Shown here one piece after another: positions 1 through 64,000 of a DNA stretch of 64,000 nt. Source of the stretch: Bradyrhizobium mercantei. GTDB lineage: Bacteria; Pseudomonadota; Alphaproteobacteria; Rhizobiales; Xanthobacteraceae. The notes below the pieces were generated by a model. It saw nothing but the letters and a program-made list of their open reading frames with translations, did no database searches and was not told the DNA's origin. The position numbers and the translations under genes were made by a program. The DNA lies in the NCBI RefSeq assembly GCF_001982635.1, contig NZ_MKFI01000001.1, positions 736,774 through 800,773 on the forward strand, written 5' to 3'. Numbering within the stretch: the first letter of the stretch is position 1; each line of letters starts with the position of its first letter.

Positions 1-696
1 CACCATGATCTTGTCGCCCAGGGTGACAGCCTCGTCCACACTGTGAGTGATGAAGAGCACGGTCTTCTTCGTCTCGTCCCAGATCCGCAACAACTCTTCC
101 TGAAGAAGCGTCTTGTTCTGCTCGTCGAGCGCCGAAAACGGCTCATCCATCAGAAGGACTTCGGGATCGTTGGCGAACGCGCGCGCAATTGACACCCGCT
201 GGCGCATCCCGCCGGAGAGCTGGTGGGGATACGCTTTCGCGAACTTCGTTAGGCCTGTCCTATCAAGGTAGTGACCGACGATCTCGGCGATCTCGGCTTC
301 CGGAACCGCCCTGAGCTTCAACGCGTACGCCGCGTTGTCCCAGACGGTCATCCACGGGAAGATGGCGTCTCCCTGGAATACCATCGACATACGCGGCGAC
401 TTGCCCGCCGTCTGGGCGCATTCGACCGTGCCGACGCTAGGCCTTTCCAGACCCGCGAGCATGCGCAGCAGCGTGGTCTTCCCGCAGCCGCTCGGCCCTA
501 CGATCACGAAGAACGAGCCGTCCGGAATTTCCAGCGAAACGCCATCAATGGCGGTGAATACGCGGTCTCCCGTCTTGAAGTGCTTGTGCACCCCGGAAAA
601 ACGCACCTTGCACTTCGAAGCATCCTTAGCGGAGGCCTGACCTCCGCGGGGCATTTCGATGACTGCCGCACCTGCAACGTTCGCGGGTTTGTTCAT
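1..696 (-). CDS. ABC transporter ATP-binding protein, Tau/Ssu/nitrate type (C-terminus cut by window edge)
   Basis: Cytoplasmic ATPase of an ABC importer. Reading left from ATG at 696, the frame stays open for 232 codons to the window edge. It shows Walker A (GPSGCGKTT), the signature LSGGMRQR, Walker B (VLLMDEP) followed by FSALDEQ, and the switch histidine in FITHS. The FSALDEQ sequence and the neighbouring SsuA/TauA-like binding protein place it in the family that imports sulfonates, nitrate or small aromatic acids. Its start lies 24 bp downstream of the binding-protein stop on the same strand, so the two form one operon. The permease is not in the window and probably lies to the left. The substrate cannot be read from sequence. 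Confidence 0.93.
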   Translation of the reverse strand, partial: MNKPANVAGAAVIEMPRGGQASAKDASKCKVRFSGVHKHFKTGDRVFTAIDGVSLEIPDGSFFVIVGPSGCGKTTLLRMLAGLERPSVGTVECAQTAGKSPRMSMVFQGDAIFPWMTVWDNAAYALKLRAVPEAEIAEIVGHYLDRTGLTKFAKAYPHQLSGGMRQRVSIARAFANDPEVLLMDEPFSALDEQNKTLLQEELLRIWDETKKTVLFITHSVDEAVTLGDKIMV

Positions 697-719
697 GGCC
701 TGCCTGACGGTTGTGTGTG

Positions 720-1784
720 TCAATTGGTTTTCGCGCTGTTTCCGAGTTCCTTCACTGCCCGCTCGGCGAAGGACATATCGATCAACTGCTCAATGTCGAC
801 GTTGCCCTGAATGAGGCCACGAGCCTTGAAGAACGCATAGTCCTTCTTCATCCCGTCGACATTGAGCTTTCCGTCCGGATCGCAGCCGTGCGGCACCATC
901 GCGCGGATAAGCGCCTCGTCCTTCAATTGTGTGTATCCCTTGTAAGCGGCGACGACCTTGTCGGCCGCCTCGTTCGTCAGCATCTTTCCGTCCTTGTAGG
1001 CGGAATCAAAGAGACGGCACGCACGAAGGAAGGCTTTCATGAATCCGACCGCGGTCGCAGCCCGGTTCTTCATCAATGCGCCGGAATAGATCATCACGCC
1101 GAGGACGTCGTTTGGATAAATCTGGTCGCCGGTCGCGATACGAACCGCGGACCCTTGGTTCAACGCCACCGTGGCATGCGGTTCGGTCACGAAGGCGGCG
1201 TCGATGGCCTTGTTACCAAGCGCCACGGCCAATTCGGAGTGTCCGAGATACGCGATGTTCACGTCATCGAAGGAAAGCCCGCCGAGTTTCAGCAGCTCGT
1301 TCAACGTGGACTCGGCCGCCCCACCCTTCGACTGCGTGCCGATGTTCATTCCTTTCAGGTCGGCATACGTCTTGTATTTTCCGCTTTCGACCAAGTCCTT
1401 GCGGACCAGAAACTGCATATAGCCGTGCCCGGGCGGCATGGACGCCCGGTCGGACACGATTTTAAGATCGACGCCTCGAACTGAAAGATTGTTTAGGCCG
1501 GCGGCGACAACCCCGGCAGCCACGTCGAGCTGTCCAGTACCGAGTGGCGCAACCATCTGAGCGCCCGACTTGAACGGCACGAAGTCGACCTCGATACCTT
1601 CGGCTTTGAAGTAGCCTTCCGACTTCGCCAGATGGAGCGCCACGTCACCGGTCGACCCCAGGACTCCGACCTTGACGATCGACGGCTGTTGAGCGCGAGC
1701 GCCCGACAAAGCCGGAAGAAAGGTCAACAACGACAGCGCGATTGCCAAACCAGGGACGCGCAGAGAAAAATTCCAGCCTTGCAT
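720..1784 (-). CDS. ABC transporter substrate-binding protein (NMT1/SsuA/TauA-like)
   Basis: Periplasmic binding protein of about 354 residues. I chose ATG 1784 because a strong ribosome site (GGGAGGAG) stands just upstream and the protein then opens with a normal signal peptide ending near ARA-QQP. The frame extends further upstream to 1910, but that would cover the 18-bp palindrome at 1901. Typical features are VKVGVLGSTGD near the mature N-terminus and a two-lobe NMT1-like body (LAKSEGYFKAEGIEVDFVPF). It is the first gene of the operon with the ATPase at 1-696 and is divergent from the homoprotocatechuate genes, so it may import the aromatic acid they degrade. That link is inference. Confidence 0.9.
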   Translation of the reverse strand: MQGWNFSLRVPGLAIALSLLTFLPALSGARAQQPSIVKVGVLGSTGDVALHLAKSEGYFKAEGIEVDFVPFKSGAQMVAPLGTGQLDVAAGVVAAGLNNLSVRGVDLKIVSDRASMPPGHGYMQFLVRKDLVESGKYKTYADLKGMNIGTQSKGGAAESTLNELLKLGGLSFDDVNIAYLGHSELAVALGNKAIDAAFVTEPHATVALNQGSAVRIATGDQIYPNDVLGVMIYSGALMKNRAATAVGFMKAFLRACRLFDSAYKDGKMLTNEAADKVVAAYKGYTQLKDEALIRAMVPHGCDPDGKLNVDGMKKDYAFFKARGLIQGNVDIEQLIDMSFAERAVKELGNSAKTN

Positions 1785-1900
1785 GTCAGCTCCTCCCGGT
1801 GTCCATTGGATGGACATCATTGTCATTTTCGTGTACCCGCAAACGTCCGAGGGAGTCAAGTAGAGCCGATCGCCGCAGCCAAACCGGTTCCGCGATTGAC

Positions 1901-1918
1901 TACTTAACATGTTAAGTA
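1901..1918. promoter_or_regulatory. Perfect 18-bp palindrome between divergent transporter and hpaE operons
   Basis: TACTTAACATGTTAAGTA is identical to its own reverse complement. It sits in the 183-bp gap between the start of the ABC binding protein (1784, minus) and hpaE (1968, plus), where an operator would control both directions. The regulator is unknown; the IclR protein at 7402 or a regulator outside the window are candidates. I did not notice another copy in the window. Confidence 0.7.
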
Positions 1919-1967
1919 TATCTGTCGCGCGGCGTTGATCGCCTCAATCGACAAAGGGAGGGAGAAA

Positions 1968-3485
1968 ATGTCGGATCTCGAAGTCAATCTCGCGAAGGCG
2001 GAGAAGTACCTCGCGCGCTTTGGAACGCACGGCGTCCTCAACCACATCGGAGGCAAGTCGCTGCCGGCAATTGACGGCGAGACGTTTGAAACGCTGTCCC
2101 CCGTGGATCTGAAGTGCATCGCAAAAGTCGCCCGCGGCAAAGCGGCGGACATCGACCGTGCTGCCGCCGCCGCGAAGAGCGCATTTCCGGCATGGGCCGC
2201 TTTGGATGGCGAAAAACGCAAGTCGATGCTCCACAAGATCGCGGACGCCATCGTGGCCCGCGCCGAAGAGATCGCGTTCGTCGAGTGCATGGACACGGGC
2301 CAGTCCTTGAAGTTCATGGCGAAAGCAGCCCTGCGCGGCGCGGAGAACTTCAGGTTTTTCGCAGATCGCGCGCCGGAAGCGCGCGACGGCAACACGTTGC
2401 ACGCTCCCGGTCAGATCAACATGACGAGCCGACAGCCGATCGGCCCCGTCGGAATCATCACGCCGTGGAACACGCCCTTCATGCTTTCCACCTGGAAGAT
2501 CGCGCCGGCCTTGGCGGCAGGATGCACGATCGTCCATAAGCCGGCCGAGTTCTCCCCACTTACGGCGCGGTTGTTGATCGAGATTGCCGAAGAAGCGGGT
2601 CTTCCCCCCGGCGTCTGGAATCTCGTTAACGGCTTCGGGGAGGATGCAGGAAAGGCACTCACTGAGCATCCCGACATCAAGGCTATCGGGTTCGTAGGCG
2701 AGAGCCGGACGGGCTCTCTCATCATGAAGCAGGGAGCGGACACGCTTAAGCGCGTGCATTTCGAGCTAGGCGGCAAGAATCCCGTGATCGTCTTTGCCGA
2801 CGCCGACCTCGAGCGGGCCGCGGAGGCGGCCGTCTTCATGATCTACTCGCTGAACGGCGAACGCTGTACCTCATCTTCGCGTCTGCTGGTCGAGGATTCG
2901 ATCTACGACAAGTTCTCGGCAATGGTTGCCGACAAGGCGAAGCGCATTCCCGTCGGCCATCCGCTCGATCCTAAGACGGTCGTGGGCCCCCTGATCCATC
3001 CGGTCCACGAGAAGAAGGTCCTGCAGTACATCGACATCGGCAAGAACGGCGGCGCGACGCTCGCTGCCGGCGGCGAAAAAGTCACCGGGCCCGGCGGAGG
3101 CTGTTACGTCGCTCCGACCCTCTTCACCGATGTGACAAATGACATGCGCATTGCACAGGAAGAAATCTTCGGTCCGGTGTTGAGCGCGATTCGCTTCAAG
3201 AACGAGGAGGAAGCGCTGCGGATCGCCAACGACACGCAGTACGGTCTTACCGGATATCTTTGGACCTCGGACGTCACCAGGGCCTTCCGCTTCACGAACG
3301 CCCTGCAAGCCGGAATGATCTGGGTCAACTCCGAGAACGTACGCCATCTTCCGGCACCGTTCGGCGGGCTGAAGAGCTCAGGTATCGGTCGCGACGGCGG
3401 CGACTGGTCCTTCGATTTCTACATGGAAACCAAAAACGTCGCGTTCGCCATTTCGCAGCACGCGATCCAAAAACTCGCTCGCTGA
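1968..3485 (+). CDS. hpaE: 5-carboxymethyl-2-hydroxymuconate semialdehyde dehydrogenase
   Basis: NAD-dependent aldehyde dehydrogenase of 505 residues that oxidises the ring-cleavage product of homoprotocatechuate to the dicarboxylic acid. ALDH landmarks are visible: IITPWNTPFM, the catalytic glutamate in FELGGKNP, the catalytic cysteine in NGERCTSSSR, and EEIFGPV. ATG 1968 is preferred because GGGAGG precedes it; an in-frame upstream codon at 1935 has none. HpaD starts 12 bp after the stop. A second, 5'-truncated copy lies inverted at 28464-29735. Assignment to HpaE rather than a generic ALDH rests on similarity and on the adjacent hpaD. Confidence 0.92.
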   Translation: MSDLEVNLAKAEKYLARFGTHGVLNHIGGKSLPAIDGETFETLSPVDLKCIAKVARGKAADIDRAAAAAKSAFPAWAALDGEKRKSMLHKIADAIVARAEEIAFVECMDTGQSLKFMAKAALRGAENFRFFADRAPEARDGNTLHAPGQINMTSRQPIGPVGIITPWNTPFMLSTWKIAPALAAGCTIVHKPAEFSPLTARLLIEIAEEAGLPPGVWNLVNGFGEDAGKALTEHPDIKAIGFVGESRTGSLIMKQGADTLKRVHFELGGKNPVIVFADADLERAAEAAVFMIYSLNGERCTSSSRLLVEDSIYDKFSAMVADKAKRIPVGHPLDPKTVVGPLIHPVHEKKVLQYIDIGKNGGATLAAGGEKVTGPGGGCYVAPTLFTDVTNDMRIAQEEIFGPVLSAIRFKNEEEALRIANDTQYGLTGYLWTSDVTRAFRFTNALQAGMIWVNSENVRHLPAPFGGLKSSGIGRDGGDWSFDFYMETKNVAFAISQHAIQKLAR

Positions 3486-3497
3486 TAGGAGACGCCC

Positions 3498-4478
3498 ATG
3501 CCCATCCCTGCCCCGAATCTCTACCCTCCTTTCAATATTGTACGTCTGAGCCACGTCGAGCTCGCCGTCACCGATCTTCCCAAGGCCCGCGCATTTTATG
3601 TGGACACCCTAGGACTGCAGGTGACCGACGAGACGTCGGAGACGATCTACCTTCGCGCCATGGAAGAGCGCGGTCATCACTGCATTGTCCTGAAGAAGAG
3701 CACGAAGGCACTCGCCCGCGAATTGGGTTTCAAGGTCTTCGGCGAAGAGGATCTCGATAAGGCCGCCCATTTCTTCAAGAACAAGGGGCTGCCGGTGGAA
3801 TGGGTCGAGCGGCCCTATCAATCGCGCACGTTTCGCACCAGGGATCCTCATGGCATCCCGCTGGAATTCTATTCCAAGATGGACAGGCTTCCGCCGATTC
3901 ACCAGAAGTACGCTCTCTACAAGGGCGTCAAGCCGCTGCGCATCGACCACTTCAACTGCTTCTCTCCCGACGTCGATGCCTCGGTGGCGTTCTACAACGA
4001 GATCGGGTTCCGGGTCACCGAATACACCGAGGACGAGGAGAGCGGTCGTCTTTGGGCGGCCTGGACGCACCGCAAGGGCGGCGTGCATGACATAGCGTTC
4101 ACGAACGGACGCGGTCCCCGCCTTCACCACACCGCCTTCTGGGTTCCTACGCCTCTTAACATCATTGATCTCTGCGATTTGATGGCCACCACCGGATGGG
4201 TGAAGAACATCGAGCGCGGGCCAGGCCGGCACGGAATTTCGAACGCGTTCTTCCTCTATATCCGCGATCCCGACGGACATCGGATCGAAATCTACTGTTC
4301 CGATTACCAGACCGTCGATCCCGATCTGGAGCCGATCAAATGGGACCTCAAGGATCCTCAACGCCAGACGCTCTGGGGCGCTCCCGCTCCGAAATCCTGG
4401 TTTGAAGAGGGCAGCGGATTCGTCGACGCCGCGATCCGCGAGTCCGTATTGGCCGCCCAACCCATTGTGGCTCCCTGA
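3498..4478 (+). CDS. hpaD: 3,4-dihydroxyphenylacetate 2,3-dioxygenase (type I extradiol)
   Basis: Opens the aromatic ring of homoprotocatechuate next to the diol. It is 326 residues in two vicinal-oxygen-chelate halves, as in the Brevibacterium/Arthrobacter type enzymes, not the type III enterobacterial HpaD. The 2-His-1-Glu metal site is visible as His151 (RIDHFN), the His210-His211 pair (LHHTAF) and Glu264 (HRIEIY), with the second-sphere histidine at 197 (GVHDIAF). A clear ribosome site (TAGGAGACGCCC) precedes ATG 3498. The product is passed to HpaE encoded just upstream. A close paralogue is at 27458-28438. Confidence 0.93.
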   Translation: MPIPAPNLYPPFNIVRLSHVELAVTDLPKARAFYVDTLGLQVTDETSETIYLRAMEERGHHCIVLKKSTKALARELGFKVFGEEDLDKAAHFFKNKGLPVEWVERPYQSRTFRTRDPHGIPLEFYSKMDRLPPIHQKYALYKGVKPLRIDHFNCFSPDVDASVAFYNEIGFRVTEYTEDEESGRLWAAWTHRKGGVHDIAFTNGRGPRLHHTAFWVPTPLNIIDLCDLMATTGWVKNIERGPGRHGISNAFFLYIRDPDGHRIEIYCSDYQTVDPDLEPIKWDLKDPQRQTLWGAPAPKSWFEEGSGFVDAAIRESVLAAQPIVAP

Positions 4479-4493
4479 CTTCGACCGAGCGCT

Positions 4494-4517
4494 CCGCCGA
4501 GAAAAGCTTCTCGGCGG
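4494..4517 (+). terminator. Intercistronic hairpin after hpaD
   Basis: CCGCCGAGAA and TTCTCGGCGG form a perfect 10-bp stem around an AAGC loop, 15 bp after the hpaD stop and before the ribosome site of the next gene. There is no T-run, so a partial terminator or RNA-stability element is more likely than a full stop. Confidence 0.55.
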
Positions 4518-4541
4518 CGCGCGTTACCCAGGAGATCGACC

Positions 4542-5438
4542 ATGAAATTCGAATACGGACGCCTTGCCACAGTCTCGGTCACAGGGAAGACGCGTTATGG
4601 CGCGATCACCGACAAGGGCTTCATTGACCTATCGGCGAGATTTGATTCCACCTGGCCTAGCCTCCGAAACGTTATCGAAAGCGATGCGCTGGAGAAATTG
4701 GTCGAGATCAGCGGCGGATTGTCAGAAGATTTTCCGATGTCGGAATTGACGTTTCTACCGCCGGTGCCCAATCCTGAGAAGATTATTTGCGTGGGCGTGA
4801 ACTATCCCGACCGGAACGAAGAGTACAAAGACGGCCAGGCGGCTCCTCAAAATCCATCACTGTTTCCGCGTTTCCCACGCTCTTTCGTGGGACACGAGGC
4901 TCCCCTAAGCAGACCGCCTGAATCTCCTCAATTGGACTATGAAGGAGAGATCGTTCTCGTCATCGGTAAAGCAGGACGCCGTATTGCCGAAGAAAACGCG
5001 CTAGACCACGTCGCCGCGATCACCCTCTGCAACGAGGGGACCATCCGTGATTGGGTAAGGCACGCGAAGTTCAACGTCACTCAGGGGAAGAACTTCGACG
5101 CAACCGGCGCAATCGGTCCTTGGCTGGTGCCCTTCAGAAAAGAAGAGCAGATCGCCGACATCCGGCTAGTCACGCGTGTCAATGGCGAGATCCGCCAAGA
5201 GGATCGGACGGGCCGCATGATCTTCCCCTTCAGGAAGCTGATAAACTACATCTCCACCTTCACCACCCTCGTACCCGGCGATCTGATCGTGACCGGCACC
5301 CCGACTGGGGCAGGCGCACGCCTGAACCCTCCCCGCTGGCTCAAGCCGGGTGACTCCATCGAGATCGAAGCCGAGGGTATCGGTGTCCTGCGAAATGGGG
5401 TCGCGGACGAGCGGGCAGAAACTCTCCAGTCCTTGTAG
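4542..5438 (+). CDS. Fumarylacetoacetate hydrolase-family protein, HpaG-like
   Basis: Protein of 298 residues with the FAH/HpaG fold. In E. coli, HpaG decarboxylates and isomerises 5-oxo-pent-3-ene-1,2,5-tricarboxylate, the step after HpaE. The sequence shows the E-x-E metal pair at Glu134/Glu136 (LDYEGEIVLV), the conserved VTQGKNFD stretch and the C-terminal GDLIVTGTPTGAGA. Ribosome site CAGGAG lies 8 bp before ATG 4542. Its place directly after hpaE-hpaD supports the HpaG role. It is shorter than E. coli HpaG, which is a duplicated two-domain protein, so whether it covers both reactions is unclear. A paralogue is at 26539-27414. Confidence 0.85.
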   Translation: MKFEYGRLATVSVTGKTRYGAITDKGFIDLSARFDSTWPSLRNVIESDALEKLVEISGGLSEDFPMSELTFLPPVPNPEKIICVGVNYPDRNEEYKDGQAAPQNPSLFPRFPRSFVGHEAPLSRPPESPQLDYEGEIVLVIGKAGRRIAEENALDHVAAITLCNEGTIRDWVRHAKFNVTQGKNFDATGAIGPWLVPFRKEEQIADIRLVTRVNGEIRQEDRTGRMIFPFRKLINYISTFTTLVPGDLIVTGTPTGAGARLNPPRWLKPGDSIEIEAEGIGVLRNGVADERAETLQSL

Positions 5439-5488
5439 GCGCTAACCGGCAAAACATTCCGAGCAACGCCAAAGAATCGGAGAGCGGC

Positions 5489-7195
5489 ATGTCGAAAAAT
5501 ACGATCATTCGCGTTCTGTCCATCATGACCCTCGTCGGCCCGTGCGGCCGCGAAGCAGTTGCAGCGGATGCCCCAACGGCTTCGATCGCGCGGACGTTCG
5601 GCACCGCTCAGAGCTGTGCCGACTTGGCGAAGACCTTCAAATCCGATGGTGCGACGATTGTTTCGGCTGAAGTGCGGTCAGCCACCGTCCAAACCGACGC
5701 AGCGCCTGCATTGCCGGCCCACTGCGAAGTCATCGGCGCGATCGACGAGCGCACCGGCAGTGACGGGCTTCCCTACGCAATAAAATTTCATATGCGAATA
5801 CCAATTGGGGAGGCCTGGAACGGCCGCTTCGTGTTCAGCGGAGGCGGCGGCTCTAACGGAGAGCTAGGCAATGCGATGACCGTCAACGGCACCAGCGTTT
5901 CGCCGCTCGCGAAAGGTTGGGCCGTCCTGTCTCAGAACGCTGGCCATGATAATGCCATCGACGACGTTCCGGAGAAGGGCGGCATCCGCGCCTTCGGCTT
6001 CGAATTCCGCGCACGACAGGATAACTGGTATCGTTCTCATGGTCGCGCGACCGCAGTCGCCAAGGATGTGATCAAGGCGTTCGCCGGCAATGGGCCGACG
6101 CGGTCCTACTTCGCCGGCTGCTCCAAAGGCGGACAGGAGGCCGGAATGGTCAGTCAGCGGTATCCTGACCTGTTCGACGGGATCGTCATGGGCGACCCTC
6201 TTCTGAATGCGCCGATGTCTTCGAACGTGCGGCCCGCCTGGATCGCACAGGTGTTCGGCCGCCTCGCGCGCGACCAAGGGCTGGTCGATCGCAATGGCCT
6301 GCCCTTCATCAACAAAGCATTCACCGATACGAATTTGGCGGTCCTGCGGAACGGGGTCACGCAGCAGTGCGACGCCCTCGACGGCGTGCAGGACGGAATG
6401 TCCCAAGATTTCCGGGCATGCAGCGCCAAATTTAAACCGTCGAGCCTGCGCTGCGCGCCCGGGCAGTCGGCAAACTGCCTCGATGACGCTCATGTCACGG
6501 CTCTCGAGAAGATGATGGGGAGCTATCCGGGCGATAATATCTCCTGGGACTACGATCTGGGGCTCGTGGAAGGCATGTACCGGAGCTGGTGGCTAGGCAA
6601 GTACGACTCCGTGCAATCCGGCAATCTGTGGATCGGGCGGGCTGGCGCGACGCTTTATGTAACTCCGCCTCACGCGGTGCACGCAACGCTCAACAATGGA
6701 TCGGAGCCCTATCGGTACTTTCTGGACTTCAATTTCGGGACCGATATCGCTGGTTCATTCGCCTCGACCGCCGACTTCCCCGAGTCGAGCTGGGACCAGT
6801 CTTTCGTAGGGACCGACCTCTCCGCCTTCAGGGCCCACGGCGGTAAGATGCTCGTTTACCATGGGGCTTCCGACGGCGCGTTTCCGATCGGTCAGACAGC
6901 TGCCTGGGTGGAAAAGATCAACGCCGCCAACGGTGGCGATGCGACCAGCTTCTTGCGTTTCTACTCGGTGCCCGGCATGGGACATTGTGGCGGTGGCCCA
7001 GCAACCAGCAGCTTCGACATGCTCACGGCGGTGCAGGAATGGGTCGAGAACGGCAAGGTGCCGGAAATGGTGCTTGCCACAGCTCCCAGCGGTACGCCAT
7101 GGCCTGGCCGCACGCGTCCTCTGTGCACCTGGCCCAGAGTCGCCCGCTACATCTCGGGAGACGTCGAGAATGCATCGAGCTTCAGGTGCGAGTAA
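5489..7195 (+). CDS. Tannase/feruloyl esterase family protein (secreted)
   Basis: Serine esterase of 568 residues with an N-terminal signal (MSKNTIIRVLSIMTLVG). It has the tannase-family CS-D-HC arrangement: Cys211-Ser212 in GCSKGGQ, Asp462 in HGASDGAFP, and His499-Cys500 in GMGHCGGG, where the two cysteines normally form a disulfide joining serine and histidine. A calcium-loop-like CDALDGVQDG lies near residue 294. The family cleaves esters of gallic, ferulic and related acids, and includes MHETase. Ribosome site GGAGAG precedes ATG 5489, 50 bp after the FAH gene, so it is probably co-transcribed with the hpa genes. It may release phenolic acids in the periplasm. Confidence 0.9.
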   Translation: MSKNTIIRVLSIMTLVGPCGREAVAADAPTASIARTFGTAQSCADLAKTFKSDGATIVSAEVRSATVQTDAAPALPAHCEVIGAIDERTGSDGLPYAIKFHMRIPIGEAWNGRFVFSGGGGSNGELGNAMTVNGTSVSPLAKGWAVLSQNAGHDNAIDDVPEKGGIRAFGFEFRARQDNWYRSHGRATAVAKDVIKAFAGNGPTRSYFAGCSKGGQEAGMVSQRYPDLFDGIVMGDPLLNAPMSSNVRPAWIAQVFGRLARDQGLVDRNGLPFINKAFTDTNLAVLRNGVTQQCDALDGVQDGMSQDFRACSAKFKPSSLRCAPGQSANCLDDAHVTALEKMMGSYPGDNISWDYDLGLVEGMYRSWWLGKYDSVQSGNLWIGRAGATLYVTPPHAVHATLNNGSEPYRYFLDFNFGTDIAGSFASTADFPESSWDQSFVGTDLSAFRAHGGKMLVYHGASDGAFPIGQTAAWVEKINAANGGDATSFLRFYSVPGMGHCGGGPATSSFDMLTAVQEWVENGKVPEMVLATAPSGTPWPGRTRPLCTWPRVARYISGDVENASSFRCE

Positions 7196-7367
7196 TTCTC
7201 AGGGACAGCCCCCTCTCCGCCGGAAATCCCGCAGCCAGGGCCAGCCGCAGGACGACCCCACCTGACCGCCCCTCGGACTCGTGTCTCGATGACCCGCTTT
7301 AGGGAAATTTAAACCAGTTGTTCCGTTCCAGGGCTGTTGCGAAGCCCGGGCATCCTATATTGTTGAA

Positions 7368-7384
7368 CTGAAAACCGATTTCAG
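7368..7384 (+). promoter_or_regulatory. Candidate operator before the IclR gene
   Basis: CTGAAA-ACCGA-TTTCAG is a perfect 6-bp inverted repeat with a 5-bp spacer, 17 bp before the ATG of the IclR regulator. Its size and position suit autoregulation by an IclR protein. Binding is inferred. Confidence 0.45.
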
Positions 7385-7401
7385 ATTCACCGCGGGGTAG
7401 G

Positions 7402-8265
7402 ATGGCGAAACAGCGTAGGAAGGAGGCCGCCCAAGTGGAGGCCGGAATGTCGAGCGTGCGGGCCGTGGATCGCGCGATCGCGATTTTGCAGTGCTTTACC
7501 GCCGACCAACCCGCGATGAGCGTGATCGAGATCCAGAAGCGCGTTGGTCTGAGCCGTCCAACACTTTACAGGCTGTTGCACACGCTCTCTACCCGCGGAT
7601 TGATTTACGCCGAAGGTGATCCACAAAGGTTCAAGCTCGCGCATGGCGTGATGAAACTATCGCACGTCTGGTTGAGCGGCCTCGATGTCGTAAACGTCGC
7701 TCGTCCCATCCTAGAAGAATTGCGTGACGTCACCGGGGAAACGGCCGCGTTGTTTCGCCTGGAGGAGGATCGCAGCATCTGCATTCTCGAATGCGAAAGC
7801 CGTCACGTTCTGGCGATCAGCCGCGGCGTTGGATCTTCGATGAAAATTCCGCAAGGCGCGACGGGCAAGGCGCTGCTGGCTTTCATGCCTTCCGAACGGC
7901 AGGCTGAGTTTCTTTCAGGCATTCCCAAAGATTCTCAACGAACCAATCTGGACGAGGCGCTGCGCGCGGCCGCGCATAATGGTTATACCATCAGCCGTGG
8001 AGAGATTTTCGTGGGCGCGATAGCCGTCGCAGCACCCTATTTCGATCACCGGGGAAGCGTCGTAGGGTCGGTCGGACTCTACGGCCCCGCTGCGCGCGTC
8101 AGCGAGGAGAAAATCTCGGAGTTCGCGCGATTGGTCCGCGAGGCCGGCCATACGATTTCGACTCTGCTGGGCTCCCAGGCTCCCACTGAACTCCCGCAAG
8201 AGAACAAACCGAAATCTGTCGAAGCCGCTCCGATGAAACGCACCCGCAGGGCGGTGAAAGCCTAA
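7402..8265 (+). CDS. IclR-family transcriptional regulator
   Basis: 287 residues. A winged helix-turn-helix at about 18-80 (SVIEIQKRVGLSRPTLYRLLHTL) is followed by an IclR effector domain at about 95-260 (LEELRDVTGETAALFRLEED, PQGATGKALLAF). A basic tail ends the protein. It lies between the tannase and a flavin monooxygenase, all in the same direction, so it probably controls one or both of these aromatic-degradation units. The effector is unknown. A second possible start, Met16, is less likely because ATG 7402 has GGGGTAG upstream. Confidence 0.9.
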   Translation: MAKQRRKEAAQVEAGMSSVRAVDRAIAILQCFTADQPAMSVIEIQKRVGLSRPTLYRLLHTLSTRGLIYAEGDPQRFKLAHGVMKLSHVWLSGLDVVNVARPILEELRDVTGETAALFRLEEDRSICILECESRHVLAISRGVGSSMKIPQGATGKALLAFMPSERQAEFLSGIPKDSQRTNLDEALRAAAHNGYTISRGEIFVGAIAVAAPYFDHRGSVVGSVGLYGPAARVSEEKISEFARLVREAGHTISTLLGSQAPTELPQENKPKSVEAAPMKRTRRAVKA

Positions 8266-8471
8266 GGCGACTGCCATCTAATCGCCCATCGTTTCTCTGC
8301 CGGCCGGCGAGCCATGTCCGTAGAATAGACAGCGAGTTCATAACGCGCTAAGTCTGCGGATGGGCTATCCGGCTGCTTGGCCGGTTATTGCCCGCATTTT
8401 TCCGCTGTCGATCACGGAGGCAATGTGGACGCCGATCCCGCCCACCGGAAAACGTCTTCTCGGGCAATCGC

Positions 8472-10121
8472 ATGACCGAGATTGAATCTCAGGTCCTCGT
8501 CGTCGGTGGAGGTCCGGTCGGATTGACGCTCGCAATGGATCTCGCGGGGCGTGGTGTACAGACCGTCGTGGCTGAGTTGCGTCACAAGGGCGAGCCGCCC
8601 AGCGTTAAATGCAACCACGTTTCCGCCAGATCCATGGAGATATTCCGACGTCTCGGAGTTGCCAAGGCGATCCGCGAGGGTGGGTTGCCTGCCGACTACC
8701 CGAACGATGTCTCCTATCGCGTCAACTTCACTGGTAAGGAGCTTTCGCGGATACCCATCCCATGCCGGCGCGATCGGTACACGGCGCGCGGAGGTCCAGA
8801 CACTTGGTGGCCTACGCCCGAACCTCCACACAGGATCAACCAGATCTACCTCGAGCCGATACTTTCCGCACATGCCGAGAAGCTATCTGGCGTCACGCTG
8901 CTCAATCGTATCGAGATAGAGCACTTCGAGCACACATCCGCTGGCGTGATCTCTTACGGGAAGCAACTCGATGGGGGTGAACCTCTCCGCATCCGATCGC
9001 AGTTTCTCGTCGGCTGCGACGGCGGTAGATCTAGAATAAGGAAGGCCATCGGAGCGAAGTTGACCGGCACCGCGGTCGTGCAACGCGTGCAGTCGACCTA
9101 CATCCGGGCCCCCGAGCTGCTGTCCTTGAGCAAGCTCAAGCCAGCCTGGGCGACTTTCTCCCTAAATCCGGAGCGGTCGGGCAACGTGTACGCGATCGAC
9201 GGCCGGGAAACATGGCTCGTCCACAACTACCTTCGGGAGGACGAGCAGGATTTTGAATCCGTTGATCGCGACTGGGCGCTGCGCAAGATCTTGGGCGTAG
9301 GCACCGACTTCGAATACGAGGTTCTCCGCAAGGAGGATTGGATTGGCCGTCGGCTCGTGGCAGACAAATTCCGCGATGGACGCGTTTTCATATGCGGTGA
9401 CGCAGCCCACCTGTGGGTTCCGATGGCCGGATACGGCATGAATGCCGGCATCGCCGACGCGGCCAATCTCGCATGGCTTCTGGCCGGCCACATAACAGGC
9501 TGGGCCCCTCCCCGTATTCTCGACGCTCACGAAGCCGAACGGCTGCCGATTACCGAGCAGGTCTCGGTATTCGCGATGAATCACGCCTTGTCGTTGTCTC
9601 GGCAAAGGAGCGAGGTGCCCAACAATCTCGACGCCGACGACGAAGCCGGCGAAGAAGCCAGGAAGATTCTCGGGCAAAAAGCCTACGAGCTGAACGTTCA
9701 GCAATACTGCTGCGGCGGTCTCAACTTCGGATACTTTTACGACCACTCTCCCATAATCGCTTACGATGGGAAGTCGGCTCCGGTCTATGGCATGGCCGAT
9801 TTTACTCCTTCGACCGTTCCGGGCTGCCGTGCCCCCCACATTTGGTTGAGCGATGGACGCTCCCTCTACGATGCTCTTGGGCCGTACTATACGTTGCTGC
9901 GGTTTGACCCCTCAGTCGACGTGACCGAGCTCATGTCCGAGGCCGCCCATACGGGCGTGCCGCTTGGTCTTCTAGACGTGGATTCCGACGAGAGCGCTGC
10001 CGTCTACGATCGGGCATTAGTGTTGACCAGGCCTGATCAACATGTCGCTTGGCGAGGCGACGTCTCCCCGGAGAATCCGCGGGAACTCGTCTATCGAATT
10101 TCTGGGCGCGAGCCGGCCTAG
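8472..10121 (+). CDS. FAD-dependent aromatic monooxygenase (PheA/TfdB-like)
   Basis: Single-component flavin hydroxylase of about 549 residues that would add a hydroxyl group to an aromatic ring with NAD(P)H. It has the N-terminal dinucleotide-binding VVGGGPVGL, the internal GCDGGRSRIR and the second FAD motif GDAAHLWVPMAGYGMNAG. ATG 8472 is chosen because the protein then starts directly before the Rossmann strand, although its ribosome site is weak; an in-frame start at 8388 would add 28 residues of non-family sequence. The substrate is not readable. Its neighbours suggest a phenolic acid feeding the hpa or homogentisate route. Confidence 0.88.
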   Translation: MTEIESQVLVVGGGPVGLTLAMDLAGRGVQTVVAELRHKGEPPSVKCNHVSARSMEIFRRLGVAKAIREGGLPADYPNDVSYRVNFTGKELSRIPIPCRRDRYTARGGPDTWWPTPEPPHRINQIYLEPILSAHAEKLSGVTLLNRIEIEHFEHTSAGVISYGKQLDGGEPLRIRSQFLVGCDGGRSRIRKAIGAKLTGTAVVQRVQSTYIRAPELLSLSKLKPAWATFSLNPERSGNVYAIDGRETWLVHNYLREDEQDFESVDRDWALRKILGVGTDFEYEVLRKEDWIGRRLVADKFRDGRVFICGDAAHLWVPMAGYGMNAGIADAANLAWLLAGHITGWAPPRILDAHEAERLPITEQVSVFAMNHALSLSRQRSEVPNNLDADDEAGEEARKILGQKAYELNVQQYCCGGLNFGYFYDHSPIIAYDGKSAPVYGMADFTPSTVPGCRAPHIWLSDGRSLYDALGPYYTLLRFDPSVDVTELMSEAAHTGVPLGLLDVDSDESAAVYDRALVLTRPDQHVAWRGDVSPENPRELVYRISGREPA

Positions 10122-10218
10122 AGCTCCGGGACCGATGGCCATGGAAAGCCGCTGTCGCGGCCGCGAATGATCAACCCACAGGACTTCGTTGTCTTCACCT
10201 TACCAAAGGAGGCCGGTC

Positions 10219-11415
10219 ATGGGCGACCGCACCATCATCATCGTTGGCGGCGGCCTCGGCGGACTAACGGCAGCGCTCGCGCTGTTGCGCCAGGGCATTA
10301 AAGTTACGGTGCTCGAACAGGCCGAAGAACTCCGCGAGTTGGGCGCTGGAGTGCAGCTTAGCCCAAACGGAACACGCGTCCTGTCTCATCTCGGTCTCGA
10401 CGACGCCATGAATGCAGTCTCCGTCGCGCCTCAAGCCAAAGAGATTCGGCTGTGGAACAGCGGAGAGACCTGGCCACTTTTCGATCTTGGAGCCACGGCG
10501 ATAGCAGAATTCGGACATCCCTATTTGATGTTCCATCGCGGCGATCTCCAGATGTTGCTCGCCCGCGCCGTCTTAGCCGCCTCACCTTCGGCAATTCGTC
10601 TCGGCGCAAAGGTGACCGACATCATCGATGATGGCCAAGCCCCCACTGCGGTCCTCACTGACGGCGAACGCGTCTCTGGCCTCGCATTGGTCGGGGCTGA
10701 TGGTATCCATTCGCGGGTCCGCTCGGCCCTTTTTGGCGACTCGCGTCCCTCGTTCACGGGCTGCGTCGCTTGGCGCGGCACAGTGGCTTCGAGGTCTCTT
10801 CCTGATCGGCTTAGTCGCGCGGTTGGCACGAATTGGGTTGGGCCCGGACGCCACGTGGTCACCTATCCCCTTCGTTGTGGTGAGCTCATCAATTTCGTGG
10901 GCGTCGTTGAGCGCGATGCTTGGGAAACAGAATCCTGGACAGCTCGAGGCGACCGCGCGGACTGCGCCGCCGACTTTGCTGGCTGGCACGAGGACGTGCA
11001 CGCGTTGATCGAGAATATCGAGGTTCACTATCGCTGGGCCCTGATGAGTCGCCCTCCGATCAAGCAATGGTCCCGCGGGAATATCGTGCTTATCGGCGAT
11101 GCCGCGCACCCCATGCTGCCTTTCATGGCTCAGGGAGCCGTCATGGCAATCGAAGACGGAATGATCCTCGCGCGATGCTTCAGTCACTTCGCATCGGACC
11201 CGGAGAAGGCGATCGCTTCATTCAAAGCAGCGCGCATCGAGCGCGCGAACCGATGCGTCGAACTTGCCGACCGTAATCGCCTCCTATTTCATAATGAGCG
11301 ACTGTTCGACCGCGAAGACGCGCACAGATATGTCACATCACAATGGAATGAAGAAAAGGTTCGCGAACGCTACGATTGGCTCTTTCGGTATGACGCGGTC
11401 GGCTGCTCGATTTGA
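10219..11415 (+). CDS. FAD-dependent monooxygenase (salicylate/3-hydroxybenzoate hydroxylase-like)
   Basis: Flavin hydroxylase of 398 residues. It shows IIIVGGGLGGLTAAL at the N-terminus, GADGIHSRVR in the middle and GDAAHPMLPFMAQGAVMAIED near residue 290. A very strong ribosome site (AAAGGAGG) fixes the start at 10219. It is smaller than the upstream monooxygenase and belongs to the NahG/NagX-like branch. It follows the upstream monooxygenase gene by about 100 bp, so the two may act in series or on related ring acids. Substrate unknown. Confidence 0.9.
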   Translation: MGDRTIIIVGGGLGGLTAALALLRQGIKVTVLEQAEELRELGAGVQLSPNGTRVLSHLGLDDAMNAVSVAPQAKEIRLWNSGETWPLFDLGATAIAEFGHPYLMFHRGDLQMLLARAVLAASPSAIRLGAKVTDIIDDGQAPTAVLTDGERVSGLALVGADGIHSRVRSALFGDSRPSFTGCVAWRGTVASRSLPDRLSRAVGTNWVGPGRHVVTYPLRCGELINFVGVVERDAWETESWTARGDRADCAADFAGWHEDVHALIENIEVHYRWALMSRPPIKQWSRGNIVLIGDAAHPMLPFMAQGAVMAIEDGMILARCFSHFASDPEKAIASFKAARIERANRCVELADRNRLLFHNERLFDREDAHRYVTSQWNEEKVRERYDWLFRYDAVGCSI

Positions 11416-11440
11416 GAGGTCCTTGCAGTTATCAACACGG

Positions 11441-11459
11441 AAGCGGCGCGACGCCGCTT
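11441..11459 (+). terminator. Short hairpin after the second monooxygenase
   Basis: AAGCGGCG-CGA-CGCCGCTT is a perfect 8-bp stem 25 bp after the monooxygenase stop. It has no T-run and may be only a weak terminator or a processing site. Confidence 0.4.
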
Positions 11460-11554
11460 ACTTACGGGGCAATGCGGTGCTTGACCGCGATGCGGGCAAT
11501 GGTTCCAAGAGCCGGCGCTCATACTGAGACACACAACTAGGGAGTGAACACACG

Positions 11555-12643
11555 ATGAAACGCCGGACGTTCCTCAAGGGCGGCGCCATGGCTGGCGCAG
11601 CGACGTTGGTTGCTGCACCTGCAATCGCTCAATCGATGCCGGAAATTAAGTGGCGCTTGACGTCAAGCTTTCCAAAGTCCCTCGACACCATCTTCGGTAC
11701 TGCACAGCTCTTTGCGAAATACGTCGCGGAGGCCACCGATAACAGATTTCAGATTCAGACATTTGCAGCGGGCGAGTTGGTCCCCGGGCTACAGGCGCTC
11801 GATGCTGTCGGCGTTGCGACCGTCGAGATGGCGCAGACGCCACTTTATCTTTACATCGGCAAGGAGCCGACCCTCGCCTATGCAACAGGCGTGCCCTTCG
11901 GCATGAACCACCGCCACCAGGAATCTTGGTGGACGTTCGGCGGCGGCGCCGAGCTCTGCAGCGAAGCGCTAAAGCCTTTTAAAGTGCACGCGATCCTGTG
12001 CGGCAATTCTGGCACGCAGATGGGCGGCTGGTTTCGCAAAGAGATCAAGACAGTCGACGATCTAAAGGGCCTTAAGGTCCGCATCGGGGGCATGGGTGGC
12101 CATGTCTTAGCAAGGCTCGGTGTCGTCCCGCAGCAGATCGCGGCCGGAGACGTTTATCCGGCGCTCGAAAAGGGGACGATCGACGCAGCGGAGTTCGTCG
12201 GCCCCTATGACGACGAGAAGCTCGGTTTCTACAAGGTTGCGAAGTACTACTACTTCCCCGGCTGGTGGGAGGGTGGCGCGATGCTGCATATGATCGTCAA
12301 CGATGAGAGGTGGAATGCACTTCCGAAGCAGTATCAGGCCATTCTCAACCAAGCCGGCTCGGCCGCGGGCGCCTGGATGGTCGAAAAGTATGACAGCGTA
12401 AATCCTGCCGCGCTAAAGCGGTTGATCGCGAATGGGACGGAGCTGAAGGCATTTCCGCAGCCGGTCATGGAGACCTGCTACAAGGCCACCCAAGACCATC
12501 TGAACGAATTGGCCGAGAAGAGCGAGCTCTTTAAGAAGACCAAGGAAAGCCACGACGCGTACATGAAGGAGCTGCTCTTCTACACGCAGATCGCGGAAAA
12601 TTATTACGACAACTATCTGCTCAGCAGAATGCGCAAAGGCTGA
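11555..12643 (+). CDS. TRAP transporter solute-binding protein (DctP family), Tat-exported
   Basis: Binding protein of 362 residues with a twin-arginine signal (MKRRTFLKGG) and cleavage near AIA-QSM. The family signature region GLKVRIGGMGGHVLARLGVVPQ matches the TakP-like branch that binds 2-oxo acids or similar carboxylates. Ribosome site AGGGAG stands before ATG 11555. No DctQ or DctM membrane partner is next to it or elsewhere in the window, so it is an orphan here; it may work with a permease encoded elsewhere. A hairpin follows the gene. Confidence 0.92.
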   Translation: MKRRTFLKGGAMAGAATLVAAPAIAQSMPEIKWRLTSSFPKSLDTIFGTAQLFAKYVAEATDNRFQIQTFAAGELVPGLQALDAVGVATVEMAQTPLYLYIGKEPTLAYATGVPFGMNHRHQESWWTFGGGAELCSEALKPFKVHAILCGNSGTQMGGWFRKEIKTVDDLKGLKVRIGGMGGHVLARLGVVPQQIAAGDVYPALEKGTIDAAEFVGPYDDEKLGFYKVAKYYYFPGWWEGGAMLHMIVNDERWNALPKQYQAILNQAGSAAGAWMVEKYDSVNPAALKRLIANGTELKAFPQPVMETCYKATQDHLNELAEKSELFKKTKESHDAYMKELLFYTQIAENYYDNYLLSRMRKG

Positions 12644-12702
12644 CATTGCCGACAGGAGCGATCAAACGAATCGTCGCTCGATCTGCTGCACGCCAGTGAA
12701 AG

Positions 12703-12734
12703 AGATGTCCGCCTTCCCGTGAAGGCCGACATCT
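12703..12734 (+). terminator. Hairpin after the TRAP binding-protein gene
   Basis: AGATGTC-C-GCCTTC and GAAGGC-C-GACATCT form a 13-bp stem with one C-C mismatch and a CCGT loop, 60 bp after the stop. There is no clear T-run. Confidence 0.5.
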
Positions 12735-12835
12735 CGATCCTGACGTTCCACAACTGGCTACTTGAGAATCATGTTCATGCTTAGACATGCGCCGCGTGTT
12801 AGTTGTTTTGAGATGGGCCCAACTGCCAGGTGGAG

Positions 12836-14263
12836 ATGATGGGTAAACCAGTGCAAGGGCAAGAAAACACAGAACACGAGCTTCGGTCCGCTTTGCCTCG
12901 CCCGGGCCTGTTGGTCACCGACAGCAGTGTGATTGCTGCGAGCTGTCAGGACTTTCGCGGTTGGCACAAAGGCGAAGCTGTGGCTCTCGCTCGCCCTCGT
13001 AGTGTCAATGAAGTCCAAGCGGTGCTGTCTGTGGGCGGCAAGTTGGGATGTGCAATTGTTCCTCAAGGCGGAAACACCAGCCTATGCGGCGGCGCGGTGC
13101 CTTCCGAAGGCAGTCGGCCATCAATCATTCTCAGCACGAGCGGATTGAATCGGATCCGAGCTATCGAGCCACATACTTGGTCCGTTGTGGCCGAAGCGGG
13201 CTGCACAGTCGCACAGATTCAAGATGCCGCGCGCTCTGAAGGTCGCCACTTCGGCCTCGATTTTGGGTCGCGCGACAGTGCCACCGTCGGTGGTGCCATC
13301 GCCACGAATGCCGGAGGCATGAGCGTGCTGCGTTACGGCAATTGCCGCGACCTAGTTCTTGGTCTCGAGGTAGTCCTTCCTGATGGACAGCTCTGGTCTG
13401 GCCTGAGGGCACTGCGCAAGGACAATAGCGGTTTCGACCTCAAGCATCTCTTCATAGGTTCCGAAGGCACCTTGGGTATCATCACTGCGGCCTCGTTGAA
13501 ATTGCACGCCGCGGAAACAGTAAGTGCGTCGGCCCTCCTCCGCGTGGACTCGCTCGAAGCGGCCACGCAGTTCGCCGATTTGGCTCTCGAAATGGCTGCC
13601 GGAGAGCTTTCCGCTATCGAATTAATGCCCGTCATGGGTATTCGTCGGTCATGCGAACTATTGCTGCGCTGCCGGCCACCGTTGGACTTGAGCGCGGACT
13701 GGTTCGTGCTGCTCCGTCTTGCCGGTCAGCAGTCCCTCCATGAGAAACTCGAAACCCTGGCCTCACGTGCTCTAGAAATGGATCTCTGTTCTGATGCCGT
13801 CCTCTCGCAATCGGCGGCACAAGAAACGCAACTTTGGGCGATCCGAGATTCGTTTTCCGAGCTCCATAAGTTCCTCGGAGCTTCGATCCGTTTCGATTAC
13901 TGCGTACCGTTGGGAAGAATACCCGAACTCTATCGTCGTCTCTGTGCTGCGATAGATCTCATAACACCAGGGTTCGTCCCATTCGGCTTTGGTCATATGG
14001 GAGACGGCAATCTCCACTACAGCGCGTGCCAGCCGGAAGGCATCGAAGCGAGCGACTTCCTCGGAAAGCGGAAGGAGATCGAGACCGTAGCGAACACAAT
14101 CGTTTGGGAACTGGGCGGGACCGTGAGCGCCGAGCACGGTATTGGCCAGCTTCATCGCCACGAGATGTCGCAACAGAAAAGTTCAATCGAGCTCGCCTTG
14201 ATGCGGCGCTTGAAGCTATCGCTCGACCCGTCGGACCGGATGAACCCCGGCAAGATATTTTGA
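12836..14263 (+). CDS. FAD-linked D-2-hydroxyacid dehydrogenase (GlcD/D-2-hydroxyglutarate dehydrogenase-like)
   Basis: About 475 residues of the vanillyl-alcohol oxidase superfamily. An FAD-binding PCMH-type domain occupies the first half (VPQGGNTSLCGGAVP, GGAIATNAGGMSVLRYG, FIGSEGTLGIIT). The C-terminal half keeps the metal and substrate motifs GHMGDGNLH and AEHGIG. Such enzymes oxidise D-2-hydroxy acids such as D-lactate or D-2-hydroxyglutarate. Three closely spaced starts exist (GTG 12830, ATG 12836, ATG 12839) behind AGGTGGAG; the choice is uncertain by one to three codons. It follows the TRAP binding protein, so both may handle one hydroxy or keto acid. Confidence 0.88.
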   Translation: MMGKPVQGQENTEHELRSALPRPGLLVTDSSVIAASCQDFRGWHKGEAVALARPRSVNEVQAVLSVGGKLGCAIVPQGGNTSLCGGAVPSEGSRPSIILSTSGLNRIRAIEPHTWSVVAEAGCTVAQIQDAARSEGRHFGLDFGSRDSATVGGAIATNAGGMSVLRYGNCRDLVLGLEVVLPDGQLWSGLRALRKDNSGFDLKHLFIGSEGTLGIITAASLKLHAAETVSASALLRVDSLEAATQFADLALEMAAGELSAIELMPVMGIRRSCELLLRCRPPLDLSADWFVLLRLAGQQSLHEKLETLASRALEMDLCSDAVLSQSAAQETQLWAIRDSFSELHKFLGASIRFDYCVPLGRIPELYRRLCAAIDLITPGFVPFGFGHMGDGNLHYSACQPEGIEASDFLGKRKEIETVANTIVWELGGTVSAEHGIGQLHRHEMSQQKSSIELALMRRLKLSLDPSDRMNPGKIF

Positions 14264-14555
14264 CGGGTTAAAGGTCGATCAGCATCCCCGCACCGCCTTA
14301 CTCCCGCCTTGGCCGTTTTCCTCGACTTCAAGCGACCCTCCAGCAGATCTTCAGCGAGCGGATCCGCTGGCCAAGATCGTGCATTGCAAGATCGGCTCGG
14401 AAGAGAAGCCAGCCAACGTTCGATCTGGCATTTTCTCCAGGGGCAAGGGGTCCGTGGTCCGATCGGCATGGGCAAACTTGAGCTCGCCGGTCGAATCTCA
14501 ACATGTGGGCACTTCGGTCGATCCATGCCCCGCACCGTGCCCCAAAAGCTGGATG
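14264..14555. other. Intergenic stretch with no recognisable gene
   Basis: Nearly 300 bp between the FAD dehydrogenase and the operator of the IclR/SMP-30 gene. I see no supported coding region, RNA or repeat here. Short open frames on both strands lack ribosome sites and family features. Confidence 0.5.
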
Positions 14556-14572
14556 GTCTCACATATTGATAC
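14556..14572 (+). promoter_or_regulatory. Operator copy 1 of the IclR/SMP-30 regulon
   Basis: GTCTCAC-ATA-TTGATAC is an imperfect copy of the repeat seen perfectly at 19558 and almost perfectly at 17358 (GTCTCAC-N3-GTGAGAC). The left half is exact and the right half differs at two bases. It ends 12 bp before the ATG of the IclR/SMP-30 gene, where binding would repress that gene. Confidence 0.6.
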
Positions 14573-14584
14573 TAAAATCGCCCG

Positions 14585-16237
14585 ATGCCTGAGAACGAGC
14601 TCGAGTGGTCGCCGGATCTAATCCATCCCAAGAACGTCGTCGGAACGGCGCTCTTGGGCAAGGCCTGCGACATTCTCGAGCTGATCGGCAGATCACCCGG
14701 GACGCTAGACCAGGTACGTCTCGCCGAGCAGACGGGCATTCCCAGAGCCACCCTCTACCGCATTCTCGCCGCCCTGATCTCGCGCGGGCTGATCCGGACC
14801 GATCCCCGGACTCAAAGCTACACCCTCGGCTTCAACTTCCTCGACCTCGCGCAGAATGCGTGGTCGTCGTCGGACCTTGCGTCGATCGCGTCCGTGGAAT
14901 TGAGGCGTCTGCGGGATTTGACGGGTGAGACGGCCTACCTCGCGGTTCAAGAGGGTCATCACGTCCTCTCCCTTGGCCGCTTCGAAAGCGCGCATTCCGA
15001 GCGATCGAACGCGAGGCTCGGCGCGCTGAAGCCCATGCATTGCACGAGCCAGGGCAAGGCGATCCTCGCTCACCTATCCGAGACTCAAGTCGAACTTGCG
15101 CTGTGCGACGGCCTGAGCAGGTTCACCGACAAGACGATCTGTGATCCCGAGCAATTGAAGGATCATCTCTCCATCGTCCGCGCCCGCGGCTACGCGATCG
15201 ACGACGAGGAGATCATCCTGGGCACCCGCTGCGTCGGAACGGCCATTCTCGACCCCGGAGGCAAGCCGCTGGCCGCCATCAGCGTGGCCGGCCCGACATT
15301 TCGCATCACTGCCGAGCGCGCCGAGCAATTGGGACAGGAGCTCGTCGACGTCGCAAAGCGGATTTCAGACCTGCTAGCACCGACCATCAAGAGCGCGCGG
15401 CGTGACCACGGCGGCTACCAGGTATGGACAAACAACCCAGCATTCATCGGGGCGGCGCCGCGTTGGGAAGTACGCACACAGACTTTGGTTTGGGCAGATC
15501 TGCTGGCCCCTGCGATCAGGGCGGAGGGCGGAAATCAGTACACGATCTCGCTGCAGGCTCTGTCCGAGCGCATCAACACCATGTGTCTTGTCGAGCAAGG
15601 CGTTGCCTTTTCCGTCGGCAATGACGTCATCATCGACAATTTATCAGGGAGGCAAGAGCGCGTGGAGGGGAAGCCGGGCCTCTCGTTCAAGGTCCTGCGC
15701 GTTTCTGCGGACGGTGAAGTTTGGGCTGCTGCGTTCGATGCCGACGCCAATCTCAGCAGAATAGGCCCGTGGCGAAAGCAAACGGGCATCCAGTCGCTAT
15801 TCGAGATGCAGGGCGAAGTAACCGATTTTGCCTTTGCGGGCGACGCCGGCCTGTTCGCGACGCAGCCATCCCGCCAGTGCGTTTATTTGCTGGAGCGCAA
15901 GACGGGGCGACGGCGAAAATTCGCTGACATTCCCAAGGTCTCTGGCGCTCCTCGCGCCCTCGCTGTCGACGAACATTTCAACGTGTGGATCGGGCTGTCC
16001 GAAGGCTGGAGCATCATCAAGCTCAATGACAGCGGAGAGATCGAAAGGACCGTCGCGCTACCCGTCCCCAGCCCGACCGGCATCGCCTTCGGCGGGGCGT
16101 CCCTGTCAGAGCTCTTCGTGACCAGCGCGCGCACCGGCCTGTCTCGAGAAAGCCTCGCGAACGCGCCCTTGTCGGGACACTTGCTATCGATTGATGTCGG
16201 CGAGCGCGGCTTGGTCGACCCGATCGCAACGCTTTGA
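14585..16237 (+). CDS. IclR regulator fused to a C-terminal SMP-30/gluconolactonase-like domain
   Basis: One 550-residue frame with no internal stop. Residues 22-80 are a winged helix-turn-helix (LAEQTGIPRATLYRILAALI), about 95-270 the IclR effector domain (LRDLTGETAYLAVQEG, CTSQGKAILAHL), and about 283-545 an SMP-30/LRE beta-propeller (SADGEVWAAAFD, LAVDEHFNVWIGL, PSPTGIAFGG). The metal-binding residues of active SMP-30 enzymes are not where expected: the E of the GEGP motif is Ala, the NG of the NGxxF motif is TD, and the DG of PDGxAxD is Arg-Ala. The propeller is therefore more likely a sensor for a sugar acid or lactone than an enzyme. Expected targets are the three GTCTCAC sites. The enolase-superfamily gene starts 13 bp downstream. 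Confidence 0.9.
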   Translation: MPENELEWSPDLIHPKNVVGTALLGKACDILELIGRSPGTLDQVRLAEQTGIPRATLYRILAALISRGLIRTDPRTQSYTLGFNFLDLAQNAWSSSDLASIASVELRRLRDLTGETAYLAVQEGHHVLSLGRFESAHSERSNARLGALKPMHCTSQGKAILAHLSETQVELALCDGLSRFTDKTICDPEQLKDHLSIVRARGYAIDDEEIILGTRCVGTAILDPGGKPLAAISVAGPTFRITAERAEQLGQELVDVAKRISDLLAPTIKSARRDHGGYQVWTNNPAFIGAAPRWEVRTQTLVWADLLAPAIRAEGGNQYTISLQALSERINTMCLVEQGVAFSVGNDVIIDNLSGRQERVEGKPGLSFKVLRVSADGEVWAAAFDADANLSRIGPWRKQTGIQSLFEMQGEVTDFAFAGDAGLFATQPSRQCVYLLERKTGRRRKFADIPKVSGAPRALAVDEHFNVWIGLSEGWSIIKLNDSGEIERTVALPVPSPTGIAFGGASLSELFVTSARTGLSRESLANAPLSGHLLSIDVGERGLVDPIATL

Positions 16238-16250
16238 GGAAAACCGCGTC

Positions 16251-17357
16251 ATGACCAATAGCAACACTGTGCCAAAGATCGTCTCGCTGCAAACCTTTCC
16301 GGTGCGGATCCCGTTCACCGACGGCGGGCTCGGCACGGGTGGAACCCCCTCTCGATGGCATAGCCTCGACATGGTCCTGATCCGCGTCGAAGATGAGGAG
16401 GGGCATATCGGCTGGGGCGATGCCTTTGCCTACTTCTGTCTGGAGCCAGTGAAGGCGGCGGTTGATCACATGATTGCGCCATTCGTCATTATGTCCGGCA
16501 TCGACAATATCGCCGCCTGGAACCTAGAGGTGCAAAAGAAGCTTCATCTCTTTGGCCGTTACGGCATGACGCTGTTCGCGCTCTCCGGGGTCGATACCGC
16601 GCTGTGGGACTTGAAATCGAAGCGGCAGGGCGTGCCACTGTGGCGCCTTCTAGGAGCGAAGGCGCCCGCGCACCGCCCGGCCTATGCGAGCCTCGTCAGG
16701 TATGGCGACAAGGGTCTGGTCGCCGAACAATGCAAGCGGGCGCTCGAGCTCGGCTACCGGCACATCAAGCTGCACGAAATCGCGCCTGACGTCATCGAGC
16801 ACGCGCGCGAGGTCATCGGGCCCGACATCTCGCTGATGATCGACGCCAATTGCGCATGGTCGATGCAGGAGACGATCGGCCTGCGCGAGACTTTCCGGGC
16901 CTGCAATGCCCTTTGGGTGGAGGAACCGGTTTTCCCACCCGATGACTACCAGAGCATGGCGGAGATCGAGAAGGCCGGAATCCCTGTCGGGACGGGCGAG
17001 AACGCCAGCACCGCCTTCGATTTCAGGCGGATCATCAGCACCGTCACCTATCCGCAGCCGAGCATGACCAAGGTCGGCGGCATTTCCGAATTCGCGCAAA
17101 TCCTGGCCGCATGCGAGCGCAACGGCAAGGTCGCCATGCCGCACACGCCCTATTTCGGACCCGGCTACTTCGCGACGCTGGCGATGCTGCCCTTCATGCC
17201 GGAGACGACGCTGATTGAGTTCCTGTTCGTCGAGCCGGAGGCGTGGCTCGCGAGTACGCCCACGCCGGTGACTGGCTCTGTCGGCGCATCAACCAGCATC
17301 GGCATCGGCTTTGAACCGGATCTCGACGTCATCAGGCGATACGCTCCGCGCACGTGA
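16251..17357 (+). CDS. Mandelate racemase/muconate lactonizing enzyme-family protein (enolase superfamily)
   Basis: 368 residues. Metal ligands are clear: Asp198 (LMIDANCAW), Glu224 (WVEEP) and Glu250 (GTGENAS). The catalytic K-x-K position reads Lys173-Leu-His175 (IKLHE). His298 (MPHTPYFGPG) is present, but the Asp that normally pairs with it is replaced by Ser271-Met272 (PQPSMTKVGG). This is not the standard mandelate racemase or glucarate dehydratase set, so an acid-sugar dehydratase or epimerase of unusual specificity is likely. ATG 16251 follows GAGGA and lies just after the regulator stop; an earlier in-frame codon would overlap that gene. Confidence 0.9.
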   Translation: MTNSNTVPKIVSLQTFPVRIPFTDGGLGTGGTPSRWHSLDMVLIRVEDEEGHIGWGDAFAYFCLEPVKAAVDHMIAPFVIMSGIDNIAAWNLEVQKKLHLFGRYGMTLFALSGVDTALWDLKSKRQGVPLWRLLGAKAPAHRPAYASLVRYGDKGLVAEQCKRALELGYRHIKLHEIAPDVIEHAREVIGPDISLMIDANCAWSMQETIGLRETFRACNALWVEEPVFPPDDYQSMAEIEKAGIPVGTGENASTAFDFRRIISTVTYPQPSMTKVGGISEFAQILAACERNGKVAMPHTPYFGPGYFATLAMLPFMPETTLIEFLFVEPEAWLASTPTPVTGSVGASTSIGIGFEPDLDVIRRYAPRT

Positions 17358-17372
17358 TCTCACCATGTGAGA
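17358..17372 (+). promoter_or_regulatory. Operator copy 2 of the IclR/SMP-30 regulon
   Basis: TCTCAC-CAT-GTGAGA begins right after the stop codon of the enolase-superfamily gene and 126 bp before the RraA-like gene. The half sites match those at 14556 and 19558. It probably marks a second promoter inside the cluster. Confidence 0.72.
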
Positions 17373-17498
17373 CGTCGCTCTCGCCTCTATATCGATGCGC
17401 CTTCCGCCCGTGGTCGCGGCAGCTATGGTGATGCCCTTAAAGGTAGGCGCGCGCACTGCTTCCATTTCGCAAGGTTCCGTTCCTGGAGAGAGACACGC

Positions 17499-18227
17499 AT
17501 GGCTCCGATTGCTTCCCAAATCCTCAAAAAGCTGAAGGCCTGTTCGACTGCCACGCTGACAACGCAGCTCTTCAAGCGCAACTATCGCCAGCAATTCCTC
17601 GTCGGCGTCACACCGCTCAATCCGAATGCCGGCTCGTTTGCGGGGGAGGCTTTTACCCTGCGGTTCATCCCGTCGCGGGAAGACAAGGACTGGGATCTTT
17701 CCGACCTGCGCAAGCGCGGCGAGGACAACATGCAGTGGGAGGCCGTGGAGGCGATTGGCGCAGGCCAGGTCCTGATGATCGACAGTCGCAATGACCCCCG
17801 CGCCGCCTCAGCCGGCAACATGCTGATGACCCGCATGATGCGCAAGGGCGTCGCGGCCGCCGTCACCGACGGCGCGTTTCGCGACGGGACAGAGATCTCC
17901 AAGATGCCGTTTCCGGCCTACTGCACGGCCAATACGGCCTCGACGCGTCCTGCCTATCATCGCGCCGTCGATATGCAATTGCCAATCGGTTGCGCGGACG
18001 TCGCCGTCTACCCCGGCGACATCATCGTCGGGGACAGCGATGGCGTCGTCGTCGTCCCACGCGCTATCGCCGAGGAGCTCGCGGAAGATTCCCACGAGCA
18101 GGAGCTCCGCGAAAAATTTCTGTTCACGAAGATTGACGCCGGCGCGCCGCTTTGGGGGACCTACCCGCCCAACGAGACAACACTGAAGGAATACGCCGAA
18201 TGGCGTGCGCGGCAGGCGGCGGAGTGA
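17499..18227 (+). CDS. RraA/HMG aldolase-family protein
   Basis: 242 residues with the RraA-like fold used by regulators of RNase E and by 4-hydroxy-4-methyl-2-oxoglutarate/oxaloacetate-type aldolases and decarboxylases. The family core is visible as GNMLMTRMMRKGVAAAVTDG followed by FRDG, giving the Gly-x-x-Arg-Asp active-site motif, and later GDIIVGDSDGVVVVP. Ribosome site GGAGAG precedes ATG 17499. In this setting an aldol cleavage or decarboxylation of a keto acid made by the enolase-superfamily enzyme is plausible; a role with RNase E is unlikely for a protein encoded in a catabolic operon. Confidence 0.87.
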   Translation: MAPIASQILKKLKACSTATLTTQLFKRNYRQQFLVGVTPLNPNAGSFAGEAFTLRFIPSREDKDWDLSDLRKRGEDNMQWEAVEAIGAGQVLMIDSRNDPRAASAGNMLMTRMMRKGVAAAVTDGAFRDGTEISKMPFPAYCTANTASTRPAYHRAVDMQLPIGCADVAVYPGDIIVGDSDGVVVVPRAIAEELAEDSHEQELREKFLFTKIDAGAPLWGTYPPNETTLKEYAEWRARQAAE

Positions 18228-18231
18228 GGTG

Positions 18232-18705
18232 ATGACGGCACCAATGAAAGCCGACCAGGCTGAAGCCCTGATTCGCCGGTACTTCCTGGCCTGCAACGAT
18301 GCCGATCACCAGGCGCTGCTGGATTGCTTCACGAGCGATGCGGTCCACTACTTTCCACCCGGCCTGCCCGGCGCGCCCTGGCGCGGTGCCGAGGCTATTG
18401 CCGATGGCTGGGTCTGGTGCGTCAAGACCATGGGATCGCGCTGGACCATAGAGAAGATTCTCGCAAGCGCGGACGGCCGCGAAGCGGTGATCGAATGGAC
18501 GCATTGGAAGACGGCCCTCGGCGAGGTGCTGCGCGGCGACGAATGGTATGTGTTCAACGACGACATCACACGCATCGCCGAGATCCGGGCCTATTATGCC
18601 TCCCCCGTCAACAAGGCCGAGCCCGTGAACAAGCTCCATGACTTCGACTATGAGGCCAGAGGCTATGCCATGACACCGCCCTCGCCCGCGCCGAACTTGT
18701 CCTAA
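18232..18705 (+). CDS. NTF2-like (SnoaL-type) protein
   Basis: 157 residues with an NTF2-like cone fold pattern: an N-terminal helix (EALIRRYFLACNDADHQALLDCF), a strand with AVHYFPPG, and EAVIEWTHWKT then DEWYVFNDD towards the end. Members include small isomerases, dehydratases and hydrolases as well as non-catalytic binding proteins. The start lies 4 bp after the RraA-like stop, with GAGTGAGG as overlapping ribosome site, so translation is coupled. No specific reaction can be assigned. Confidence 0.8.
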   Translation: MTAPMKADQAEALIRRYFLACNDADHQALLDCFTSDAVHYFPPGLPGAPWRGAEAIADGWVWCVKTMGSRWTIEKILASADGREAVIEWTHWKTALGEVLRGDEWYVFNDDITRIAEIRAYYASPVNKAEPVNKLHDFDYEARGYAMTPPSPAPNLS

Positions 18706-18731
18706 AGCGGCAGAGGAGTTCGGACGCTCTC

Positions 18732-19529
18732 ATGGCCATAGCAATCACAGGGAAGACGCGTGTTCACGCGCTGATCGGCTCGCCCATCGCGCAGGTTCTG
18801 GCGCCGGGCTGGCTGACCGGACGAATGCAGAATGCCGGCTATGACGGCGTGCTGGTACCCCTGCATATCGAGAAGGGAGATCTCGATACGGCACTCCCCG
18901 TGCTCAAGGCGATGCCCAACATCGACAGCATTCTCGTCACCCTGCCGCACAAGTTCGGCGCGATCGCGCACTGCGACCGGTTGTCCGACCGCGCCAGGGT
19001 GCTCGGCGCCATCAACGCGATGCGACGGGAGAAGGATGGCCGCTGGCACGGCGACAATTTCGACGGGGCCGGCCTCACTGCCGGCTTGAAGAAGGTGGGC
19101 CATGCCATCGCCGGGAAGAACGTGTTCATGGTCGGCGCCGGCGGCGCAGGATCCTCGATCGGCGTCTCCATGCTCGAAGAGGGCGCGCGCCACCTGACAT
19201 TCCACGACATCAACGCGGCAAACCAAGAAAGCCTCTTCGACAAGCTGAGCGCGACGTACCCTGGGAGTATCTCCATCGCTACGGCCGTTCCCCGCGATTG
19301 CGATATCGTGGTCAATGCGACCTCGGCGGGCTTGCGGGACAGCGATGCGCTTCCGGTCGATCCCGCCCAACTCGCACCGCGCATGGTCGTTGCCGACGTC
19401 ATCACGGATCCGGTCCCGACGAGACTGCTGTCGGAGGCCTCAAAGATCGGCTGCGCCACGCGCGACGGCACGCACATGCTGGAGGGACAGATCGAGCTTC
19501 TGTTCTCCTTCATGACCGGCAAGCATTGA
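18732..19529 (+). CDS. AroE-like (shikimate/quinate dehydrogenase family) dehydrogenase with altered substrate site
   Basis: 265 residues. The catalytic Lys74 (TLPHK) and Asp111 (DNFDGAG) keep the 37-residue spacing of E. coli AroE Lys65/Asp102, and the NAD(P) loop GAGGAG is at 135-140. The shikimate-binding motif, normally HSxSP, reads Gln-Val-Leu-Ala-Pro at 21-25, so both serines that hold the shikimate carboxylate are gone. It is probably a dehydrogenase for another cyclic or linear polyol acid and not an aromatic amino acid biosynthesis enzyme. It is the last enzyme gene before the second operator-controlled unit. Confidence 0.87.
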   Translation: MAIAITGKTRVHALIGSPIAQVLAPGWLTGRMQNAGYDGVLVPLHIEKGDLDTALPVLKAMPNIDSILVTLPHKFGAIAHCDRLSDRARVLGAINAMRREKDGRWHGDNFDGAGLTAGLKKVGHAIAGKNVFMVGAGGAGSSIGVSMLEEGARHLTFHDINAANQESLFDKLSATYPGSISIATAVPRDCDIVVNATSAGLRDSDALPVDPAQLAPRMVVADVITDPVPTRLLSEASKIGCATRDGTHMLEGQIELLFSFMTGKH

Positions 19530-19557
19530 GTATCGGGCCGGTCACCTCACGACGACA

Positions 19558-19574
19558 GTCTCACGAAGTGAGAC
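19558..19574 (+). promoter_or_regulatory. Operator copy 3 of the IclR/SMP-30 regulon (perfect)
   Basis: GTCTCAC-GAA-GTGAGAC is a perfect 7-bp inverted repeat with a 3-bp spacer. It lies 28 bp after the AroE-like gene and about 330 bp before the ABC importer operon. It shares half sites with the copies at 14556 and 17358. Confidence 0.75.
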
Positions 19575-19908
19575 GTTCTCTTGCGAACACAAAAGACGCG
19601 CTTCTCCTGCGAAGCCGCGCTCGCTAACGTCTCGCGCAATCATAACAAGAACAATCGATATTCTGGAGGAGCCAGCTTGCGAACCTATTTGGACCAGTCG
19701 CGCCGGAAGGTGCAATTGCCGCCCGGCCATACGTCGCCGCGATGCCCGGCGTCGCCCGCGACGAGGGCAAGTCCGGACCCGAAGCAACGCTCGATCAAGG
19801 GATCGACAGGCACACTCGGCGCGGAGGCCACGCGCACTTCGTCTAGACGAAATTGGCGGAGCGATCCCGCTCTCACTCTGAACAGTCAATTGCAACCGGG
19901 AGGGTTGA
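19575..19908 (+). other. Long leader region before the ABC importer
   Basis: About 330 bp between the operator and the binding-protein start. It ends in the ribosome site GGGAGGG. I see no supported coding region; open frames here have no family features. A long 5' leader is possible but no riboswitch was recognised. Confidence 0.45.
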
Positions 19909-20706
19909 ATGAGGAATCTTGCGAAAATTCTCACCATCACTGCGATCTCGCTTGCCGTCATGGGACAAGCCGCGACAGCCGACACGCTGGAGAAAATCAA
20001 GTCGGCAGGGGTCATTCGCATTGCGATCGACCTCAGCGTGCCGCCGTGGGCGTTCAAGGACGAAAACCTCAATCCCACCGGCTCGGAGGTCGAGACCGCC
20101 AATCTCCTCGCCTCGGATCTCGGCGTGAAGATGGAAATCATTGGAACGAACAGCGCCAACCGCATTCCATTCTTGATGTCGCATCGCGCGGACGCCGTCA
20201 TCTCCGCCTTGTCGATTACCGACGAGCGCAAGAAGCTGATCGCGTTCTCGCTGCCCTATTCCGGCGCGACCTCGTATGTCGCAGCACCCAAGAGCATGCA
20301 GATCAAGACCTTCGCGGACCTGTCGGGCAAGCGCATCGCCGTCACGCGAGGCACGACGAACGACGCGGATGTGACTGCAGCCGCGCCGCGCGATGCGGAA
20401 ATCGTGCGTTTTGAGGACGAGGCGACCACCATGACGGCGGTGGTCTCCAACCAGCTTGACTTGGTTGCCCAGGTACCGACCCTCGTCGATCTCATCAACA
20501 AGAAGAACCCTGCCAAGAACCTCGAACTCAAGCTGCCGCTTCGGACCGCACCCATGGGCGTCGGCATGCGCAAGGAGGATACCGACCTGAAGGAATGGGT
20601 CGACGGCTGGGTCAAGAAGAACGTCGCCAACGGGAAGTTCCAGGCGATCTTCAGGAAATTCCAGGGTGCCGAGCTTCCCAACGAGGTCATTGCGGCATCT
20701 CAGTGA
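19909..20706 (+). CDS. ABC transporter substrate-binding protein, family 3 (polar amino acid type)
   Basis: 265 residues with a signal peptide cleaved near ATA-DTL. The mature protein begins DTLEKIKSAGVIRIAIDLSVPPWAFKD in family style and has the SBP_bac_3 core (DAVISALSITDERKKLIAFSLPY). Relatives bind glutamate, glutamine, histidine, opines or similar small charged molecules. It is the first gene of a complete importer with two permeases and an ATPase. Because this unit carries the regulator operator of the sugar-acid-like module, the ligand may be a carboxylated sugar derivative instead of an amino acid. Confidence 0.92.
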   Translation: MRNLAKILTITAISLAVMGQAATADTLEKIKSAGVIRIAIDLSVPPWAFKDENLNPTGSEVETANLLASDLGVKMEIIGTNSANRIPFLMSHRADAVISALSITDERKKLIAFSLPYSGATSYVAAPKSMQIKTFADLSGKRIAVTRGTTNDADVTAAAPRDAEIVRFEDEATTMTAVVSNQLDLVAQVPTLVDLINKKNPAKNLELKLPLRTAPMGVGMRKEDTDLKEWVDGWVKKNVANGKFQAIFRKFQGAELPNEVIAASQ

Positions 20707-20737
20707 TGTCGCGATCCACGGCGGAGCGAGCAGTCCC

Positions 20738-21421
20738 ATGATCTACAATTTCGATTTCGGAGCAGTGCTGGCGTACTGGCCCCTCCTGCTGGAGGGTGTC
20801 TGGACGACGCTGCGCCTCACCTTGTTCTCCACCGTGTTCGGCATCCTGGTCGGCGCCTTCTGCGCCGTCGTTCGGACGGGTGGACCAGCCTGGGCCCGGT
20901 GGATCGTCTCGCTTTACGTCGAATTCATCCGCAATACGCCTCTGCTCGTCCAGTCCTACTTCCTGATCTTTGGCATTGCGAGCATGGGGATTCGGTTGCC
21001 CATCCTGCTGGGCGCAGTCATCGCCTTGACCGTCAATATCGGCGCGTACACGACAGAGATCGTCCGGGCAGGCATTGAATCGATCCACCGTGGCCAGCTC
21101 GAAGCCGCGACCTGTCTCGGCCTATCGAGCACCCAGACGTATTTGCACGTGATCATTCGGCCGGCGCTCGAGCGGGTTTATCCCGCCCTGTCGAGTCAGT
21201 ATGTCCTCCTGATGCTGGCCTCGAGCATCGTCTCATCGGTCGGCGTCGAGGAGCTCTTCGGCATATCGAATCGCATCCAGAGCGAGACGTATCGCAACTT
21301 CGAGATCTTCGTCGTGCTCGGCGTCATCTATCTATTGCTTGCCGTGCTAGTGCGTTCCGGTTTTGCGCTGCTGGGGCTTGCGATCTTCCCCCGCCGCCGC
21401 ACGCTTGGAACCCCTCTCTGA
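20738..21421 (+). CDS. ABC transporter permease, HisM/GlnP family (first subunit)
   Basis: 227-residue inner-membrane protein. Predicted membrane helices start at about residue 15 (LLEGVWTTLRLTLFSTVFGILVG in outline). The cytoplasmic EAA loop for the ATPase is EAATCLGLSSTQTYLHVIIRP. ATG 20738 fits the family N-terminus (MIYNFDF) and has GGAGCGAG upstream. It is 31 bp after the binding protein. Confidence 0.9.
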   Translation: MIYNFDFGAVLAYWPLLLEGVWTTLRLTLFSTVFGILVGAFCAVVRTGGPAWARWIVSLYVEFIRNTPLLVQSYFLIFGIASMGIRLPILLGAVIALTVNIGAYTTEIVRAGIESIHRGQLEAATCLGLSSTQTYLHVIIRPALERVYPALSSQYVLLMLASSIVSSVGVEELFGISNRIQSETYRNFEIFVVLGVIYLLLAVLVRSGFALLGLAIFPRRRTLGTPL

Positions 21422-21438
21422 GTTGCAGGAGACGGCAA

Positions 21439-22086
21439 ATGAATAGCGCCTACATCCTCTCGCTGCTCCAGGGCCTCTGGGCGACCGTCGTCCTGAGCGT
21501 GCTGACCTTTCTGTTCGGCGGCCTGATCGGGTTCATGGTCGGGCTCGCGCGCATCTCACCATCTTGGGTGATTTCACGCGGGGCAGCAACCTATATCCAG
21601 GTCTTGCAGGGACTTCCGCTGCTCGTCCTGATGGGTCTGTGCTTCTACGGGCCGAGCATCCTGGGCTACAACTCGTTGTCACCCCTGGTGGCGGCCACTT
21701 TTGCGCTCACGCTCTACAGCAGCGCCTATCTCGGCGAGATCTGGCGCGGCTGTATTCAGGCCGTGGCGAAGCCTCAGTGGGAGGCTGCCGAGTGCCTGGG
21801 CCTGAGCCGCTGGCAACGCATGAGAACTGTCATCCTGCCTCAGGCCTTGCGGATCGCCGTGCCACCGACGGTCGGCTTCATGGTCCAGATCGTCAAGAAT
21901 ACGTCGATCGCGTCGCTGGTCGTCGGATATGCCGAGCTCTCTTACAACGCCAAGATCATCAATAACGCAACTTTCGAACCCTTCCTCTACTTCGGAATCG
22001 CGGCACTGATGTACTTCGCCGTTTGTTACCCGCTGTCGGTCCAGAGCCGAGCGCTCGAAAGGAAGCTCAATGTCGCCAATCGTTGA
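21439..22086 (+). CDS. ABC transporter permease, HisQ/GlnP family (second subunit)
   Basis: 215-residue membrane protein paired with the permease just upstream. The EAA loop reads EAAECLGLSRWQRMRTVILP and hydrophobic segments cover most of the chain. Ribosome site CAGGAG precedes ATG 21439. Its last 17 bp overlap the ATPase gene, which points to coupled translation. Confidence 0.91.
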   Translation: MNSAYILSLLQGLWATVVLSVLTFLFGGLIGFMVGLARISPSWVISRGAATYIQVLQGLPLLVLMGLCFYGPSILGYNSLSPLVAATFALTLYSSAYLGEIWRGCIQAVAKPQWEAAECLGLSRWQRMRTVILPQALRIAVPPTVGFMVQIVKNTSIASLVVGYAELSYNAKIINNATFEPFLYFGIAALMYFAVCYPLSVQSRALERKLNVANR

Positions 22087-22804
22087 ACTCAAGGACGTCC
22101 ACAAAAGCTTTGGCAGTCTCGAAGTCCTCAAGGGCGTCACCTTCGAGGTGAACAAGGGCGAGGTAGCGGCGATCATCGGACAAAGCGGATCCGGCAAAAG
22201 CACCGCGCTTCGCTGCATGGACCGCCTGGAGACGATCCAGGGCGGATCGATGCTGATCTGCGGTCATCAGTTGCACGACACTGACGTCGATCTGAAGGCA
22301 TTGCGGCGCGACGTCGGGATTGTGTTCCAGAGCTACAATCTCTTCCCACACCTGACCGTCGCCCAGAACATCATGTTAGCTCCGCGCATGGTGAAAGGCA
22401 TGAAGCAGCGGGACGCCCGCGAGATTGCCGACACGGTGATCGCCAAGGTCGGGCTGCGCGAGAAGATGGATTGCTACCCAGAGCAGCTCTCCGGCGGGCA
22501 GCAGCAGCGCGTGGCGATTGCCCGCAGCCTCGCCATGGAACCCAAGCTGATGCTGTTCGACGAGGTCACGTCGGCGCTCGACCCGCAGCTCACCGGTGAG
22601 GTCCTGCGCGTCATGGAGCAGCTCGCGGCCGACGGCATGACCATGATCCTGGTGACCCATGAAATGGCGTTTGCCCGCAAGGTGGCGGATCGCGTGATCT
22701 ACATGCGGGACGGCAAAGTGCACGAAATGGGATCGTCGGACATCCTGCGCACACCCGCCACCCCCGAACTGGCCGCGTTCGTCTCGGAATCGGCGGAACA
22801 CTAG
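22070..22804 (+). CDS. ABC transporter ATP-binding protein, GlnQ/HisP family
   Basis: 244-residue ATPase driving the importer. Walker A is GQSGSGKST, the signature LSGGQQQRV, Walker B LMLFDEVTSALDP and the switch histidine VTHEM. The start overlaps the second permease gene. It completes a four-gene importer of binding protein, two permeases and ATPase. Confidence 0.95.
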   Translation: MSPIVELKDVHKSFGSLEVLKGVTFEVNKGEVAAIIGQSGSGKSTALRCMDRLETIQGGSMLICGHQLHDTDVDLKALRRDVGIVFQSYNLFPHLTVAQNIMLAPRMVKGMKQRDAREIADTVIAKVGLREKMDCYPEQLSGGQQQRVAIARSLAMEPKLMLFDEVTSALDPQLTGEVLRVMEQLAADGMTMILVTHEMAFARKVADRVIYMRDGKVHEMGSSDILRTPATPELAAFVSESAEH

Positions 22805-22874
22805 GCCCGGACAGCGAGGCGGCGGCCAGACCTTTTCTCCCGAGATCAGGCTCGCATCATTTGAAGTGCAGCGC

Positions 22875-23813
22875 ATGACCACAAAGCAGCTCTTGATTGC
22901 CGGTGCGGCTCGTCTTGGCTTCTCCGCGTCCGCCGGCGGACGCGTGACCTTTCTCGACCTGTGCAGCAGCGATCGGGACGGCTTGGCGAGAAGCGTGTTG
23001 CGGCCGTTTCCGGACGAGGTCGGGCCGGCTCAGTTGCAGCACTGGCCCAAGGGCGGCATATATCCGCTCGTCCCCTACAGTAATCGCATCAAGGACGGGG
23101 TCCTTCTCTTCCAGGGCAAGCGGTACGAGCTGACGCCCCATCCCGACGCGCGTCCGCATACATTGCACGGGCATGCCCACCGGATGGCCTGGGAGACAAT
23201 CTCGCTGACCCACTCACACGTGACGATGCAGTATGCATATGCGGGAGGCGCCGAATGGCCTTGGCCGTTCAGGGCGACGCTCGACATCGATCTTGAACCG
23301 ACCCGTGCCGTATTCTCCCTGGGTCTTACGAATGAGGGGCAAACACCGATGCCGGGTGGGATCGGCCTCCATCCCTACTTCCAGCATGACCCCGACGACC
23401 ACATCGCGTTCGACGCTCCAATCGACTGGCCGGTGACCGCCGACTATCTCGCCGCGCTCCAGCGGGATCGCTCTGCCTCGGCCAAGCCTGGCCCGTTACC
23501 ACTCGGAGAGGTGACGCTTTATCGCAGTGGATGGCGCGGGTTGTGCGTCATCGACCGCACGAACGGAGACCGGATCGAGATGCAGGCAGATCCAGTATTC
23601 TCCCACTTCGTTCTACATCGGCCGGCAGATGCGGCACATCTCTGCGCAGAGCCCGTGAGCCACGTCGCTGACGGGTTCAACCTGTTCGCTGATGGGCACC
23701 CCGTCACCGGAACCGTCGTTCTCGAACCAGGAAAGACGCTGAACGGGTCTGTGACGATCTCCCTTTGCGCTGCAGGACCTCGTGGCAATCAGGCCTCGAC
23801 CGCGGCCGTCTAG
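22875..23813 (+). CDS. Aldose 1-epimerase-like protein
   Basis: About 312 residues of the galactose mutarotase superfamily. Signs are the substrate Arg in PYSNRIKDG, the His of HTLHGHAHRMAW and the catalytic region GIGLHPYFQ. These enzymes interconvert sugar anomers. It follows the importer by 70 bp in the same direction and supports a sugar-like substrate for the module. A GTG at 22866 could also be the start; neither codon has a strong ribosome site. Confidence 0.85.
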   Translation: MTTKQLLIAGAARLGFSASAGGRVTFLDLCSSDRDGLARSVLRPFPDEVGPAQLQHWPKGGIYPLVPYSNRIKDGVLLFQGKRYELTPHPDARPHTLHGHAHRMAWETISLTHSHVTMQYAYAGGAEWPWPFRATLDIDLEPTRAVFSLGLTNEGQTPMPGGIGLHPYFQHDPDDHIAFDAPIDWPVTADYLAALQRDRSASAKPGPLPLGEVTLYRSGWRGLCVIDRTNGDRIEMQADPVFSHFVLHRPADAAHLCAEPVSHVADGFNLFADGHPVTGTVVLEPGKTLNGSVTISLCAAGPRGNQASTAAV

Positions 23814-23964
23814 CACTCGGTCGGCGCCAGAAGCTGCCCAACATGAGGCGCAGCGAAAGGGCATCGAAAATCTGCCTACCAATTCCATCAAGCAGGAAGT
23901 AATTGCGCCAGTCGAACTCGCAGCCGTTACGTTCACTAGGCTTGGTTGCGAGCAACGCAAGCTT

Positions 23965-24400
23965 AGGGGGAGCTCATGCGATATTTCGATAGGCATTATC
24001 TAGCCCATCGAATTGTGTCGTTGACCTGCCCGCAATAGCCTTCCCCAAAACAAATCATCGGGGAGGAAACAGGTGGCGAGCGCCGTACCGGTCATCAACG
24101 ATATCACATACGAAAATTTGCTCGAAGACCCGTATCCTAGCTTCAGGCGGATCCAGGACACCGCGCCGGCCGTTTTCGTGAAGGCGGCAAACCTGACCCT
24201 CGTAACCCGCTTCGAGGATATTGCCAGGATCGAACGCGACCCCGTCGGCTATTCGGCCGATAATCCTACTTCGCTGGTCAACCAGATCATGGGCCCTACG
24301 TTCATGCGCAAGGACGGCGCCGAGCACGCTGTAGGGCGCAAGGCTATCGAACCCTCCTTTAGGGCAAGCACGATCAAGGAGCATTGGGCGCCGCACTTTT
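23965..24400 (+). repeat. Duplicated promoter and P450 5' segment, copy A
   Basis: This stretch (promoter, ribosome site and about the first 110 codons of the P450 at 24073) is clearly similar to 60075-60490 in the same orientation. Shared landmarks are CTAG-flanked GATA-N5-TATC, the ATCATCG before the ribosome site, and the coding segment for RFEDIAR. Identity looks like roughly three quarters by eye. Copy A has an intact gene and copy B is decayed. Confidence 0.8.
23988..24000 (+). promoter_or_regulatory. Candidate LysR-type site upstream of the first P450
   Basis: GATA-GGCAT-TATC is an inverted repeat 72 bp before the P450 start. The same half sites with a different spacer recur at 60097 in the duplicated copy, divergent from a LysR gene. 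Conservation of the arms and not the spacer suggests a protein-binding site. Confidence 0.5.
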
Positions 24401-25254
24401 CCGGCATCTGCAAGAACCTAATCGACTCATTCATTGAAGCCGGGCAGGCAGATCTGTTCCCGGCACTCGCCGCGCCGATGGCCTCTCTCAGCCTGATGCA
24501 GATGATCGGGTTCGAAGACGTTTCTTGGGAAACGCTGGCCTTGTGGTCGCAGTCGCTCATCGATGGCGCAGGCAACTATTCGCGCGACTCCGAGATCGAG
24601 CGGAAAGCGATGGCGGCAGGCAAAGGCGTCGATGAAGCGATTGAAGCCGTCTTGGACTACCACCGTTCGCATGCCAACCCTTCGATCTTGTCGTCGATGG
24701 TCCATGCCGATCCTCCGATGCCGATCGAGGAGATTCGAGCGAACATCAAGGTGATCATCGGTGGCGGATTAAACGAGCCGCGCGACGCAATACTCACCCT
24801 GACGCTCGGACTGCTCATGGAGCCGATGCAAAAAGCGACCGTTCTCGCCAACCCAGAGTTGTGGCCAACCGCCCTGGAGGAGGCGGTGCGCTGGATCTCG
24901 CCGATCGGCATGTATCCACGACGCGTTACCCGTCCCACCGAACTTTCGGGTGTCGCGCTTTCCGAAGGAACTCAGATCGGTCTCTGCGTCGGAGCGGCGA
25001 ACCGGGATGAACGGCGTTTTGTTGATCCCGACCGCTTTGACATCTTTCGTCCCAAGCAATCACATCTTGCATTTGGCGCGGGGCCGCACTTCTGCGCCGG
25101 CGCTTGGATCTCACGGCAACTCGTTGGCAAACTGGTGGTGCCGGCGGTGTTCGAACGTCTCCGCAACCTTCGTCTCAGTGACCATGCTCCCCCTACGATT
25201 CGGGGCTGGGTCTTCCGGGGCCCCATCTCGTTACCGGTTCTTTGGGATGTCTGA
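24073..25254 (+). CDS. Cytochrome P450 with unusual I-helix motif
   Basis: Soluble bacterial P450 of 393 residues starting at GTG 24073 behind GGGAGGAAAC. The heme-cysteine motif is FGAGPHFCAG with Cys341, and the E-x-x-R pair is Glu270/Arg273. The I-helix reads GGGLNEPRDA at 230-239 where most P450s have an acid-alcohol pair (Asp/Glu-Thr) for oxygen activation; here the alcohol is missing. No ferredoxin or reductase is adjacent, so electrons must come from elsewhere, possibly the pair at 34957-36515. A decayed relative of its 5' part lies at 60182. Confidence 0.92.
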   Translation: MASAVPVINDITYENLLEDPYPSFRRIQDTAPAVFVKAANLTLVTRFEDIARIERDPVGYSADNPTSLVNQIMGPTFMRKDGAEHAVGRKAIEPSFRASTIKEHWAPHFSGICKNLIDSFIEAGQADLFPALAAPMASLSLMQMIGFEDVSWETLALWSQSLIDGAGNYSRDSEIERKAMAAGKGVDEAIEAVLDYHRSHANPSILSSMVHADPPMPIEEIRANIKVIIGGGLNEPRDAILTLTLGLLMEPMQKATVLANPELWPTALEEAVRWISPIGMYPRRVTRPTELSGVALSEGTQIGLCVGAANRDERRFVDPDRFDIFRPKQSHLAFGAGPHFCAGAWISRQLVGKLVVPAVFERLRNLRLSDHAPPTIRGWVFRGPISLPVLWDV

Positions 25255-25302
25255 AGTACCGGAAAAGAAGTAGGGAGCGCCGCCCAACGAAAGGTGATCA
25301 CT

Positions 25303-25692
25303 CATGCCGTCTTTACGTACAGTAGGAGGTCACTGTGGACCTTTGCGGCTTTCGTTGTGCCAACTTGCCGGTGCGGTTTCGGGTCACTCTGCGTCGGCTT
25401 GCCGATCCGGCCTCGTTGCCGCGAATGCTTCGACCGAAGCTGCGGTTGTGGATCGGGATAGGCCTCGTCCAGATGGTCGAGGATTGAGCGAGTTGCAGTT
25501 CGCCTTCCACCCAGTACAGCACCAACCCGGCCGAACTCACCTTGCGGAACCGCTCCTGGTTCTGCTCGCCCTTCCTGAGTTGACCATATCAATGATGCAG
25601 TCCGCTCTCTTCAGGTTCGCGGCGATCCAAACCCGATACGCAGCGGCAGAACGGAAATAGTCATATAGAATGGGCTTTGAAGTGTCGGCCAT
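25303..25692 (-). pseudogene. Decayed maleylacetoacetate/maleylpyruvate isomerase (GST zeta-like) gene
   Basis: From ATG 25692 leftwards the frame encodes MADTSKPILYDYFRSAAAYR, the typical MaiA N-terminus, then runs into a stop. The homology continues in a second frame (LRKGEQNQERFRKV, then GLVLYWVEGELQLAQS) and a third (SILDHLDEAYPDPQ). At least two frameshifts and the loss of the C-terminal domain show that it is not functional. MaiA isomerises maleylacetoacetate in the homogentisate pathway, or maleylpyruvate in the gentisate pathway. It stands 40 bp upstream of the hpaH start-distal end, on the same strand. Confidence 0.8.
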
Positions 25693-25731
25693 GATCCTAT
25701 CCGTATCCGAGGTCGACGCGCGGAAGTCGCC

Positions 25732-26535
25732 TTAGGCGAAATGGCAACTCACGGATCCGAACGATCCGAAGTCGGCATGGATCGTGTCACCATGTCGAGC
25801 TTCGATCGGCCGAATGAACGACCCTGCGAGCACCACCTGCCCGGCTTCGATCCGCTCGCCGTAGCCGGCCACTCGGTTCGCAAGCCACACAATACCGCGA
25901 GCAGGATTGTTCAGGACGCCTGCTCCGAGCCCCGTCTCCTCGACGACGGCATTTCGTGAGACAATAGCCCCCATCCAGCGCATGTCCACGTCGACAGGGC
26001 GCACCGGCCGGCCGCCCAGAATTATGCCGGCATCGGCGGCATTGTCCGCGATCGTATCGACGATAGTCCGTGTCTTCTTGGTAGTCGGGTCGGAACGCAC
26101 GATCCGTGTATCAAGAATTTCGAGAGCCGGCATGACGTAAGCCGTTGCGTCTAGGACATCAAACAATGTCACGTTCGGTCCTTTGAGGGACTTGCTCATG
26201 AAGAATGCGATCTCGGCCTCAATGCGGGGCTGAATGAAACGGTTAGCGGGGATCGTTGCGCTATCGTCAAACACCATATCGTCGAACAGGACGCCGGAAT
26301 CGGGGATGTCAATGTTCAACGCGGCCTGCATCGTCCTCGACGTCAGACCAATCTTCCAACCAATGACCGCCCGGCCCGCCTCGATCTTCCGTTTGTTCCA
26401 CGCAGCCTGGACGACGTACGCGTCGTCCATAGTCATATTCGGGTATTTGAGCGACAGCAGTCCTATCTGGGTTCTGTTTCGCTCGGCAGCATCCAGACTG
26501 GCGACAGCTTCCTCAACTTCATCGTCCGTCAGCAT
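25732..26535 (-). CDS. hpaH: 2-oxohept-4-ene-1,7-dioate hydratase
   Basis: 267 residues, the usual length of HpaH/HpcG, which adds water to the oxo-heptenedioate produced after HpaG. The metal ligands Glu106 and Glu108 (RIEAEIAFF) and Glu139 (PALEIL) keep the E. coli numbering, and Lys61 lies in GWKIGLTS. It starts 3 bp after the FAH-family gene on the same strand, so it is the last gene of the second hpa set. The first hpa set at 2-5.4 kb has no hydratase, so this copy may serve both. Confidence 0.93.
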   Translation of the reverse strand: MLTDDEVEEAVASLDAAERNRTQIGLLSLKYPNMTMDDAYVVQAAWNKRKIEAGRAVIGWKIGLTSRTMQAALNIDIPDSGVLFDDMVFDDSATIPANRFIQPRIEAEIAFFMSKSLKGPNVTLFDVLDATAYVMPALEILDTRIVRSDPTTKKTRTIVDTIADNAADAGIILGGRPVRPVDVDMRWMGAIVSRNAVVEETGLGAGVLNNPARGIVWLANRVAGYGERIEAGQVVLAGSFIRPIEARHGDTIHADFGSFGSVSCHFA

Positions 26536-26538
26536 CGA

Positions 26539-27414
26539 TTACTTCTCGTCCTCTATCGTATTCCGCAACGTTCCTAAGCCTTGCGCAGCGACCTCGACCA
26601 CGTCGCCCGGCTTGAGCCAGCGCGGAGGATCCAAGCGCGCTCCCGCCCCCGTCGGCGTTCCCGTCACCAGAACGTCCCCGGGAACGAGCGTGGTGAAGGT
26701 CGAGACGTAGTTGATGATCTTGCGAAAAGAGAAGATCATCCGTGACGTACGATCAGATTGACGCAGCTCGCCATTGACACGCGTCTCCAACTTGATGTCG
26801 GCGATCTGAGATTCGTCACGGAACGGAACCAGCCATGGTCCGATCGAGCCGCTGCCGTCGAAATACTTGCCCTGCGTCACGTTGAACTTCGCGTGGCGGA
26901 CCCAGTCACGAAGCGTGCCCTCGTTGCAAAGCGACAGCGCGGCTATGTGGTCCAGCGCCTGCGCTTCGGAGATCCGACGCCCGGCGCGGCCGATCACGAT
27001 CACGACTTCGCCCTCATAATCCAACTGCTGGGACTCGGCAGGTCGAAGCAAGGGCCGATCGTGTCCGACGAAGGATCGGGGGAATCGAACGAAGAGCGAA
27101 GGATTTGGCGGCGCGGCCTGGTTATCCTTGTACTCCTCGTTGCGGTCGGGATAGTTGACGCCGACGCAGATGATCTTCTCCGGCGAAGGCACGGGGATCT
27201 CATACCGCAATGAGGAAAGCTCGAGATCGGCAGGAAGGCCAGACGCATCCGTCAGCAGGTGCTCCAGGGCGCCCTCCGCCACGACCTCGCTTAAGTCGCG
27301 CCATCGCTCGCCGTAGCGTCTAGACAGGTCCACGACTCCATCGCCCTTCACGAGGCCGTATCCCGGCCTCCCGGCGTGGGAGAAGCTCATAAGCCTGACG
27401 GAAGGTTCGGTCAT
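26539..27414 (-). CDS. Fumarylacetoacetate hydrolase-family protein, HpaG-like (second copy)
   Basis: 291 residues, very similar to the protein at 4542-5438, with the same E-x-E metal pair (LDYEGEVVIVI), VTQGKYFD and GDVLVTGTPTGAGA. It lies between hpaD and hpaH on the minus strand, the expected place for the decarboxylase/isomerase step of homoprotocatechuate degradation. The start ATG 27414 is 43 bp after the hpaD stop. Full HpaG activity from a single-domain protein is not certain. Confidence 0.87.
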   Translation of the reverse strand: MTEPSVRLMSFSHAGRPGYGLVKGDGVVDLSRRYGERWRDLSEVVAEGALEHLLTDASGLPADLELSSLRYEIPVPSPEKIICVGVNYPDRNEEYKDNQAAPPNPSLFVRFPRSFVGHDRPLLRPAESQQLDYEGEVVIVIGRAGRRISEAQALDHIAALSLCNEGTLRDWVRHAKFNVTQGKYFDGSGSIGPWLVPFRDESQIADIKLETRVNGELRQSDRTSRMIFSFRKIINYVSTFTTLVPGDVLVTGTPTGAGARLDPPRWLKPGDVVEVAAQGLGTLRNTIEDEK

Positions 27415-27457
27415 TTCATTGTCTTCCGATGGAAGGCCTCGATCGCGTCCTGACTGA

Positions 27458-28438
27458 TCACGGCGCCACGATGGGCGTGGCTTTCAGATCGGGCTCCTTG
27501 ATGGCGACGCCTTGGAACGGCGTGCCCTCTTCGAACCACGATCGAGGTGCAGGAGCGCCCCAGAGCGTTTGACGTTGCGGATCCTTGAGGCTCCACTTCA
27601 GCGGCTCGAGATCGGGATCCACCGTCTGATAGTCGGAGCAATAGAACTCGACGCGGTGCCCGTCCGGATCGCGAACGTACAGGAAGAAGGCGTTCGACAA
27701 GCCATGCCGCCCGGGGCCGCGCTCGATGTTCGAGACGTAGCCGGTCGTGGCCATGAGATCGAGAAGATCAATGATGTTCAGCGGCGTCGGGACCCAGAAT
27801 GCCACATGATGAAGACGGGGACCGCTACCATTCGTGAACGCGATATCGTGAACGCCACCTTTCCGATGCATCCAGGCGGCCCATAGACGGCCTGTCACCT
27901 CGTCCTCGGTGTATTCGGTCGTCCGGAAACCGAGCTCGTTGTAGAAGGCGACCGCCTCATCGACGTTGCTCATGAAGAAATTGAAGTGGTCGATGCGGAG
28001 AGGTTTCACCCCCTTGTACAATCCGTATTTCTGATGGATCGGAGCGAGCCTGTCCATCTTCGCGTAGAACTCAAGGGGCGTGCCGTGCGGATCGCTCGTC
28101 AACAACGTACGCGATTGGAACGGACGATCGATCCAACGTACGGGAAGTCCGCGGGATTCGAAAAACCCCTGCGCCGCATCAAGATCCTTTTCGTCGAAAA
28201 GCTTGAAGCTCAGGTGTCGCGCGGCGGGCTCGTCGCCCTTTCTCAGGATCAGACAGTGATGTCCCCGTTCCTCCAGCGCGCGGAGAGTGATCATCTGACT
28301 GTCTTCGAACGTCACCTGCAAGCCCAGCGTGTCGACATAGAACGCGCGGCTCGCCTTCAGATCGCGCACGACGAGTTCCACGTGACTCAGACGGACGATG
28401 TTGACGGGCGGATACAGATTAGCGACAGGTATTGCCAT
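27458..28438 (-). CDS. hpaD: 3,4-dihydroxyphenylacetate 2,3-dioxygenase (second copy)
   Basis: 326 residues, colinear with the copy at 3498-4478. The metal residues recur in RIDHFN, RLHHVAF and HRVEFY, and the second-sphere histidine in GVHDIAF. ATG 28438 is chosen because GGGGAGAAAA precedes it. It lies 25 bp after the truncated hpaE. With its own promoter side removed by the IS-linked deletion upstream, its expression may now depend on a new promoter. Confidence 0.92.
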   Translation of the reverse strand: MAIPVANLYPPVNIVRLSHVELVVRDLKASRAFYVDTLGLQVTFEDSQMITLRALEERGHHCLILRKGDEPAARHLSFKLFDEKDLDAAQGFFESRGLPVRWIDRPFQSRTLLTSDPHGTPLEFYAKMDRLAPIHQKYGLYKGVKPLRIDHFNFFMSNVDEAVAFYNELGFRTTEYTEDEVTGRLWAAWMHRKGGVHDIAFTNGSGPRLHHVAFWVPTPLNIIDLLDLMATTGYVSNIERGPGRHGLSNAFFLYVRDPDGHRVEFYCSDYQTVDPDLEPLKWSLKDPQRQTLWGAPAPRSWFEEGTPFQGVAIKEPDLKATPIVAP

Positions 28439-28463
28439 TTTTCTCCCCACTTCCTGCGTTTCT

Positions 28464-29735
28464 TTAATTGGCTAGCTTGGAGATCCGGCGAGGCGCCGTC
28501 GCGAAGGCAACGTTCTTCGTCTCCATGTAGAAGTCGAACGACCAGTCGCCGCCGTCTCGGCCGATGCCGGACCCTTTTACGCCCCCGAACGGCGTGGGCA
28601 GGTGCCGAACATTCTCTGAATTCACCCAAATCATGCCCGCTTCCAGCTCTTCGCTGAATCGAAGGGCTCGCATGACGTCAGAGGTCCACAGATAGCCGGC
28701 CAGACCGTATTGCACGTCGTTCGCGAGCGCGAGCGCCTGGCTCTCGTCCTCGAACGAAATGGCGGTCAGAACGGGACCGAAGATTTCCTCTTGCGCGATC
28801 CGCATCCGATTGTTCGCGTCGACGAACAAGGTAGGCAAAACGTAGCACCCTCCGCCCGGGCCCGAGACCTTCTCGCCACCGGCGGCGACTTTCGCGCCCT
28901 CGGAACGTCCCAGGTCTATGTAGCTCAGGACCTTCTTTTCGTGGACCGGATGGATCAGAGGACCGACGACGGTGTCTGGATCAAGGGGGTGCCCTATCTT
29001 GATGCGCTTTGCCTTCTCGGCGACCGCCCGGGTGAATTTCTGGTAGACGCTCTTTTCGACGAACAACCGCGACGATGAGGTGCATCGTTCGCCGTTGTTC
29101 GAATAGATCATGAAAACTGCGGCGTCGGCTGCCCGCTCCAGATCGGCGTCCGCGAACACGACCATCGGATTTTTGCCGCCCAGCTCGAAGTGGACGCGCT
29201 TGAGCGTGTCCGCACCTTGCTTCAAGATCATGGCGCCCGTCCGGCTCTCGCCGACGAAGCCAATTGCCTTGATAGCCGGGTGCTCCGTGAGAGCCTTTCC
29301 TGCGTCTTCTCCCAGTCCGTTGACGAGATTCCAAACGCCCCTCGGCAGTCCGGCGCTCTCCGCGATCTCTACCAGTAGGCGCGCGGTTAGCGGCGAGAAT
29401 TCGGCCGGCTTATGGACGACGGTGCAACCGGCTGCCAGGGCGGGCGCAATTTTCCACGTCGACAGCATGAACGGAACGTTCCATGGAGTGATGATCCCGA
29501 CCGGCCCGATGGGCGTGCGCCCCGTCAGATTGAGCTGATCGACGGTGCGAAGGGTCTTGCCATCCCGCGCTTCGGGCGCGCGGTCCGCAAAGAAGCGAAA
29601 GTTTTCGGCCCCGCGAAGAGCTGCCTGCGACATGAACCGGTACGGCTGACCTGTATCCATGCATTCGACCAGCGCGATCTCCTCTGCCCGCGCTACGATC
29701 GCATCCGCGATCGTGTGAAGGATCCGGCGGCGCTC
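28464..29735 (-). pseudogene. hpaE: 5'-truncated hpaE (aldehyde dehydrogenase) fused to an IS remnant
   Basis: Residues from about 85 to the C-terminus of the HpaE at 1968 are present in one frame, including IITPWNVPFM, FELGGKNP, NGERCTSSSR and EEIFGPVL. Homology to HpaE begins at RRRILHTIADAIVARAEE near 29735, where it meets the cut end of an IS5-type transposase. The first 80 or so residues, which help form the NAD-binding domain, are missing. An internal ATG at 29660 leaves 398 residues, but that product would lack part of the fold. I treat it as non-functional. Confidence 0.85.
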
Positions 29736-30145
29736 AACGCCAGCCGTACCGGGAGACCATTATCGACCACCGCATGGATTTTGCTGGTCAAGCCGCCGCG
29801 TGACCTTCCCATCGACTGCCGCTGGTTCCTGGTGATGCAGGCCCTATGCTGATGAACGTGGACGATCGAGGTGTCGATCATCTGGACAGCGGCATCGTGG
29901 GCAGCGGCAAGCTCGTCTATGGTGCGGCCCCAGACACCGGCCCGCCGCCACCTAACGAAGCGGTTGTAGCACGTGGTGTACGGACCAAATGCCTCGGGCA
30001 GATCACGCCAGGGTGCTCCGGATCGCAAAACCCAGAAAATTCCATTGAGAACGCGTCGGTCGTTTACCCGGGGAACGCCACGCGGCTTGTTCGGCAGCAT
30101 CGGCTTGATGGCGGTCCATTCATGATCCGCGAGTTCGTAGCGCAT
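29735..30145 (-). mobile_element. IS5-family transposase remnant (3' part deleted)
   Basis: From ATG 30145 the frame encodes about 136 residues of an IS5/IS427-type transposase: MRYELADHEWTAIKPMLP, WRDLPEAFGP, YNRFVRWRRAGVW, the catalytic-region Asp in MIDTSIVHVHQH, and GRSRGGLTSKIHAVVD. It ends abruptly after LPVRLALS, where hpaE sequence begins. The C-terminal part with the remaining catalytic residues and the right end of the IS are gone. The left end should lie between 30146 and 30360 but I could not fix the terminal repeat. It cannot be mobile by itself. Confidence 0.88.
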
Positions 30146-30380
30146 GATTCGAGCCCCCAGTTCGGGAGTTTGAATCACGGAGGTCTGGCCAAGCGCAACG
30201 CTTCTGGCCCGACCCCGTTCGGCGCTTGCGGGCTGGAGCCGACATCGACCTGCCGACAATCGCCGATGAAACCGTCGAAAATGACCCCCATACCAAACAG
30301 ACTGGTCCCGAAAGCTTTGCGGCTGTTTGTACTGGAGAGAAAGCGTGCGATCCGATAAATGAGCGTGGACGGAGGACGCC

Positions 30381-31169
30381 ATGGAAGCGGATGATGTAAG
30401 ACGGGCTTGGGAAGCTAACGCAGATGCTTGGACGCGACACAGCCGGGCCGGGTATGACATTTATCGAGACGCCCTGAATACACCAGCATTCCTCGCGGCC
30501 CTGCCGACAGTCAAGGACTTGAAGGGACTCGATATCGGTTGTGGCGAAGGCAGCAATACGCGGCAAGTGGCTCGTCTCGGGGCGAACATGCACGCGATTG
30601 ATATAGCGCCCACCTTTATCCGCCACGCAGAGGAAGCCGAGCAAACTGAGCCGCTGGGCATCACCTATCGTACAGGTGACGCTGTGAGTCTGCCCTTTGA
30701 GGACGACACGTTCGATTTCGCAACCGCATTCATGTCCCTGATGGACGTGCCCAACCAACGCGCCGCGCTATCAGAAGCCTGTCGAGTGCTCCGACCGGGC
30801 GCATTCCTGCAATTTTCGATCCTGCATCCCTGCTTTGTGTCACCGTATCGAAAGACTCTGAAGGATGAGCACGGCCGGCGCGTAGCCATACAGAATGCTG
30901 GTTACTTCGACAATATTGACGGCCGTATAGATGCTTTTTGGTTCGAGACCTTGCCGGATGAGCTCCGCCAGCAAGATGGCCCTTTTCGCGTCCCTCGCTT
31001 TCATAGAACCCTAAGTCAGTGGGTCGAGATGATCACTATGGCAGGGCTGACTATCGAACAATTCGTCGAACCATGTGCTAGTTTGGAGTTAGCAAGCAAG
31101 GAGCCCGTGGTTGCAGACACCCGGATTGCTCCGATGTCACTGATCGTGCGCGTGAAAAAGCCTATGTGA
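30381..31169 (+). CDS. Class I SAM-dependent methyltransferase
   Basis: 262 residues. Motif I is LDIGCGEGSNTRQVARLG near residue 50, the acidic residue of motif II is in AIDIAPTFI, and TGDAVSLPFEDDTFDFA is the methyltransf_11 post-motif. It resembles UbiE/SmtA-type small-molecule methylases. GGAGGACGCC precedes ATG 30381. It stands alone between the IS remnant and a run of non-coding DNA, so it may have come in with the IS-linked rearrangement. Substrate unknown. Confidence 0.9.
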   Translation: MEADDVRRAWEANADAWTRHSRAGYDIYRDALNTPAFLAALPTVKDLKGLDIGCGEGSNTRQVARLGANMHAIDIAPTFIRHAEEAEQTEPLGITYRTGDAVSLPFEDDTFDFATAFMSLMDVPNQRAALSEACRVLRPGAFLQFSILHPCFVSPYRKTLKDEHGRRVAIQNAGYFDNIDGRIDAFWFETLPDELRQQDGPFRVPRFHRTLSQWVEMITMAGLTIEQFVEPCASLELASKEPVVADTRIAPMSLIVRVKKPM

Positions 31170-31457
31170 AGCTCAATGGGCGACTGTGCTTTGGTTCGTA
31201 TTATGGGAGCCGTCAGCGCTTTGGCGTTGCTGACAGCGCCGAAGTTCGAGTGCTTAGTGTGGCAGCTACTTCCGCAATTGGCCGATCGCGTCATTTGCTG
31301 CGGTTGCACAAGGGCGGTCGCTATCGGAGAAAAGCGGATATCGCCGACGGTTTATGAGTACGCGGCCTAAATAGATCCGGTGATTACGTCCGGCACATCC
31401 AACATCAGTTCGACTTTGCGGCGCGCGAGATCGCTTCCTTCTCCCACTCGCAGCCGC
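31170..31457. other. Intergenic stretch with no recognisable gene
   Basis: About 290 bp between the methyltransferase and the terminator of the LivK-like gene. Two overlapping short frames on the plus strand start at 31166 and 31176, but they overlap each other and show no family features. I do not support a gene here. Confidence 0.5.
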
Positions 31458-31489
31458 GCAAAAGAAAACCCGGCACGGTGTGCCGGGTT
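31458..31489 (-). terminator. Intrinsic terminator of the LivK-like gene
   Basis: On the minus strand AACCCGGCAC-ACC-GTGCCGGGTT forms a perfect 10-bp stem with a 3-base loop, followed by TTCTTTT. It lies 65 bp downstream of the binding-protein stop. This is the clearest rho-independent terminator in the window. Confidence 0.88.
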
Positions 31490-31553
31490 CAAGTTGGGCC
31501 GCCCAATCGGGCAGCTCGGGAGAACTCGTTCGAGGACTTTGCGCCGTGCTCAC

Positions 31554-32720
31554 TTAATCCACGATCTTCCAATCGCCTTTTTCGATCTCAAGAAGTCGGA
31601 GGGATTCGAAGGAAAGACCATTGTGGTCCTTCTCGCTCATATTGAATGTGCCATTTGCTCCGACGAGGTCGCGCGTCCGCTCCAGCGCATCCCGCACTTT
31701 CTCCTTGTCGAAGCTGCCCGCCCGCTTCACGGCCTCGATGTATAAAAGAACGCCATCGAACGCATTCACGCCAAACGCCGACACGGGCTCCTTGTACTGT
31801 GTTTCGTACCGATGCTGGTAATCCATCACTACAGACTTTTGCCGGTCCTCCGCCGGCACCTTGTCGGCCACGATGCCGGCGGCGGCTGGGATCCGGACTC
31901 CTTCACCCGCCGCGCCCGTCACTTTCACGAACTCCTTCGAAGCGACGCCGTGCGACTGATACATCGGCAAGCGCATGTCGAGTTGCCTGTAGTTTTTGAC
32001 GGCTATGACGGCTCCCGATCCGAAGCCCCAGACCAACAGAGCTTGCGCTTGGGGATTGCCTCGGATTTTGGTGAGCTGCACGGTCGTGTCCGTGTCCTTC
32101 GCCCCGTAGATCTCGTCCGCGACGATCTGAATTCCATACGCGGGAGCCGCGTTCAATATCTGATCGCGGCCTGCTTTGCCGAAACCAGAATCCTCCGAGA
32201 GAAGCGCGACTTTCGTTAGCCCGCGTCGCTTCAGGTCTACGAAAACCTTTTCCGCCGCCATCCGGTCGCTATGGGGCACCTTGAACACCCACTTGCGCAC
32301 GGGGTTTACGATCACTCCGGCTCCCCCGAACGAAATAAAGGGCATTCCCGTTTTTTCGGCGAGCGGCGCGACGGCCATGCTGGTGGCGGTCGTGCTCCCG
32401 CCGATCAGGACATCGACGTTGTCGTTGTCGAGAAGGCGCTTGGCTAAACCTACCGCCCTGTCTGCCGCTCCTCCGTCATCGTAAAGGACCAGCTCGAGCT
32501 GTCGCCCAAGAAGGCCCCCGCCTGCATTAATCCGGCCGATTTCGGCTTCCATAGTCTTTTTTGCGGGCTCACCGAGATAGGCAGCCGGGCCGCTGGTGGT
32601 GAGGAACGAACCAATCCTTATCGACCGCTCAGCGGCCGCACCGAACTGCGGCGACACGATCAAACCAAGGCCGACGACCACCGAAGCGATAGTCTTAAGG
32701 CCTCCGATGAACTTCGGCAT
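31554..32720 (-). CDS. ABC transporter substrate-binding protein, branched-chain amino acid type (LivK-like)
   Basis: 388-residue periplasmic binding protein with a signal peptide ending near AAA-ERS. The family pattern is RIGSFLTTSGPAAYLGEP at the mature N-terminus and INAGGGLLGRQLELVLYDD. Related proteins in catabolic clusters bind aromatic acids. ATG 32720 follows GGGAGGAAACAC. The livFGMH genes at 38.3-42.3 kb lack a binding protein, so this is the likely partner. It is divergent from the MarR gene, with an operator between them and a terminator after it. Confidence 0.92.
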   Translation of the reverse strand: MPKFIGGLKTIASVVVGLGLIVSPQFGAAAERSIRIGSFLTTSGPAAYLGEPAKKTMEAEIGRINAGGGLLGRQLELVLYDDGGAADRAVGLAKRLLDNDNVDVLIGGSTTATSMAVAPLAEKTGMPFISFGGAGVIVNPVRKWVFKVPHSDRMAAEKVFVDLKRRGLTKVALLSEDSGFGKAGRDQILNAAPAYGIQIVADEIYGAKDTDTTVQLTKIRGNPQAQALLVWGFGSGAVIAVKNYRQLDMRLPMYQSHGVASKEFVKVTGAAGEGVRIPAAAGIVADKVPAEDRQKSVVMDYQHRYETQYKEPVSAFGVNAFDGVLLYIEAVKRAGSFDKEKVRDALERTRDLVGANGTFNMSEKDHNGLSFESLRLLEIEKGDWKIVD

Positions 32721-32760
32721 GTGTTTCCTCCCTGGACGCACTCTGTGGTGCTCGTGATTG

Positions 32761-32780
32761 TGAGTTGAATTATCAACTCA
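32761..32780. promoter_or_regulatory. MarR operator between livK-like and marR genes
   Basis: TGAGTTGAATTATCAACTCA is an inverted repeat of TGAGTTGA with a 4-bp spacer, 41 bp from the binding-protein start and 81 bp from the marR start. A second, imperfect copy stands at 33557 on the other side of the marR gene. Control of both divergent genes by the MarR protein is inferred. Confidence 0.72.
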
Positions 32781-32860
32781 ATACCCGGAGTTGTCAAACG
32801 TCCCCGACGGACTTAGGACCTCACATGCGAACTCATCCCAACACGTGACCTAGGCGGCAA

Positions 32861-33430
32861 ATGGCAAGAGCGCCCGCAAAGAAACTTGAAAAGCCCGGGA
32901 AAGGCCCGAAAGAACCGGGTAGGAAGCCACGCGATCCGGAATCGTCCCTTCGCATAGGCGGACGTCTGGCGCTCGACCTCGATCGACACATTCCGGTGCT
33001 GCTCGTGTTCCTCTCGAACAAGTTCACCAATGGCACGTCCCAGATCTATCGGAGGCACTTCGGCGTTGGAGTCATCGAGTGGCGGTGCATGGCTCTTCTC
33101 ATCGTCGAACCCTGGATTTCGCCGAACCGGATCTGTCAGGTCATCGGGCTCGACAAGGCGGCCGTCAGTCGCGCGATCCGTACGCTCGAGGAGAGCGGCC
33201 TGGTTCGGGTGCGTTCGAACAGCCAGCGAAGCCGATTTCTAGAGGTTGCACTCACGGAAAAGGGGGCGGCGCTCCACGACAGGATCGTTCAAGTCGCCTT
33301 CGAAAGGGAAAGGCGACTGACTGCTGACCTCGGGCCCGAGGAGCGCGAAGTGCTTATCCGGGCGCTGAAAAAGATGCTCGCCCGCATCGACAGCGTAAAT
33401 GGTCCCATCGTAATTCCACCGGAGAATTGA
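32861..33430 (+). CDS. MarR-family transcriptional regulator
   Basis: 189 residues. A basic N-terminal extension (ARAPAKKLEKPGKGPKEPG) precedes the MarR core; the winged helix is at about 90-140 (ISPNRICQVIGLDKAAVSRAIRTLEESGLV). Regulators of this type repress aromatic-degradation genes and release DNA on binding a phenolic ligand. Its gene is flanked by two TGAGTTGA-type operators, which suggests control of the livK-like gene, itself, and the P450 operon. Confidence 0.9.
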   Translation: MARAPAKKLEKPGKGPKEPGRKPRDPESSLRIGGRLALDLDRHIPVLLVFLSNKFTNGTSQIYRRHFGVGVIEWRCMALLIVEPWISPNRICQVIGLDKAAVSRAIRTLEESGLVRVRSNSQRSRFLEVALTEKGAALHDRIVQVAFERERRLTADLGPEEREVLIRALKKMLARIDSVNGPIVIPPEN

Positions 33431-33556
33431 GCCACGCGACTGCACTCTGGTTCTTTCTAAACTCGGCTGCCTCTGATCAGCATTCTCTAGTCTGAAGCTT
33501 CGGTAGAGAAGTTGCTCGCCCCGATTCACGATGGGAAGGCTCTCACGAACATCGAG

Positions 33557-33576
33557 TGAGTTGACATACCAACTGA
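33557..33576 (+). promoter_or_regulatory. Second MarR operator, before the P450-ferredoxin operon
   Basis: TGAGTTGA-CATA-CCAACTGA repeats the site at 32761 with an exact left half and two changes in the right half. It lies about 145 bp before the P450 start at 33721, in an otherwise gene-free 290-bp gap. Confidence 0.6.
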
Positions 33577-33720
33577 CTCGCATTAGCGTTTCCCCTGTCA
33601 GCCTTCAGAAAAACGGGCGACACGGGATGGAAGAGCCAATCGGAGCTAGGCGACCCTCAGTCGCCTATCGATGAAGCTTACCTCCCGCACCGCGATGACG
33701 GCAAAACAGGGAGGACCAGC

Positions 33721-34950
33721 ATGTCGACGGCACCGTTGCAAGCCGAACTGACTTCAGAACCGCTCGTCAGTTGTCCGGTCTCTCGCCTAGATCCTTTTGG
33801 GCGCGAATTCCTCACTGACCCCTATCCTTTTCATGGAGAACTCCGAGACGCCGGTCCCGTCGTTTGGCTTGAGCGTTACCAGGTTTGGGGCTTTGCCCGT
33901 CACGCCGAAGTGTACGCGGCCATGCAGGACTGGCAGACCTATTCGTCTGCGGCGGGCGTCGGCATAGACGATTTTCGCAAGAACAAGGCGTGGCGACCCC
34001 CAAGCCTGCTGCTTGAGGTCGATCCCCCGCTCCACACGCGCACCCGCGCCGTGATGAGCAAGATTCTCAGCCCTGCGGCCATGCGGCGCCTTCGCGATGA
34101 GTGGCAAACCAGAGCCGACACGTTGGTGGAGAAGCTCATAGAGCGAGAGACCTTCGACGCCGTGAAGGACCTGGCGAGCGTATTCCCAGTATGGGCATTT
34201 CCGGACGCCATCGGGATCGGCATGGAGGGGCGCGAGAACCTCCTGCCCTTCGGCAACATGATCTTTAACTCGTTCGGGCCCCGGAACGAGATCTTCCTGG
34301 AGTCGATCAAAGAGGCGGAGCCGGTCGTTGCCTGGATTTATGGAAAGTGTGCGCGTGATGTTCTGGCCCCCGGCAGCTTCGGTGCGCAAGTCTACGACGC
34401 ACTCGATCGAGGCGAGATTCAGCCCGACGAGGCACCCGTGTTGGTGCGGGCGATGCTCACGGCCGGACTGGATACTACTGTCATCGGCATCGGCTCCTCA
34501 ATACACGCCTTCGCCCTCTATCCGGAGCAGTGGCAAAAGCTGCGGGAAAACCCGACGCTCATCCGCCCCTCCTTCGATGAATTGCTGCGTTGGGCGTCCC
34601 CTGTTCAGACGTTCTTCCGCACGACCACGCGCGACGTGCAGGTCGGCGCAACCATGATCCCGGACGGATCCAAGGTGCTCCTCTTCCTCGGTTCGGCCAA
34701 TCGCGATCCGCGCAAATGGGAGGACCCCGACAAATTCAACATCACGCGCTCGACGACGGGCCATGTGGGCTTTGGAACGGGCATTCACGGGTGTGTCGGA
34801 CAGATGGTCGCGCGAATGGAAGCCGAGGTCGTCCTGACGTCGATGATCAAACGCATCAAGTCGATCGAAATCGTCGGCGAACCCGTTCGGCGTCTCAACA
34901 ATACCCTCCGCTCCTTGTCGAGCCTGCCGGTTCGCGTCACTCCTGCTTGA
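33721..34950 (+). CDS. Cytochrome P450, CYP199A-like (para-substituted benzoate oxidation/O-demethylation)
   Basis: 409 residues behind AGGGAGG. The numbering coincides with CYP199A4 of Rhodopseudomonas palustris: Arg92 and Ser95 (WRPPSLLL) that hold the benzoate carboxylate, Phe182 and Phe185, Arg243, the acid-alcohol pair Asp251/Thr252 (AGLDTT), Phe298 and heme Cys358 (FGTGIHGCVG). Residue 244 is Ala, where CYP199A4 has Ser. That family demethylates 4-methoxybenzoate and related acids. Ferredoxin and reductase genes follow directly, so the whole electron chain is encoded here. Confidence 0.93.
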   Translation: MSTAPLQAELTSEPLVSCPVSRLDPFGREFLTDPYPFHGELRDAGPVVWLERYQVWGFARHAEVYAAMQDWQTYSSAAGVGIDDFRKNKAWRPPSLLLEVDPPLHTRTRAVMSKILSPAAMRRLRDEWQTRADTLVEKLIERETFDAVKDLASVFPVWAFPDAIGIGMEGRENLLPFGNMIFNSFGPRNEIFLESIKEAEPVVAWIYGKCARDVLAPGSFGAQVYDALDRGEIQPDEAPVLVRAMLTAGLDTTVIGIGSSIHAFALYPEQWQKLRENPTLIRPSFDELLRWASPVQTFFRTTTRDVQVGATMIPDGSKVLLFLGSANRDPRKWEDPDKFNITRSTTGHVGFGTGIHGCVGQMVARMEAEVVLTSMIKRIKSIEIVGEPVRRLNNTLRSLSSLPVRVTPA

Positions 34951-34956
34951 GGAATC

Positions 34957-35280
34957 ATGCCGAAAATCAGCTACCAATCCCATGATGGCACCGTCGCCGA
35001 CGTAAACGCCCCCGAGAATATGAGCGTCATGCAGGTCGCAAAGGCGAACGGCGTCGACGGCATCGTGGCCGAATGCGGCGGCTCGGCCATGTGTGCCACC
35101 TGCCACGTATACGTTGCGGAGGATTTCCTTGACCGCCTGCCGGTGATGAATGCGGTCGAGGACGAAATGCTCGACTGCACGGCGACCGAGAGAAAGCCCA
35201 GCAGTCGCCTCTCTTGTCAGATCAAGCTGACTCCCGATCTCGACGGAATCGTAATCCATGTGCCCGAGCGCCAGACATGA
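34957..35280 (+). CDS. [2Fe-2S] ferredoxin, P450 redox partner
   Basis: 107 residues of the adrenodoxin/putidaredoxin type. Cluster cysteines are Cys40, Cys46, Cys49 (CGGSAMCATC) and Cys87 (RLSCQI). It starts 6 bp after the P450 stop and its TGA overlaps the ATG of the reductase. It should carry electrons from the reductase to the CYP199A-like enzyme, as HaPux does for CYP199A2. Confidence 0.95.
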   Translation: MPKISYQSHDGTVADVNAPENMSVMQVAKANGVDGIVAECGGSAMCATCHVYVAEDFLDRLPVMNAVEDEMLDCTATERKPSSRLSCQIKLTPDLDGIVIHVPERQT

Positions 35281-36515
35281 GCCCGGCACCTATCGTGATC
35301 CTGGGCGGCGGCCATGCCGGCGCCCAGCTCGCCGCATCCCTACGCGAGGAGGGCTATGACGGTTCGATAGCCATAGTCAACGGCGAAGGCGTGGCGCCGT
35401 ACCAAAGGCCGCCCCTCTCGAAGGGGTACATCCACGGGGATATTCCTGCCGAGGCCCTCTCGCTGCGCGCTCAATCATTCTTCAATACCAAGCGCATCGA
35501 TATAGTGAACCAAGCAGCGGTCTCGATCGACCGCGCTCTACGAAACGTTCGCCTCACTTCGGGCCAGGCGCTCGAATACTCGCACTTGATTCTTGCGACC
35601 GGATCGCGGTCCCGAACCTTGGAGTTGCCCGGAAGCGGGCTCCAGGGCTCGCACGAACTGCGCACGCTCGAAGATGCATCCAGAATCCGAGCTGACCTCC
35701 AATCTTGCCGCAGCGCCTTGGTGATCGGAGCAGGCTTCATCGGTCTGGAGTTTGCTGCCGCAGCCCGGAAAAAAAATATCGAGGTGAACGTCATCGAATT
35801 GGCGGACCGCCCTATGGCGCGCTCGCTTTCGCCGAAAATGTCGGACTTCTTTCGTGATGCCCACCGAGACACAGGATCTCAGTTCCACTTCGGAAGACGC
35901 GTCAACGAACTAAGAGGTTGGCAAGGGCATGTGACAGAAGCAGTCCTGGACGATGGACGTGCAATCGCAGCCGATATCGTCCTGGTAGGCATCGGAGTGG
36001 TGGCGGACGACCGATTGGCTCGCGACGCAGGTCTCGTCTGCGAGGACGGCATCGTCGTCGACGAAGCACTGCTGACTTCGGACCCCAGGATTTCCGCGAT
36101 CGGCGATTGCGCCCGGCACCCCAATCCTTTTGCGAGAGCGACGATCCGGCTGGAATCGGTTCAGAACGCCGTGGATCAAGCAAAATGCGTCGCGCGCAGA
36201 CTGGTTGGGAAGCCGGAACCCTTCCATAGCTTGCCATGGTTTTGGAGCGACCAGGGCAGTCTCAAACTTCAGATCGCCGGGCTCGTCCGAGGCTGCGATA
36301 CGTTCGTCTCACGCGGCGATCCCAAATCATCTGCATTCTCGGTATTCGGCTTTGCCGATGGTGCGCTGCGATGCGTTGAATCCGTGAACCGGGCTGGCGA
36401 CCACATGGCCGCCAGAAGGCTCTTGGATGCCGGCTGCGCGATCAGCACTGAAGAAGCAGGAGACACGGCCTTCGACCTGAAGGCGGCCGTGCGGCGGGCC
36501 GCCGTTTCCGCTTGA
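35277..36515 (+). CDS. FAD-dependent ferredoxin reductase
   Basis: 412 residues with two Rossmann folds: FAD site IVILGGGHAGAQLAASLR at the N-terminus, NAD(P) site ALVIGAGFIGLEFAAAAR near 150, and the second FAD motif SAIGDCARHPNPF. It belongs to the putidaredoxin reductase family. The ATG overlaps the ferredoxin stop as ATGA, so translation is coupled; an in-frame upstream start would lie inside the ferredoxin gene. Confidence 0.94.
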   Translation: MSPAPIVILGGGHAGAQLAASLREEGYDGSIAIVNGEGVAPYQRPPLSKGYIHGDIPAEALSLRAQSFFNTKRIDIVNQAAVSIDRALRNVRLTSGQALEYSHLILATGSRSRTLELPGSGLQGSHELRTLEDASRIRADLQSCRSALVIGAGFIGLEFAAAARKKNIEVNVIELADRPMARSLSPKMSDFFRDAHRDTGSQFHFGRRVNELRGWQGHVTEAVLDDGRAIAADIVLVGIGVVADDRLARDAGLVCEDGIVVDEALLTSDPRISAIGDCARHPNPFARATIRLESVQNAVDQAKCVARRLVGKPEPFHSLPWFWSDQGSLKLQIAGLVRGCDTFVSRGDPKSSAFSVFGFADGALRCVESVNRAGDHMAARRLLDAGCAISTEEAGDTAFDLKAAVRRAAVSA

Positions 36516-36517
36516 GG

Positions 36518-36801
36518 GCGCTTCCTTTCAAGGATCGAAACCTAGTCCGCCGCGCCGCTGCCTTCCATGTCGAATACGCCGCCGAGCCGCGGGTCGCGCG
36601 CTTTGACGGCGGGATATTTGCCGACAAGCTAACTCCTTGAGGAACGATGCCGGCCCTGAGGTTTCCGACGAAGACCATGTCATCACGTCGAAATCCACAT
36701 TCGCGGCAGGACACAGCTTCCTCGACAGCCCGGACGATAAGTGGCTCAAGCGCATCTTCGAGAGCTTGCCGAACGCGGAGTGCGGCCATCCGATTAGGTA
36801 A
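36518..36801 (+). pseudogene. Frameshifted coding remnant of unknown identity
   Basis: The first half reads ALPFKDRNLVRRAAAFHVEY and ends at a stop near 36639 (FDGGIFADKLTP). A second frame then gives NDAGPEVSDEDHVITSKSTF and continues to HPIR at 36801. Both look protein-like, as if one gene had suffered a frameshift, but I do not recognise the family. It fills most of the gap between the reductase and the MmgE/PrpD gene. Confidence 0.35.
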
Positions 36802-36837
36802 GCCTCCATGTTTTCGTCCATTCGATCGAGCTCGTAA

Positions 36838-38199
36838 TCAATTGGCGGCAAGCAGGCTGACGAGATGCCGGGCGTCGCCGAGATCATCGAGGTTCTCGAT
36901 CATCTGGGCGATTGCTTGCCCCCTCGCCTCTGCGTTCTTGATCGGTGAATAGCGTACGCAGTCTTCGAACCGGCGCTGGTGCGCCGCGGCACTCAATGGA
37001 CTGTCCGGGAATCCATCGGGGTGGTCCAGTTTCAAGCAGAAGGACTCGCCGGACACAGTCGTGATGTCGAGATCAACGGCGGTATGTCCTCGGGCATCCA
37101 GCGTCGGGGCGGCTCGCACTTCCACGCTCCTTGCGAGCTTCATGATCTCATCCCGGCCGACCGACTCGGGCGTGAAATGATTGAGCTCCGAGGAGCCATG
37201 GAGCAATGCGTTTGCCACGCAAAATTGTACGCTGAACTGCGCGTTGACGCGCGGGTTCTCGCCGACGACGAACTGGTGTCCAACCAGCTTGTGGGCATAT
37301 GGCGGCACCCGGACCGAGATCGAGCTTACGTGATCCGCACGAACGCCGTGCTTCTGAACTGCCTCGAGAGTCAGTTGCGTGATGCCTTGCGTCAAACCGC
37401 AGCTAGGGAACTGCTTGAAGACGGTCCGCTCGAGTCGAAAATCCTTGCCCAGCGCGTGCGTAAAGCGGTCGTCTTTCGCGTCGCCCGCGAAAAGCCGGCG
37501 GTAACCGTAGACGCCCTCCAGGAAGTTTGCCGGGCCGGTGATGCCGACGGCGGCCAAGTCGGCACAAAGCACTCCGGACTCGGCTACCCATCCTTGGATG
37601 ACCCGCACGGCGAGTGAACCGTCGACATTGCTCTGGAAGCTGCCGCCCGCTCGATTGAATGCTAATGCAAGTGCCTGAAGCGTCTGGTGGGGCGGGAGCC
37701 GCCTAATTCGACACGCGGTTGCCGCTGCTGCAAACACGCCGGCGACCCCGGTGGGATCGAAGCCATGATACTCCGCCTCCGATAGATTGAAACGCGATCC
37801 GATCTCGGCGCCGACCGCGATTGCGGCAAGTAGATCACGCCCCTCGCAACCGCCCATGCTTTCGGCCATGGCGAGTGCCACCGGCACGATCGACGAGCCC
37901 ATATGCAGACCCGGCGCCATTGCGTCGCAATAGTCGAGTGCGCGACAGACTACCCCGTTGGCCAAAGCCGCGGCGCGTGTCGGGACTTTGCCCCCTGTGA
38001 AAAAGACCGTGGCTTCGCTCTTACCACCTGCCTCGAGCACATATTTTTGGACTTCGCGGCAACCCTGCTCGGAAGCGCCAGCCATTCCCGTTCCGATCAC
38101 GGCAAGCACGATCTGCTTCACGATCGTACGAGCGCTTTCGGAAAATTCCTCGAAGCTCGTCTTCGAAACGAAATCGGCCAGTCTCTGTTCGCTGCTCAT
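36838..38199 (-). CDS. MmgE/PrpD-family protein
   Basis: 453 residues with the family's helical N-terminal domain (GVVCRALDYCDAMAPGLHMG carries the conserved Asp-x-x-Asp region) and the later KQFPSCGLTQ motif. The family includes 2-methylcitrate dehydratase, cis-aconitate decarboxylase and immune-responsive gene 1 relatives, acting on tricarboxylic or other carboxylic acids. AGGAGAACG precedes ATG 38199. It lies upstream of the liv genes on the same strand, 127 bp beyond their end. Exact substrate unknown. Confidence 0.88.
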   Translation of the reverse strand: MSSEQRLADFVSKTSFEEFSESARTIVKQIVLAVIGTGMAGASEQGCREVQKYVLEAGGKSEATVFFTGGKVPTRAAALANGVVCRALDYCDAMAPGLHMGSSIVPVALAMAESMGGCEGRDLLAAIAVGAEIGSRFNLSEAEYHGFDPTGVAGVFAAAATACRIRRLPPHQTLQALALAFNRAGGSFQSNVDGSLAVRVIQGWVAESGVLCADLAAVGITGPANFLEGVYGYRRLFAGDAKDDRFTHALGKDFRLERTVFKQFPSCGLTQGITQLTLEAVQKHGVRADHVSSISVRVPPYAHKLVGHQFVVGENPRVNAQFSVQFCVANALLHGSSELNHFTPESVGRDEIMKLARSVEVRAAPTLDARGHTAVDLDITTVSGESFCLKLDHPDGFPDSPLSAAAHQRRFEDCVRYSPIKNAEARGQAIAQMIENLDDLGDARHLVSLLAAN

Positions 38200-38326
38200 A
38201 TACGTTCTCCTACACGTCTTGGAAGTGCATCTTCAGAGGTCGTCTCCCCGTGACCGCCGAAGCATCCGCTTTCAGCGCCTTCTGTCTCTCAACTCATCAC
38301 GCAAGCGCTTGGCGTACGAGGAGCGT

Positions 38327-39649
38327 TCACATGCCAAGATACGCGCGCCGGACATCGTCGTTCGCGAGCAGCTCATGGCCGCGGCCCTCCAGCGTCACTT
38401 TGCCGGTCTCCAACACGTAAGCGTAGTCGGCGATGGAAAGCGCCGCACGTGCGTTCTGCTCGACCAATAGAATCGTCATCCCGCTCTGCTTCAAGGTCCG
38501 AATGATTCGGAAGATTTCCTCCACGATCAGCGGCGCCAATCCCATGGATGGTTCATCCAGCAGGAGCAGTTTCGGTTTACCCATGAGAGCCCGGCCGAGC
38601 GCCAACATCTGCTGCTGACCGCCCGACAGGGTCCCCGCCGGTAACGCGCGCTTCTCGCGCAGAATCGGGAAAAGCTCGTAAACCTCGCTCAACCCAGAGG
38701 CGATCTCCTTGCCAGGCCGCGTATACGCACCCATGACCAGATTATCTTCGATCGACATTGGGCCAAACACCTGCCGACCCTCCGGCGAATGGCAGATTCC
38801 CCACCTGACTCGCGCGGCGGACCGGACCGAGGTGATGGCCTCTTTTCCGAAATGAATGGCCCCTGCACTCGCCGGCCGGACTCCCGAAATGCATCGCAAG
38901 AGCGTCGTCTTGCCTGCGCCATTGGCGCCGATCAGGGCAACGAGTTCACCTTCCCCCACCGTAATGGAAACGCCGTGGAGCACCTGGATCTGACCATAGC
39001 GAGTCCGAAGATCACGTATCTGAAGGAGATCCCGTCCGGCACGCGGCGCCGCCGAGATCGCGACGACGGAGCCGAAATCCTTCTCGGCACCGCGCCCATC
39101 CGACGCAGGTAGAAGCGGCGTAATGCGTTGTTGCAGCAGGGTCATCTTTCCCGCAGGGCCCGAATGACTTAACGGATCGACGTGGGCCTCGAAGGCCGCA
39201 TCGATCTCGACCCAGTCGGCGGACGTAAAGATCTTACGCGCGAGCGCAAAAGTTACTTCCTCCTCCAGCTTCATGTGTGCATCGAGATGAGCGCGAAAAC
39301 GTTCGATGGCTTCGGCAAGGGCTTGCCCGCAGCCGTGCTCAGGCTCTGCCTTGATAAGAGCGCGGATCAAAGCCAGTTTTTGCGGACTGGCTTCGTGGTC
39401 GCCGCGAAGCTTCGCAAGAATCTCGCCGGCCTCCTCCGATCGTTCGCGCAACCGAGCGAAGAGTTGATCGTCCTCCTTCGGATGATGAAAACGTCCAGTG
39501 AACTGTTCGAAATAGTCGAGGATGAGCTCGACCGTATGCGCGTCGTGAGCATCCCAACTCTCCCTGAGGCGAGCGCCGAGCATTGAAAGCGCGGTGGCAA
39601 GCTGCCACATCGTGCGATGCTCGTTTCGGATGATGTCAAGGGACCGCAT
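38327..39649 (-). CDS. LivF-type ABC ATPase with an N-terminal hemerythrin-like domain
   Basis: 440 residues. Residues 1-170 form a hemerythrin/HHE four-helix domain with all expected iron ligands: His11 (RNEHR), His55/His56 and Glu59 (HHPKED), His85 (GDHEAS), His121, His125 and Glu129 (HLDAHMKLEEE). From about 207 a complete LivF follows: Walker A GANGAGKTT, LSGGQQQML, Walker B LLLLDEPSMGL, and VEQNA. Normal LivF is about 235 residues. The start lies one base after the LivG stop, so the fusion is part of the operon and not a misread. Iron or oxygen sensing by the extra domain is inferred. Confidence 0.92.
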   Translation of the reverse strand: MRSLDIIRNEHRTMWQLATALSMLGARLRESWDAHDAHTVELILDYFEQFTGRFHHPKEDDQLFARLRERSEEAGEILAKLRGDHEASPQKLALIRALIKAEPEHGCGQALAEAIERFRAHLDAHMKLEEEVTFALARKIFTSADWVEIDAAFEAHVDPLSHSGPAGKMTLLQQRITPLLPASDGRGAEKDFGSVVAISAAPRAGRDLLQIRDLRTRYGQIQVLHGVSITVGEGELVALIGANGAGKTTLLRCISGVRPASAGAIHFGKEAITSVRSAARVRWGICHSPEGRQVFGPMSIEDNLVMGAYTRPGKEIASGLSEVYELFPILREKRALPAGTLSGGQQQMLALGRALMGKPKLLLLDEPSMGLAPLIVEEIFRIIRTLKQSGMTILLVEQNARAALSIADYAYVLETGKVTLEGRGHELLANDDVRRAYLGM

Positions 39650-39650
39650 C

Positions 39651-40415
39651 TCAGGTCTCGCCCACTTCACTGCCGAGGTAGGCCGCGATAACGTCACGGT
39701 TGATGCGGATTTCGTCGGGGGTCCCCTCGGCAAGGCGCTTCCCGTGGTCGAGCACCAATATACGTTCTGAGATGCTCATGACGAGCCTCATATCATGTTC
39801 GACGAGAACGACGGTGATGCCGGACTTCGCGAGCCTGACGATCAGCTCCTCGATTTCATGCGTTTCGGTATGATTCAGACCCGCAGCCGGTTCGTCTAGG
39901 AGGAGCAGCTTCGGCTCCATCGCGAGCGCACGAGCGATTTCGAGACGTTTCAGAGCTCCATAGGGCATCGCACTGGCATCGGCCGCGACGAATTTCTTGC
40001 ACCCGACAAAGGTGAGCAATTCGGCGGCCTTCATCCGACAGGCCCTGTCGGATTGGCGCAGGCCCGGCGCCCTGATCATGCCGGCGAGCAGGCTCGAATT
40101 GAGGTTGAGATGAGCCCCCACCATGACGTTCTCGACGGCGCTCAGATTCATGCAGACCTGCAGGTTCTGAAACGTACGGCTCAACCCGCGGCTCGCGAGG
40201 ATATTTGACGAAATGCCTGAAATTTCCTCGCCCGCGAGCGAGATCGATCCCGCCGAGGGAACGTAAAGGCCGGTGATCAAATTAAACAGCGTCGTCTTGC
40301 CCGCTCCGTTCGGTCCAATGACGGCGTAGACGCCCCCTCGCGGGATCTCGAACGAGACGTCCTCGATAGCATGGACGCCCCCGAAGCTTTTCGATAGGTG
40401 CGATACCTTTAGCAT
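39651..40415 (-). CDS. livG: ABC transporter ATP-binding protein, LivG type
   Basis: 254-residue ATPase of the branched-chain amino acid type importer. Walker A is GPNGAGKTT; the signature position reads MPYGALKRLEIA, where LivG proteins have a YGxQRRLEIA-type sequence; Walker B is LLLLDEPAAGLN, followed by VEHDM. It begins directly after the LivM stop and is followed at once by the hemerythrin-LivF gene. Confidence 0.93.
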   Translation of the reverse strand: MLKVSHLSKSFGGVHAIEDVSFEIPRGGVYAVIGPNGAGKTTLFNLITGLYVPSAGSISLAGEEISGISSNILASRGLSRTFQNLQVCMNLSAVENVMVGAHLNLNSSLLAGMIRAPGLRQSDRACRMKAAELLTFVGCKKFVAADASAMPYGALKRLEIARALAMEPKLLLLDEPAAGLNHTETHEIEELIVRLAKSGITVVLVEHDMRLVMSISERILVLDHGKRLAEGTPDEIRINRDVIAAYLGSEVGET

Positions 40416-41384
40416 TCAACCCTCCGGACGCCGGAACAGGCCCGCAAGGCTGGGTACGATACCGCGCGGCAGAAAAATCATCGTGACGACCAGGATTACG
40501 CCGAACGCAATGGTCTCCCATCCTTCGAAGCTCGCGAGAACCTGCGGAAGAAGGCTCAGCAGGACGGCTCCGAACACGGCACCCCAAACCGATGCCATGC
40601 CTCCGACTACCACCATCGTGACCAGCTCAACCGAATGCGGGAACGCAGCTATCCCCGGCGTGATGAAGCCCAAGTAGTGCGCCGAGAGACTTCCTATGAT
40701 GGCCGCGTAGGACGCCGACAGAACGAAGACTCGCGTTTTGAAGCTTGCGGTGTCGATGCCCATGGCCCGCGCCGCGACCTCCGAACCGTGCAAAGCCTGG
40801 AGAGCCCGGCCTGCCGGCGAGTCGACGAGGTTCTGGGCAAGCACAATCGTGACGACCAACAAAGCGGCAAATATCCAGTACCATTGCCTCTCACCGGACG
40901 GCTGCCAGCCGAACATCACGAAGTCCCCGACTGACATACCGTCCGGACCTCCAGTCCACACGGTCTCGTTCGTGATGACGATCGAGATGATGATGCCCAG
41001 CCCCAGTGTAGCCATCGCCAGGTAGTGCCCTTTGAAGCGCAGGATCAAGCCGGCGATGACCCAGGCGAGAACGCCCGCCGCGATCGCAGAAACCACAAGG
41101 GCCAGGCCGGGATGAATGTCCCAGCGGGATGTCAAAATGGCCGACCCATAAGCTCCGAGACCTACGAATCCTGCATGACCGAGACTGATCTGCCCCGTGT
41201 AACCGATCAACAAGTTCAACGTGATGGCAAGCACGGCATTGATCGCGATCCGGATCGCGACGTCCAGGTAGAATGCGTTCGGCAAGAACACCGGCAGGAC
41301 CATGAGAACGACTGTCACGGCGAGAAGCCCCGGAGCTCTGCTCCGCGGCGCAAGAACATCCGGTAGGGAACCGCTTGTGCTCAT
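40416..41384 (-). CDS. livM: ABC transporter permease, LivM type
   Basis: 322-residue inner-membrane protein with many hydrophobic helices. The LivM core GYTGQISLGHAGFVGLGAY and the loop GSEVAARAMGID are visible. Its ATG overlaps the LivH stop as ATGA. In aromatic clusters such importers take up benzoate-like acids or other carboxylates. Confidence 0.93.
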   Translation of the reverse strand: MSTSGSLPDVLAPRSRAPGLLAVTVVLMVLPVFLPNAFYLDVAIRIAINAVLAITLNLLIGYTGQISLGHAGFVGLGAYGSAILTSRWDIHPGLALVVSAIAAGVLAWVIAGLILRFKGHYLAMATLGLGIIISIVITNETVWTGGPDGMSVGDFVMFGWQPSGERQWYWIFAALLVVTIVLAQNLVDSPAGRALQALHGSEVAARAMGIDTASFKTRVFVLSASYAAIIGSLSAHYLGFITPGIAAFPHSVELVTMVVVGGMASVWGAVFGAVLLSLLPQVLASFEGWETIAFGVILVVTMIFLPRGIVPSLAGLFRRPEG

Positions 41385-42253
41385 ACCCGATCCGTCTGCC
41401 TGGCGCCGAACAAGCCCTGAGGTCTAAGGCCAAGGATCAGAAGCGCGAGAACGAAAGATACCGCATCCTTGTATGCGGACGACGCGTAGCCGGCGGTCAT
41501 CGACTCGAGAAGGCCCAGCAGAAGCCCGCCCAGGACGGCGCCCACCCCGCTCCCAAGGCCGCCCAGCGTCGCCGCGACGAACCCCTTCAGCCCGAGCATG
41601 CCGCCCGAATCGTAGGAGGTCGTCGCAATCGGTGCGACAAGAATGCCGCCAACGGCGCCGATCGCGGCCGACAGAACGAAGCTCAGCATTAAGACGGTGC
41701 GGGTGTCGACACCAACGAGCTCGGCGGCAAGCCGATTGTAGGCCGCGGCCAGCATGCCTTTACCGATGCGCGTGCGGCCGAAGAAGAAACTTAGGCCCAC
41801 GACGAGAAGCGCGGAAACACAGAGGATCCAGATGCTCTGAGGCAGGATGGTCGCTCCAAAGACCGCAATGGGCTTGTCTCCGGAGAATGCAGGCAAGGAA
41901 TGGTTGGCCTTTCCGAACGTGACCTGGACGATGCCTCGCAATATCATCGCAACTCCAAGCGTTATGATGATGAGACTGACCACGTCCGAGCCGCTTGCAG
42001 GTTCGACGACGAGCTTTTCGATGATAAGACCGACTAGTGCGATGGCTACCACGCTCAAAAGCGCAGCGAGCGGCAACGGGATGCCCGCCGCCGTCAAGAA
42101 TGCCCCTGCCATGCCCCCCAGCATCATGAACTCGCCTTGCGCGAAATTGATCACACCCGAGGCATTGTAGATGATCGAAAACCCGAGCGCGGCGAGTGCG
42201 TAGATCGCTCCAACGGTCAGTCCGGAAGATACGAATTGCAAGAATTGAGACAT
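41381..42253 (-). CDS. livH: ABC transporter permease, LivH type
   Basis: 290-residue membrane protein. Family marks are ASGVINFAQGEFMMLGGM and the loop YNRLAAELVGVDT. ATG 42253 (MSQFLQFVSSGL) follows AAAGGA; the frame is open much further upstream but that sequence overlaps the CoA-transferase gene in another frame. It starts the liv operon 30 bp after scoB, so the CoA-transferase genes may be co-transcribed. Confidence 0.93.
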   Translation of the reverse strand: MSQFLQFVSSGLTVGAIYALAALGFSIIYNASGVINFAQGEFMMLGGMAGAFLTAAGIPLPLAALLSVVAIALVGLIIEKLVVEPASGSDVVSLIIITLGVAMILRGIVQVTFGKANHSLPAFSGDKPIAVFGATILPQSIWILCVSALLVVGLSFFFGRTRIGKGMLAAAYNRLAAELVGVDTRTVLMLSFVLSAAIGAVGGILVAPIATTSYDSGGMLGLKGFVAATLGGLGSGVGAVLGGLLLGLLESMTAGYASSAYKDAVSFVLALLILGLRPQGLFGARQTDRV

Positions 42254-42282
42254 GCCCGTCCTTTGCCGCAATGGCTGCGCGT

Positions 42283-42933
42283 TTAGTTGCCAGCAACGCG
42301 AATGTCGAAGGTCGCCTCGGTCTTGCTCTTGATTTCGTCGAGGGTAACTCCATCCGCGATTTCGACGAGCCGCATGACGTTCGAGCCGATCTTGTCGATC
42401 TGGAAGACACCAAGATCGGTGATGACCATATCCACGACCCTCGATCCCGTTAGAGGGAGACCGCAGTCGCGGAGCAGCTTCGGCCCGTCCTTGCTCACGT
42501 GTTCCATGACCACGATGACTTTTCTCACGCCCGCGACCAGATCCATCGCTCCCCCCATTCCCTTGACGATCTTGCCGGGAATGGCCCAATTGGCGAGGTC
42601 TCCGTTCTGCGCCACCTGAAGGGCGCCCAGGATGGACAGGTCAATGTGTCCGCCACGGATCATGGCGAACGACTCTGCCGATGAGAAATAGCTGGTCGTC
42701 GGCAGTTCCGTGATGGTTTGCTTGCCGGCATTGATCACATCGGCGTCCTCGTCCCCTTCGTAAGGAAACGGTCCCATCCCGAGCATGCCGTTTTCGCTCT
42801 GCAATTGCACCTTCATCCCTGCGGGAATGAAGTTCGGTACGAGTGTGGGAATTCCGATACCCAGATTGACGTACAAGCCCTCGCGCAGCTCTTTGGCGGC
42901 ACGGGCGGCTATCTGATCGCGGGTCCAGGGCAT
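42283..42933 (-). CDS. scoB: 3-oxoacid CoA-transferase, subunit B
   Basis: 216 residues. The catalytic glutamate lies in SENGMLGMGP. Together with subunit A it moves CoA from succinyl-CoA to a 3-oxo acid: acetoacetate (ScoAB) or 3-oxoadipate (PcaIJ). Because fumarylacetoacetase and homogentisate genes are close, acetoacetate is the better guess. GGAGATCAG precedes ATG 42933; the gap to subunit A is 22 bp. Confidence 0.9.
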   Translation of the reverse strand: MPWTRDQIAARAAKELREGLYVNLGIGIPTLVPNFIPAGMKVQLQSENGMLGMGPFPYEGDEDADVINAGKQTITELPTTSYFSSAESFAMIRGGHIDLSILGALQVAQNGDLANWAIPGKIVKGMGGAMDLVAGVRKVIVVMEHVSKDGPKLLRDCGLPLTGSRVVDMVITDLGVFQIDKIGSNVMRLVEIADGVTLDEIKSKTEATFDIRVAGN

Positions 42934-42955
42934 CTGATCTCCGTTCCGTCAGTGG

Positions 42956-43663
42956 CTAAGCATTCGGTCGTTTGCGCACGGTACGCTGCTCTATGTGCTT
43001 GGCGACGTTCGGAACATGAACGATACGATCAACATAGATTCCCGGCGTATGAATTGAATCCGGATCGAGCGCTCCTGGCTCGAGCAGATGCTCGACTTGC
43101 ACGACGGTCACGCCGCCGGCCGTCGCCATGATCGGATTGAAGTTGCGTGCGGCCTTGCGAAAGACGAGGTTTCCCTCAGTGTCCGCCTTCCATGCGTGGA
43201 CAAGCGAGACGTCGGCGCGGAGCCCCAGTTCCATCAGATACTTCTCGCCGCCGAATTCGCGAACTTCTTTGCCCTCGGCGATGACGGTACCCACACCGGT
43301 CCTGGTGTAGAATGCAGGAACTCCGGCCCCTCCCGCTCGAATTCGCTCCGCCAGGGTCCCTTGCGGATTGAATTCGAGCTCCAGCTCACCCGAGAGATAC
43401 TGTTGAGCGAAACGCTTGTTCTCGCCCACATAGGAGGAGATCATCTTCCTGATCTGCCTCGTCTCGAGCAAGATGCCGAGACCCACCCCGTCCACGCCGG
43501 CGTTGTTGGAAATGACCGTGAGGTTCCTTGCGCCCGTTTCCTTCACGGCCTCGATGAGTGCTCCAGGGACCCCACAGAGCCCGAATCCGCCTGCCATCAG
43601 CGTCGTGCCGTCATTCACCAGGCCATCAATGGCGTCACGTGCGTTCTCGAACACTTTACCCAT
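42956..43663 (-). CDS. scoA: 3-oxoacid CoA-transferase, subunit A
   Basis: 235 residues. The glycine-rich CoA site is MAGGFGLCGVP and the family block SYVGENKRFAQQYLSGELE is present. The length fits ScoA. It leads the scoA-scoB pair on the minus strand, 129 bp after the fumarylacetoacetase stop, and would activate the acetoacetate released by that enzyme. Confidence 0.9.
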   Translation of the reverse strand: MGKVFENARDAIDGLVNDGTTLMAGGFGLCGVPGALIEAVKETGARNLTVISNNAGVDGVGLGILLETRQIRKMISSYVGENKRFAQQYLSGELELEFNPQGTLAERIRAGGAGVPAFYTRTGVGTVIAEGKEVREFGGEKYLMELGLRADVSLVHAWKADTEGNLVFRKAARNFNPIMATAGGVTVVQVEHLLEPGALDPDSIHTPGIYVDRIVHVPNVAKHIEQRTVRKRPNA

Positions 43664-43792
43664 TGAGCACCAATCCGCATGTTTCGATAAGACGTTCCAA
43701 ACGATGAACTTTCAGTCCGCCAGGCTCCAAGCTCCCGAGCTCACCTCGACCATTCGGAAGGCGGTTGAATCGGGCCTCAAGACGCCTTGAGA

Positions 43793-45118
43793 TCACACGG
43801 CCTTGCTGACGGTCGTTCGACATTCGCCGAATCCGATCCGACCCCGTCCTTCTGCCTCGCACCAAGCGCTCATGATCACAGTGTCGCCGTCCTCAAGGAA
43901 AATCCTCGTCTCGCCGGACGGCAGCGACACCGGCGAGCTGCCTCCCTCACTGAGCTCCAAGAGGCACCCTCTCGACTCCGGCGCAGGTCCGGATATCGTT
44001 CCTGTGCCCAAAAGATCACCGGGCTGCAGATTGCATCCGTTCGATGTCTGGTGCGCGACGACCTGCGCGATGGTCCAGTAGGCATCTGCGTAGTTCGACA
44101 GGGAGAGGCGAGCCGGCGGCAACCCGCGCGCGCGCATGGCCGCGCTCAGTAGGTGGATCGAAACCTTGATATCGATCGCGCCCCGCGTCGCGTCGTTGGA
44201 TGATGTCAGGTGTGGCAAGGAAGCCGGATCTCCGTCTGGTCTGCGATGGGGCCTACGATAGGGATCGAGAGCATCAAAACTTACGACCCAAGGCGAGATC
44301 GACGTCGCGAAGCTCTTCGCCAAGAACGGTCCAAGCGGCTGATACTCCCATGACTGGATGTCTCTGGCGGACCAGTCGTTGAGCAGGCAGACGCCGAAAA
44401 GATGGTCCTCGACGCGGTCGATCGGAATTGGCGTGCCTAGTGTGTTACCCGCCCCGACAAATACTCCGAGCTCGGCTTCGTAGTCGAGCCGTCGGCAATC
44501 CGAATAGATCGGATCGGCGGATCCCGGCGTGAGGATCTGTCCTCTCGGGCGAACGACAGGTTGCTCAGAAAGAAGGATCGAAGACGTCCTTCCCTGATAC
44601 CCAACGGGAAGCCAGCGGTAGTTGGGCAAGATCGGATTTTCCGGCCTGAACAGTTTTCCTACGTTCGTGGCGTGATGGATGGAACAGTAGAAGTCCGAAA
44701 AATCGCCGATCCGGGCAGGCATCTTGAATTCAACTTCACGAAGGCCAATCAAGGCGCCCGCAACGCGCTTTCTCTGCGGAAAATCGTGCTGCAGGATTCG
44801 CGAAAGATTTCTGCGCAAGGCTCGCTGTGCGCGACGTCCTGCAGCCATGAACTCGTTCAAGCTCGACGACGAGACAAGATTGATCGCGGCCAGTCCTGGC
44901 TCGTTCAGATGAGGTGAAAGGCAAGACGCAGACAGATCGATCAGAGAATCACCTATCGCGATTCCTGCCCGAAACTGCTCGTCGGAGCCGGCCCTACGGA
45001 AGACCGCGACCGGTAGATTTTGAATGGGGAAGTCACCATTCTTATCATTCGCCGCTTCGACCCAGCTCCGCAGCTCTGGATCATGCGTTTGATCGAGATC
45101 GTACGTCGCTTCTGTCAT
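43793..45118 (-). CDS. fahA: Fumarylacetoacetase
   Basis: About 441 residues. Splits fumarylacetoacetate into fumarate and acetoacetate, the last step of homogentisate degradation. The active-site block DFYCSIHHATNVG, LDYEAELGVFVG and the C-terminal GDLLGTGTISGP are characteristic. A TTG at 45124 is also in frame, but ATG 45118 has GAGGA at good distance. The stop of the DUF2783 gene overlaps this start region, so translation is likely coupled. It is third in a hydroxylase-coupling protein-fumarylacetoacetase operon. Confidence 0.94.
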   Translation of the reverse strand: MTEATYDLDQTHDPELRSWVEAANDKNGDFPIQNLPVAVFRRAGSDEQFRAGIAIGDSLIDLSASCLSPHLNEPGLAAINLVSSSSLNEFMAAGRRAQRALRRNLSRILQHDFPQRKRVAGALIGLREVEFKMPARIGDFSDFYCSIHHATNVGKLFRPENPILPNYRWLPVGYQGRTSSILLSEQPVVRPRGQILTPGSADPIYSDCRRLDYEAELGVFVGAGNTLGTPIPIDRVEDHLFGVCLLNDWSARDIQSWEYQPLGPFLAKSFATSISPWVVSFDALDPYRRPHRRPDGDPASLPHLTSSNDATRGAIDIKVSIHLLSAAMRARGLPPARLSLSNYADAYWTIAQVVAHQTSNGCNLQPGDLLGTGTISGPAPESRGCLLELSEGGSSPVSLPSGETRIFLEDGDTVIMSAWCEAEGRGRIGFGECRTTVSKAV

Positions 45119-45120
45119 CT

Positions 45121-45321
45121 TCAATCCTCGGTCGATGAGCCGCGGGCGCGGCTAATAGCCTCGCGAAGTACGCCCCTGTCACCGACATGGTTCGCAAGGA
45201 TAAGCACTAGCTTGCAGTTCATCAGTTCGGCCGCCTCTTCCGTCATGTCCCGCTGCGAGTCGATTAGCTCCTGATAGAATCCGTCCGGATCAGCGATGTT
45301 AGGCTTTGTGAGCAAATCCAT
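45121..45321 (-). CDS. DUF2783 small protein, probable MhaB-type coupling protein
   Basis: 66 residues (MDLLTKPNIADPDGFYQELI at the start). It matches DUF2783, small proteins encoded next to flavin hydroxylases. In Pseudomonas putida U the 3-hydroxyphenylacetate 6-hydroxylase needs a small coupling protein, MhaB, beside the flavoprotein MhaA; the size and position here suggest the same role. Its ATG follows the hydroxylase stop as TGAAATG and its own stop touches fahA. It shows no signal or membrane segment. Confidence 0.82.
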   Translation of the reverse strand: MDLLTKPNIADPDGFYQELIDSQRDMTEEAAELMNCKLVLILANHVGDRGVLREAISRARGSSTED

Positions 45322-45322
45322 T

Positions 45323-46942
45323 TCACCCCCTGCAGCATCTGATGGCGCGGGCCAGCGCCTTCCTGATATTGTCGGCGTCGAATTGGCGCCAGCGCGCCGC
45401 GACATACTGATCCGGCCGGATCAGATAGGTGGTTCCGGGGCGACCGTCGTAGCGCGCGCAGAGAATGCCCCGGCAATCTTCGATATCGCGCCCGACCACG
45501 AGAATGCTCGCCTTGACCAGGCCATGAGCGATCGTCTCCAGGTCGGGAGAGACGCCAAACGTCAGCACTACAAAGCCATTCCCGAGCTGGTTCAGCAACC
45601 AAGCCTCTTCGGCATTCCGACGGATCGGCGCGTCTTCGCAATTCGTACCGGGGGCCAACCTGCTGTCGAAGACATCTTCGTCCGGCGTGTTCAGCGACGA
45701 GTTCACATAGGGCGTGGGGCGCGATAGGCGCCCGGAGTTAAGCAACGGGCGGGCGAATTCGTTATTCGCCGCAAGTTCCAATACCGCATCTCGATAGCGC
45801 CGACTGGTCGCGCTCTTAGGCGTGATGAAATCCGTCGAACGTGTGGAATTGAGGAGATTGTCGTCTGCGGCGACGCCGCGCTCCTCATTGTAGGAGTCTA
45901 TTAGGCCGATTGGCGCCTCCCCATCGATGATTAGCCTCAACTTCCAACCGAGATTGTCGATGTCCTGCACGCCAGTGTTGGCCCCCCTGCCCCCAAATGG
46001 AGAAACCTGGTGCGCGGAATCGCCCGCGAAAAGGACTCGACCGTACCGGAAATCGTCGATCCGGCGGCAGGCAAACTGATAGATGGACACCCACTCGAGC
46101 TCGAAGTTGTGTTCATCGCCGAGCATCGCCCGGATGCGCGGAATGACCCGCTCCGGCTTCCTCTCCTCATCGGGATCGGCATCCTGTCCGAGTTGAAAAT
46201 CGATGCGCCAGACGTCGCTTGCCTGCCTGTGCAGCAGTGCCGACTGATTGCGGTGGAATGGCGGATCGAACCAGAACCAGCGCTCCGGCGGAAATCCTGC
46301 CTTCATCACGACGTCGGCGATGAGGAAGCGATCCTGAAAGGCCTGCCCCGAAAATTTCGCGCCGACCATCTCGCGAACGTCGCTGTTGGCGCCATCGCAA
46401 GCCACGACCCAGTCGGCAGTCAAACTAAATTCGCCGTCTGGCGTCTCTACCGATAGAACCACGTGATCGTTCGCCTGCTTCAGGCCCACGACCTTGTGCT
46501 TCCAACGCACGTCGACCAAGGGCTGTCGGCCGATCTCTTCGATCAGCGATTCCTCGAGGTAGTACTGCTGGAGGTTGATCATCGCCGGCATTTTGTGATC
46601 AGTCTCAGGCAACAGATCGAACTGATAGCGAAGCTCGTTCCGGAAGAAGACCTTGCCGACTTTCCAACTCACGCCCTTTTCGACCACACGATCAGCGCAG
46701 CCGAGACGATCCCACACCTCCAGCGACCGCTTGGCATAGGCCAGCGCCCGCGACCCGACCGATACGGTGTCGTTGTCGTCGAGCACGACGGCAGAAATCC
46801 CGCGCGAAGCGAATTCCAAAGCAGCAGTGAGCCCAATCGGGCCAGCTCCAACGACCACTACCGCATGTCGATTAGGGACCGCCCCACTCTGCTCGGGCGA
46901 CGGCCGGTACTCGAATTTCGGAAACTTGTAGGTTTTGAGCAT
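45323..46942 (-). CDS. FAD-dependent hydroxylase, MhaA-like (3-hydroxyphenylacetate 6-hydroxylase candidate)
   Basis: 539 residues with VVVGAGPIGLTAALEFASRG near residue 30, ACDGANSDVREMVG and GDSAHQVSPFGGRGANTGVQD. The chain continues with a C-terminal thioredoxin-like region. Enzymes of this group hydroxylate phenolic acids para to the existing hydroxyl. With DUF2783, fumarylacetoacetase and homogentisate dioxygenase nearby, conversion of 3-hydroxyphenylacetate to homogentisate is the best guess. ATG 46942 (MLKTYKFPKFEYRP) is preferred over an upstream in-frame codon. Confidence 0.85.
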   Translation of the reverse strand: MLKTYKFPKFEYRPSPEQSGAVPNRHAVVVVGAGPIGLTAALEFASRGISAVVLDDNDTVSVGSRALAYAKRSLEVWDRLGCADRVVEKGVSWKVGKVFFRNELRYQFDLLPETDHKMPAMINLQQYYLEESLIEEIGRQPLVDVRWKHKVVGLKQANDHVVLSVETPDGEFSLTADWVVACDGANSDVREMVGAKFSGQAFQDRFLIADVVMKAGFPPERWFWFDPPFHRNQSALLHRQASDVWRIDFQLGQDADPDEERKPERVIPRIRAMLGDEHNFELEWVSIYQFACRRIDDFRYGRVLFAGDSAHQVSPFGGRGANTGVQDIDNLGWKLRLIIDGEAPIGLIDSYNEERGVAADDNLLNSTRSTDFITPKSATSRRYRDAVLELAANNEFARPLLNSGRLSRPTPYVNSSLNTPDEDVFDSRLAPGTNCEDAPIRRNAEEAWLLNQLGNGFVVLTFGVSPDLETIAHGLVKASILVVGRDIEDCRGILCARYDGRPGTTYLIRPDQYVAARWRQFDADNIRKALARAIRCCRG

Positions 46943-47163
46943 CGCCGTCCCTACGCCGCGCGCTCGCATCCGGGACGCGCGCACGGCACGTCCCCATAAT
47001 CAGAAACCAAGATCGAGATATGCCCGAGCCGGTTTTGCGGGAAGCTTTCGGAACCCGCCATTCGCCTCGGCCCCCGCATCACGTCGTTCATCCGCTTCAT
47101 CCCTTACGGAGCAGCGCGCTGGGCTTGCGAATGTTTCGCAAGACGCAACGCCTCCACCTACTT

Positions 47164-47200
47164 TATAACCGTTGTTATGAGTTTCATAACCATTGTTATG
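47164..47200. promoter_or_regulatory. Tandem MarR operators between mhaA-like and marR genes
   Basis: Two copies of ATAAC-N4-GTTAT stand at 47165-47178 and 47186-47199, 21 bp apart centre to centre, about two helical turns. The segment between them is itself an inverted repeat (GTTATGA-GTT-TCATAAC), so there are four regular half sites. They lie in the 345-bp divergent gap; I see no gene in the rest of that gap. Confidence 0.8.
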
Positions 47201-47287
47201 ATCTGAGTCAACTCAAGCGCGCGGCCTTGCGACACCGCTCCCGAGCTACTAACATCGACACACCCCATTCAGAAAAGAGCTCCTCGA

Positions 47288-47839
47288 ATGAGCGACCCCG
47301 TTTCGGCTGATAAGACGGCCGAATCCGACGACGCCGAGCTGGTAAGATTGAGAGATTTCTTGCCCTACAAGCTGGTTGTCCTAGCCGACCAAATATCGAG
47401 ATCTCTCTCGGAGCTCTACGAGGAGAGGTTCGGGCTGACCAGACAGGAGTGGCGCGTCCTAGCGGCACTGGCCGACAATGGCTCCATATCGTCGTTGGAC
47501 GTATCGAAGTATTCGACCCTCGATGCCATGGCGGTGAGCCGCGCGTCGTCGTTGCTCGAAGAGAAGGGCTACATCGTACGCGAGCAATCGCCCGATGACG
47601 GTAGGCTAAAGGTCCTTCAGTCGACCCGCTCGGGGCGAGCCCTGTATCGGAAGATCATGCCGTTGGCAATTGACCGCGAGAGGTATCTGACAGAGCCACT
47701 GTCCCGAGCGGAACGGGAAAGCTTCGAGAGGACGATCGATAAATTGCTGACGCGCGCGCGCACGCTCGCCAGTAGCAGCGAGGCCGAACATCCACCGCAA
47801 GCGCGGCCTTCCCGAAGGACGCCTTCAGGACGACGGTAA
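47288..47839 (+). CDS. MarR-family transcriptional regulator
   Basis: 183 residues. The MarR core spans about 25-150, with LTRQEWRVLAALADNGSISS and a winged helix LDAMAVSRASSLLEEKGYI, then DDGRLKVLQST in the wing. It is divergent from the hydroxylase-fahA operon with the tandem ATAAC sites between, so it probably represses that operon and itself until an aromatic ligand binds. The tail is rich in Arg and Pro. Confidence 0.9.
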   Translation: MSDPVSADKTAESDDAELVRLRDFLPYKLVVLADQISRSLSELYEERFGLTRQEWRVLAALADNGSISSLDVSKYSTLDAMAVSRASSLLEEKGYIVREQSPDDGRLKVLQSTRSGRALYRKIMPLAIDRERYLTEPLSRAERESFERTIDKLLTRARTLASSSEAEHPPQARPSRRTPSGRR

Positions 47840-47886
47840 GTTGGCCGTCGCGGGATCCGGCGGACCGCCCCCAACAGTTTTGCCGC

Positions 47887-48570
47887 CTACACGATGCGGT
47901 GTCCTCGCAGCACGATGGAAAGGACGGGATCGCCCACGCCGGCTACCTGAGCGCCTCTCAGTGCAATACTCGTATGGGCTCTCTCAAAGGACGCCTCGTC
48001 GGGAAAGGACAGTTCCTCAACGCCCTCGAACGATCGTTCCTGCGACTCCAGCGATTTCGGTCCTTTCGGACTGTGCTCTATGACGATGCGCTGAATGTAA
48101 CCAACCTCCTTCGGCAAGTTCGTTGCGAAGGCCACCCCATTGCGCCACCATTCCGCATGGAACGTAGCCGCATCCACCTCTGACCTGCGCCTGTTCAGCG
48201 ACAACAGTCTTATCGGTGCCGCCTCGATGCTCGCTGGGACCACGATATTCGCGACCGTGGTCGCTAGCTCCAGGCGTTCGACGAATTTTCCCTCGTCTTC
48301 CACCAGCGCTTCTACTTTGGCTGGCGTAAATCCCGCTGCGATTGCCGGGATATCGTCGAAAACAAGTAGTGCGATGCCGTCAATCTCAAGCCCGGTACCC
48401 GGCATCCGACGTGCTTTCCCATCACCCGATCCGATCGCGTCCAATTGCACATACCCGCGAAGCCCCCGAACGCTTGCGGCGAGCGGACCATGGACGTCTC
48501 GCCAGTGCTTTTGGAATCCGCCGATCGAGAGCGTATTCTTCCTCTGCAAGAAGACCATCCTGTCTATCAT
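47887..48570 (-). CDS. EthD-domain protein (two ferredoxin-like repeats)
   Basis: 227 residues forming two related halves. The first has MVFLQRKNTLSIGGFQKHWRDVHGPL, the EthD motif; the second has LLSLNRRRSEVDAATFHAEWW. EthD-like dimeric alpha-beta barrel proteins accompany P450 and other oxidative systems, and some are small-molecule isomerases or cyclases. It is divergent from a LysR gene, so it may be its target. No specific reaction is assigned. Confidence 0.8.
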   Translation of the reverse strand: MIDRMVFLQRKNTLSIGGFQKHWRDVHGPLAASVRGLRGYVQLDAIGSGDGKARRMPGTGLEIDGIALLVFDDIPAIAAGFTPAKVEALVEDEGKFVERLELATTVANIVVPASIEAAPIRLLSLNRRRSEVDAATFHAEWWRNGVAFATNLPKEVGYIQRIVIEHSPKGPKSLESQERSFEGVEELSFPDEASFERAHTSIALRGAQVAGVGDPVLSIVLRGHRIV

Positions 48571-48723
48571 GTAAGCCGACTCCAGATCGAGGTTTGCTGG
48601 GCTTTACGACGGCCCCGTCGTGCCGTCAGTCCGCCGCAACCAGCAGGTTATGTTGGTGAACCGATTTCGCGACAGCCGTTTTTTCTCGATTGACAGGCGA
48701 ATTTTTGTCACCAATATTTTTGG

Positions 48724-49662
48724 ATGATCTCCGATGGACTGCTGAATGGTATCCGCACCTTCGTCTCCGCTGCGGAAGCAGGGAGCTTCGCCGTCGCGTC
48801 GGAAAGGCTCGGCCTGTCGCGGTCGGCGACCAGCAAAAGCATTGCGCGGCTCGAGGAGCGTCTTGGCGTCCAACTATTCAACAGGACGACCAGAAGCCTT
48901 GGCCTGACCGAACAGGGTCAGGCATTCTACGAGAAGTGCGCCCGTGCACTTGCCGATCTCCAGGCTGCCGAATTAAGCCTCGTCTCGGGTAGGCAAGTCC
49001 CTGCGGGCAAGCTGCGGGTGGACCTTCCGGTCGTGTTCGGACGACAATGTGTAATGCCGGCGCTGCTCGATGTCGTACAGCGATATCCTGAGATCCAACT
49101 TGACGTAACGTTCAACAATCGCCGCGTAGACCTAATCGAGGAAGGATACGATCTCGTCATTCGCATCGGCCATCTCGACGACAGCACCAGCCTGGTTGCG
49201 CGGCGGCTCGGCGTACAGACGATGGCAATCTGCGCTGCGCCATCCTACGCCCGACAGCGCGGTCTTCCTCGCACTCCCGACGAAATCGAAAGCCACGACT
49301 GCATCATCTACTACTATGGTGGGCGGAATAGCCCCTGGTTCTTTCCCGGCGCGGACGGTCAGTCGCAGCTGAAACACATTTCGGGCCGCTTGCGTCTCGG
49401 AAGCGGCGATGCCATCGCTGACGCGGCGCTTGCCGGCCGGGGGATTGCGCAGTTGCCGACCTGGTTGATCGCCCCCCATCTGAAATCCGGATCGCTCGTA
49501 GTCTCGATGCCGGACTGCGTCTGCGCAGGACTACCCATTCACGCGCTCTGGCCCCAGGGGCGGCAGCTAACGCCGAAGGTCAGGGTTGTGGTCGACGAGT
49601 TGGCGGCTCGCTTCTTGCCGGTCCCGCCGTGGGAGGTCGATCTCCCTATGGTCGAAAGCTAG
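48724..49662 (+). CDS. LysR-family transcriptional regulator
   Basis: 312 residues. The N-terminal helix-turn-helix (SFAVASERLGLSRSATSKSIARLEERLG) and the RTTRSLGLTEQG wing are typical of the CrgA-like branch; the periplasmic-binding-like effector domain follows. It is divergent from the EthD gene over a 153-bp AT-richer gap (runs of TTTTTG and ATATTTTT) that probably holds its binding sites. The co-oriented MDR and SDR genes downstream are further candidate targets. Confidence 0.9.
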   Translation: MISDGLLNGIRTFVSAAEAGSFAVASERLGLSRSATSKSIARLEERLGVQLFNRTTRSLGLTEQGQAFYEKCARALADLQAAELSLVSGRQVPAGKLRVDLPVVFGRQCVMPALLDVVQRYPEIQLDVTFNNRRVDLIEEGYDLVIRIGHLDDSTSLVARRLGVQTMAICAAPSYARQRGLPRTPDEIESHDCIIYYYGGRNSPWFFPGADGQSQLKHISGRLRLGSGDAIADAALAGRGIAQLPTWLIAPHLKSGSLVVSMPDCVCAGLPIHALWPQGRQLTPKVRVVVDELAARFLPVPPWEVDLPMVES

Positions 49663-49899
49663 GCCTTCCTCGCCACTAGCGAATTTCAGTCAACAGAGAG
49701 TGTCAGTCCAAAGCTCTGGACAGGATTATTGCGCCCAATATTTTCGCCGCTGATGTTCACGAGGTTACTTGGGCGGCGCAATCGGCGATGCACGGTTGAG
49801 CTCGAGCCCTCTCCGCAATCTTCAGATCGATCGGATTGCTCAGCTTATGACGCCATATGACCAGATTGACCGGCTCTCCGCTCGGGGTAGACATTTCCG

Positions 49900-50916
49900 A
49901 TGAGGTACGTCGCTCTCGCAAACGGTTTCGGCATCGAGAACCTAACGATCCGATCTGGATCGAAACCGACACCGAAAGTCGATGAGGTTCTGGTCCGGAT
50001 GAGGGCTGCAGCTCTCAATTTCGTCGATCTGGCGACAATCAAGGGCAGGCTTGATCCCAAATTGACCCTTCCGTTCGTTCCGGTCGCGGATGGCAGCGGA
50101 TCGATCGAGGAAGTCGGATCCGCTGTTCACGATTTCAAACCAGGAGATCGTGTCGCCACTCTCTACATTCCCTCTTGGGCCAGCGGACGTTACAAGCACG
50201 AACATATCGACCTTTCGAATCGCCCGGGAGCGGGAAGCGTTGCGGGACAGCTCGCCGAATACAAGATCTTCCGGCCGAATGAGCTGATCCGAATACCAGA
50301 GTCGATCAGCCTGACCGAGGCGGCCACGCTGCCAATCGCGGGATTGACCGCCTGGAACGCACTCGCTTACGGCGCGATCAAGGCCGGCAACACGGTTCTT
50401 CTGCACGGAACGGGCGGGGTCTCGATCTTCGCTCTCCAATTCGCGAAGGCGCAGGGAGCCAAAGTCATCATTACGTCGGGAGACGACGCAAAGCTCGAGC
50501 GCGCCTCACGCTTAGGGGCGGACGAAGCAATCAATTACCGAACTCATCCTGACATCGGCGAAGAGGTGTCGCGACTGACGGATGGCCGGGGCGTCGACCT
50601 CGTCGTGGAGACGATCGGCGGCCGTAACGTAGCACGGAGCATGATTGCGGTAAGGCCCGAGGGGAGCATATCGATTGTGGGATTTCTCGACGGGGTCGAG
50701 GCCCCCATCGATCTCATCTCGCTCAACCTGCGGCGGCTGTCCGTCCGAGGTATCAGCGTCGGAAGTACCGACGATTTTCGCGACATGCTCGCGGCCATTG
50801 CCGCCAACCGCATCAAGCCAGTGGTCGACGCCGAGTTCGATCTCGAAAAGACAAAGGACGCGTTCAGATATCTGGAAGCCGGGAAGCACTTCGGGAAGGT
50901 CGTTATCACCTTCTAG
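49900..50916 (+). CDS. Zinc-independent MDR oxidoreductase (quinone oxidoreductase-like)
   Basis: 338 residues. The GroES-like part has AAALNFVDLATIKG, and the nucleotide-binding loop is HGTGGVSIFALQFAKAQGA near 165. The cysteines that bind structural and catalytic zinc in alcohol dehydrogenases are absent, so an NADPH quinone or enone reductase is more likely. Ribosome site is weak. It lies between LysR and SDR genes in one direction. Confidence 0.88.
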   Translation: MRYVALANGFGIENLTIRSGSKPTPKVDEVLVRMRAAALNFVDLATIKGRLDPKLTLPFVPVADGSGSIEEVGSAVHDFKPGDRVATLYIPSWASGRYKHEHIDLSNRPGAGSVAGQLAEYKIFRPNELIRIPESISLTEAATLPIAGLTAWNALAYGAIKAGNTVLLHGTGGVSIFALQFAKAQGAKVIITSGDDAKLERASRLGADEAINYRTHPDIGEEVSRLTDGRGVDLVVETIGGRNVARSMIAVRPEGSISIVGFLDGVEAPIDLISLNLRRLSVRGISVGSTDDFRDMLAAIAANRIKPVVDAEFDLEKTKDAFRYLEAGKHFGKVVITF

Positions 50917-51115
50917 TCGCCCGTACGAAAGGCATGCCGCCGTCTCATGGACTGCGCTCGACGACTTACGACGCTCGACGCCCTTCCGACCGATGCCAGA
51001 GTCAGCGAAGGGCTCGCCGGCGCGAGAGACAACAGGCAAGTTGAAAGGTCCACATCGCTGCCGGCGTCGCTTGTGGCCCTGATCTCAAAAGACGTCGCTG
51101 TAAGGAGGGAAGAAG

Positions 51116-51904
51116 ATGGATTTGGGTATTCGCGGCCGTAAGGCCATCGTCGCAGGTGCCAGCGCCGGTCTCGGCAAAAGCAGCGCCTTAGCCCTTGCGC
51201 GCGAAGGCGTCGAAGTTCTGATCTCGGCTCGCAACAAGGACAGGTTGGTTGCCGCCGCGGCCGAGATCGAAGACAAAGCGAAGATTCCGGTAAAATGGGT
51301 GGTCGCCGATCACAGCACCCCAGAAGGTCGAGCACGATTGCTTGCCTCGCTTCCCGAGCCAGATATCCTGGTTATCACTTGTTCTCCGCCTAAGTGGACG
51401 CCGGACTTCCGAGAAGTCACCGTGGACGATTGGCAGCAGGCCCTGGCAACCGGAATGATCGGTCCCATCGAGCTCATGAAGAGCACTATCGATGGTATGC
51501 GATCACGAAAATGGGGTCGGATCGTCAATATCATGACGCTTGCGGCCCGTGCACCGATCGACTTCCGCCTCTTGTCGGGCCCGCCACGGTCGGGACTGGC
51601 GAACTACACGGTAGCCATGGCAAGATCTCTGGCCAAGGACAACGTGATCCTGAACAACATTCTACCGGGAATGCACCATACCGGCGGGATCCGGGACCGA
51701 TTTCGGGCGGACAGACCGGGCAATACCGATTCCTATGAGGCGGAAGTCCAGAAGATCATCGACATCCTGCGCATCCCCGCCGGCAGATTCGGCGAAGCCG
51801 ACGACGTCGGTGCGTTCTGCGCCCTCTTCTGTAGCGAGTTCGCGAACTACACCATCGGTCAGAGCCTGATCATCGACGGCGGCGTTCACAACTCGCTTTT
51901 CTGA
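51116..51904 (+). CDS. SDR-family protein lacking the usual Tyr-x-x-x-Lys
   Basis: 262 residues with the SDR cofactor motif AGASAGLGKSSALALA and the C-terminal SLIIDGG. At the catalytic site the alignment gives Ser164 (LLSGPPRSGLANY) where Tyr is expected and Arg168 where Lys is expected; the catalytic Ser position is Met or Thr (VNIMTLA). It may use other residues or have another role. AAGGAGGGAAG is an excellent ribosome site before ATG 51116. It follows the MDR gene by 200 bp. Confidence 0.87.
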   Translation: MDLGIRGRKAIVAGASAGLGKSSALALAREGVEVLISARNKDRLVAAAAEIEDKAKIPVKWVVADHSTPEGRARLLASLPEPDILVITCSPPKWTPDFREVTVDDWQQALATGMIGPIELMKSTIDGMRSRKWGRIVNIMTLAARAPIDFRLLSGPPRSGLANYTVAMARSLAKDNVILNNILPGMHHTGGIRDRFRADRPGNTDSYEAEVQKIIDILRIPAGRFGEADDVGAFCALFCSEFANYTIGQSLIIDGGVHNSLF

Positions 51905-51941
51905 GACGAACGAGTCCGCGATCCCGCCCATTGGAGCATCG

Positions 51942-52406
51942 CTATGCTCCCTCACGACCTCGGCGTTGCGACCGCACGCCGAGGGCCTTCTCGAGACAAT
52001 CCAGCGCCTGCATAACGATGCGCGTTTGCTGTACTCCCATTGAGCCACGCATCCTTTCCTCGAACCGAGCCATGTCCGGCACTATCGCGTCGTACGCTTT
52101 TCGACCAGCGGCGGTGAGCTGCAATGTTTCGAACCTGCGATCCTGTTCGGTCTCGAGTCGGCTCAGCCAACGGCGGAGCTCGAGATCTCTGACCGCGCGA
52201 CTGACCTTCGCTTTGTGCATGGCGGAATGGGCGCCGATCTCGGTCGCCGTCAGGCGGTCGAATTGCCCGAGCGTTGAGAGCACTCGCCACTGCGGAATGG
52301 TCAGTCCGAACTTCTTCGAATAGACACCCTTCAGCCGCTCCGAAACTGCAGTCCCGAGCCGGTTCAGCCGATATGGAATGAACTCCTCGAGAACCAATTT
52401 CTTCAT
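51942..52406 (-). CDS. MarR-family regulator, probable repressor of hmgA
   Basis: 154 residues with a compact MarR fold: [20 protein letters not shown], recognition helix [17 protein letters not shown] and wing [12 protein letters not shown]. The ribosome site AGGAGGGAGG precedes ATG 52406. It is divergent from hmgA and the long palindrome at 52493 lies between them, so it most likely represses hmgA and itself, with an intermediate of homogentisate metabolism as inducer. Confidence 0.9.
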
Positions 52407-52492
52407 CCTCCCTCCTTTCGCGCAACGCCCACGGACCTAACGCCGCAATCAGATCGCATCGCTGGCGACCTGGCGCACCTTCTGGGGGCTTG

Positions 52493-52527
52493 ATAGTTGC
52501 AAAATTGACGGTCACATTTGCAACTAT
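52493..52527. promoter_or_regulatory. 35-bp palindromic operator upstream of hmgA
   Basis: The arms ATAGTTGCAAAATTGAC and GTCACATTTGCAACTAT are symmetric about the G at 52510, with only two mismatched positions. It ends 13 bp before the hmgA ATG and overlaps the ribosome-site side of the leader, a good repressor position. It also contains shorter inverted repeats (TTGC/GCAA and TGAC/GTCA). Confidence 0.82.
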
Positions 52528-52540
52528 ACAGGAGGAACTC

Positions 52541-53899
52541 ATGAACATCCAACCTTCATCAAGCAAATTCAGCAACCCAGAGGATGGCTCCGAGTTGCGG
52601 TACATGTCAGGCTTTCGCAATACTTTCGAAAGCGAGGCTCTCCCGGATGTCCTCCCGATCGGGCAGAACTCCCCCCAGAGGGTCAACTACGGGCTCTATG
52701 CGGAGCAGCTCTCCGGCTCTCCCTTCACGGCACCGCAAGCCACCAATCAACGTTCGTGGCTCTATCGGATCAGGCCTTCGGTCAGACATAGCGGCCGTTT
52801 CACGAAGATCGACAAACGACTAATCCGGACAGCTCCTCAAGCGCGCGATGAAAGCGAGCTTCCGATCGGGCAGTTGCGTTGGAAGCCCATGCCCATTCCG
52901 TCCGAAAAACTGACGTTTGTCGACGGCCTCCGTACGATGACGACCGCCGGCGATTCCGATACGCAAGTCGGAATGGCCGCCCACGTGGCGTTCGTTACCG
53001 CTTCGATGACAGACGAATATTTCTTCAACGCGGACGGCGAACTGCTCATCGTCGCCCAGGAAGGGAAACTCCGTTTCCGTACCGAATTCGGAATCATCGA
53101 CGTCGAGCCGGGCGAGATTTGCGTGATTCTGCGCGGAATGATCTTCGCCGTCGAGTTGCTGGACGGACCGGCTCGTGCCTTCGTCTGTGAAAACTACGGT
53201 GCGACCTTCACGTTGCCGGACCGCGGCCCGATCGGCGCTAACTGTCTCGCCAATCCCCGCGATTTCCGGACGCCGGTCGCCGCGTACGAGGACAAAGAAA
53301 CACCGTCGACGCTCATCGTCAAATGGGGCGGCGAACTGTACGCTACCAAAATCGATCAATCGCCTCTCGATGTCGTCGCGTGGCACGGGAACTACGCGCC
53401 CTACAAGTACGACCTGCGCCACTTTTCCCCTGTCGGAGCACTCCTTTTCGATCATCCGGATCCGTCGATTTTCACCGTCTTGACGGCCCCATCGGAAACC
53501 CCCGGCACGGCAAACGTCGACTTCGTGATCTTTCCCGAACGCTGGATGGTGGCGGAGAAGACCTTCCGCCCGCCGTGGTACCATCGCAACCTGATGTCCG
53601 AATTCATGGGTCTGATCTACGGGGTCTACGATGCGAAACCTGACGGTTTTCCGCCGGGCGCCATCTCGCTCCACAATCAGATGTTGCCTCATGGGCCGGA
53701 CAGCAAAGCCTTCGAACACGGCAGCAACGCTGAACTATCCCCGACCAAGTTGTCCGGCACTCTCGCGTTCATGTTCGAAACACGATTCCCGCAGCGTCTG
53801 ACGGGCTACGCCGCCACGTCCAAAGAAGTGGACGAAAACTATACCGACTGCTGGCGCGATCTGGGTAAGCGGTTCGATCCCACCCGCAAGCAGCCCTAG
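52541..53899 (+). CDS. hmgA: Homogentisate 1,2-dioxygenase
   Basis: 452 residues. Opens the ring of homogentisate to maleylacetoacetate with Fe(II). Iron ligands His348 and Glu354 ([11 protein letters not shown]) and His384 (LPHGPD) keep the spacing of the human enzyme (His335, Glu341, His371). The N-terminal [14 protein letters not shown] block is typical. ATG 52541 follows AGGAGG; an in-frame upstream codon would start inside the operator. Its product would need an isomerase before FahA, and the only isomerase-like gene in the window is broken. Confidence 0.97.
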
Positions 53900-53912
53900 T
53901 GAATGGCTGCTG

Positions 53913-53953
53913 ACGGCCTTGCGGGCCCACTAGTTGGTTTCCCGTAAGGTCGT
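53913..53953 (+). terminator. Hairpin after hmgA
   Basis: ACGGCCTTGCGGG pairs with CCCGTAAGGTCGT (two G-U pairs) across a 15-base loop, 14 bp after the stop. There is no long T-run, so it may be a weak terminator. Confidence 0.5.
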
Positions 53954-54679
53954 CTGCATGCTCACGGAGCGCTCGCGCTCAATCGACGAGCCTCGTCGGC
54001 TCGACCTTTCCCCTCGATGACCATTCCGCAAGGACGATGATCTTATGTTGATTTGGGGTGTCTCAAGCAGCCGAATGACGCAGCTTCACCTTGGGCCTGC
54101 TCGCGGCCGCAGCTCGTTGACCCGCAGACGCATCCAAGATGTAAATCTATCGCATATATAAAATCGATTTTACTCATACGGATCGCCGCCGCAACATCCC
54201 TCCAAACGAAAAACTTAGGGATGGGATAGATGGCACCGCCTGAATTCGATGTTGCGCTCAACGGATGTGGACCGACTGGTCCCACGCCCGCATTATTCTT
54301 GGGCGAGCTCAAACATAGGGATCGCGATGATCAGAGCGTGACCGTCGCCATTCCGACTGCCCAAGTTGCCCCATATCGACGCCAAAACGGTTAGGCTCCT
54401 GACCTTGGCTTGCGACATAGACGCAGCGTCGCGATCCCTTCCCGATCGCTTCCTATCTGTGGTGGAACGCCAACGGGAAGCAGATCGCCGACAGCCGCAA
54501 GCTGCACGCGATCTTCCGACCGGCTTTCCGGCACACATCTCAATTCATCAACCGTACATCCAACTCGCAATGACTGCGGGACCCGGACATTGCCCAACGT
54601 CTTGGTCCAGCAAGTTGTAGCGCCTGTCGCTCAGCGAAGCTCCGCACGATCAACCAATGCTCGCGACGCTGATGACTTT
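53954..54679. other. Intergenic stretch with no supported gene
   Basis: About 725 bp between hmgA and the third P450. A patch around 54120-54180 is AT-rich. Frames around 54370-54740 look partly protein-like but overlap in several phases and show no family I know, so decayed coding DNA is possible. No RNA gene or repeat recognised. Confidence 0.4.
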
Positions 54680-54699
54680 CTTCCGTCCCGAGACGGAAG
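54680..54699 (+). promoter_or_regulatory. Perfect hairpin in the leader of the third P450
   Basis: CTTCCGTC-CCGA-GACGGAAG forms an 8-bp stem with a 4-base loop, 42 bp before ATG 54742. It could be an operator, a terminator remnant or a leader hairpin. Confidence 0.45.
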
Positions 54700-54741
54700 C
54701 GCCTGTTGCAGACCGTCACTGAAGGGAAAGGGACAACGAAG

Positions 54742-55917
54742 ATGCCGAAGAGTATTCCGGTTTCGGAAGCAGATATCTATAGCGACGAAACGCTCCTCAA
54801 TCCGTGGCCGATCTACCGCGCGATCCGCGATGCCGGACCTATAGTCTACCTGGACAAGCTCCAGATGTTCGTGGTTGCCCGCTTCAACGAGGCAAGAGAG
54901 GCGCTCGGAACAGCCTCAGTCTTTTCTTCGGCCCACGGCGTGATGATGAACCAGCCGATGAACGAAAGCACGAAAGGAATGCTGCTCTGCTCGGACGGCG
55001 CCGAGCACCAACAGATGCGCCGCGTTCTCATGAAGCCCTTGGTGCCGAGCGCGCTCCGCGACCTGAAGGACACAATCTCGATTGAGGCTGAGGCGCTCGT
55101 AGACCGCCTGGTGACCCGCGGCAATTTCGACGCTGCGACCGATCTCGCCCAGTATCTACCGGTGGCGATCGTATCGCACGCCGTGGGTCTGCCCGAGGAG
55201 GGTCGCGAAAAGATGCTCGAATGGGCAATCGCCGGGTTCAACTGTGCTGGCCCAATGAACCAGCGCACGATCAACTCCTTCGGTACGCTGAAGGGTTCGA
55301 TCGACTATGCGTTAGGTGAATGTGTACGAGGCAAACTGAAGCCAGGAAGCTGGGGAGAGATGCTGCTGGATGCGGCCGACCGTGGCGAGCTCCCGATCGA
55401 GAAAGCAAAGACAATGATGCTCGACTACATGGGGCCCTCACTCGACACCACCATCTTGGCAACGTCGAGTGCAATCTGGCTGTTCGCGCAGAACCCGGAT
55501 CAGTGGGATCTCGTCTGCCAAGATCCATCTCTGATTCCGAATGCTATCAACGAAGCAATACGGATTGAATCCCCGATACAGGGCTTTTCCCGCTATGCGC
55601 TCGCCGAGCATACATTCAATGATGCCGTCGTACCTGCGTCCTCTCGGGTCATTGTTCTCAACGGCTCTGCAAACCGGGACGAGCGTAAGTGGGACAGTCC
55701 CGAAACGTTTCATGTCCGGCGCAAAAATGCGTCCGAGCACGTCGGCTTTGGCTATGGCGAACACGTCTGCGCCGGAATGAACCTCGCCCGCCTCGAGATC
55801 ACGGCTCTGCTCACGTCCCTGGCCAAACGCGTTCGCCGGTTCGAACTTGGCAAAACAGAGCGACTGCTCAACAATACGCTGCGAGGCTTCAAGAACGTCG
55901 AGGTCACCGTTCACTAA
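54742..55917 (+). CDS. Cytochrome P450 (third)
   Basis: 391 residues. Heme Cys343 in FGYGEHVCAG, Glu271/Arg274 in EAIR, and an intact I-helix pair Asp235-Thr236 (GPSLDTT). Overall it resembles the CYP199/CYP-benzoate branch in layout but lacks the WRPPS carboxylate site of the enzyme at 33721. AAGGGAC precedes ATG 54742, which I prefer to an upstream in-frame codon at 54706. A decayed ferredoxin gene follows, so its own electron donor is probably lost; the intact ferredoxin at 34957 could replace it. Confidence 0.92.
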   Translation: MPKSIPVSEADIYSDETLLNPWPIYRAIRDAGPIVYLDKLQMFVVARFNEAREALGTASVFSSAHGVMMNQPMNESTKGMLLCSDGAEHQQMRRVLMKPLVPSALRDLKDTISIEAEALVDRLVTRGNFDAATDLAQYLPVAIVSHAVGLPEEGREKMLEWAIAGFNCAGPMNQRTINSFGTLKGSIDYALGECVRGKLKPGSWGEMLLDAADRGELPIEKAKTMMLDYMGPSLDTTILATSSAIWLFAQNPDQWDLVCQDPSLIPNAINEAIRIESPIQGFSRYALAEHTFNDAVVPASSRVIVLNGSANRDERKWDSPETFHVRRKNASEHVGFGYGEHVCAGMNLARLEITALLTSLAKRVRRFELGKTERLLNNTLRGFKNVEVTVH

Positions 55918-56158
55918 AGGAACCGATGTACATCCTGAGTGACGTTTCGTTCGAGCCGCGAATGAAAGACGCCAGATAGCATGGATGAGCGGAGAAAATT
56001 GCCGCACAACCAACGCGAAGCCGGGCCGGGTCGACCAGAGCGCCGTATGCGGACTGGCCGCCCGGTTCTTGCTCTTCAGTAGATAATTCCTGCAAAGTGG
56101 TCTCTAGCCGTATCATTTGTCGAAACAGCTCTCCACGTCACTCCCCGTTTGAGGGATC

Positions 56159-56436
56159 ATGCCAAAACGATATCTATCATGCCTGCGGGAGCGCGCTTGT
56201 CGAGATCCCCATCTCGGGGGTGATAGCGTTATACAAGCCGCCAAGGGCCGCCGCTCGCTTGCATCCGATGAATGACAAGGAGGAGGAAGTGCTAAAGTGC
56301 ATGTCGATGGAGACTGATCAAGATGGCCCCGGATCTGGAAAGCATCGTGATCCACGTTCCCGGGCAGGAAGCTCGTACAGAACAATTGGCTTCGACAGCC
56401 GTGCGGGCCAGGGACATGCTGAGCAACTCTCTCTGA
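56159..56436 (+). pseudogene. Decayed [2Fe-2S] ferredoxin gene behind the P450
   Basis: The segment keeps pieces of a P450-type ferredoxin in more than one frame. RLHPMNDKEEEVLKC matches the RLPVMNAVEDEMLDC part of the intact ferredoxin at 34957. In another frame IKMAPDLESIVIHVPGQEA matches its C-terminus IKLTPDLDGIVIHVPE. The MPK start at 56159 is also kept. The CxxxxxCxxC cluster region is not recognisable and frameshifts separate the pieces, so no working protein is made. Confidence 0.75.
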
Positions 56437-56637
56437 GAGATGGGCAAGGCAGGCCGCTGTCCAGCGTGTGCACCGTCGTCAGACACTTCCTTACTTGTCG
56501 GTTCGCGCCAGGGCTTCCCAGCCGCTTGGCGTCCGCCTCCTCAACCTGCTCCCCTTCTGCGCCACAAATGCACTTCCGTGGCGCTAGGCGACGCGATCGC
56601 GCAGCCTAACGCTGCTCCCCCACTGCTGCATAAGTTG

Positions 56638-57018
56638 TCATTTTATGGTTTTCAGATAGTCAACGACGTCCTTTGCGTCGAGAGGATTTTGATAACCCGG
56701 GAAGGCCATCAACGTCCCTGGGACTTCCGCTTGGGGATCACGAATGAAAGCGCTCAACGTCGTCTCATCCCAAATCACACCACTCGTCTTCATCGCTTCC
56801 GAATATTGAAAGCCTGGAAGTGATCCTGCCTTTCGACCCAGCACCTTCCGTAAGTCTGGGCCCAAGCCATCTCCCAGCAAGACCTGGTGGCAAGCAGCAC
56901 ATGTCTGAAACAACGCCTCACCGTGTTTGGTGTCGGCCGTAGCAACATCTCCCAAACAAGCAAACATTACAAACATGGTTGCGTGGCAAAAGGCTGCCCG
57001 CCGAGCTTTCGAAGTCAC
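56638..57018 (-). CDS. Class I c-type cytochrome (periplasmic)
   Basis: 126 residues with an N-terminal signal peptide (cleaved near ATA-DTK), heme site Cys40-Ala-Ala-Cys43-His44 and axial Met104 (GTLMAFPG). It follows the FAD oxidoreductase by 55 bp on the same strand. It is probably its electron acceptor, as cytochrome subunits are for p-cresol methylhydroxylase-type flavoproteins. Confidence 0.9.
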   Translation of the reverse strand: MTSKARRAAFCHATMFVMFACLGDVATADTKHGEALFQTCAACHQVLLGDGLGPDLRKVLGRKAGSLPGFQYSEAMKTSGVIWDETTLSAFIRDPQAEVPGTLMAFPGYQNPLDAKDVVDYLKTIK

Positions 57019-57073
57019 GCCACTTCCTTTCCGTTCCTTGGCTATTGACTGATCGCGTAGTGCGCCGCCAGAT

Positions 57074-58492
57074 TCACTTCAAAAATGATGCAAATCGCCG
57101 ATCCGGATCGTATTTGGCTCGTAAGGCCTCCAACCGCGCGGATACTTCCTGTGAAAGATAGGGCAACTTGTTGACGGGCATATTCTCGTCATTCATCTGC
57201 GCACCAGTGGCTATGGGTGTCATCTTCTTGATCATCCTCTCCAGCCAAGCAGCACAGCGTTCATCATCCGCGGGATCATAACTAACACCCATAGCCGAGA
57301 AATAGTGCTGACCCGAGATCGAATAAGCCATGTCCTTGACCTTTCCGATGGGCTTCCAGCGACCTATTGCGAAGTTGCAGTAGGGTGTCGGCGGTGATGC
57401 CATCTCCTCGCGCAAGAGCGAGACCATCTTTGCCAGACTGGCATTAGAGTATGCACCATCGACTGTGAATCGCCCGCCAGTCGGAACGATGAAAGCATCC
57501 TCTGCTTCGCTTTTGGCGGGGATGATCGCTGGCGCATCCACGGTCTTCACCATCGCTTTGTTAGCGATTGGGCAGGCGCTCATGATCGCCGACGCCGCGT
57601 TCGCTTCGTCTTGAGATGAAGCGAACGAAACAACGATGACTGCAAACACCGGCTTGCCGTCTTTGCCGATGACGTATGCGACGACAGGCTCCATAAATGC
57701 CGGAAATCGCGTACTATCGACCCACGCCGCGGCGTCGTCAGCAACATCTAATGGGAATACGTACTGATTTAGCCTTACGTAAGTAGGCTGCGGGTGTATG
57801 TCCAGGTAATAGCGGACAGCGACTCCGAAGAAGCCGGGGCCTGCGCCACGCGCGGCCCACAGAAATTCGCTATTTTGCTTTTCGTCCGCGTGAATCAATT
57901 CGCCATCTGCGGTAACCACATCAAGCCCCCTAAGGTTCTCACACCCTAGTCCCAGAACAGCGCTGTTCCAGCCATGTCCGCCGCACAAGACGAATCCCCC
58001 CAACCCAACGTCGAAGCCATGTGCGACAGGAAACATCAGGCCGTGCTTCTCGCGAAGCACATTATTGAATGGTCCGCATTTCCACCCCGGACTCACCGAA
58101 GCAACGCGGGCCTCAGCATCGACTGAGAGCTCCTTCATCCGAGCCAGGTTGATTTGAACCGCATTGTCCCGAGTATGTGAGCCTGTGAAGCTATGGCCGC
58201 CCGAGCGCGTGGTGACTTGCCATCCGCGTGACTTGGCCATTTTCACAGCAGCAATCACGTCTCTTTCATTCTCAGGAAGAACGATAGCGGTAGGGAAGCG
58301 ATTTGGCTTACGTGCATTCCAGGTTGCGGCTTGACGTAGGGGTTCATATTCAGTGTCACCCCTGAGAAAGATCTTGCCAGTCAACTCACTTGAGTCTGAA
58401 GCCGATGATTTCAATGACGACTGCGCTGCTGCGGTGCGCAATTGGGCCGCACTGACTAACGCGAAACTGAGCAATGAGCGTCTAGTAACCAC
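57074..58492 (-). CDS. FAD-binding PCMH-type oxidoreductase (berberine bridge enzyme-like), exported
   Basis: 472 residues. GTG 58492 is chosen because GGGGAGG lies 6 bp upstream and the protein then begins with a twin-arginine-like signal (TRRSLLSFAL). The FAD domain shows RSGGHSFTGSH, whose His is the usual covalent flavin link, and GGFVLCGGHGWNSAVLGLGCENL with a candidate second (Cys) link. The C-terminus has the BBE motif (YDPDRRF). With the cytochrome c it could form a periplasmic dehydrogenase for a phenolic or sugar substrate. Confidence 0.88.
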   Translation of the reverse strand: MVTRRSLLSFALVSAAQLRTAAAQSSLKSSASDSSELTGKIFLRGDTEYEPLRQAATWNARKPNRFPTAIVLPENERDVIAAVKMAKSRGWQVTTRSGGHSFTGSHTRDNAVQINLARMKELSVDAEARVASVSPGWKCGPFNNVLREKHGLMFPVAHGFDVGLGGFVLCGGHGWNSAVLGLGCENLRGLDVVTADGELIHADEKQNSEFLWAARGAGPGFFGVAVRYYLDIHPQPTYVRLNQYVFPLDVADDAAAWVDSTRFPAFMEPVVAYVIGKDGKPVFAVIVVSFASSQDEANAASAIMSACPIANKAMVKTVDAPAIIPAKSEAEDAFIVPTGGRFTVDGAYSNASLAKMVSLLREEMASPPTPYCNFAIGRWKPIGKVKDMAYSISGQHYFSAMGVSYDPADDERCAAWLERMIKKMTPIATGAQMNDENMPVNKLPYLSQEVSARLEALRAKYDPDRRFASFLK

Positions 58493-59133
58493 GATAGACC
58501 TCCCCCACGACATATTTTTGTAGGACTTCGGCTTGTGCCCGAACCGATAGGCCGGTGCTGCGGTTGCCATTTCGTTGGTCGGCAACTCACCAAGCAGAAG
58601 ACTTGATCGAATCTATACTGTGGCGCCGTGAAGTAAGTAAAATCGATTATGATAATCCCTGGCATTCGGATTATCGATCGTCGCGCAAAGCTTGACTCCT
58701 TCTAGCGCCCTTGGCGCCCGACTTTGATGACGCAGCGACTTCGGGATCGAAGTCGCGCTCCGCGAGCTTACGATCGAGCGCCGCAATACGCGGATTCCGC
58801 TGCGGCGCCCCCAAATTGCAACGCCTCCCCGCGATATTCGAGAATGATCATTTTGTCAGCAACGAGTATTGCTGCCCGCATGCCCCAATGCGTCGTGTTC
58901 GTTGCCCGCGACAAACACCTCGGCTCCGAATGTGGTATTCGGCCTCAAGGATAGCTTGATCCGTGAGTTCGTACTCCAGCCAAAACCGACCCCACTCCGG
59001 ACGGTCACGCGATCGAAAGCACTATTTCCATCTGAATTATGAATTCGACTTCACGACCTCGGCGGCAAAGGCGGATGCGGCCTAACGGAAACTTGCTCCG
59101 CGGCCGAATGCTCAAGGATGGAGGCTCGGAAAC
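58493..59133. other. Gene-poor stretch with possible coding remnants
   Basis: About 640 bp between the FAD oxidoreductase and a LysR gene. On the minus strand short phases look protein-like (RDRPEWGRFWLEYELTD, MIILEYRGEALQFG, RIAALDRKLAERDFDPEV) but sit in different frames with stops between them. A frameshifted, unrecognised remnant is the best description. No RNA or repeat seen. Confidence 0.35.
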
Positions 59134-60036
59134 TCAGGCGGCGCTCGCTCTTGCCACTTCGGCGAGTAGATTCCGCGCCCATTTGTGCAACCCTGATCGC
59201 GCCGTTCTTGCGCTCCAGTACATGTCGATGCTGATCGGCACTTTGAACGGAAGGGGCTGGACACGCAGCCCGCCTCGAAATGTCCGAGCCAATTGGTGCG
59301 GGATGGAAGCGATCAGAGTACTGCCGGGGATTATACGCTCGAGGCAATCGTGAGTTGGCAGAGTGACGGCCGGCTGTAGTTCGACCCCTTTGGCTTTCAG
59401 CGCCTCTATGTATAGAGGTCGCCATTCTCCATTGTACGTGACAAAGACATGCTCGGCTTTGCAATAGGCCGAAAGAGACATTCGTCGCCGGGTAAGCGGG
59501 TTGCTCGGGTCCATGACGCACACATATTCATCGGTAAGGATGTGTCTTCGAAAGTGGTCCTCGCCGACGATGCCGATCGGACCGATGACGATATCGCACA
59601 AGTTCTGTCTGAGTTGTGCTTCCCCATGTCCCGCCGCCTCGAGGAGCACTAGCTTCACCTTCGGAGCCGCGGCACGGAGCTGCGCCATGAACCGGGGCAT
59701 CATCGTCTGTCGCTCGTGATGGTTACAGGAGATCGTTACCGAGCCGGCGGCGATGGTTGGCTCGAATTCAACGGGAGATGCAAGGCCCTCGAACTCCGCG
59801 ATCATTCCCCTCGCCCATTGCACCAAGCCGTCGCAACGTTGAGTGGGCGTGACGCCGTTTCCCTGACGCACGAAGAGCGGATCCTGGAAGGCCTTTCGCA
59901 ATCGCTCGATCGTATAACTAATCGTCGATTGGTTAACCTCCAGGCGATCCGCCGCAGCCGAAAACGATTCGAGATCGTACACTACGACTAATATTCGCAG
60001 GGCGCGGACGTCGATGGGGTCAAGGGGCGAATTCAT
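59134..60036 (-). CDS. LysR-family transcriptional regulator (NodD/LinR-like branch)
   Basis: 300 residues from ATG 60036 (a GTG at 60051 is also possible). The helix-turn-helix is SFSAAADRLEVNQSTISYTIERLRKAFQDPLFVRQGNG, in outline the NodD-type DPLFVR pattern. It is divergent from the decayed P450 copy; a GATA-N5-TATC site stands between and recurs before the intact P450 at 24073. It may therefore control that P450 in trans, a link that the pseudogene copy makes visible. Confidence 0.88.
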   Translation of the reverse strand: MNSPLDPIDVRALRILVVVYDLESFSAAADRLEVNQSTISYTIERLRKAFQDPLFVRQGNGVTPTQRCDGLVQWARGMIAEFEGLASPVEFEPTIAAGSVTISCNHHERQTMMPRFMAQLRAAAPKVKLVLLEAAGHGEAQLRQNLCDIVIGPIGIVGEDHFRRHILTDEYVCVMDPSNPLTRRRMSLSAYCKAEHVFVTYNGEWRPLYIEALKAKGVELQPAVTLPTHDCLERIIPGSTLIASIPHQLARTFRGGLRVQPLPFKVPISIDMYWSARTARSGLHKWARNLLAEVARASAA

Positions 60037-60096
60037 GGCAACGGTGCTCACACATGGGATTGCCGCGCAAATTTAGGTGAAGTCATGCGATACTCC

Positions 60097-60109
60097 GATA
60101 GAGAATATC
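60097..60109 (+). promoter_or_regulatory. Candidate LysR-type site in copy B
   Basis: GATA-GAGAA-TATC, the counterpart of the site at 23988. It lies 61 bp from the LysR start at 60036, the normal distance for a site shared by a LysR gene and its divergent target. Confidence 0.5.
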
Positions 60110-60181
60110 TAGTCCATCCAATTGTGCTGTCGACCTGCCTACAATAACCTTCACCAAACGCAATCATCGAGGGAGGAGAAG

Positions 60182-60490
60182 GTAGCGAGCACCGTACCCA
60201 CACTCAACAACATCGCACACGATCTGCTCGAGGATCCGGATTCCAACTTCAATGTGTCCGAGACATCGCGCCGGCAAGTCTTCATTAAGGCGGCGAACCT
60301 GATCTTGGTGCCCCGCTTCGAGGATATTGCAAGGGTCGAACGCGCCCCCCTCAGCCATTCCGATAATCCCCTACGCTGATCCAACAGACCATCGCTCGAC
60401 GTTCACGCGCAAGGACGTCGCTGAGCACGCCGCGGGGCGCAAGGAAAGCCGCTTAGATCGTTCGCGGCCGAACACGACACATGCCAGGAT
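60182..60490 (+). pseudogene. Decayed 5' part of a P450 gene
   Basis: The start GTG of the homologous P450 (24073) has become GTA at 60182. Downstream the frame keeps LLEDPDSNF, VFIKAANLILVPRFEDIARVER and then meets a stop after SDNPLR; further homology (FTRKDVAEHAAGRK) is in another frame. Only about the first 110 codons are represented. The conserved heme and I-helix parts are absent. Confidence 0.82.
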
Positions 60491-61423
60491 ATGGCCAACA
60501 TTGTTCAATCAGCCAGTATCGGCTTACATCACCTAAGGTCGGCAGTTGCTGCTGCCGATTGCGGAAGTTTTCGCCAAGCCGCTGAACTTCTGGCCGTTCG
60601 TCATTCCGTGTTAAGCCGCTCCATCAAGCAATTTGAACACCTGCTGGGGGTGGCTTTGTTTGAGCGCTCCACCGGCGGGGTTGCGCCGACTGCTGCTGGG
60701 CGACGCATCCTGCGGCTCTCACGAATGATCCTCGAGCAAGTCGATACTTTGGTCGTAATGGGACGGACGAGCGGCCGCGGCGAGGAGGGCCGTCTCGCTG
60801 CTGGCTTTTGCACGTCAATGTCAGCTGGGAACTTGCGCGCCAGTTTGATGGACTTCAAGAAACGGTTTCCGCAAGTCGAATTGGCAACAGTGGAACGCTC
60901 TCGTATTCGCCTTGTCAGCGCTCTTCGTAGCGGGGCGCTCGACGTAGTCATCACTCCCGGACGCTTGTTATCAGATGACTGCCGGAACCTTCTGCTCTGG
61001 AGTGAGCGCGTTATGATTTCAATACCTGAAGATCACATATTGGCAGCGCGCGAAACTGTCTTCTGGACGGACCTTCGCAACGAGACTGTCCTCCTAAGCC
61101 AATACGACCCCGGCCGCGAACTGGAGGACCTTTTGACATCGAAGCTCGCGCTTCCTGAGGACCGTCCAAAGATCGAGCGACATGACGTCAGTCGAGGCAT
61201 TATCAAGAGTCTGGTCAGTATGGGCATGGGAGCCGGTCTCGCCATGGAATCAGACGTCGGAGCGAGCTTTGCTGGGCTAGTCTACCGAGAACTACGAGAC
61301 GGAACTGGGCCAAGCCGAATAGACTTCTACGCTCATTGGAGAGTTGACAACGAGAACCCGGTGCTACTCAATTTTTTGGACTTGTTGACTGAACGCTACC
61401 CGACACTCACGTCGCGCGACTGA
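60491..61423 (+). CDS. LysR-family regulator next to the trb conjugation module
   Basis: 310 residues. The helix-turn-helix is SFRQAAELLAVRHSVLSRSIKQFEHLLG, with the wing FERSTGGVAPTAAG. LysR genes of this type lie tail to tail with the DUF2274-trbI end of the trb operon in many alphaproteobacterial conjugative elements. Here its last 28 bp overlap the DUF2274 gene on the other strand. Its start lies at the edge of the duplicated P450 segment. It may regulate transfer genes. Confidence 0.88.
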   Translation: MANIVQSASIGLHHLRSAVAAADCGSFRQAAELLAVRHSVLSRSIKQFEHLLGVALFERSTGGVAPTAAGRRILRLSRMILEQVDTLVVMGRTSGRGEEGRLAAGFCTSMSAGNLRASLMDFKKRFPQVELATVERSRIRLVSALRSGALDVVITPGRLLSDDCRNLLLWSERVMISIPEDHILAARETVFWTDLRNETVLLSQYDPGRELEDLLTSKLALPEDRPKIERHDVSRGIIKSLVSMGMGAGLAMESDVGASFAGLVYRELRDGTGPSRIDFYAHWRVDNENPVLLNFLDLLTERYPTLTSRD

Positions 61424-61635
61424 GATGGACGTCTCAGCTTCGCGAATCCGCGGTCGGTGGCCATGAAGCGCGCCAGCATCGGCGCGATCAGTTTGGGTGG
61501 ATCAACGGGCTGACCGGTCTCATGTGCCAATGCCTCTGCGTAGGCAAGGAGGTCGCGATGGACAGTTGCGGGTAGTTCGGCAGTGACTCTGACGGGCTTA
61601 TCGCTGGGGATACCTGAGATTCTGAGTTTTGCCAC
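61396..61635 (-). CDS. DUF2274 protein of the trb module
   Basis: 79 residues (LRISGIPSDKPVRVTAELPA, then LIAPMLARFMATDRGFAK). DUF2274 proteins are encoded directly after trbI in conjugative elements; their function is unknown, although the beta-strand then two-helix pattern resembles small DNA-binding or antitoxin-like folds. It starts 6 bp after the trbI stop. Confidence 0.87.
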   Translation of the reverse strand: MAKLRISGIPSDKPVRVTAELPATVHRDLLAYAEALAHETGQPVDPPKLIAPMLARFMATDRGFAKLRRPSQSRDVSVG

Positions 61636-61641
61636 TGGGCG

Positions 61642-62853
61642 TCATCCTCTGTATGGCTCTAGGCGGAGATCGCGGTTGACAATGACGCGAACCGGAAAAC
61701 CTGGCCGGATGGTCAATGTCGGCTGGATGTTGAGACTACGCCGAACCACCTGCTGGCCGGTTTGGTTCAGCGAGTCGGCGGCACCGTGGCGCAACGCCTG
61801 AATGATTGCGCTGTTGTTGCTATCGGTGTCCGAGCCCTCGCCCAATTCCGTGCCAACTGCCAAAAAGGTCGAGAGCGCGGCAGCTTTGAATAGCTCACCC
61901 CAATGATTGTCTACCTGGTCTTCGAGTCCAGCGTAACCCGCGCTGTCCGCACCAAGCTGTCGCTCAAGTACGATCGAGCGACCGTTGGGCATGATCAGCC
62001 GTGTCCAGACAAGCAACACACGTGACTGGCCGAAGGTAACCTGGCTGTCGTAGATGCCGATCAGCCGGGCTCCTTGAGGCACGAGCAAGAACCGTCCCGT
62101 GGGAGTATCATATACATTCTCGGTGACCTGCGCTGTGATTTGTCCTGGAAGGTCCGACCGTATCCCGGTGATAAGGGCTCCTGGAATGACCGAGCCGGCT
62201 TGTACGAGATACGGTGAGGCCGGCTTGGCGATGCGGTCAGGACTTACCGTACGGCGATCCACGGATGCATTGACGAAGGCGAGCTTCTTGTCCTGACCGT
62301 TCTGCATAGATCCATCGTCGCTCGTGCTCGTTGGGCTCGACGGCACGACGCGATCGGTCCCCAGAGCCACGGCAGCAGGCGGACCCACTTCTCTCCCGTT
62401 GCTCGAAGCAAACAAATGGCTGACACGGGCAGCTTCGGTCTCCTGGTCCCGGCGCTGCTGGTCCGGATCAGCGCCGACGGTCGGCGACTGGCCCTGTGCT
62501 GCAAGGATCGGTCGACCGAGGTCGCCAGGAAGCGGCGGGCCAAGCTGAGGGACCGTTTGGCGTGGAAGCCCACTATAGTCCTTCGGCAGCGCCGCAATGC
62601 CGTCGGCAACGTTGTGATGGTCGGTGCTGTAAAGCTCATCGACCGCCCCGCTTCTAGAACGATTGTTCTGCAGCGACCACAACACGGCTACGCTGATAGC
62701 GAGCAATGCAACCGCGCTCCCTCCGGCCAAGACCTTCCGCGACAGCCGTGTCACGCGCGGATGCTCCGCTCTTAACCGGAAGCTCCCGGACTCCTCGCTT
62801 GGTGTTTGCGGCTGAATCGCCTGCTCGTGATCATTTCCATTCTGGGTATTCAC
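61642..62853 (-). CDS. trbI: Conjugal transfer protein TrbI (VirB10 family)
   Basis: 403 residues. An N-terminal cytoplasmic part is followed by one membrane helix (about 45-62), a Pro/Gln-rich linker and the VirB10 C-domain (LVQAGSVIPGALITGI, LLVPQGARLIGIYD, QLGADSAGYAGLEDQVD). It spans the envelope in a type IV secretion system. The start is GTG and overlaps the trbG stop as GTGA. Confidence 0.95.
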   Translation of the reverse strand: MNTQNGNDHEQAIQPQTPSEESGSFRLRAEHPRVTRLSRKVLAGGSAVALLAISVAVLWSLQNNRSRSGAVDELYSTDHHNVADGIAALPKDYSGLPRQTVPQLGPPLPGDLGRPILAAQGQSPTVGADPDQQRRDQETEAARVSHLFASSNGREVGPPAAVALGTDRVVPSSPTSTSDDGSMQNGQDKKLAFVNASVDRRTVSPDRIAKPASPYLVQAGSVIPGALITGIRSDLPGQITAQVTENVYDTPTGRFLLVPQGARLIGIYDSQVTFGQSRVLLVWTRLIMPNGRSIVLERQLGADSAGYAGLEDQVDNHWGELFKAAALSTFLAVGTELGEGSDTDSNNSAIIQALRHGAADSLNQTGQQVVRRSLNIQPTLTIRPGFPVRVIVNRDLRLEPYRG

Positions 62854-63884
62854 GACGACGGCCTCCCGTCAGTCCTGACAAGCCTAACCTTCTGCTGATG
62901 CTCACCGCCGAGCCGGAGTTCGGCTGCTGCAAAGAGCCGATCAACGATCAGCACGTTGCCATGGGCGCGATAATTGACAAGTTCGGTCTTGCCGTCTGGA
63001 CCGATGACGAAAAGCGGAGGCATCTCACCTTGCACGATACCTTGAGGGAATTCGACATAGACCTTGCGGCCATCGTCATACACGGCAAGCGGCCGCCAAG
63101 GTGGGCTATCCCCTTCGATCGCGTAACGAGAGATACGCTGCGCGGGATCCGGAAAAACGGGTCTCAGAGCAACTAAGTGCGATCGTTCGCGCACTGTTTC
63201 CGGATAGTACCAGGCAACGGATGGCATGTATGGCCGCTCCCGGGAGCGGAGCTCAATCAGGTAGGTGCGCCGGTCGGTATTGACGACGAGATTGGTCTCG
63301 ATCGATGCGCGGGTTGGCTTGACCAAGATATGGACGCGTCGCGTGTCGCCGCTCCCACTCTCGGTATCGCCTACGACCCAGCGCACGGTGTCGCCGGCCG
63401 CGATTGGCCCTGATCCCGTCAACTGCTCTCCTTCCTCGAGCGCGATATCCGTGATCTGCCCCGGTGCGGCGTAAACCTGGTACAGCGCCCCTGGGCTATA
63501 GGCGTAGATCTGAGCTGCGTTAAAATATCCCCGCTTGCGCGGTTCGACGCGGGCAGCGCTGTTCGCCGTCTCAACCCGGCTCACGGGCTCAGCGTCTTCC
63601 TTCCCTCCCGGCTTGCCGCCGAGTGCCGGTTTCCAGAGCGGCGGAACGTGAAGCGGTCGCAACCTGTCGTCGAGAGGCGTCGGAGGCGCCGGCAACGGAG
63701 GGGCTTCGGCGTCATAGCTGATCTCCGGCGGAATATAGGTTGCGCACCCACCGAGCGCCGTTGAACAAAGCAGAAGAGCAGACAGAACCGCTCGCTTCGC
63801 GGTCACGAACTCGGACCAAGTCGAATTGAGCTTGCCGTTCGGAATGGGACGTTTCAAATGAACGTCGGACAACGTCTTGGTCAC
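62850..63884 (-). CDS. trbG: Conjugal transfer protein TrbG (VirB9 family)
   Basis: About 344 residues from GTG 63884, which overlaps the trbF stop as GTGA. A lipobox LGGC follows a hydrophobic stretch (VLSALLLCSTALGGC), so the mature protein is likely a lipoprotein or secreted; a GTG at 63806 would give a more typical signal peptide. The VirB9 core shows IYAYSPGALYQVYAAPGQIT, LVVNTDRRTYLIEL and PPLFVIGPDGKTELVNYR. Confidence 0.93.
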   Translation of the reverse strand: MTKTLSDVHLKRPIPNGKLNSTWSEFVTAKRAVLSALLLCSTALGGCATYIPPEISYDAEAPPLPAPPTPLDDRLRPLHVPPLWKPALGGKPGGKEDAEPVSRVETANSAARVEPRKRGYFNAAQIYAYSPGALYQVYAAPGQITDIALEEGEQLTGSGPIAAGDTVRWVVGDTESGSGDTRRVHILVKPTRASIETNLVVNTDRRTYLIELRSRERPYMPSVAWYYPETVRERSHLVALRPVFPDPAQRISRYAIEGDSPPWRPLAVYDDGRKVYVEFPQGIVQGEMPPLFVIGPDGKTELVNYRAHGNVLIVDRLFAAAELRLGGEHQQKVRLVRTDGRPSS

Positions 63885-64000
63885 TGACTCAACTCCTTTG
63901 ACCAGTTGATGGCGCGGACGTAGACCCCAAGGGGATTCTTGCGGAGGCGTTCGGCATCGCGCGGCGTCTCGATCGTGATTGTAAGAATTGCAGTCCATCG
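63881..64000 (-). CDS. trbF: Conjugal transfer protein TrbF, C-terminal end (cut by window edge)
   Basis: The last 39 codons before the stop at 63881-63883 read WTAILTITIETPRDAERLRK and NPLGVYVRAINWSKEL, the conserved end of TrbF/VirB8-type proteins. The rest lies beyond 64000. The order trbF-trbG-trbI-DUF2274 is the standard end of a trb operon. Confidence 0.9.
   Translation of the reverse strand, partial: RWTAILTITIETPRDAERLRKNPLGVYVRAINWSKELSQ

Follow-up and report, generated by a model that had tools for sequence, protein, structure and literature searches.

Why would the ATPase of an ABC importer begin with a hemerythrin-like domain, and what could such a domain do there? The question is raised by a gene in a 64,000-nucleotide stretch of the Bradyrhizobium mercantei genome (NCBI RefSeq assembly GCF_001982635.1, contig NZ_MKFI01000001.1, positions 736,774 to 800,773), the whole of which was analyzed here and is referred to as the window. 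The gene is a single uninterrupted frame of 440 aa (P0001) on the minus strand, in which a hemerythrin (HHE) domain, a linker, and a LivF-type ABC ATPase follow each other from the N- to the C-terminus:

38327..39649, minus strand: fused gene, hemerythrin-like domain and LivF-type ABC ATPase, 440 aa (frame, Pfam, AlphaFold2)
39110..39649, minus strand: hemerythrin-like domain, residues 1-180 (PF01814, conserved ligand set, model of the domain alone)
39050..39109, minus strand: linker, about residues 181-200, predicted disordered (pLDDT)
38330..39037, minus strand: ABC ATPase domain, residues 205-440 (Pfam, motifs, PDB match)

A hemerythrin domain fused to a LivF ATPase had been proposed in the initial annotation, and the single frame with both Pfam domains above their cut-offs bears this out. 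Hemerythrin (PF01814) matches residues 4-136 with 43.4 bits (cut-off 25.3), which identifies the superfamily by its profile, and ABC_tran matches residues 224-368 with 99.3 bits (cut-off 25). The fused ATG lies one base past the livG stop (TGA-G-ATG), and GC content at the three codon positions of residues 1-168 (0.69, 0.41, and 0.65) resembles that of the ATPase part (0.65, 0.45, and 0.72) and of livG (0.61, 0.42, and 0.74). The gene is the sole PF01814 match at E <= 0.001 in its 8.84-Mb genome. In the window's own record, the protein deposited in the database (P0022, 272 aa) begins at M169 (codon at window positions 39143-39145) and has the hemerythrin domain cut off, and the Bradyrhizobium relative P0132 is annotated at the same 272 aa. 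The annotated start of P0217 from Candidatus Accumulibacter sp. 66-26, whose contig equals in length that of the fused locus L039, probably hides the domain as well. Because annotated internal starts conceal it in P0022, and probably in P0132 and P0217, the hemerythrin-LivF architecture is probably under-counted in databases.

The architecture recurs in other genomes. A search with the N-terminal region of the window protein gave 21 matches, three of them fused (73%, 69%, and 37% identical in this region), and using the most distant of these three as query gave 110 matches, 107 of which carry both Pfam domains. As this distant relative's domain led to a wider family, confinement of the fusion to Bradyrhizobium is ruled out. 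A scan of one genome per species (84,980 species), in which loci were found by the domain, yielded 202 relatives, and the 80 best were analyzed further. In 79 of these best 80 of 202, the frame runs on from the domain to an ABC ATPase that has a Walker A motif, a signature motif, or both, which is the recurrence of the domain order that the initial annotation had proposed to look for. A stop is reached in 73 of the best 80, in 72 of them after 433-446 residues; L068 has an early stop after 371 residues, near the contig end. The remaining seven loci run off their contigs (L076, L080, L093, L100, L105, L109, and L113), and only L113, which ends after 202 residues and ahead of any ATPase motif, is without one. 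A chance or frameshift fusion can be dismissed, since the architecture recurs in database proteins and is read through in frame in 79 of the best 80 of 202 genome loci.

The fusion is a family with patchy distribution. Its loci are mostly found in Betaproteobacteria, with some in Alpha- and Gammaproteobacteria, and carriers include Zoogloea, Azonexus, Dechloromonas, Rhodoferax, Castellaniella, Simplicispira, and Candidatus Accumulibacter as well as a Rhodopseudomonas MAG, Pinisolibacter, and Arhodomonas. A close relative was present in one of 265 genomes of the window's genus, namely its own. Counting matches above a strict limit among the best four or five candidates scored per genome, relatives occurred in at least three of 296 genomes of its family (the window's included), at least one of 385 genomes of its class (the window's own), and at least eight of 349 genomes in the order sampled around a Dechloromonas centre (itself counted). 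A viral origin was rejected after a viral_contigs scan with 27 pattern matches and no relative among them. Two fused paralogues, L141 (G922:C10) and L116 (Pinisolibacter aquiterrae), stand in one genome; one is of the window type and the other groups with the betaproteobacterial type.

What kind of metal site the domain might hold is indicated by six conserved positions, the predicted ligands H11, H55, E59, H85, H125, and E129, in the pattern H-HxxxE-H-HxxxE (H11, H55xxxE59, H85, H125xxxE129). The initial annotation had counted all seven likely iron ligands as present, but P89 replaces the second His of the canonical HxxxH. Instead of the ligand set of the canonical chimeric sensors, the domain thus has H85xxxP89 and H125xxxE129 in a six-ligand set. 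H121, an extra candidate ligand, is His in only five of 190 distinct fused proteins. All six ligands are present in 187 of these 190 proteins, which are not independent because near-identical Zoogloea proteins and cut-off loci are counted among them; of the other three, one has E59D and two contain a stretch that looks frameshifted. In one alignment of the window domain with 42 relatives at 31-52% identity, all six ligands are invariant. Such ligand conservation rules out a seven-ligand O2 carrier. Judged by its residues, the site is of a six-ligand hemerythrin-like type and the domain is predicted to bind two irons. H-HxxxE-H-HxxxE, the pattern found in the window domain, is given as the motif of plant BRUTUS domains in the available part of PMC12022348.

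Because the site is of this six-ligand type and not of the seven-ligand O2-carrier type, iron or nitric oxide sensing also comes into consideration. In the case of iron, the domain would act as a sensor like FBXL5 or BRUTUS and tune the importer to the supply of iron that iron-dependent oxygenases need. The ligand pattern is shared with BRUTUS-type domains; a PDB sequence search gave three matches, with FBXL5 absent from them. We regard iron sensing as quite improbable.

The predicted structure agrees with the profile match. AlphaFold2 modelled the full 440 aa with a mean pLDDT of 87.8 and a pTM of 0.61, and the hemerythrin-like domain alone with a pLDDT of 90.3 and a pTM of 0.86. Helices in the latter model span residues 2-30, 34-70, 72-100, 107-140, 143-155, and 168-179, and the four-helix bundle of the Hemerythrin/HHE superfamily is among them, so that the fold is predicted to be a helical bundle. 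With pLDDT below 50 at residues 182-199, the linker is predicted to be disordered, and owing to this and to the pTM of 0.61 the modelled position of the domain against the ATPase is unsure. The ATPase part has the Walker A (GANGAGKT, 241-248), signature (LSGGQ, 341-345, within LSGGQQQ), and Walker B (LLLLDEP, 361-367) motifs of a LivF-type importer ATPase. Its best PDB match is 1ji0 (48% identity), which we take to be LivF of Thermotoga maritima, and its score of 267.9 bits against the E. coli LivF equivalog NF008626 stays below the cut-off of 441. At the switch (H-loop) position, the fused LivF has Q398 and LivG has His (VEHD).

Genes for the other importer subunits, livG, livM, and livH (39651-42277), immediately precede the fused gene on the same strand in the operon order livH-livM-livG-HrlivF, accompanied by genes of aromatic metabolism:

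39651..40415, minus strand: LivG-type ATPase partner, without hemerythrin domain (Pfam ABC_tran and BCA_ABC_TP_C)
40416..41384, minus strand: LivM-type permease (Pfam BPD_transp_2)
41381..42277, minus strand: LivH-type permease (Pfam BPD_transp_2)
31554..32741, minus strand: periplasmic substrate-binding protein, probably of this importer (Pfam Peripla_BP_6, 197.6 bits)
45323..46984, minus strand: FAD-dependent monooxygenase, probably of an aromatic substrate (NCBIfam NF006002, 819.9 bits, cut-off 416)
43793..45124, minus strand: fumarylacetoacetase (TIGR01266, 502.3 bits, cut-off 375.3)
42283..43663, minus strand: 3-oxoacid CoA-transferase, subunits B and A (TIGR02428 and TIGR02429, both above cut-off)

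P450 and ferredoxin-reductase genes are also found in the window, with three cytochrome P450 genes at 24073-25254, 33721-34950, and 54706-55917 (+). A possible meta-cleavage cluster at 25732-29660 (minus strand) comprises an aldehyde dehydrogenase, a glyoxalase-fold protein that is possibly an extradiol dioxygenase, an FAA hydrolase, and a frame at 25732-26535 without Pfam match. A frame at 29693-30460 (minus strand) resembles an IS5-type transposase.

Neighboring genes, named after NCBIfam, were compared between fused loci and eight unfused orthologous operons. LivG was found in 76, LivM in 75, and LivH in 73 of the best 80 of 202 fused loci. PaaN, PaaG, and PaaX were each present in 38 and PaaH in 26 of these best 80, relatives of the FAD monooxygenase (52-57% identity) in 28, and relatives of the substrate-binding protein in 20. 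Under stricter identity limits, 53 of the best 80 of 202 have a paa gene, and a paa gene or FAD monooxygenase lies within 10 kb in 61 of them and in 44 of the 48 loci that have at least 5 kb on both sides. The aromatic setting assumed in the initial annotation therefore holds for most relatives (61 of the best 80 of 202), but the window itself gave no match to PaaN, PaaG, PaaH, or PaaX, and its substrate may thus differ from that of its relatives. A PaaN_2 search of the window's genome gave no match, with the control likewise silent. The importer's substrate would probably be an aromatic acid. A metallo-beta-lactamase-fold protein (L061:9940-10905 and relatives) was additionally seen in 31 of the best 80 of 202 fused loci, in 26 of these 31 alongside the FAD monooxygenase.

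Two of the eight unfused operons stand in a similar neighborhood by the same identity limits, L147 with paa genes and L144 with an FAD monooxygenase (51%) and P450 and fumarylacetoacetase relatives; weaker paa-like matches occur at L143 and L146. As L144 and L147 share the neighborhoods of fused loci, they provide natural pairs with and without the domain and mark it as dispensable. A split gene in the unfused orthologues was ruled out, as L143 to L150 (7 to 18 kb each) contain no separate hemerythrin match.

The hemerythrin and ATPase trees differ in what they tell about the history of the fusion. Thirty fused hemerythrin domains, including those of 22 of the 80 loci hand-chosen for spread, cluster as a single clade, separate from 31 standalone and 17 universal stress protein (Usp)-linked domains, with a support of 98/92, which fits a single fusion event. 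The Usp-linked proteins (P0006 to P0020, P0129, and P0131), in which a related hemerythrin domain is fused to a Usp domain, form a clade of their own in this tree. For the ATPase tree, 45 fused and 15 unfused sequences with their DNA read were used, with 37 of the 80 loci hand-chosen for spread and seven paralogues from the window's genome among the unfused. Neither tree contains the closest ATPase-only proteins, P0133 to P0143, which share 70-77% identity with the ATPase domain of the window protein; they were known from protein records alone, in which an annotated start may conceal the domain. The ATPase tree, in which unfused and fused copies are interspersed, has six state changes, at least three of them required by the starred branches alone, and this suggests repeated loss of the domain. 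Although many inner branches are weak, one gain followed by several losses is the natural reading. Having probably been lost several times, the domain is not essential to the transporter.

Instead of regulating the ATPase, the domain could be a tethered scavenger of O2, peroxide, or nitric oxide, or an oxygen store, and in this way protect the cell or supply oxygenases. Standalone hemerythrins encoded in benzoate clusters of Rhodocyclales and of Rhodoferax ferrireducens have been proposed as oxygen stores or scavengers (PMC6449761, available text), a mycobacterial hemerythrin-like protein is described as a nitric oxide peroxidase in the accessible part of PMC8913304, and tight coupling to the ATPase is not evident because the linker is predicted to be disordered. 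A scavenger, however, would need no stable fusion to one particular ATPase, and the fusion is kept in 79 of the best 80 of 202 loci found by domain. The fused domains moreover form one clade, and a single copy per importer would make a poor scavenger. We consider a scavenging or storage role unlikely.

The losses themselves invite the proposal that the domain is a metal-free appendage, structural or vestigial, that is in the course of being lost. Six state changes on the ATPase tree point in this direction, as does L145, one of the eight unfused orthologues, where a stub of about 28 residues resembling helix 1 is left just upstream of position 5581. Its score of 45 was not reached in any of 300 shuffles (mean 23.3, maximum 35). 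L143 and L149 were marginal in this test (11 and 15 of 300 shuffles as high), and nothing was detected in L144, L146, L147, L148, and L150 (140 to 267 of 300 shuffles as high). The domain also evolves faster than the ATPase: across 384 hemerythrin, 382 linker, and 384 ATPase pairs, which are non-independent and derive from 29 chosen loci, median pairwise dN/dS was 0.38, 0.29, and 0.10, respectively. Yet dN/dS of the hemerythrin domain was below 1 in 384 of 384 pairs, i.e., the domain is constrained, but less than the ATPase. The ligands are kept in 187 of 190 distinct proteins from Alpha-, Beta-, and Gammaproteobacteria while the rest of the domain diverges, and the six ligands remain invariant against 42 relatives at 31-52% identity. 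A vestige is therefore very unlikely.

Carriers were also compared for denitrification markers. In one order sample, nosZ (PF18764) was present in four of seven fused genomes (centre left out) compared to 51 of 341 others (Fisher p 0.014, uncorrected for kinship). In a second comparison, in which 12 of the 21 fused genomes were hand-picked, a duplicate genome was counted once, and kinship was ignored by the statistics, nosZ showed a weak difference (15 of 21 fused versus two of eight unfused genomes, p 0.038), narG did not distinguish the two groups (12 of 21 versus three of eight, p 0.43), and nosZ or narG showed no clear difference (19 of 21 versus five of eight, p 0.11). Given the hand-picking of 12 of the 21 genomes and the disregard of kinship, we take these numbers as a mere hint that carriers live with changing oxygen. 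They equally touch on a response to nitric oxide or nitrosative stress, many carriers having denitrification genes. Such a response would agree with the nosZ enrichment in the order sample and with the fact that 19 of 21 fused genomes have nosZ or narG; five of eight unfused genomes, however, have one of these genes too (p 0.11), and the window's genome encodes narG with no match to nosZ. We rate a nitric oxide response as the least probable of the readings weighed here, and as highly improbable in itself.

We favor, at close to even confidence, a di-iron oxygen or redox switch by which the hemerythrin-like domain would set the uptake rate of a probable aromatic acid. The domain is predicted to hold two irons, and O2 or another oxidant might convert this site between its reduced and oxidized states, as in known hemerythrin chimeras. 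The redox change could then shift how the domain sits on the LivF/LivG pair and thereby alter its ATP turnover. There would be one sensor per importer, as only LivF carries the domain in the window, and this sensor would sit on the subunit with the altered switch, since LivF has Q398 where LivG has His (VEHD); the altered switch on the sensor-bearing subunit may matter for function. A likely use would be to match aromatic-acid uptake to the oxygen on which the mono-oxygenases depend; this would be relevant to bacteria exposed in turn to oxic and anoxic conditions.

Studies of how oxygen controls aromatic degradation usually address transcription. If the importer ATPase has its own di-iron sensor, control would be fast and exerted at the first step. 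More tentatively than the switch itself, we suggest that these loci may represent an undescribed, widespread class of proteobacterial ABC importers, in which one ATPase has its own di-iron sensor, oxygen or redox state switches carbon uptake directly and without transcription, and the sensor was gained once and repeatedly shed where no longer needed. Since nature offers both fused and unfused orthologues within similar operons, the question is open to direct testing.

Regulatory domains of other kinds are fused to ABC importers such as MetN and OpuA. The present architecture is catalogued by machine, as the Pfam pairing is visible in database records, and is apparently undescribed in the literature as far as our searches reach: among the matches listed for open-access literature, judged by title or start of abstract, no hemerythrin-LivF fusion was described and no ABC importer with a hemerythrin domain was named. 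Nearest precedents in the available parts of the sources (PMC9388753, PMC4919030, PMC2556348, PMC12022348, PMC6449761) are P1B-5 ATPases and the standalone hemerythrins of benzoate clusters. The latter, COG3945 proteins, are likewise encoded alongside aromatic-catabolism genes in Rhodocyclales and Rhodoferax, but as separate genes and not as part of an importer ATPase (PMC6449761, text available in part). NMB1532 (PDB 2p0n, function not known) is a separate solved protein of 172 residues without ATPase fusion.

LivF proteins of HAAT importers (1ji0) share the ABC motifs, 48% identity, and the operon with LivG, LivM, and LivH, whereas the window protein has about 200 extra N-terminal residues with the hemerythrin-like domain. 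P1B-5 ATPases also combine a hemerythrin-like domain with a transport ATPase; according to the accessible text of PMC9388753, they are P-type metal pumps with a C-terminal domain and H-HxxxE-HxE-HxxxxD, in contrast to the ABC importer with an N-terminal domain and H-HxxxE-H-HxxxE described here. The chimeras DcrH, Bhr-DGC, and Bhr-HD-GYP, described as O2/redox sensors in the same partially available source (PMC9388753), resemble the window protein in the fusion of a hemerythrin domain to an output domain, but keep seven ligands (H-HxxxE-HxxxH-HxxxxD), whereas the window protein has six and an importer ATPase as output. BRUTUS and FBXL5 have in common with it an N-terminal sensor domain, and H-HxxxE-H-HxxxE is reported for BRUTUS-type domains, whose di-iron site reacts with O2 and H2O2 (PMC12022348, in the part available); their output, in contrast, is a eukaryotic ubiquitin ligase.
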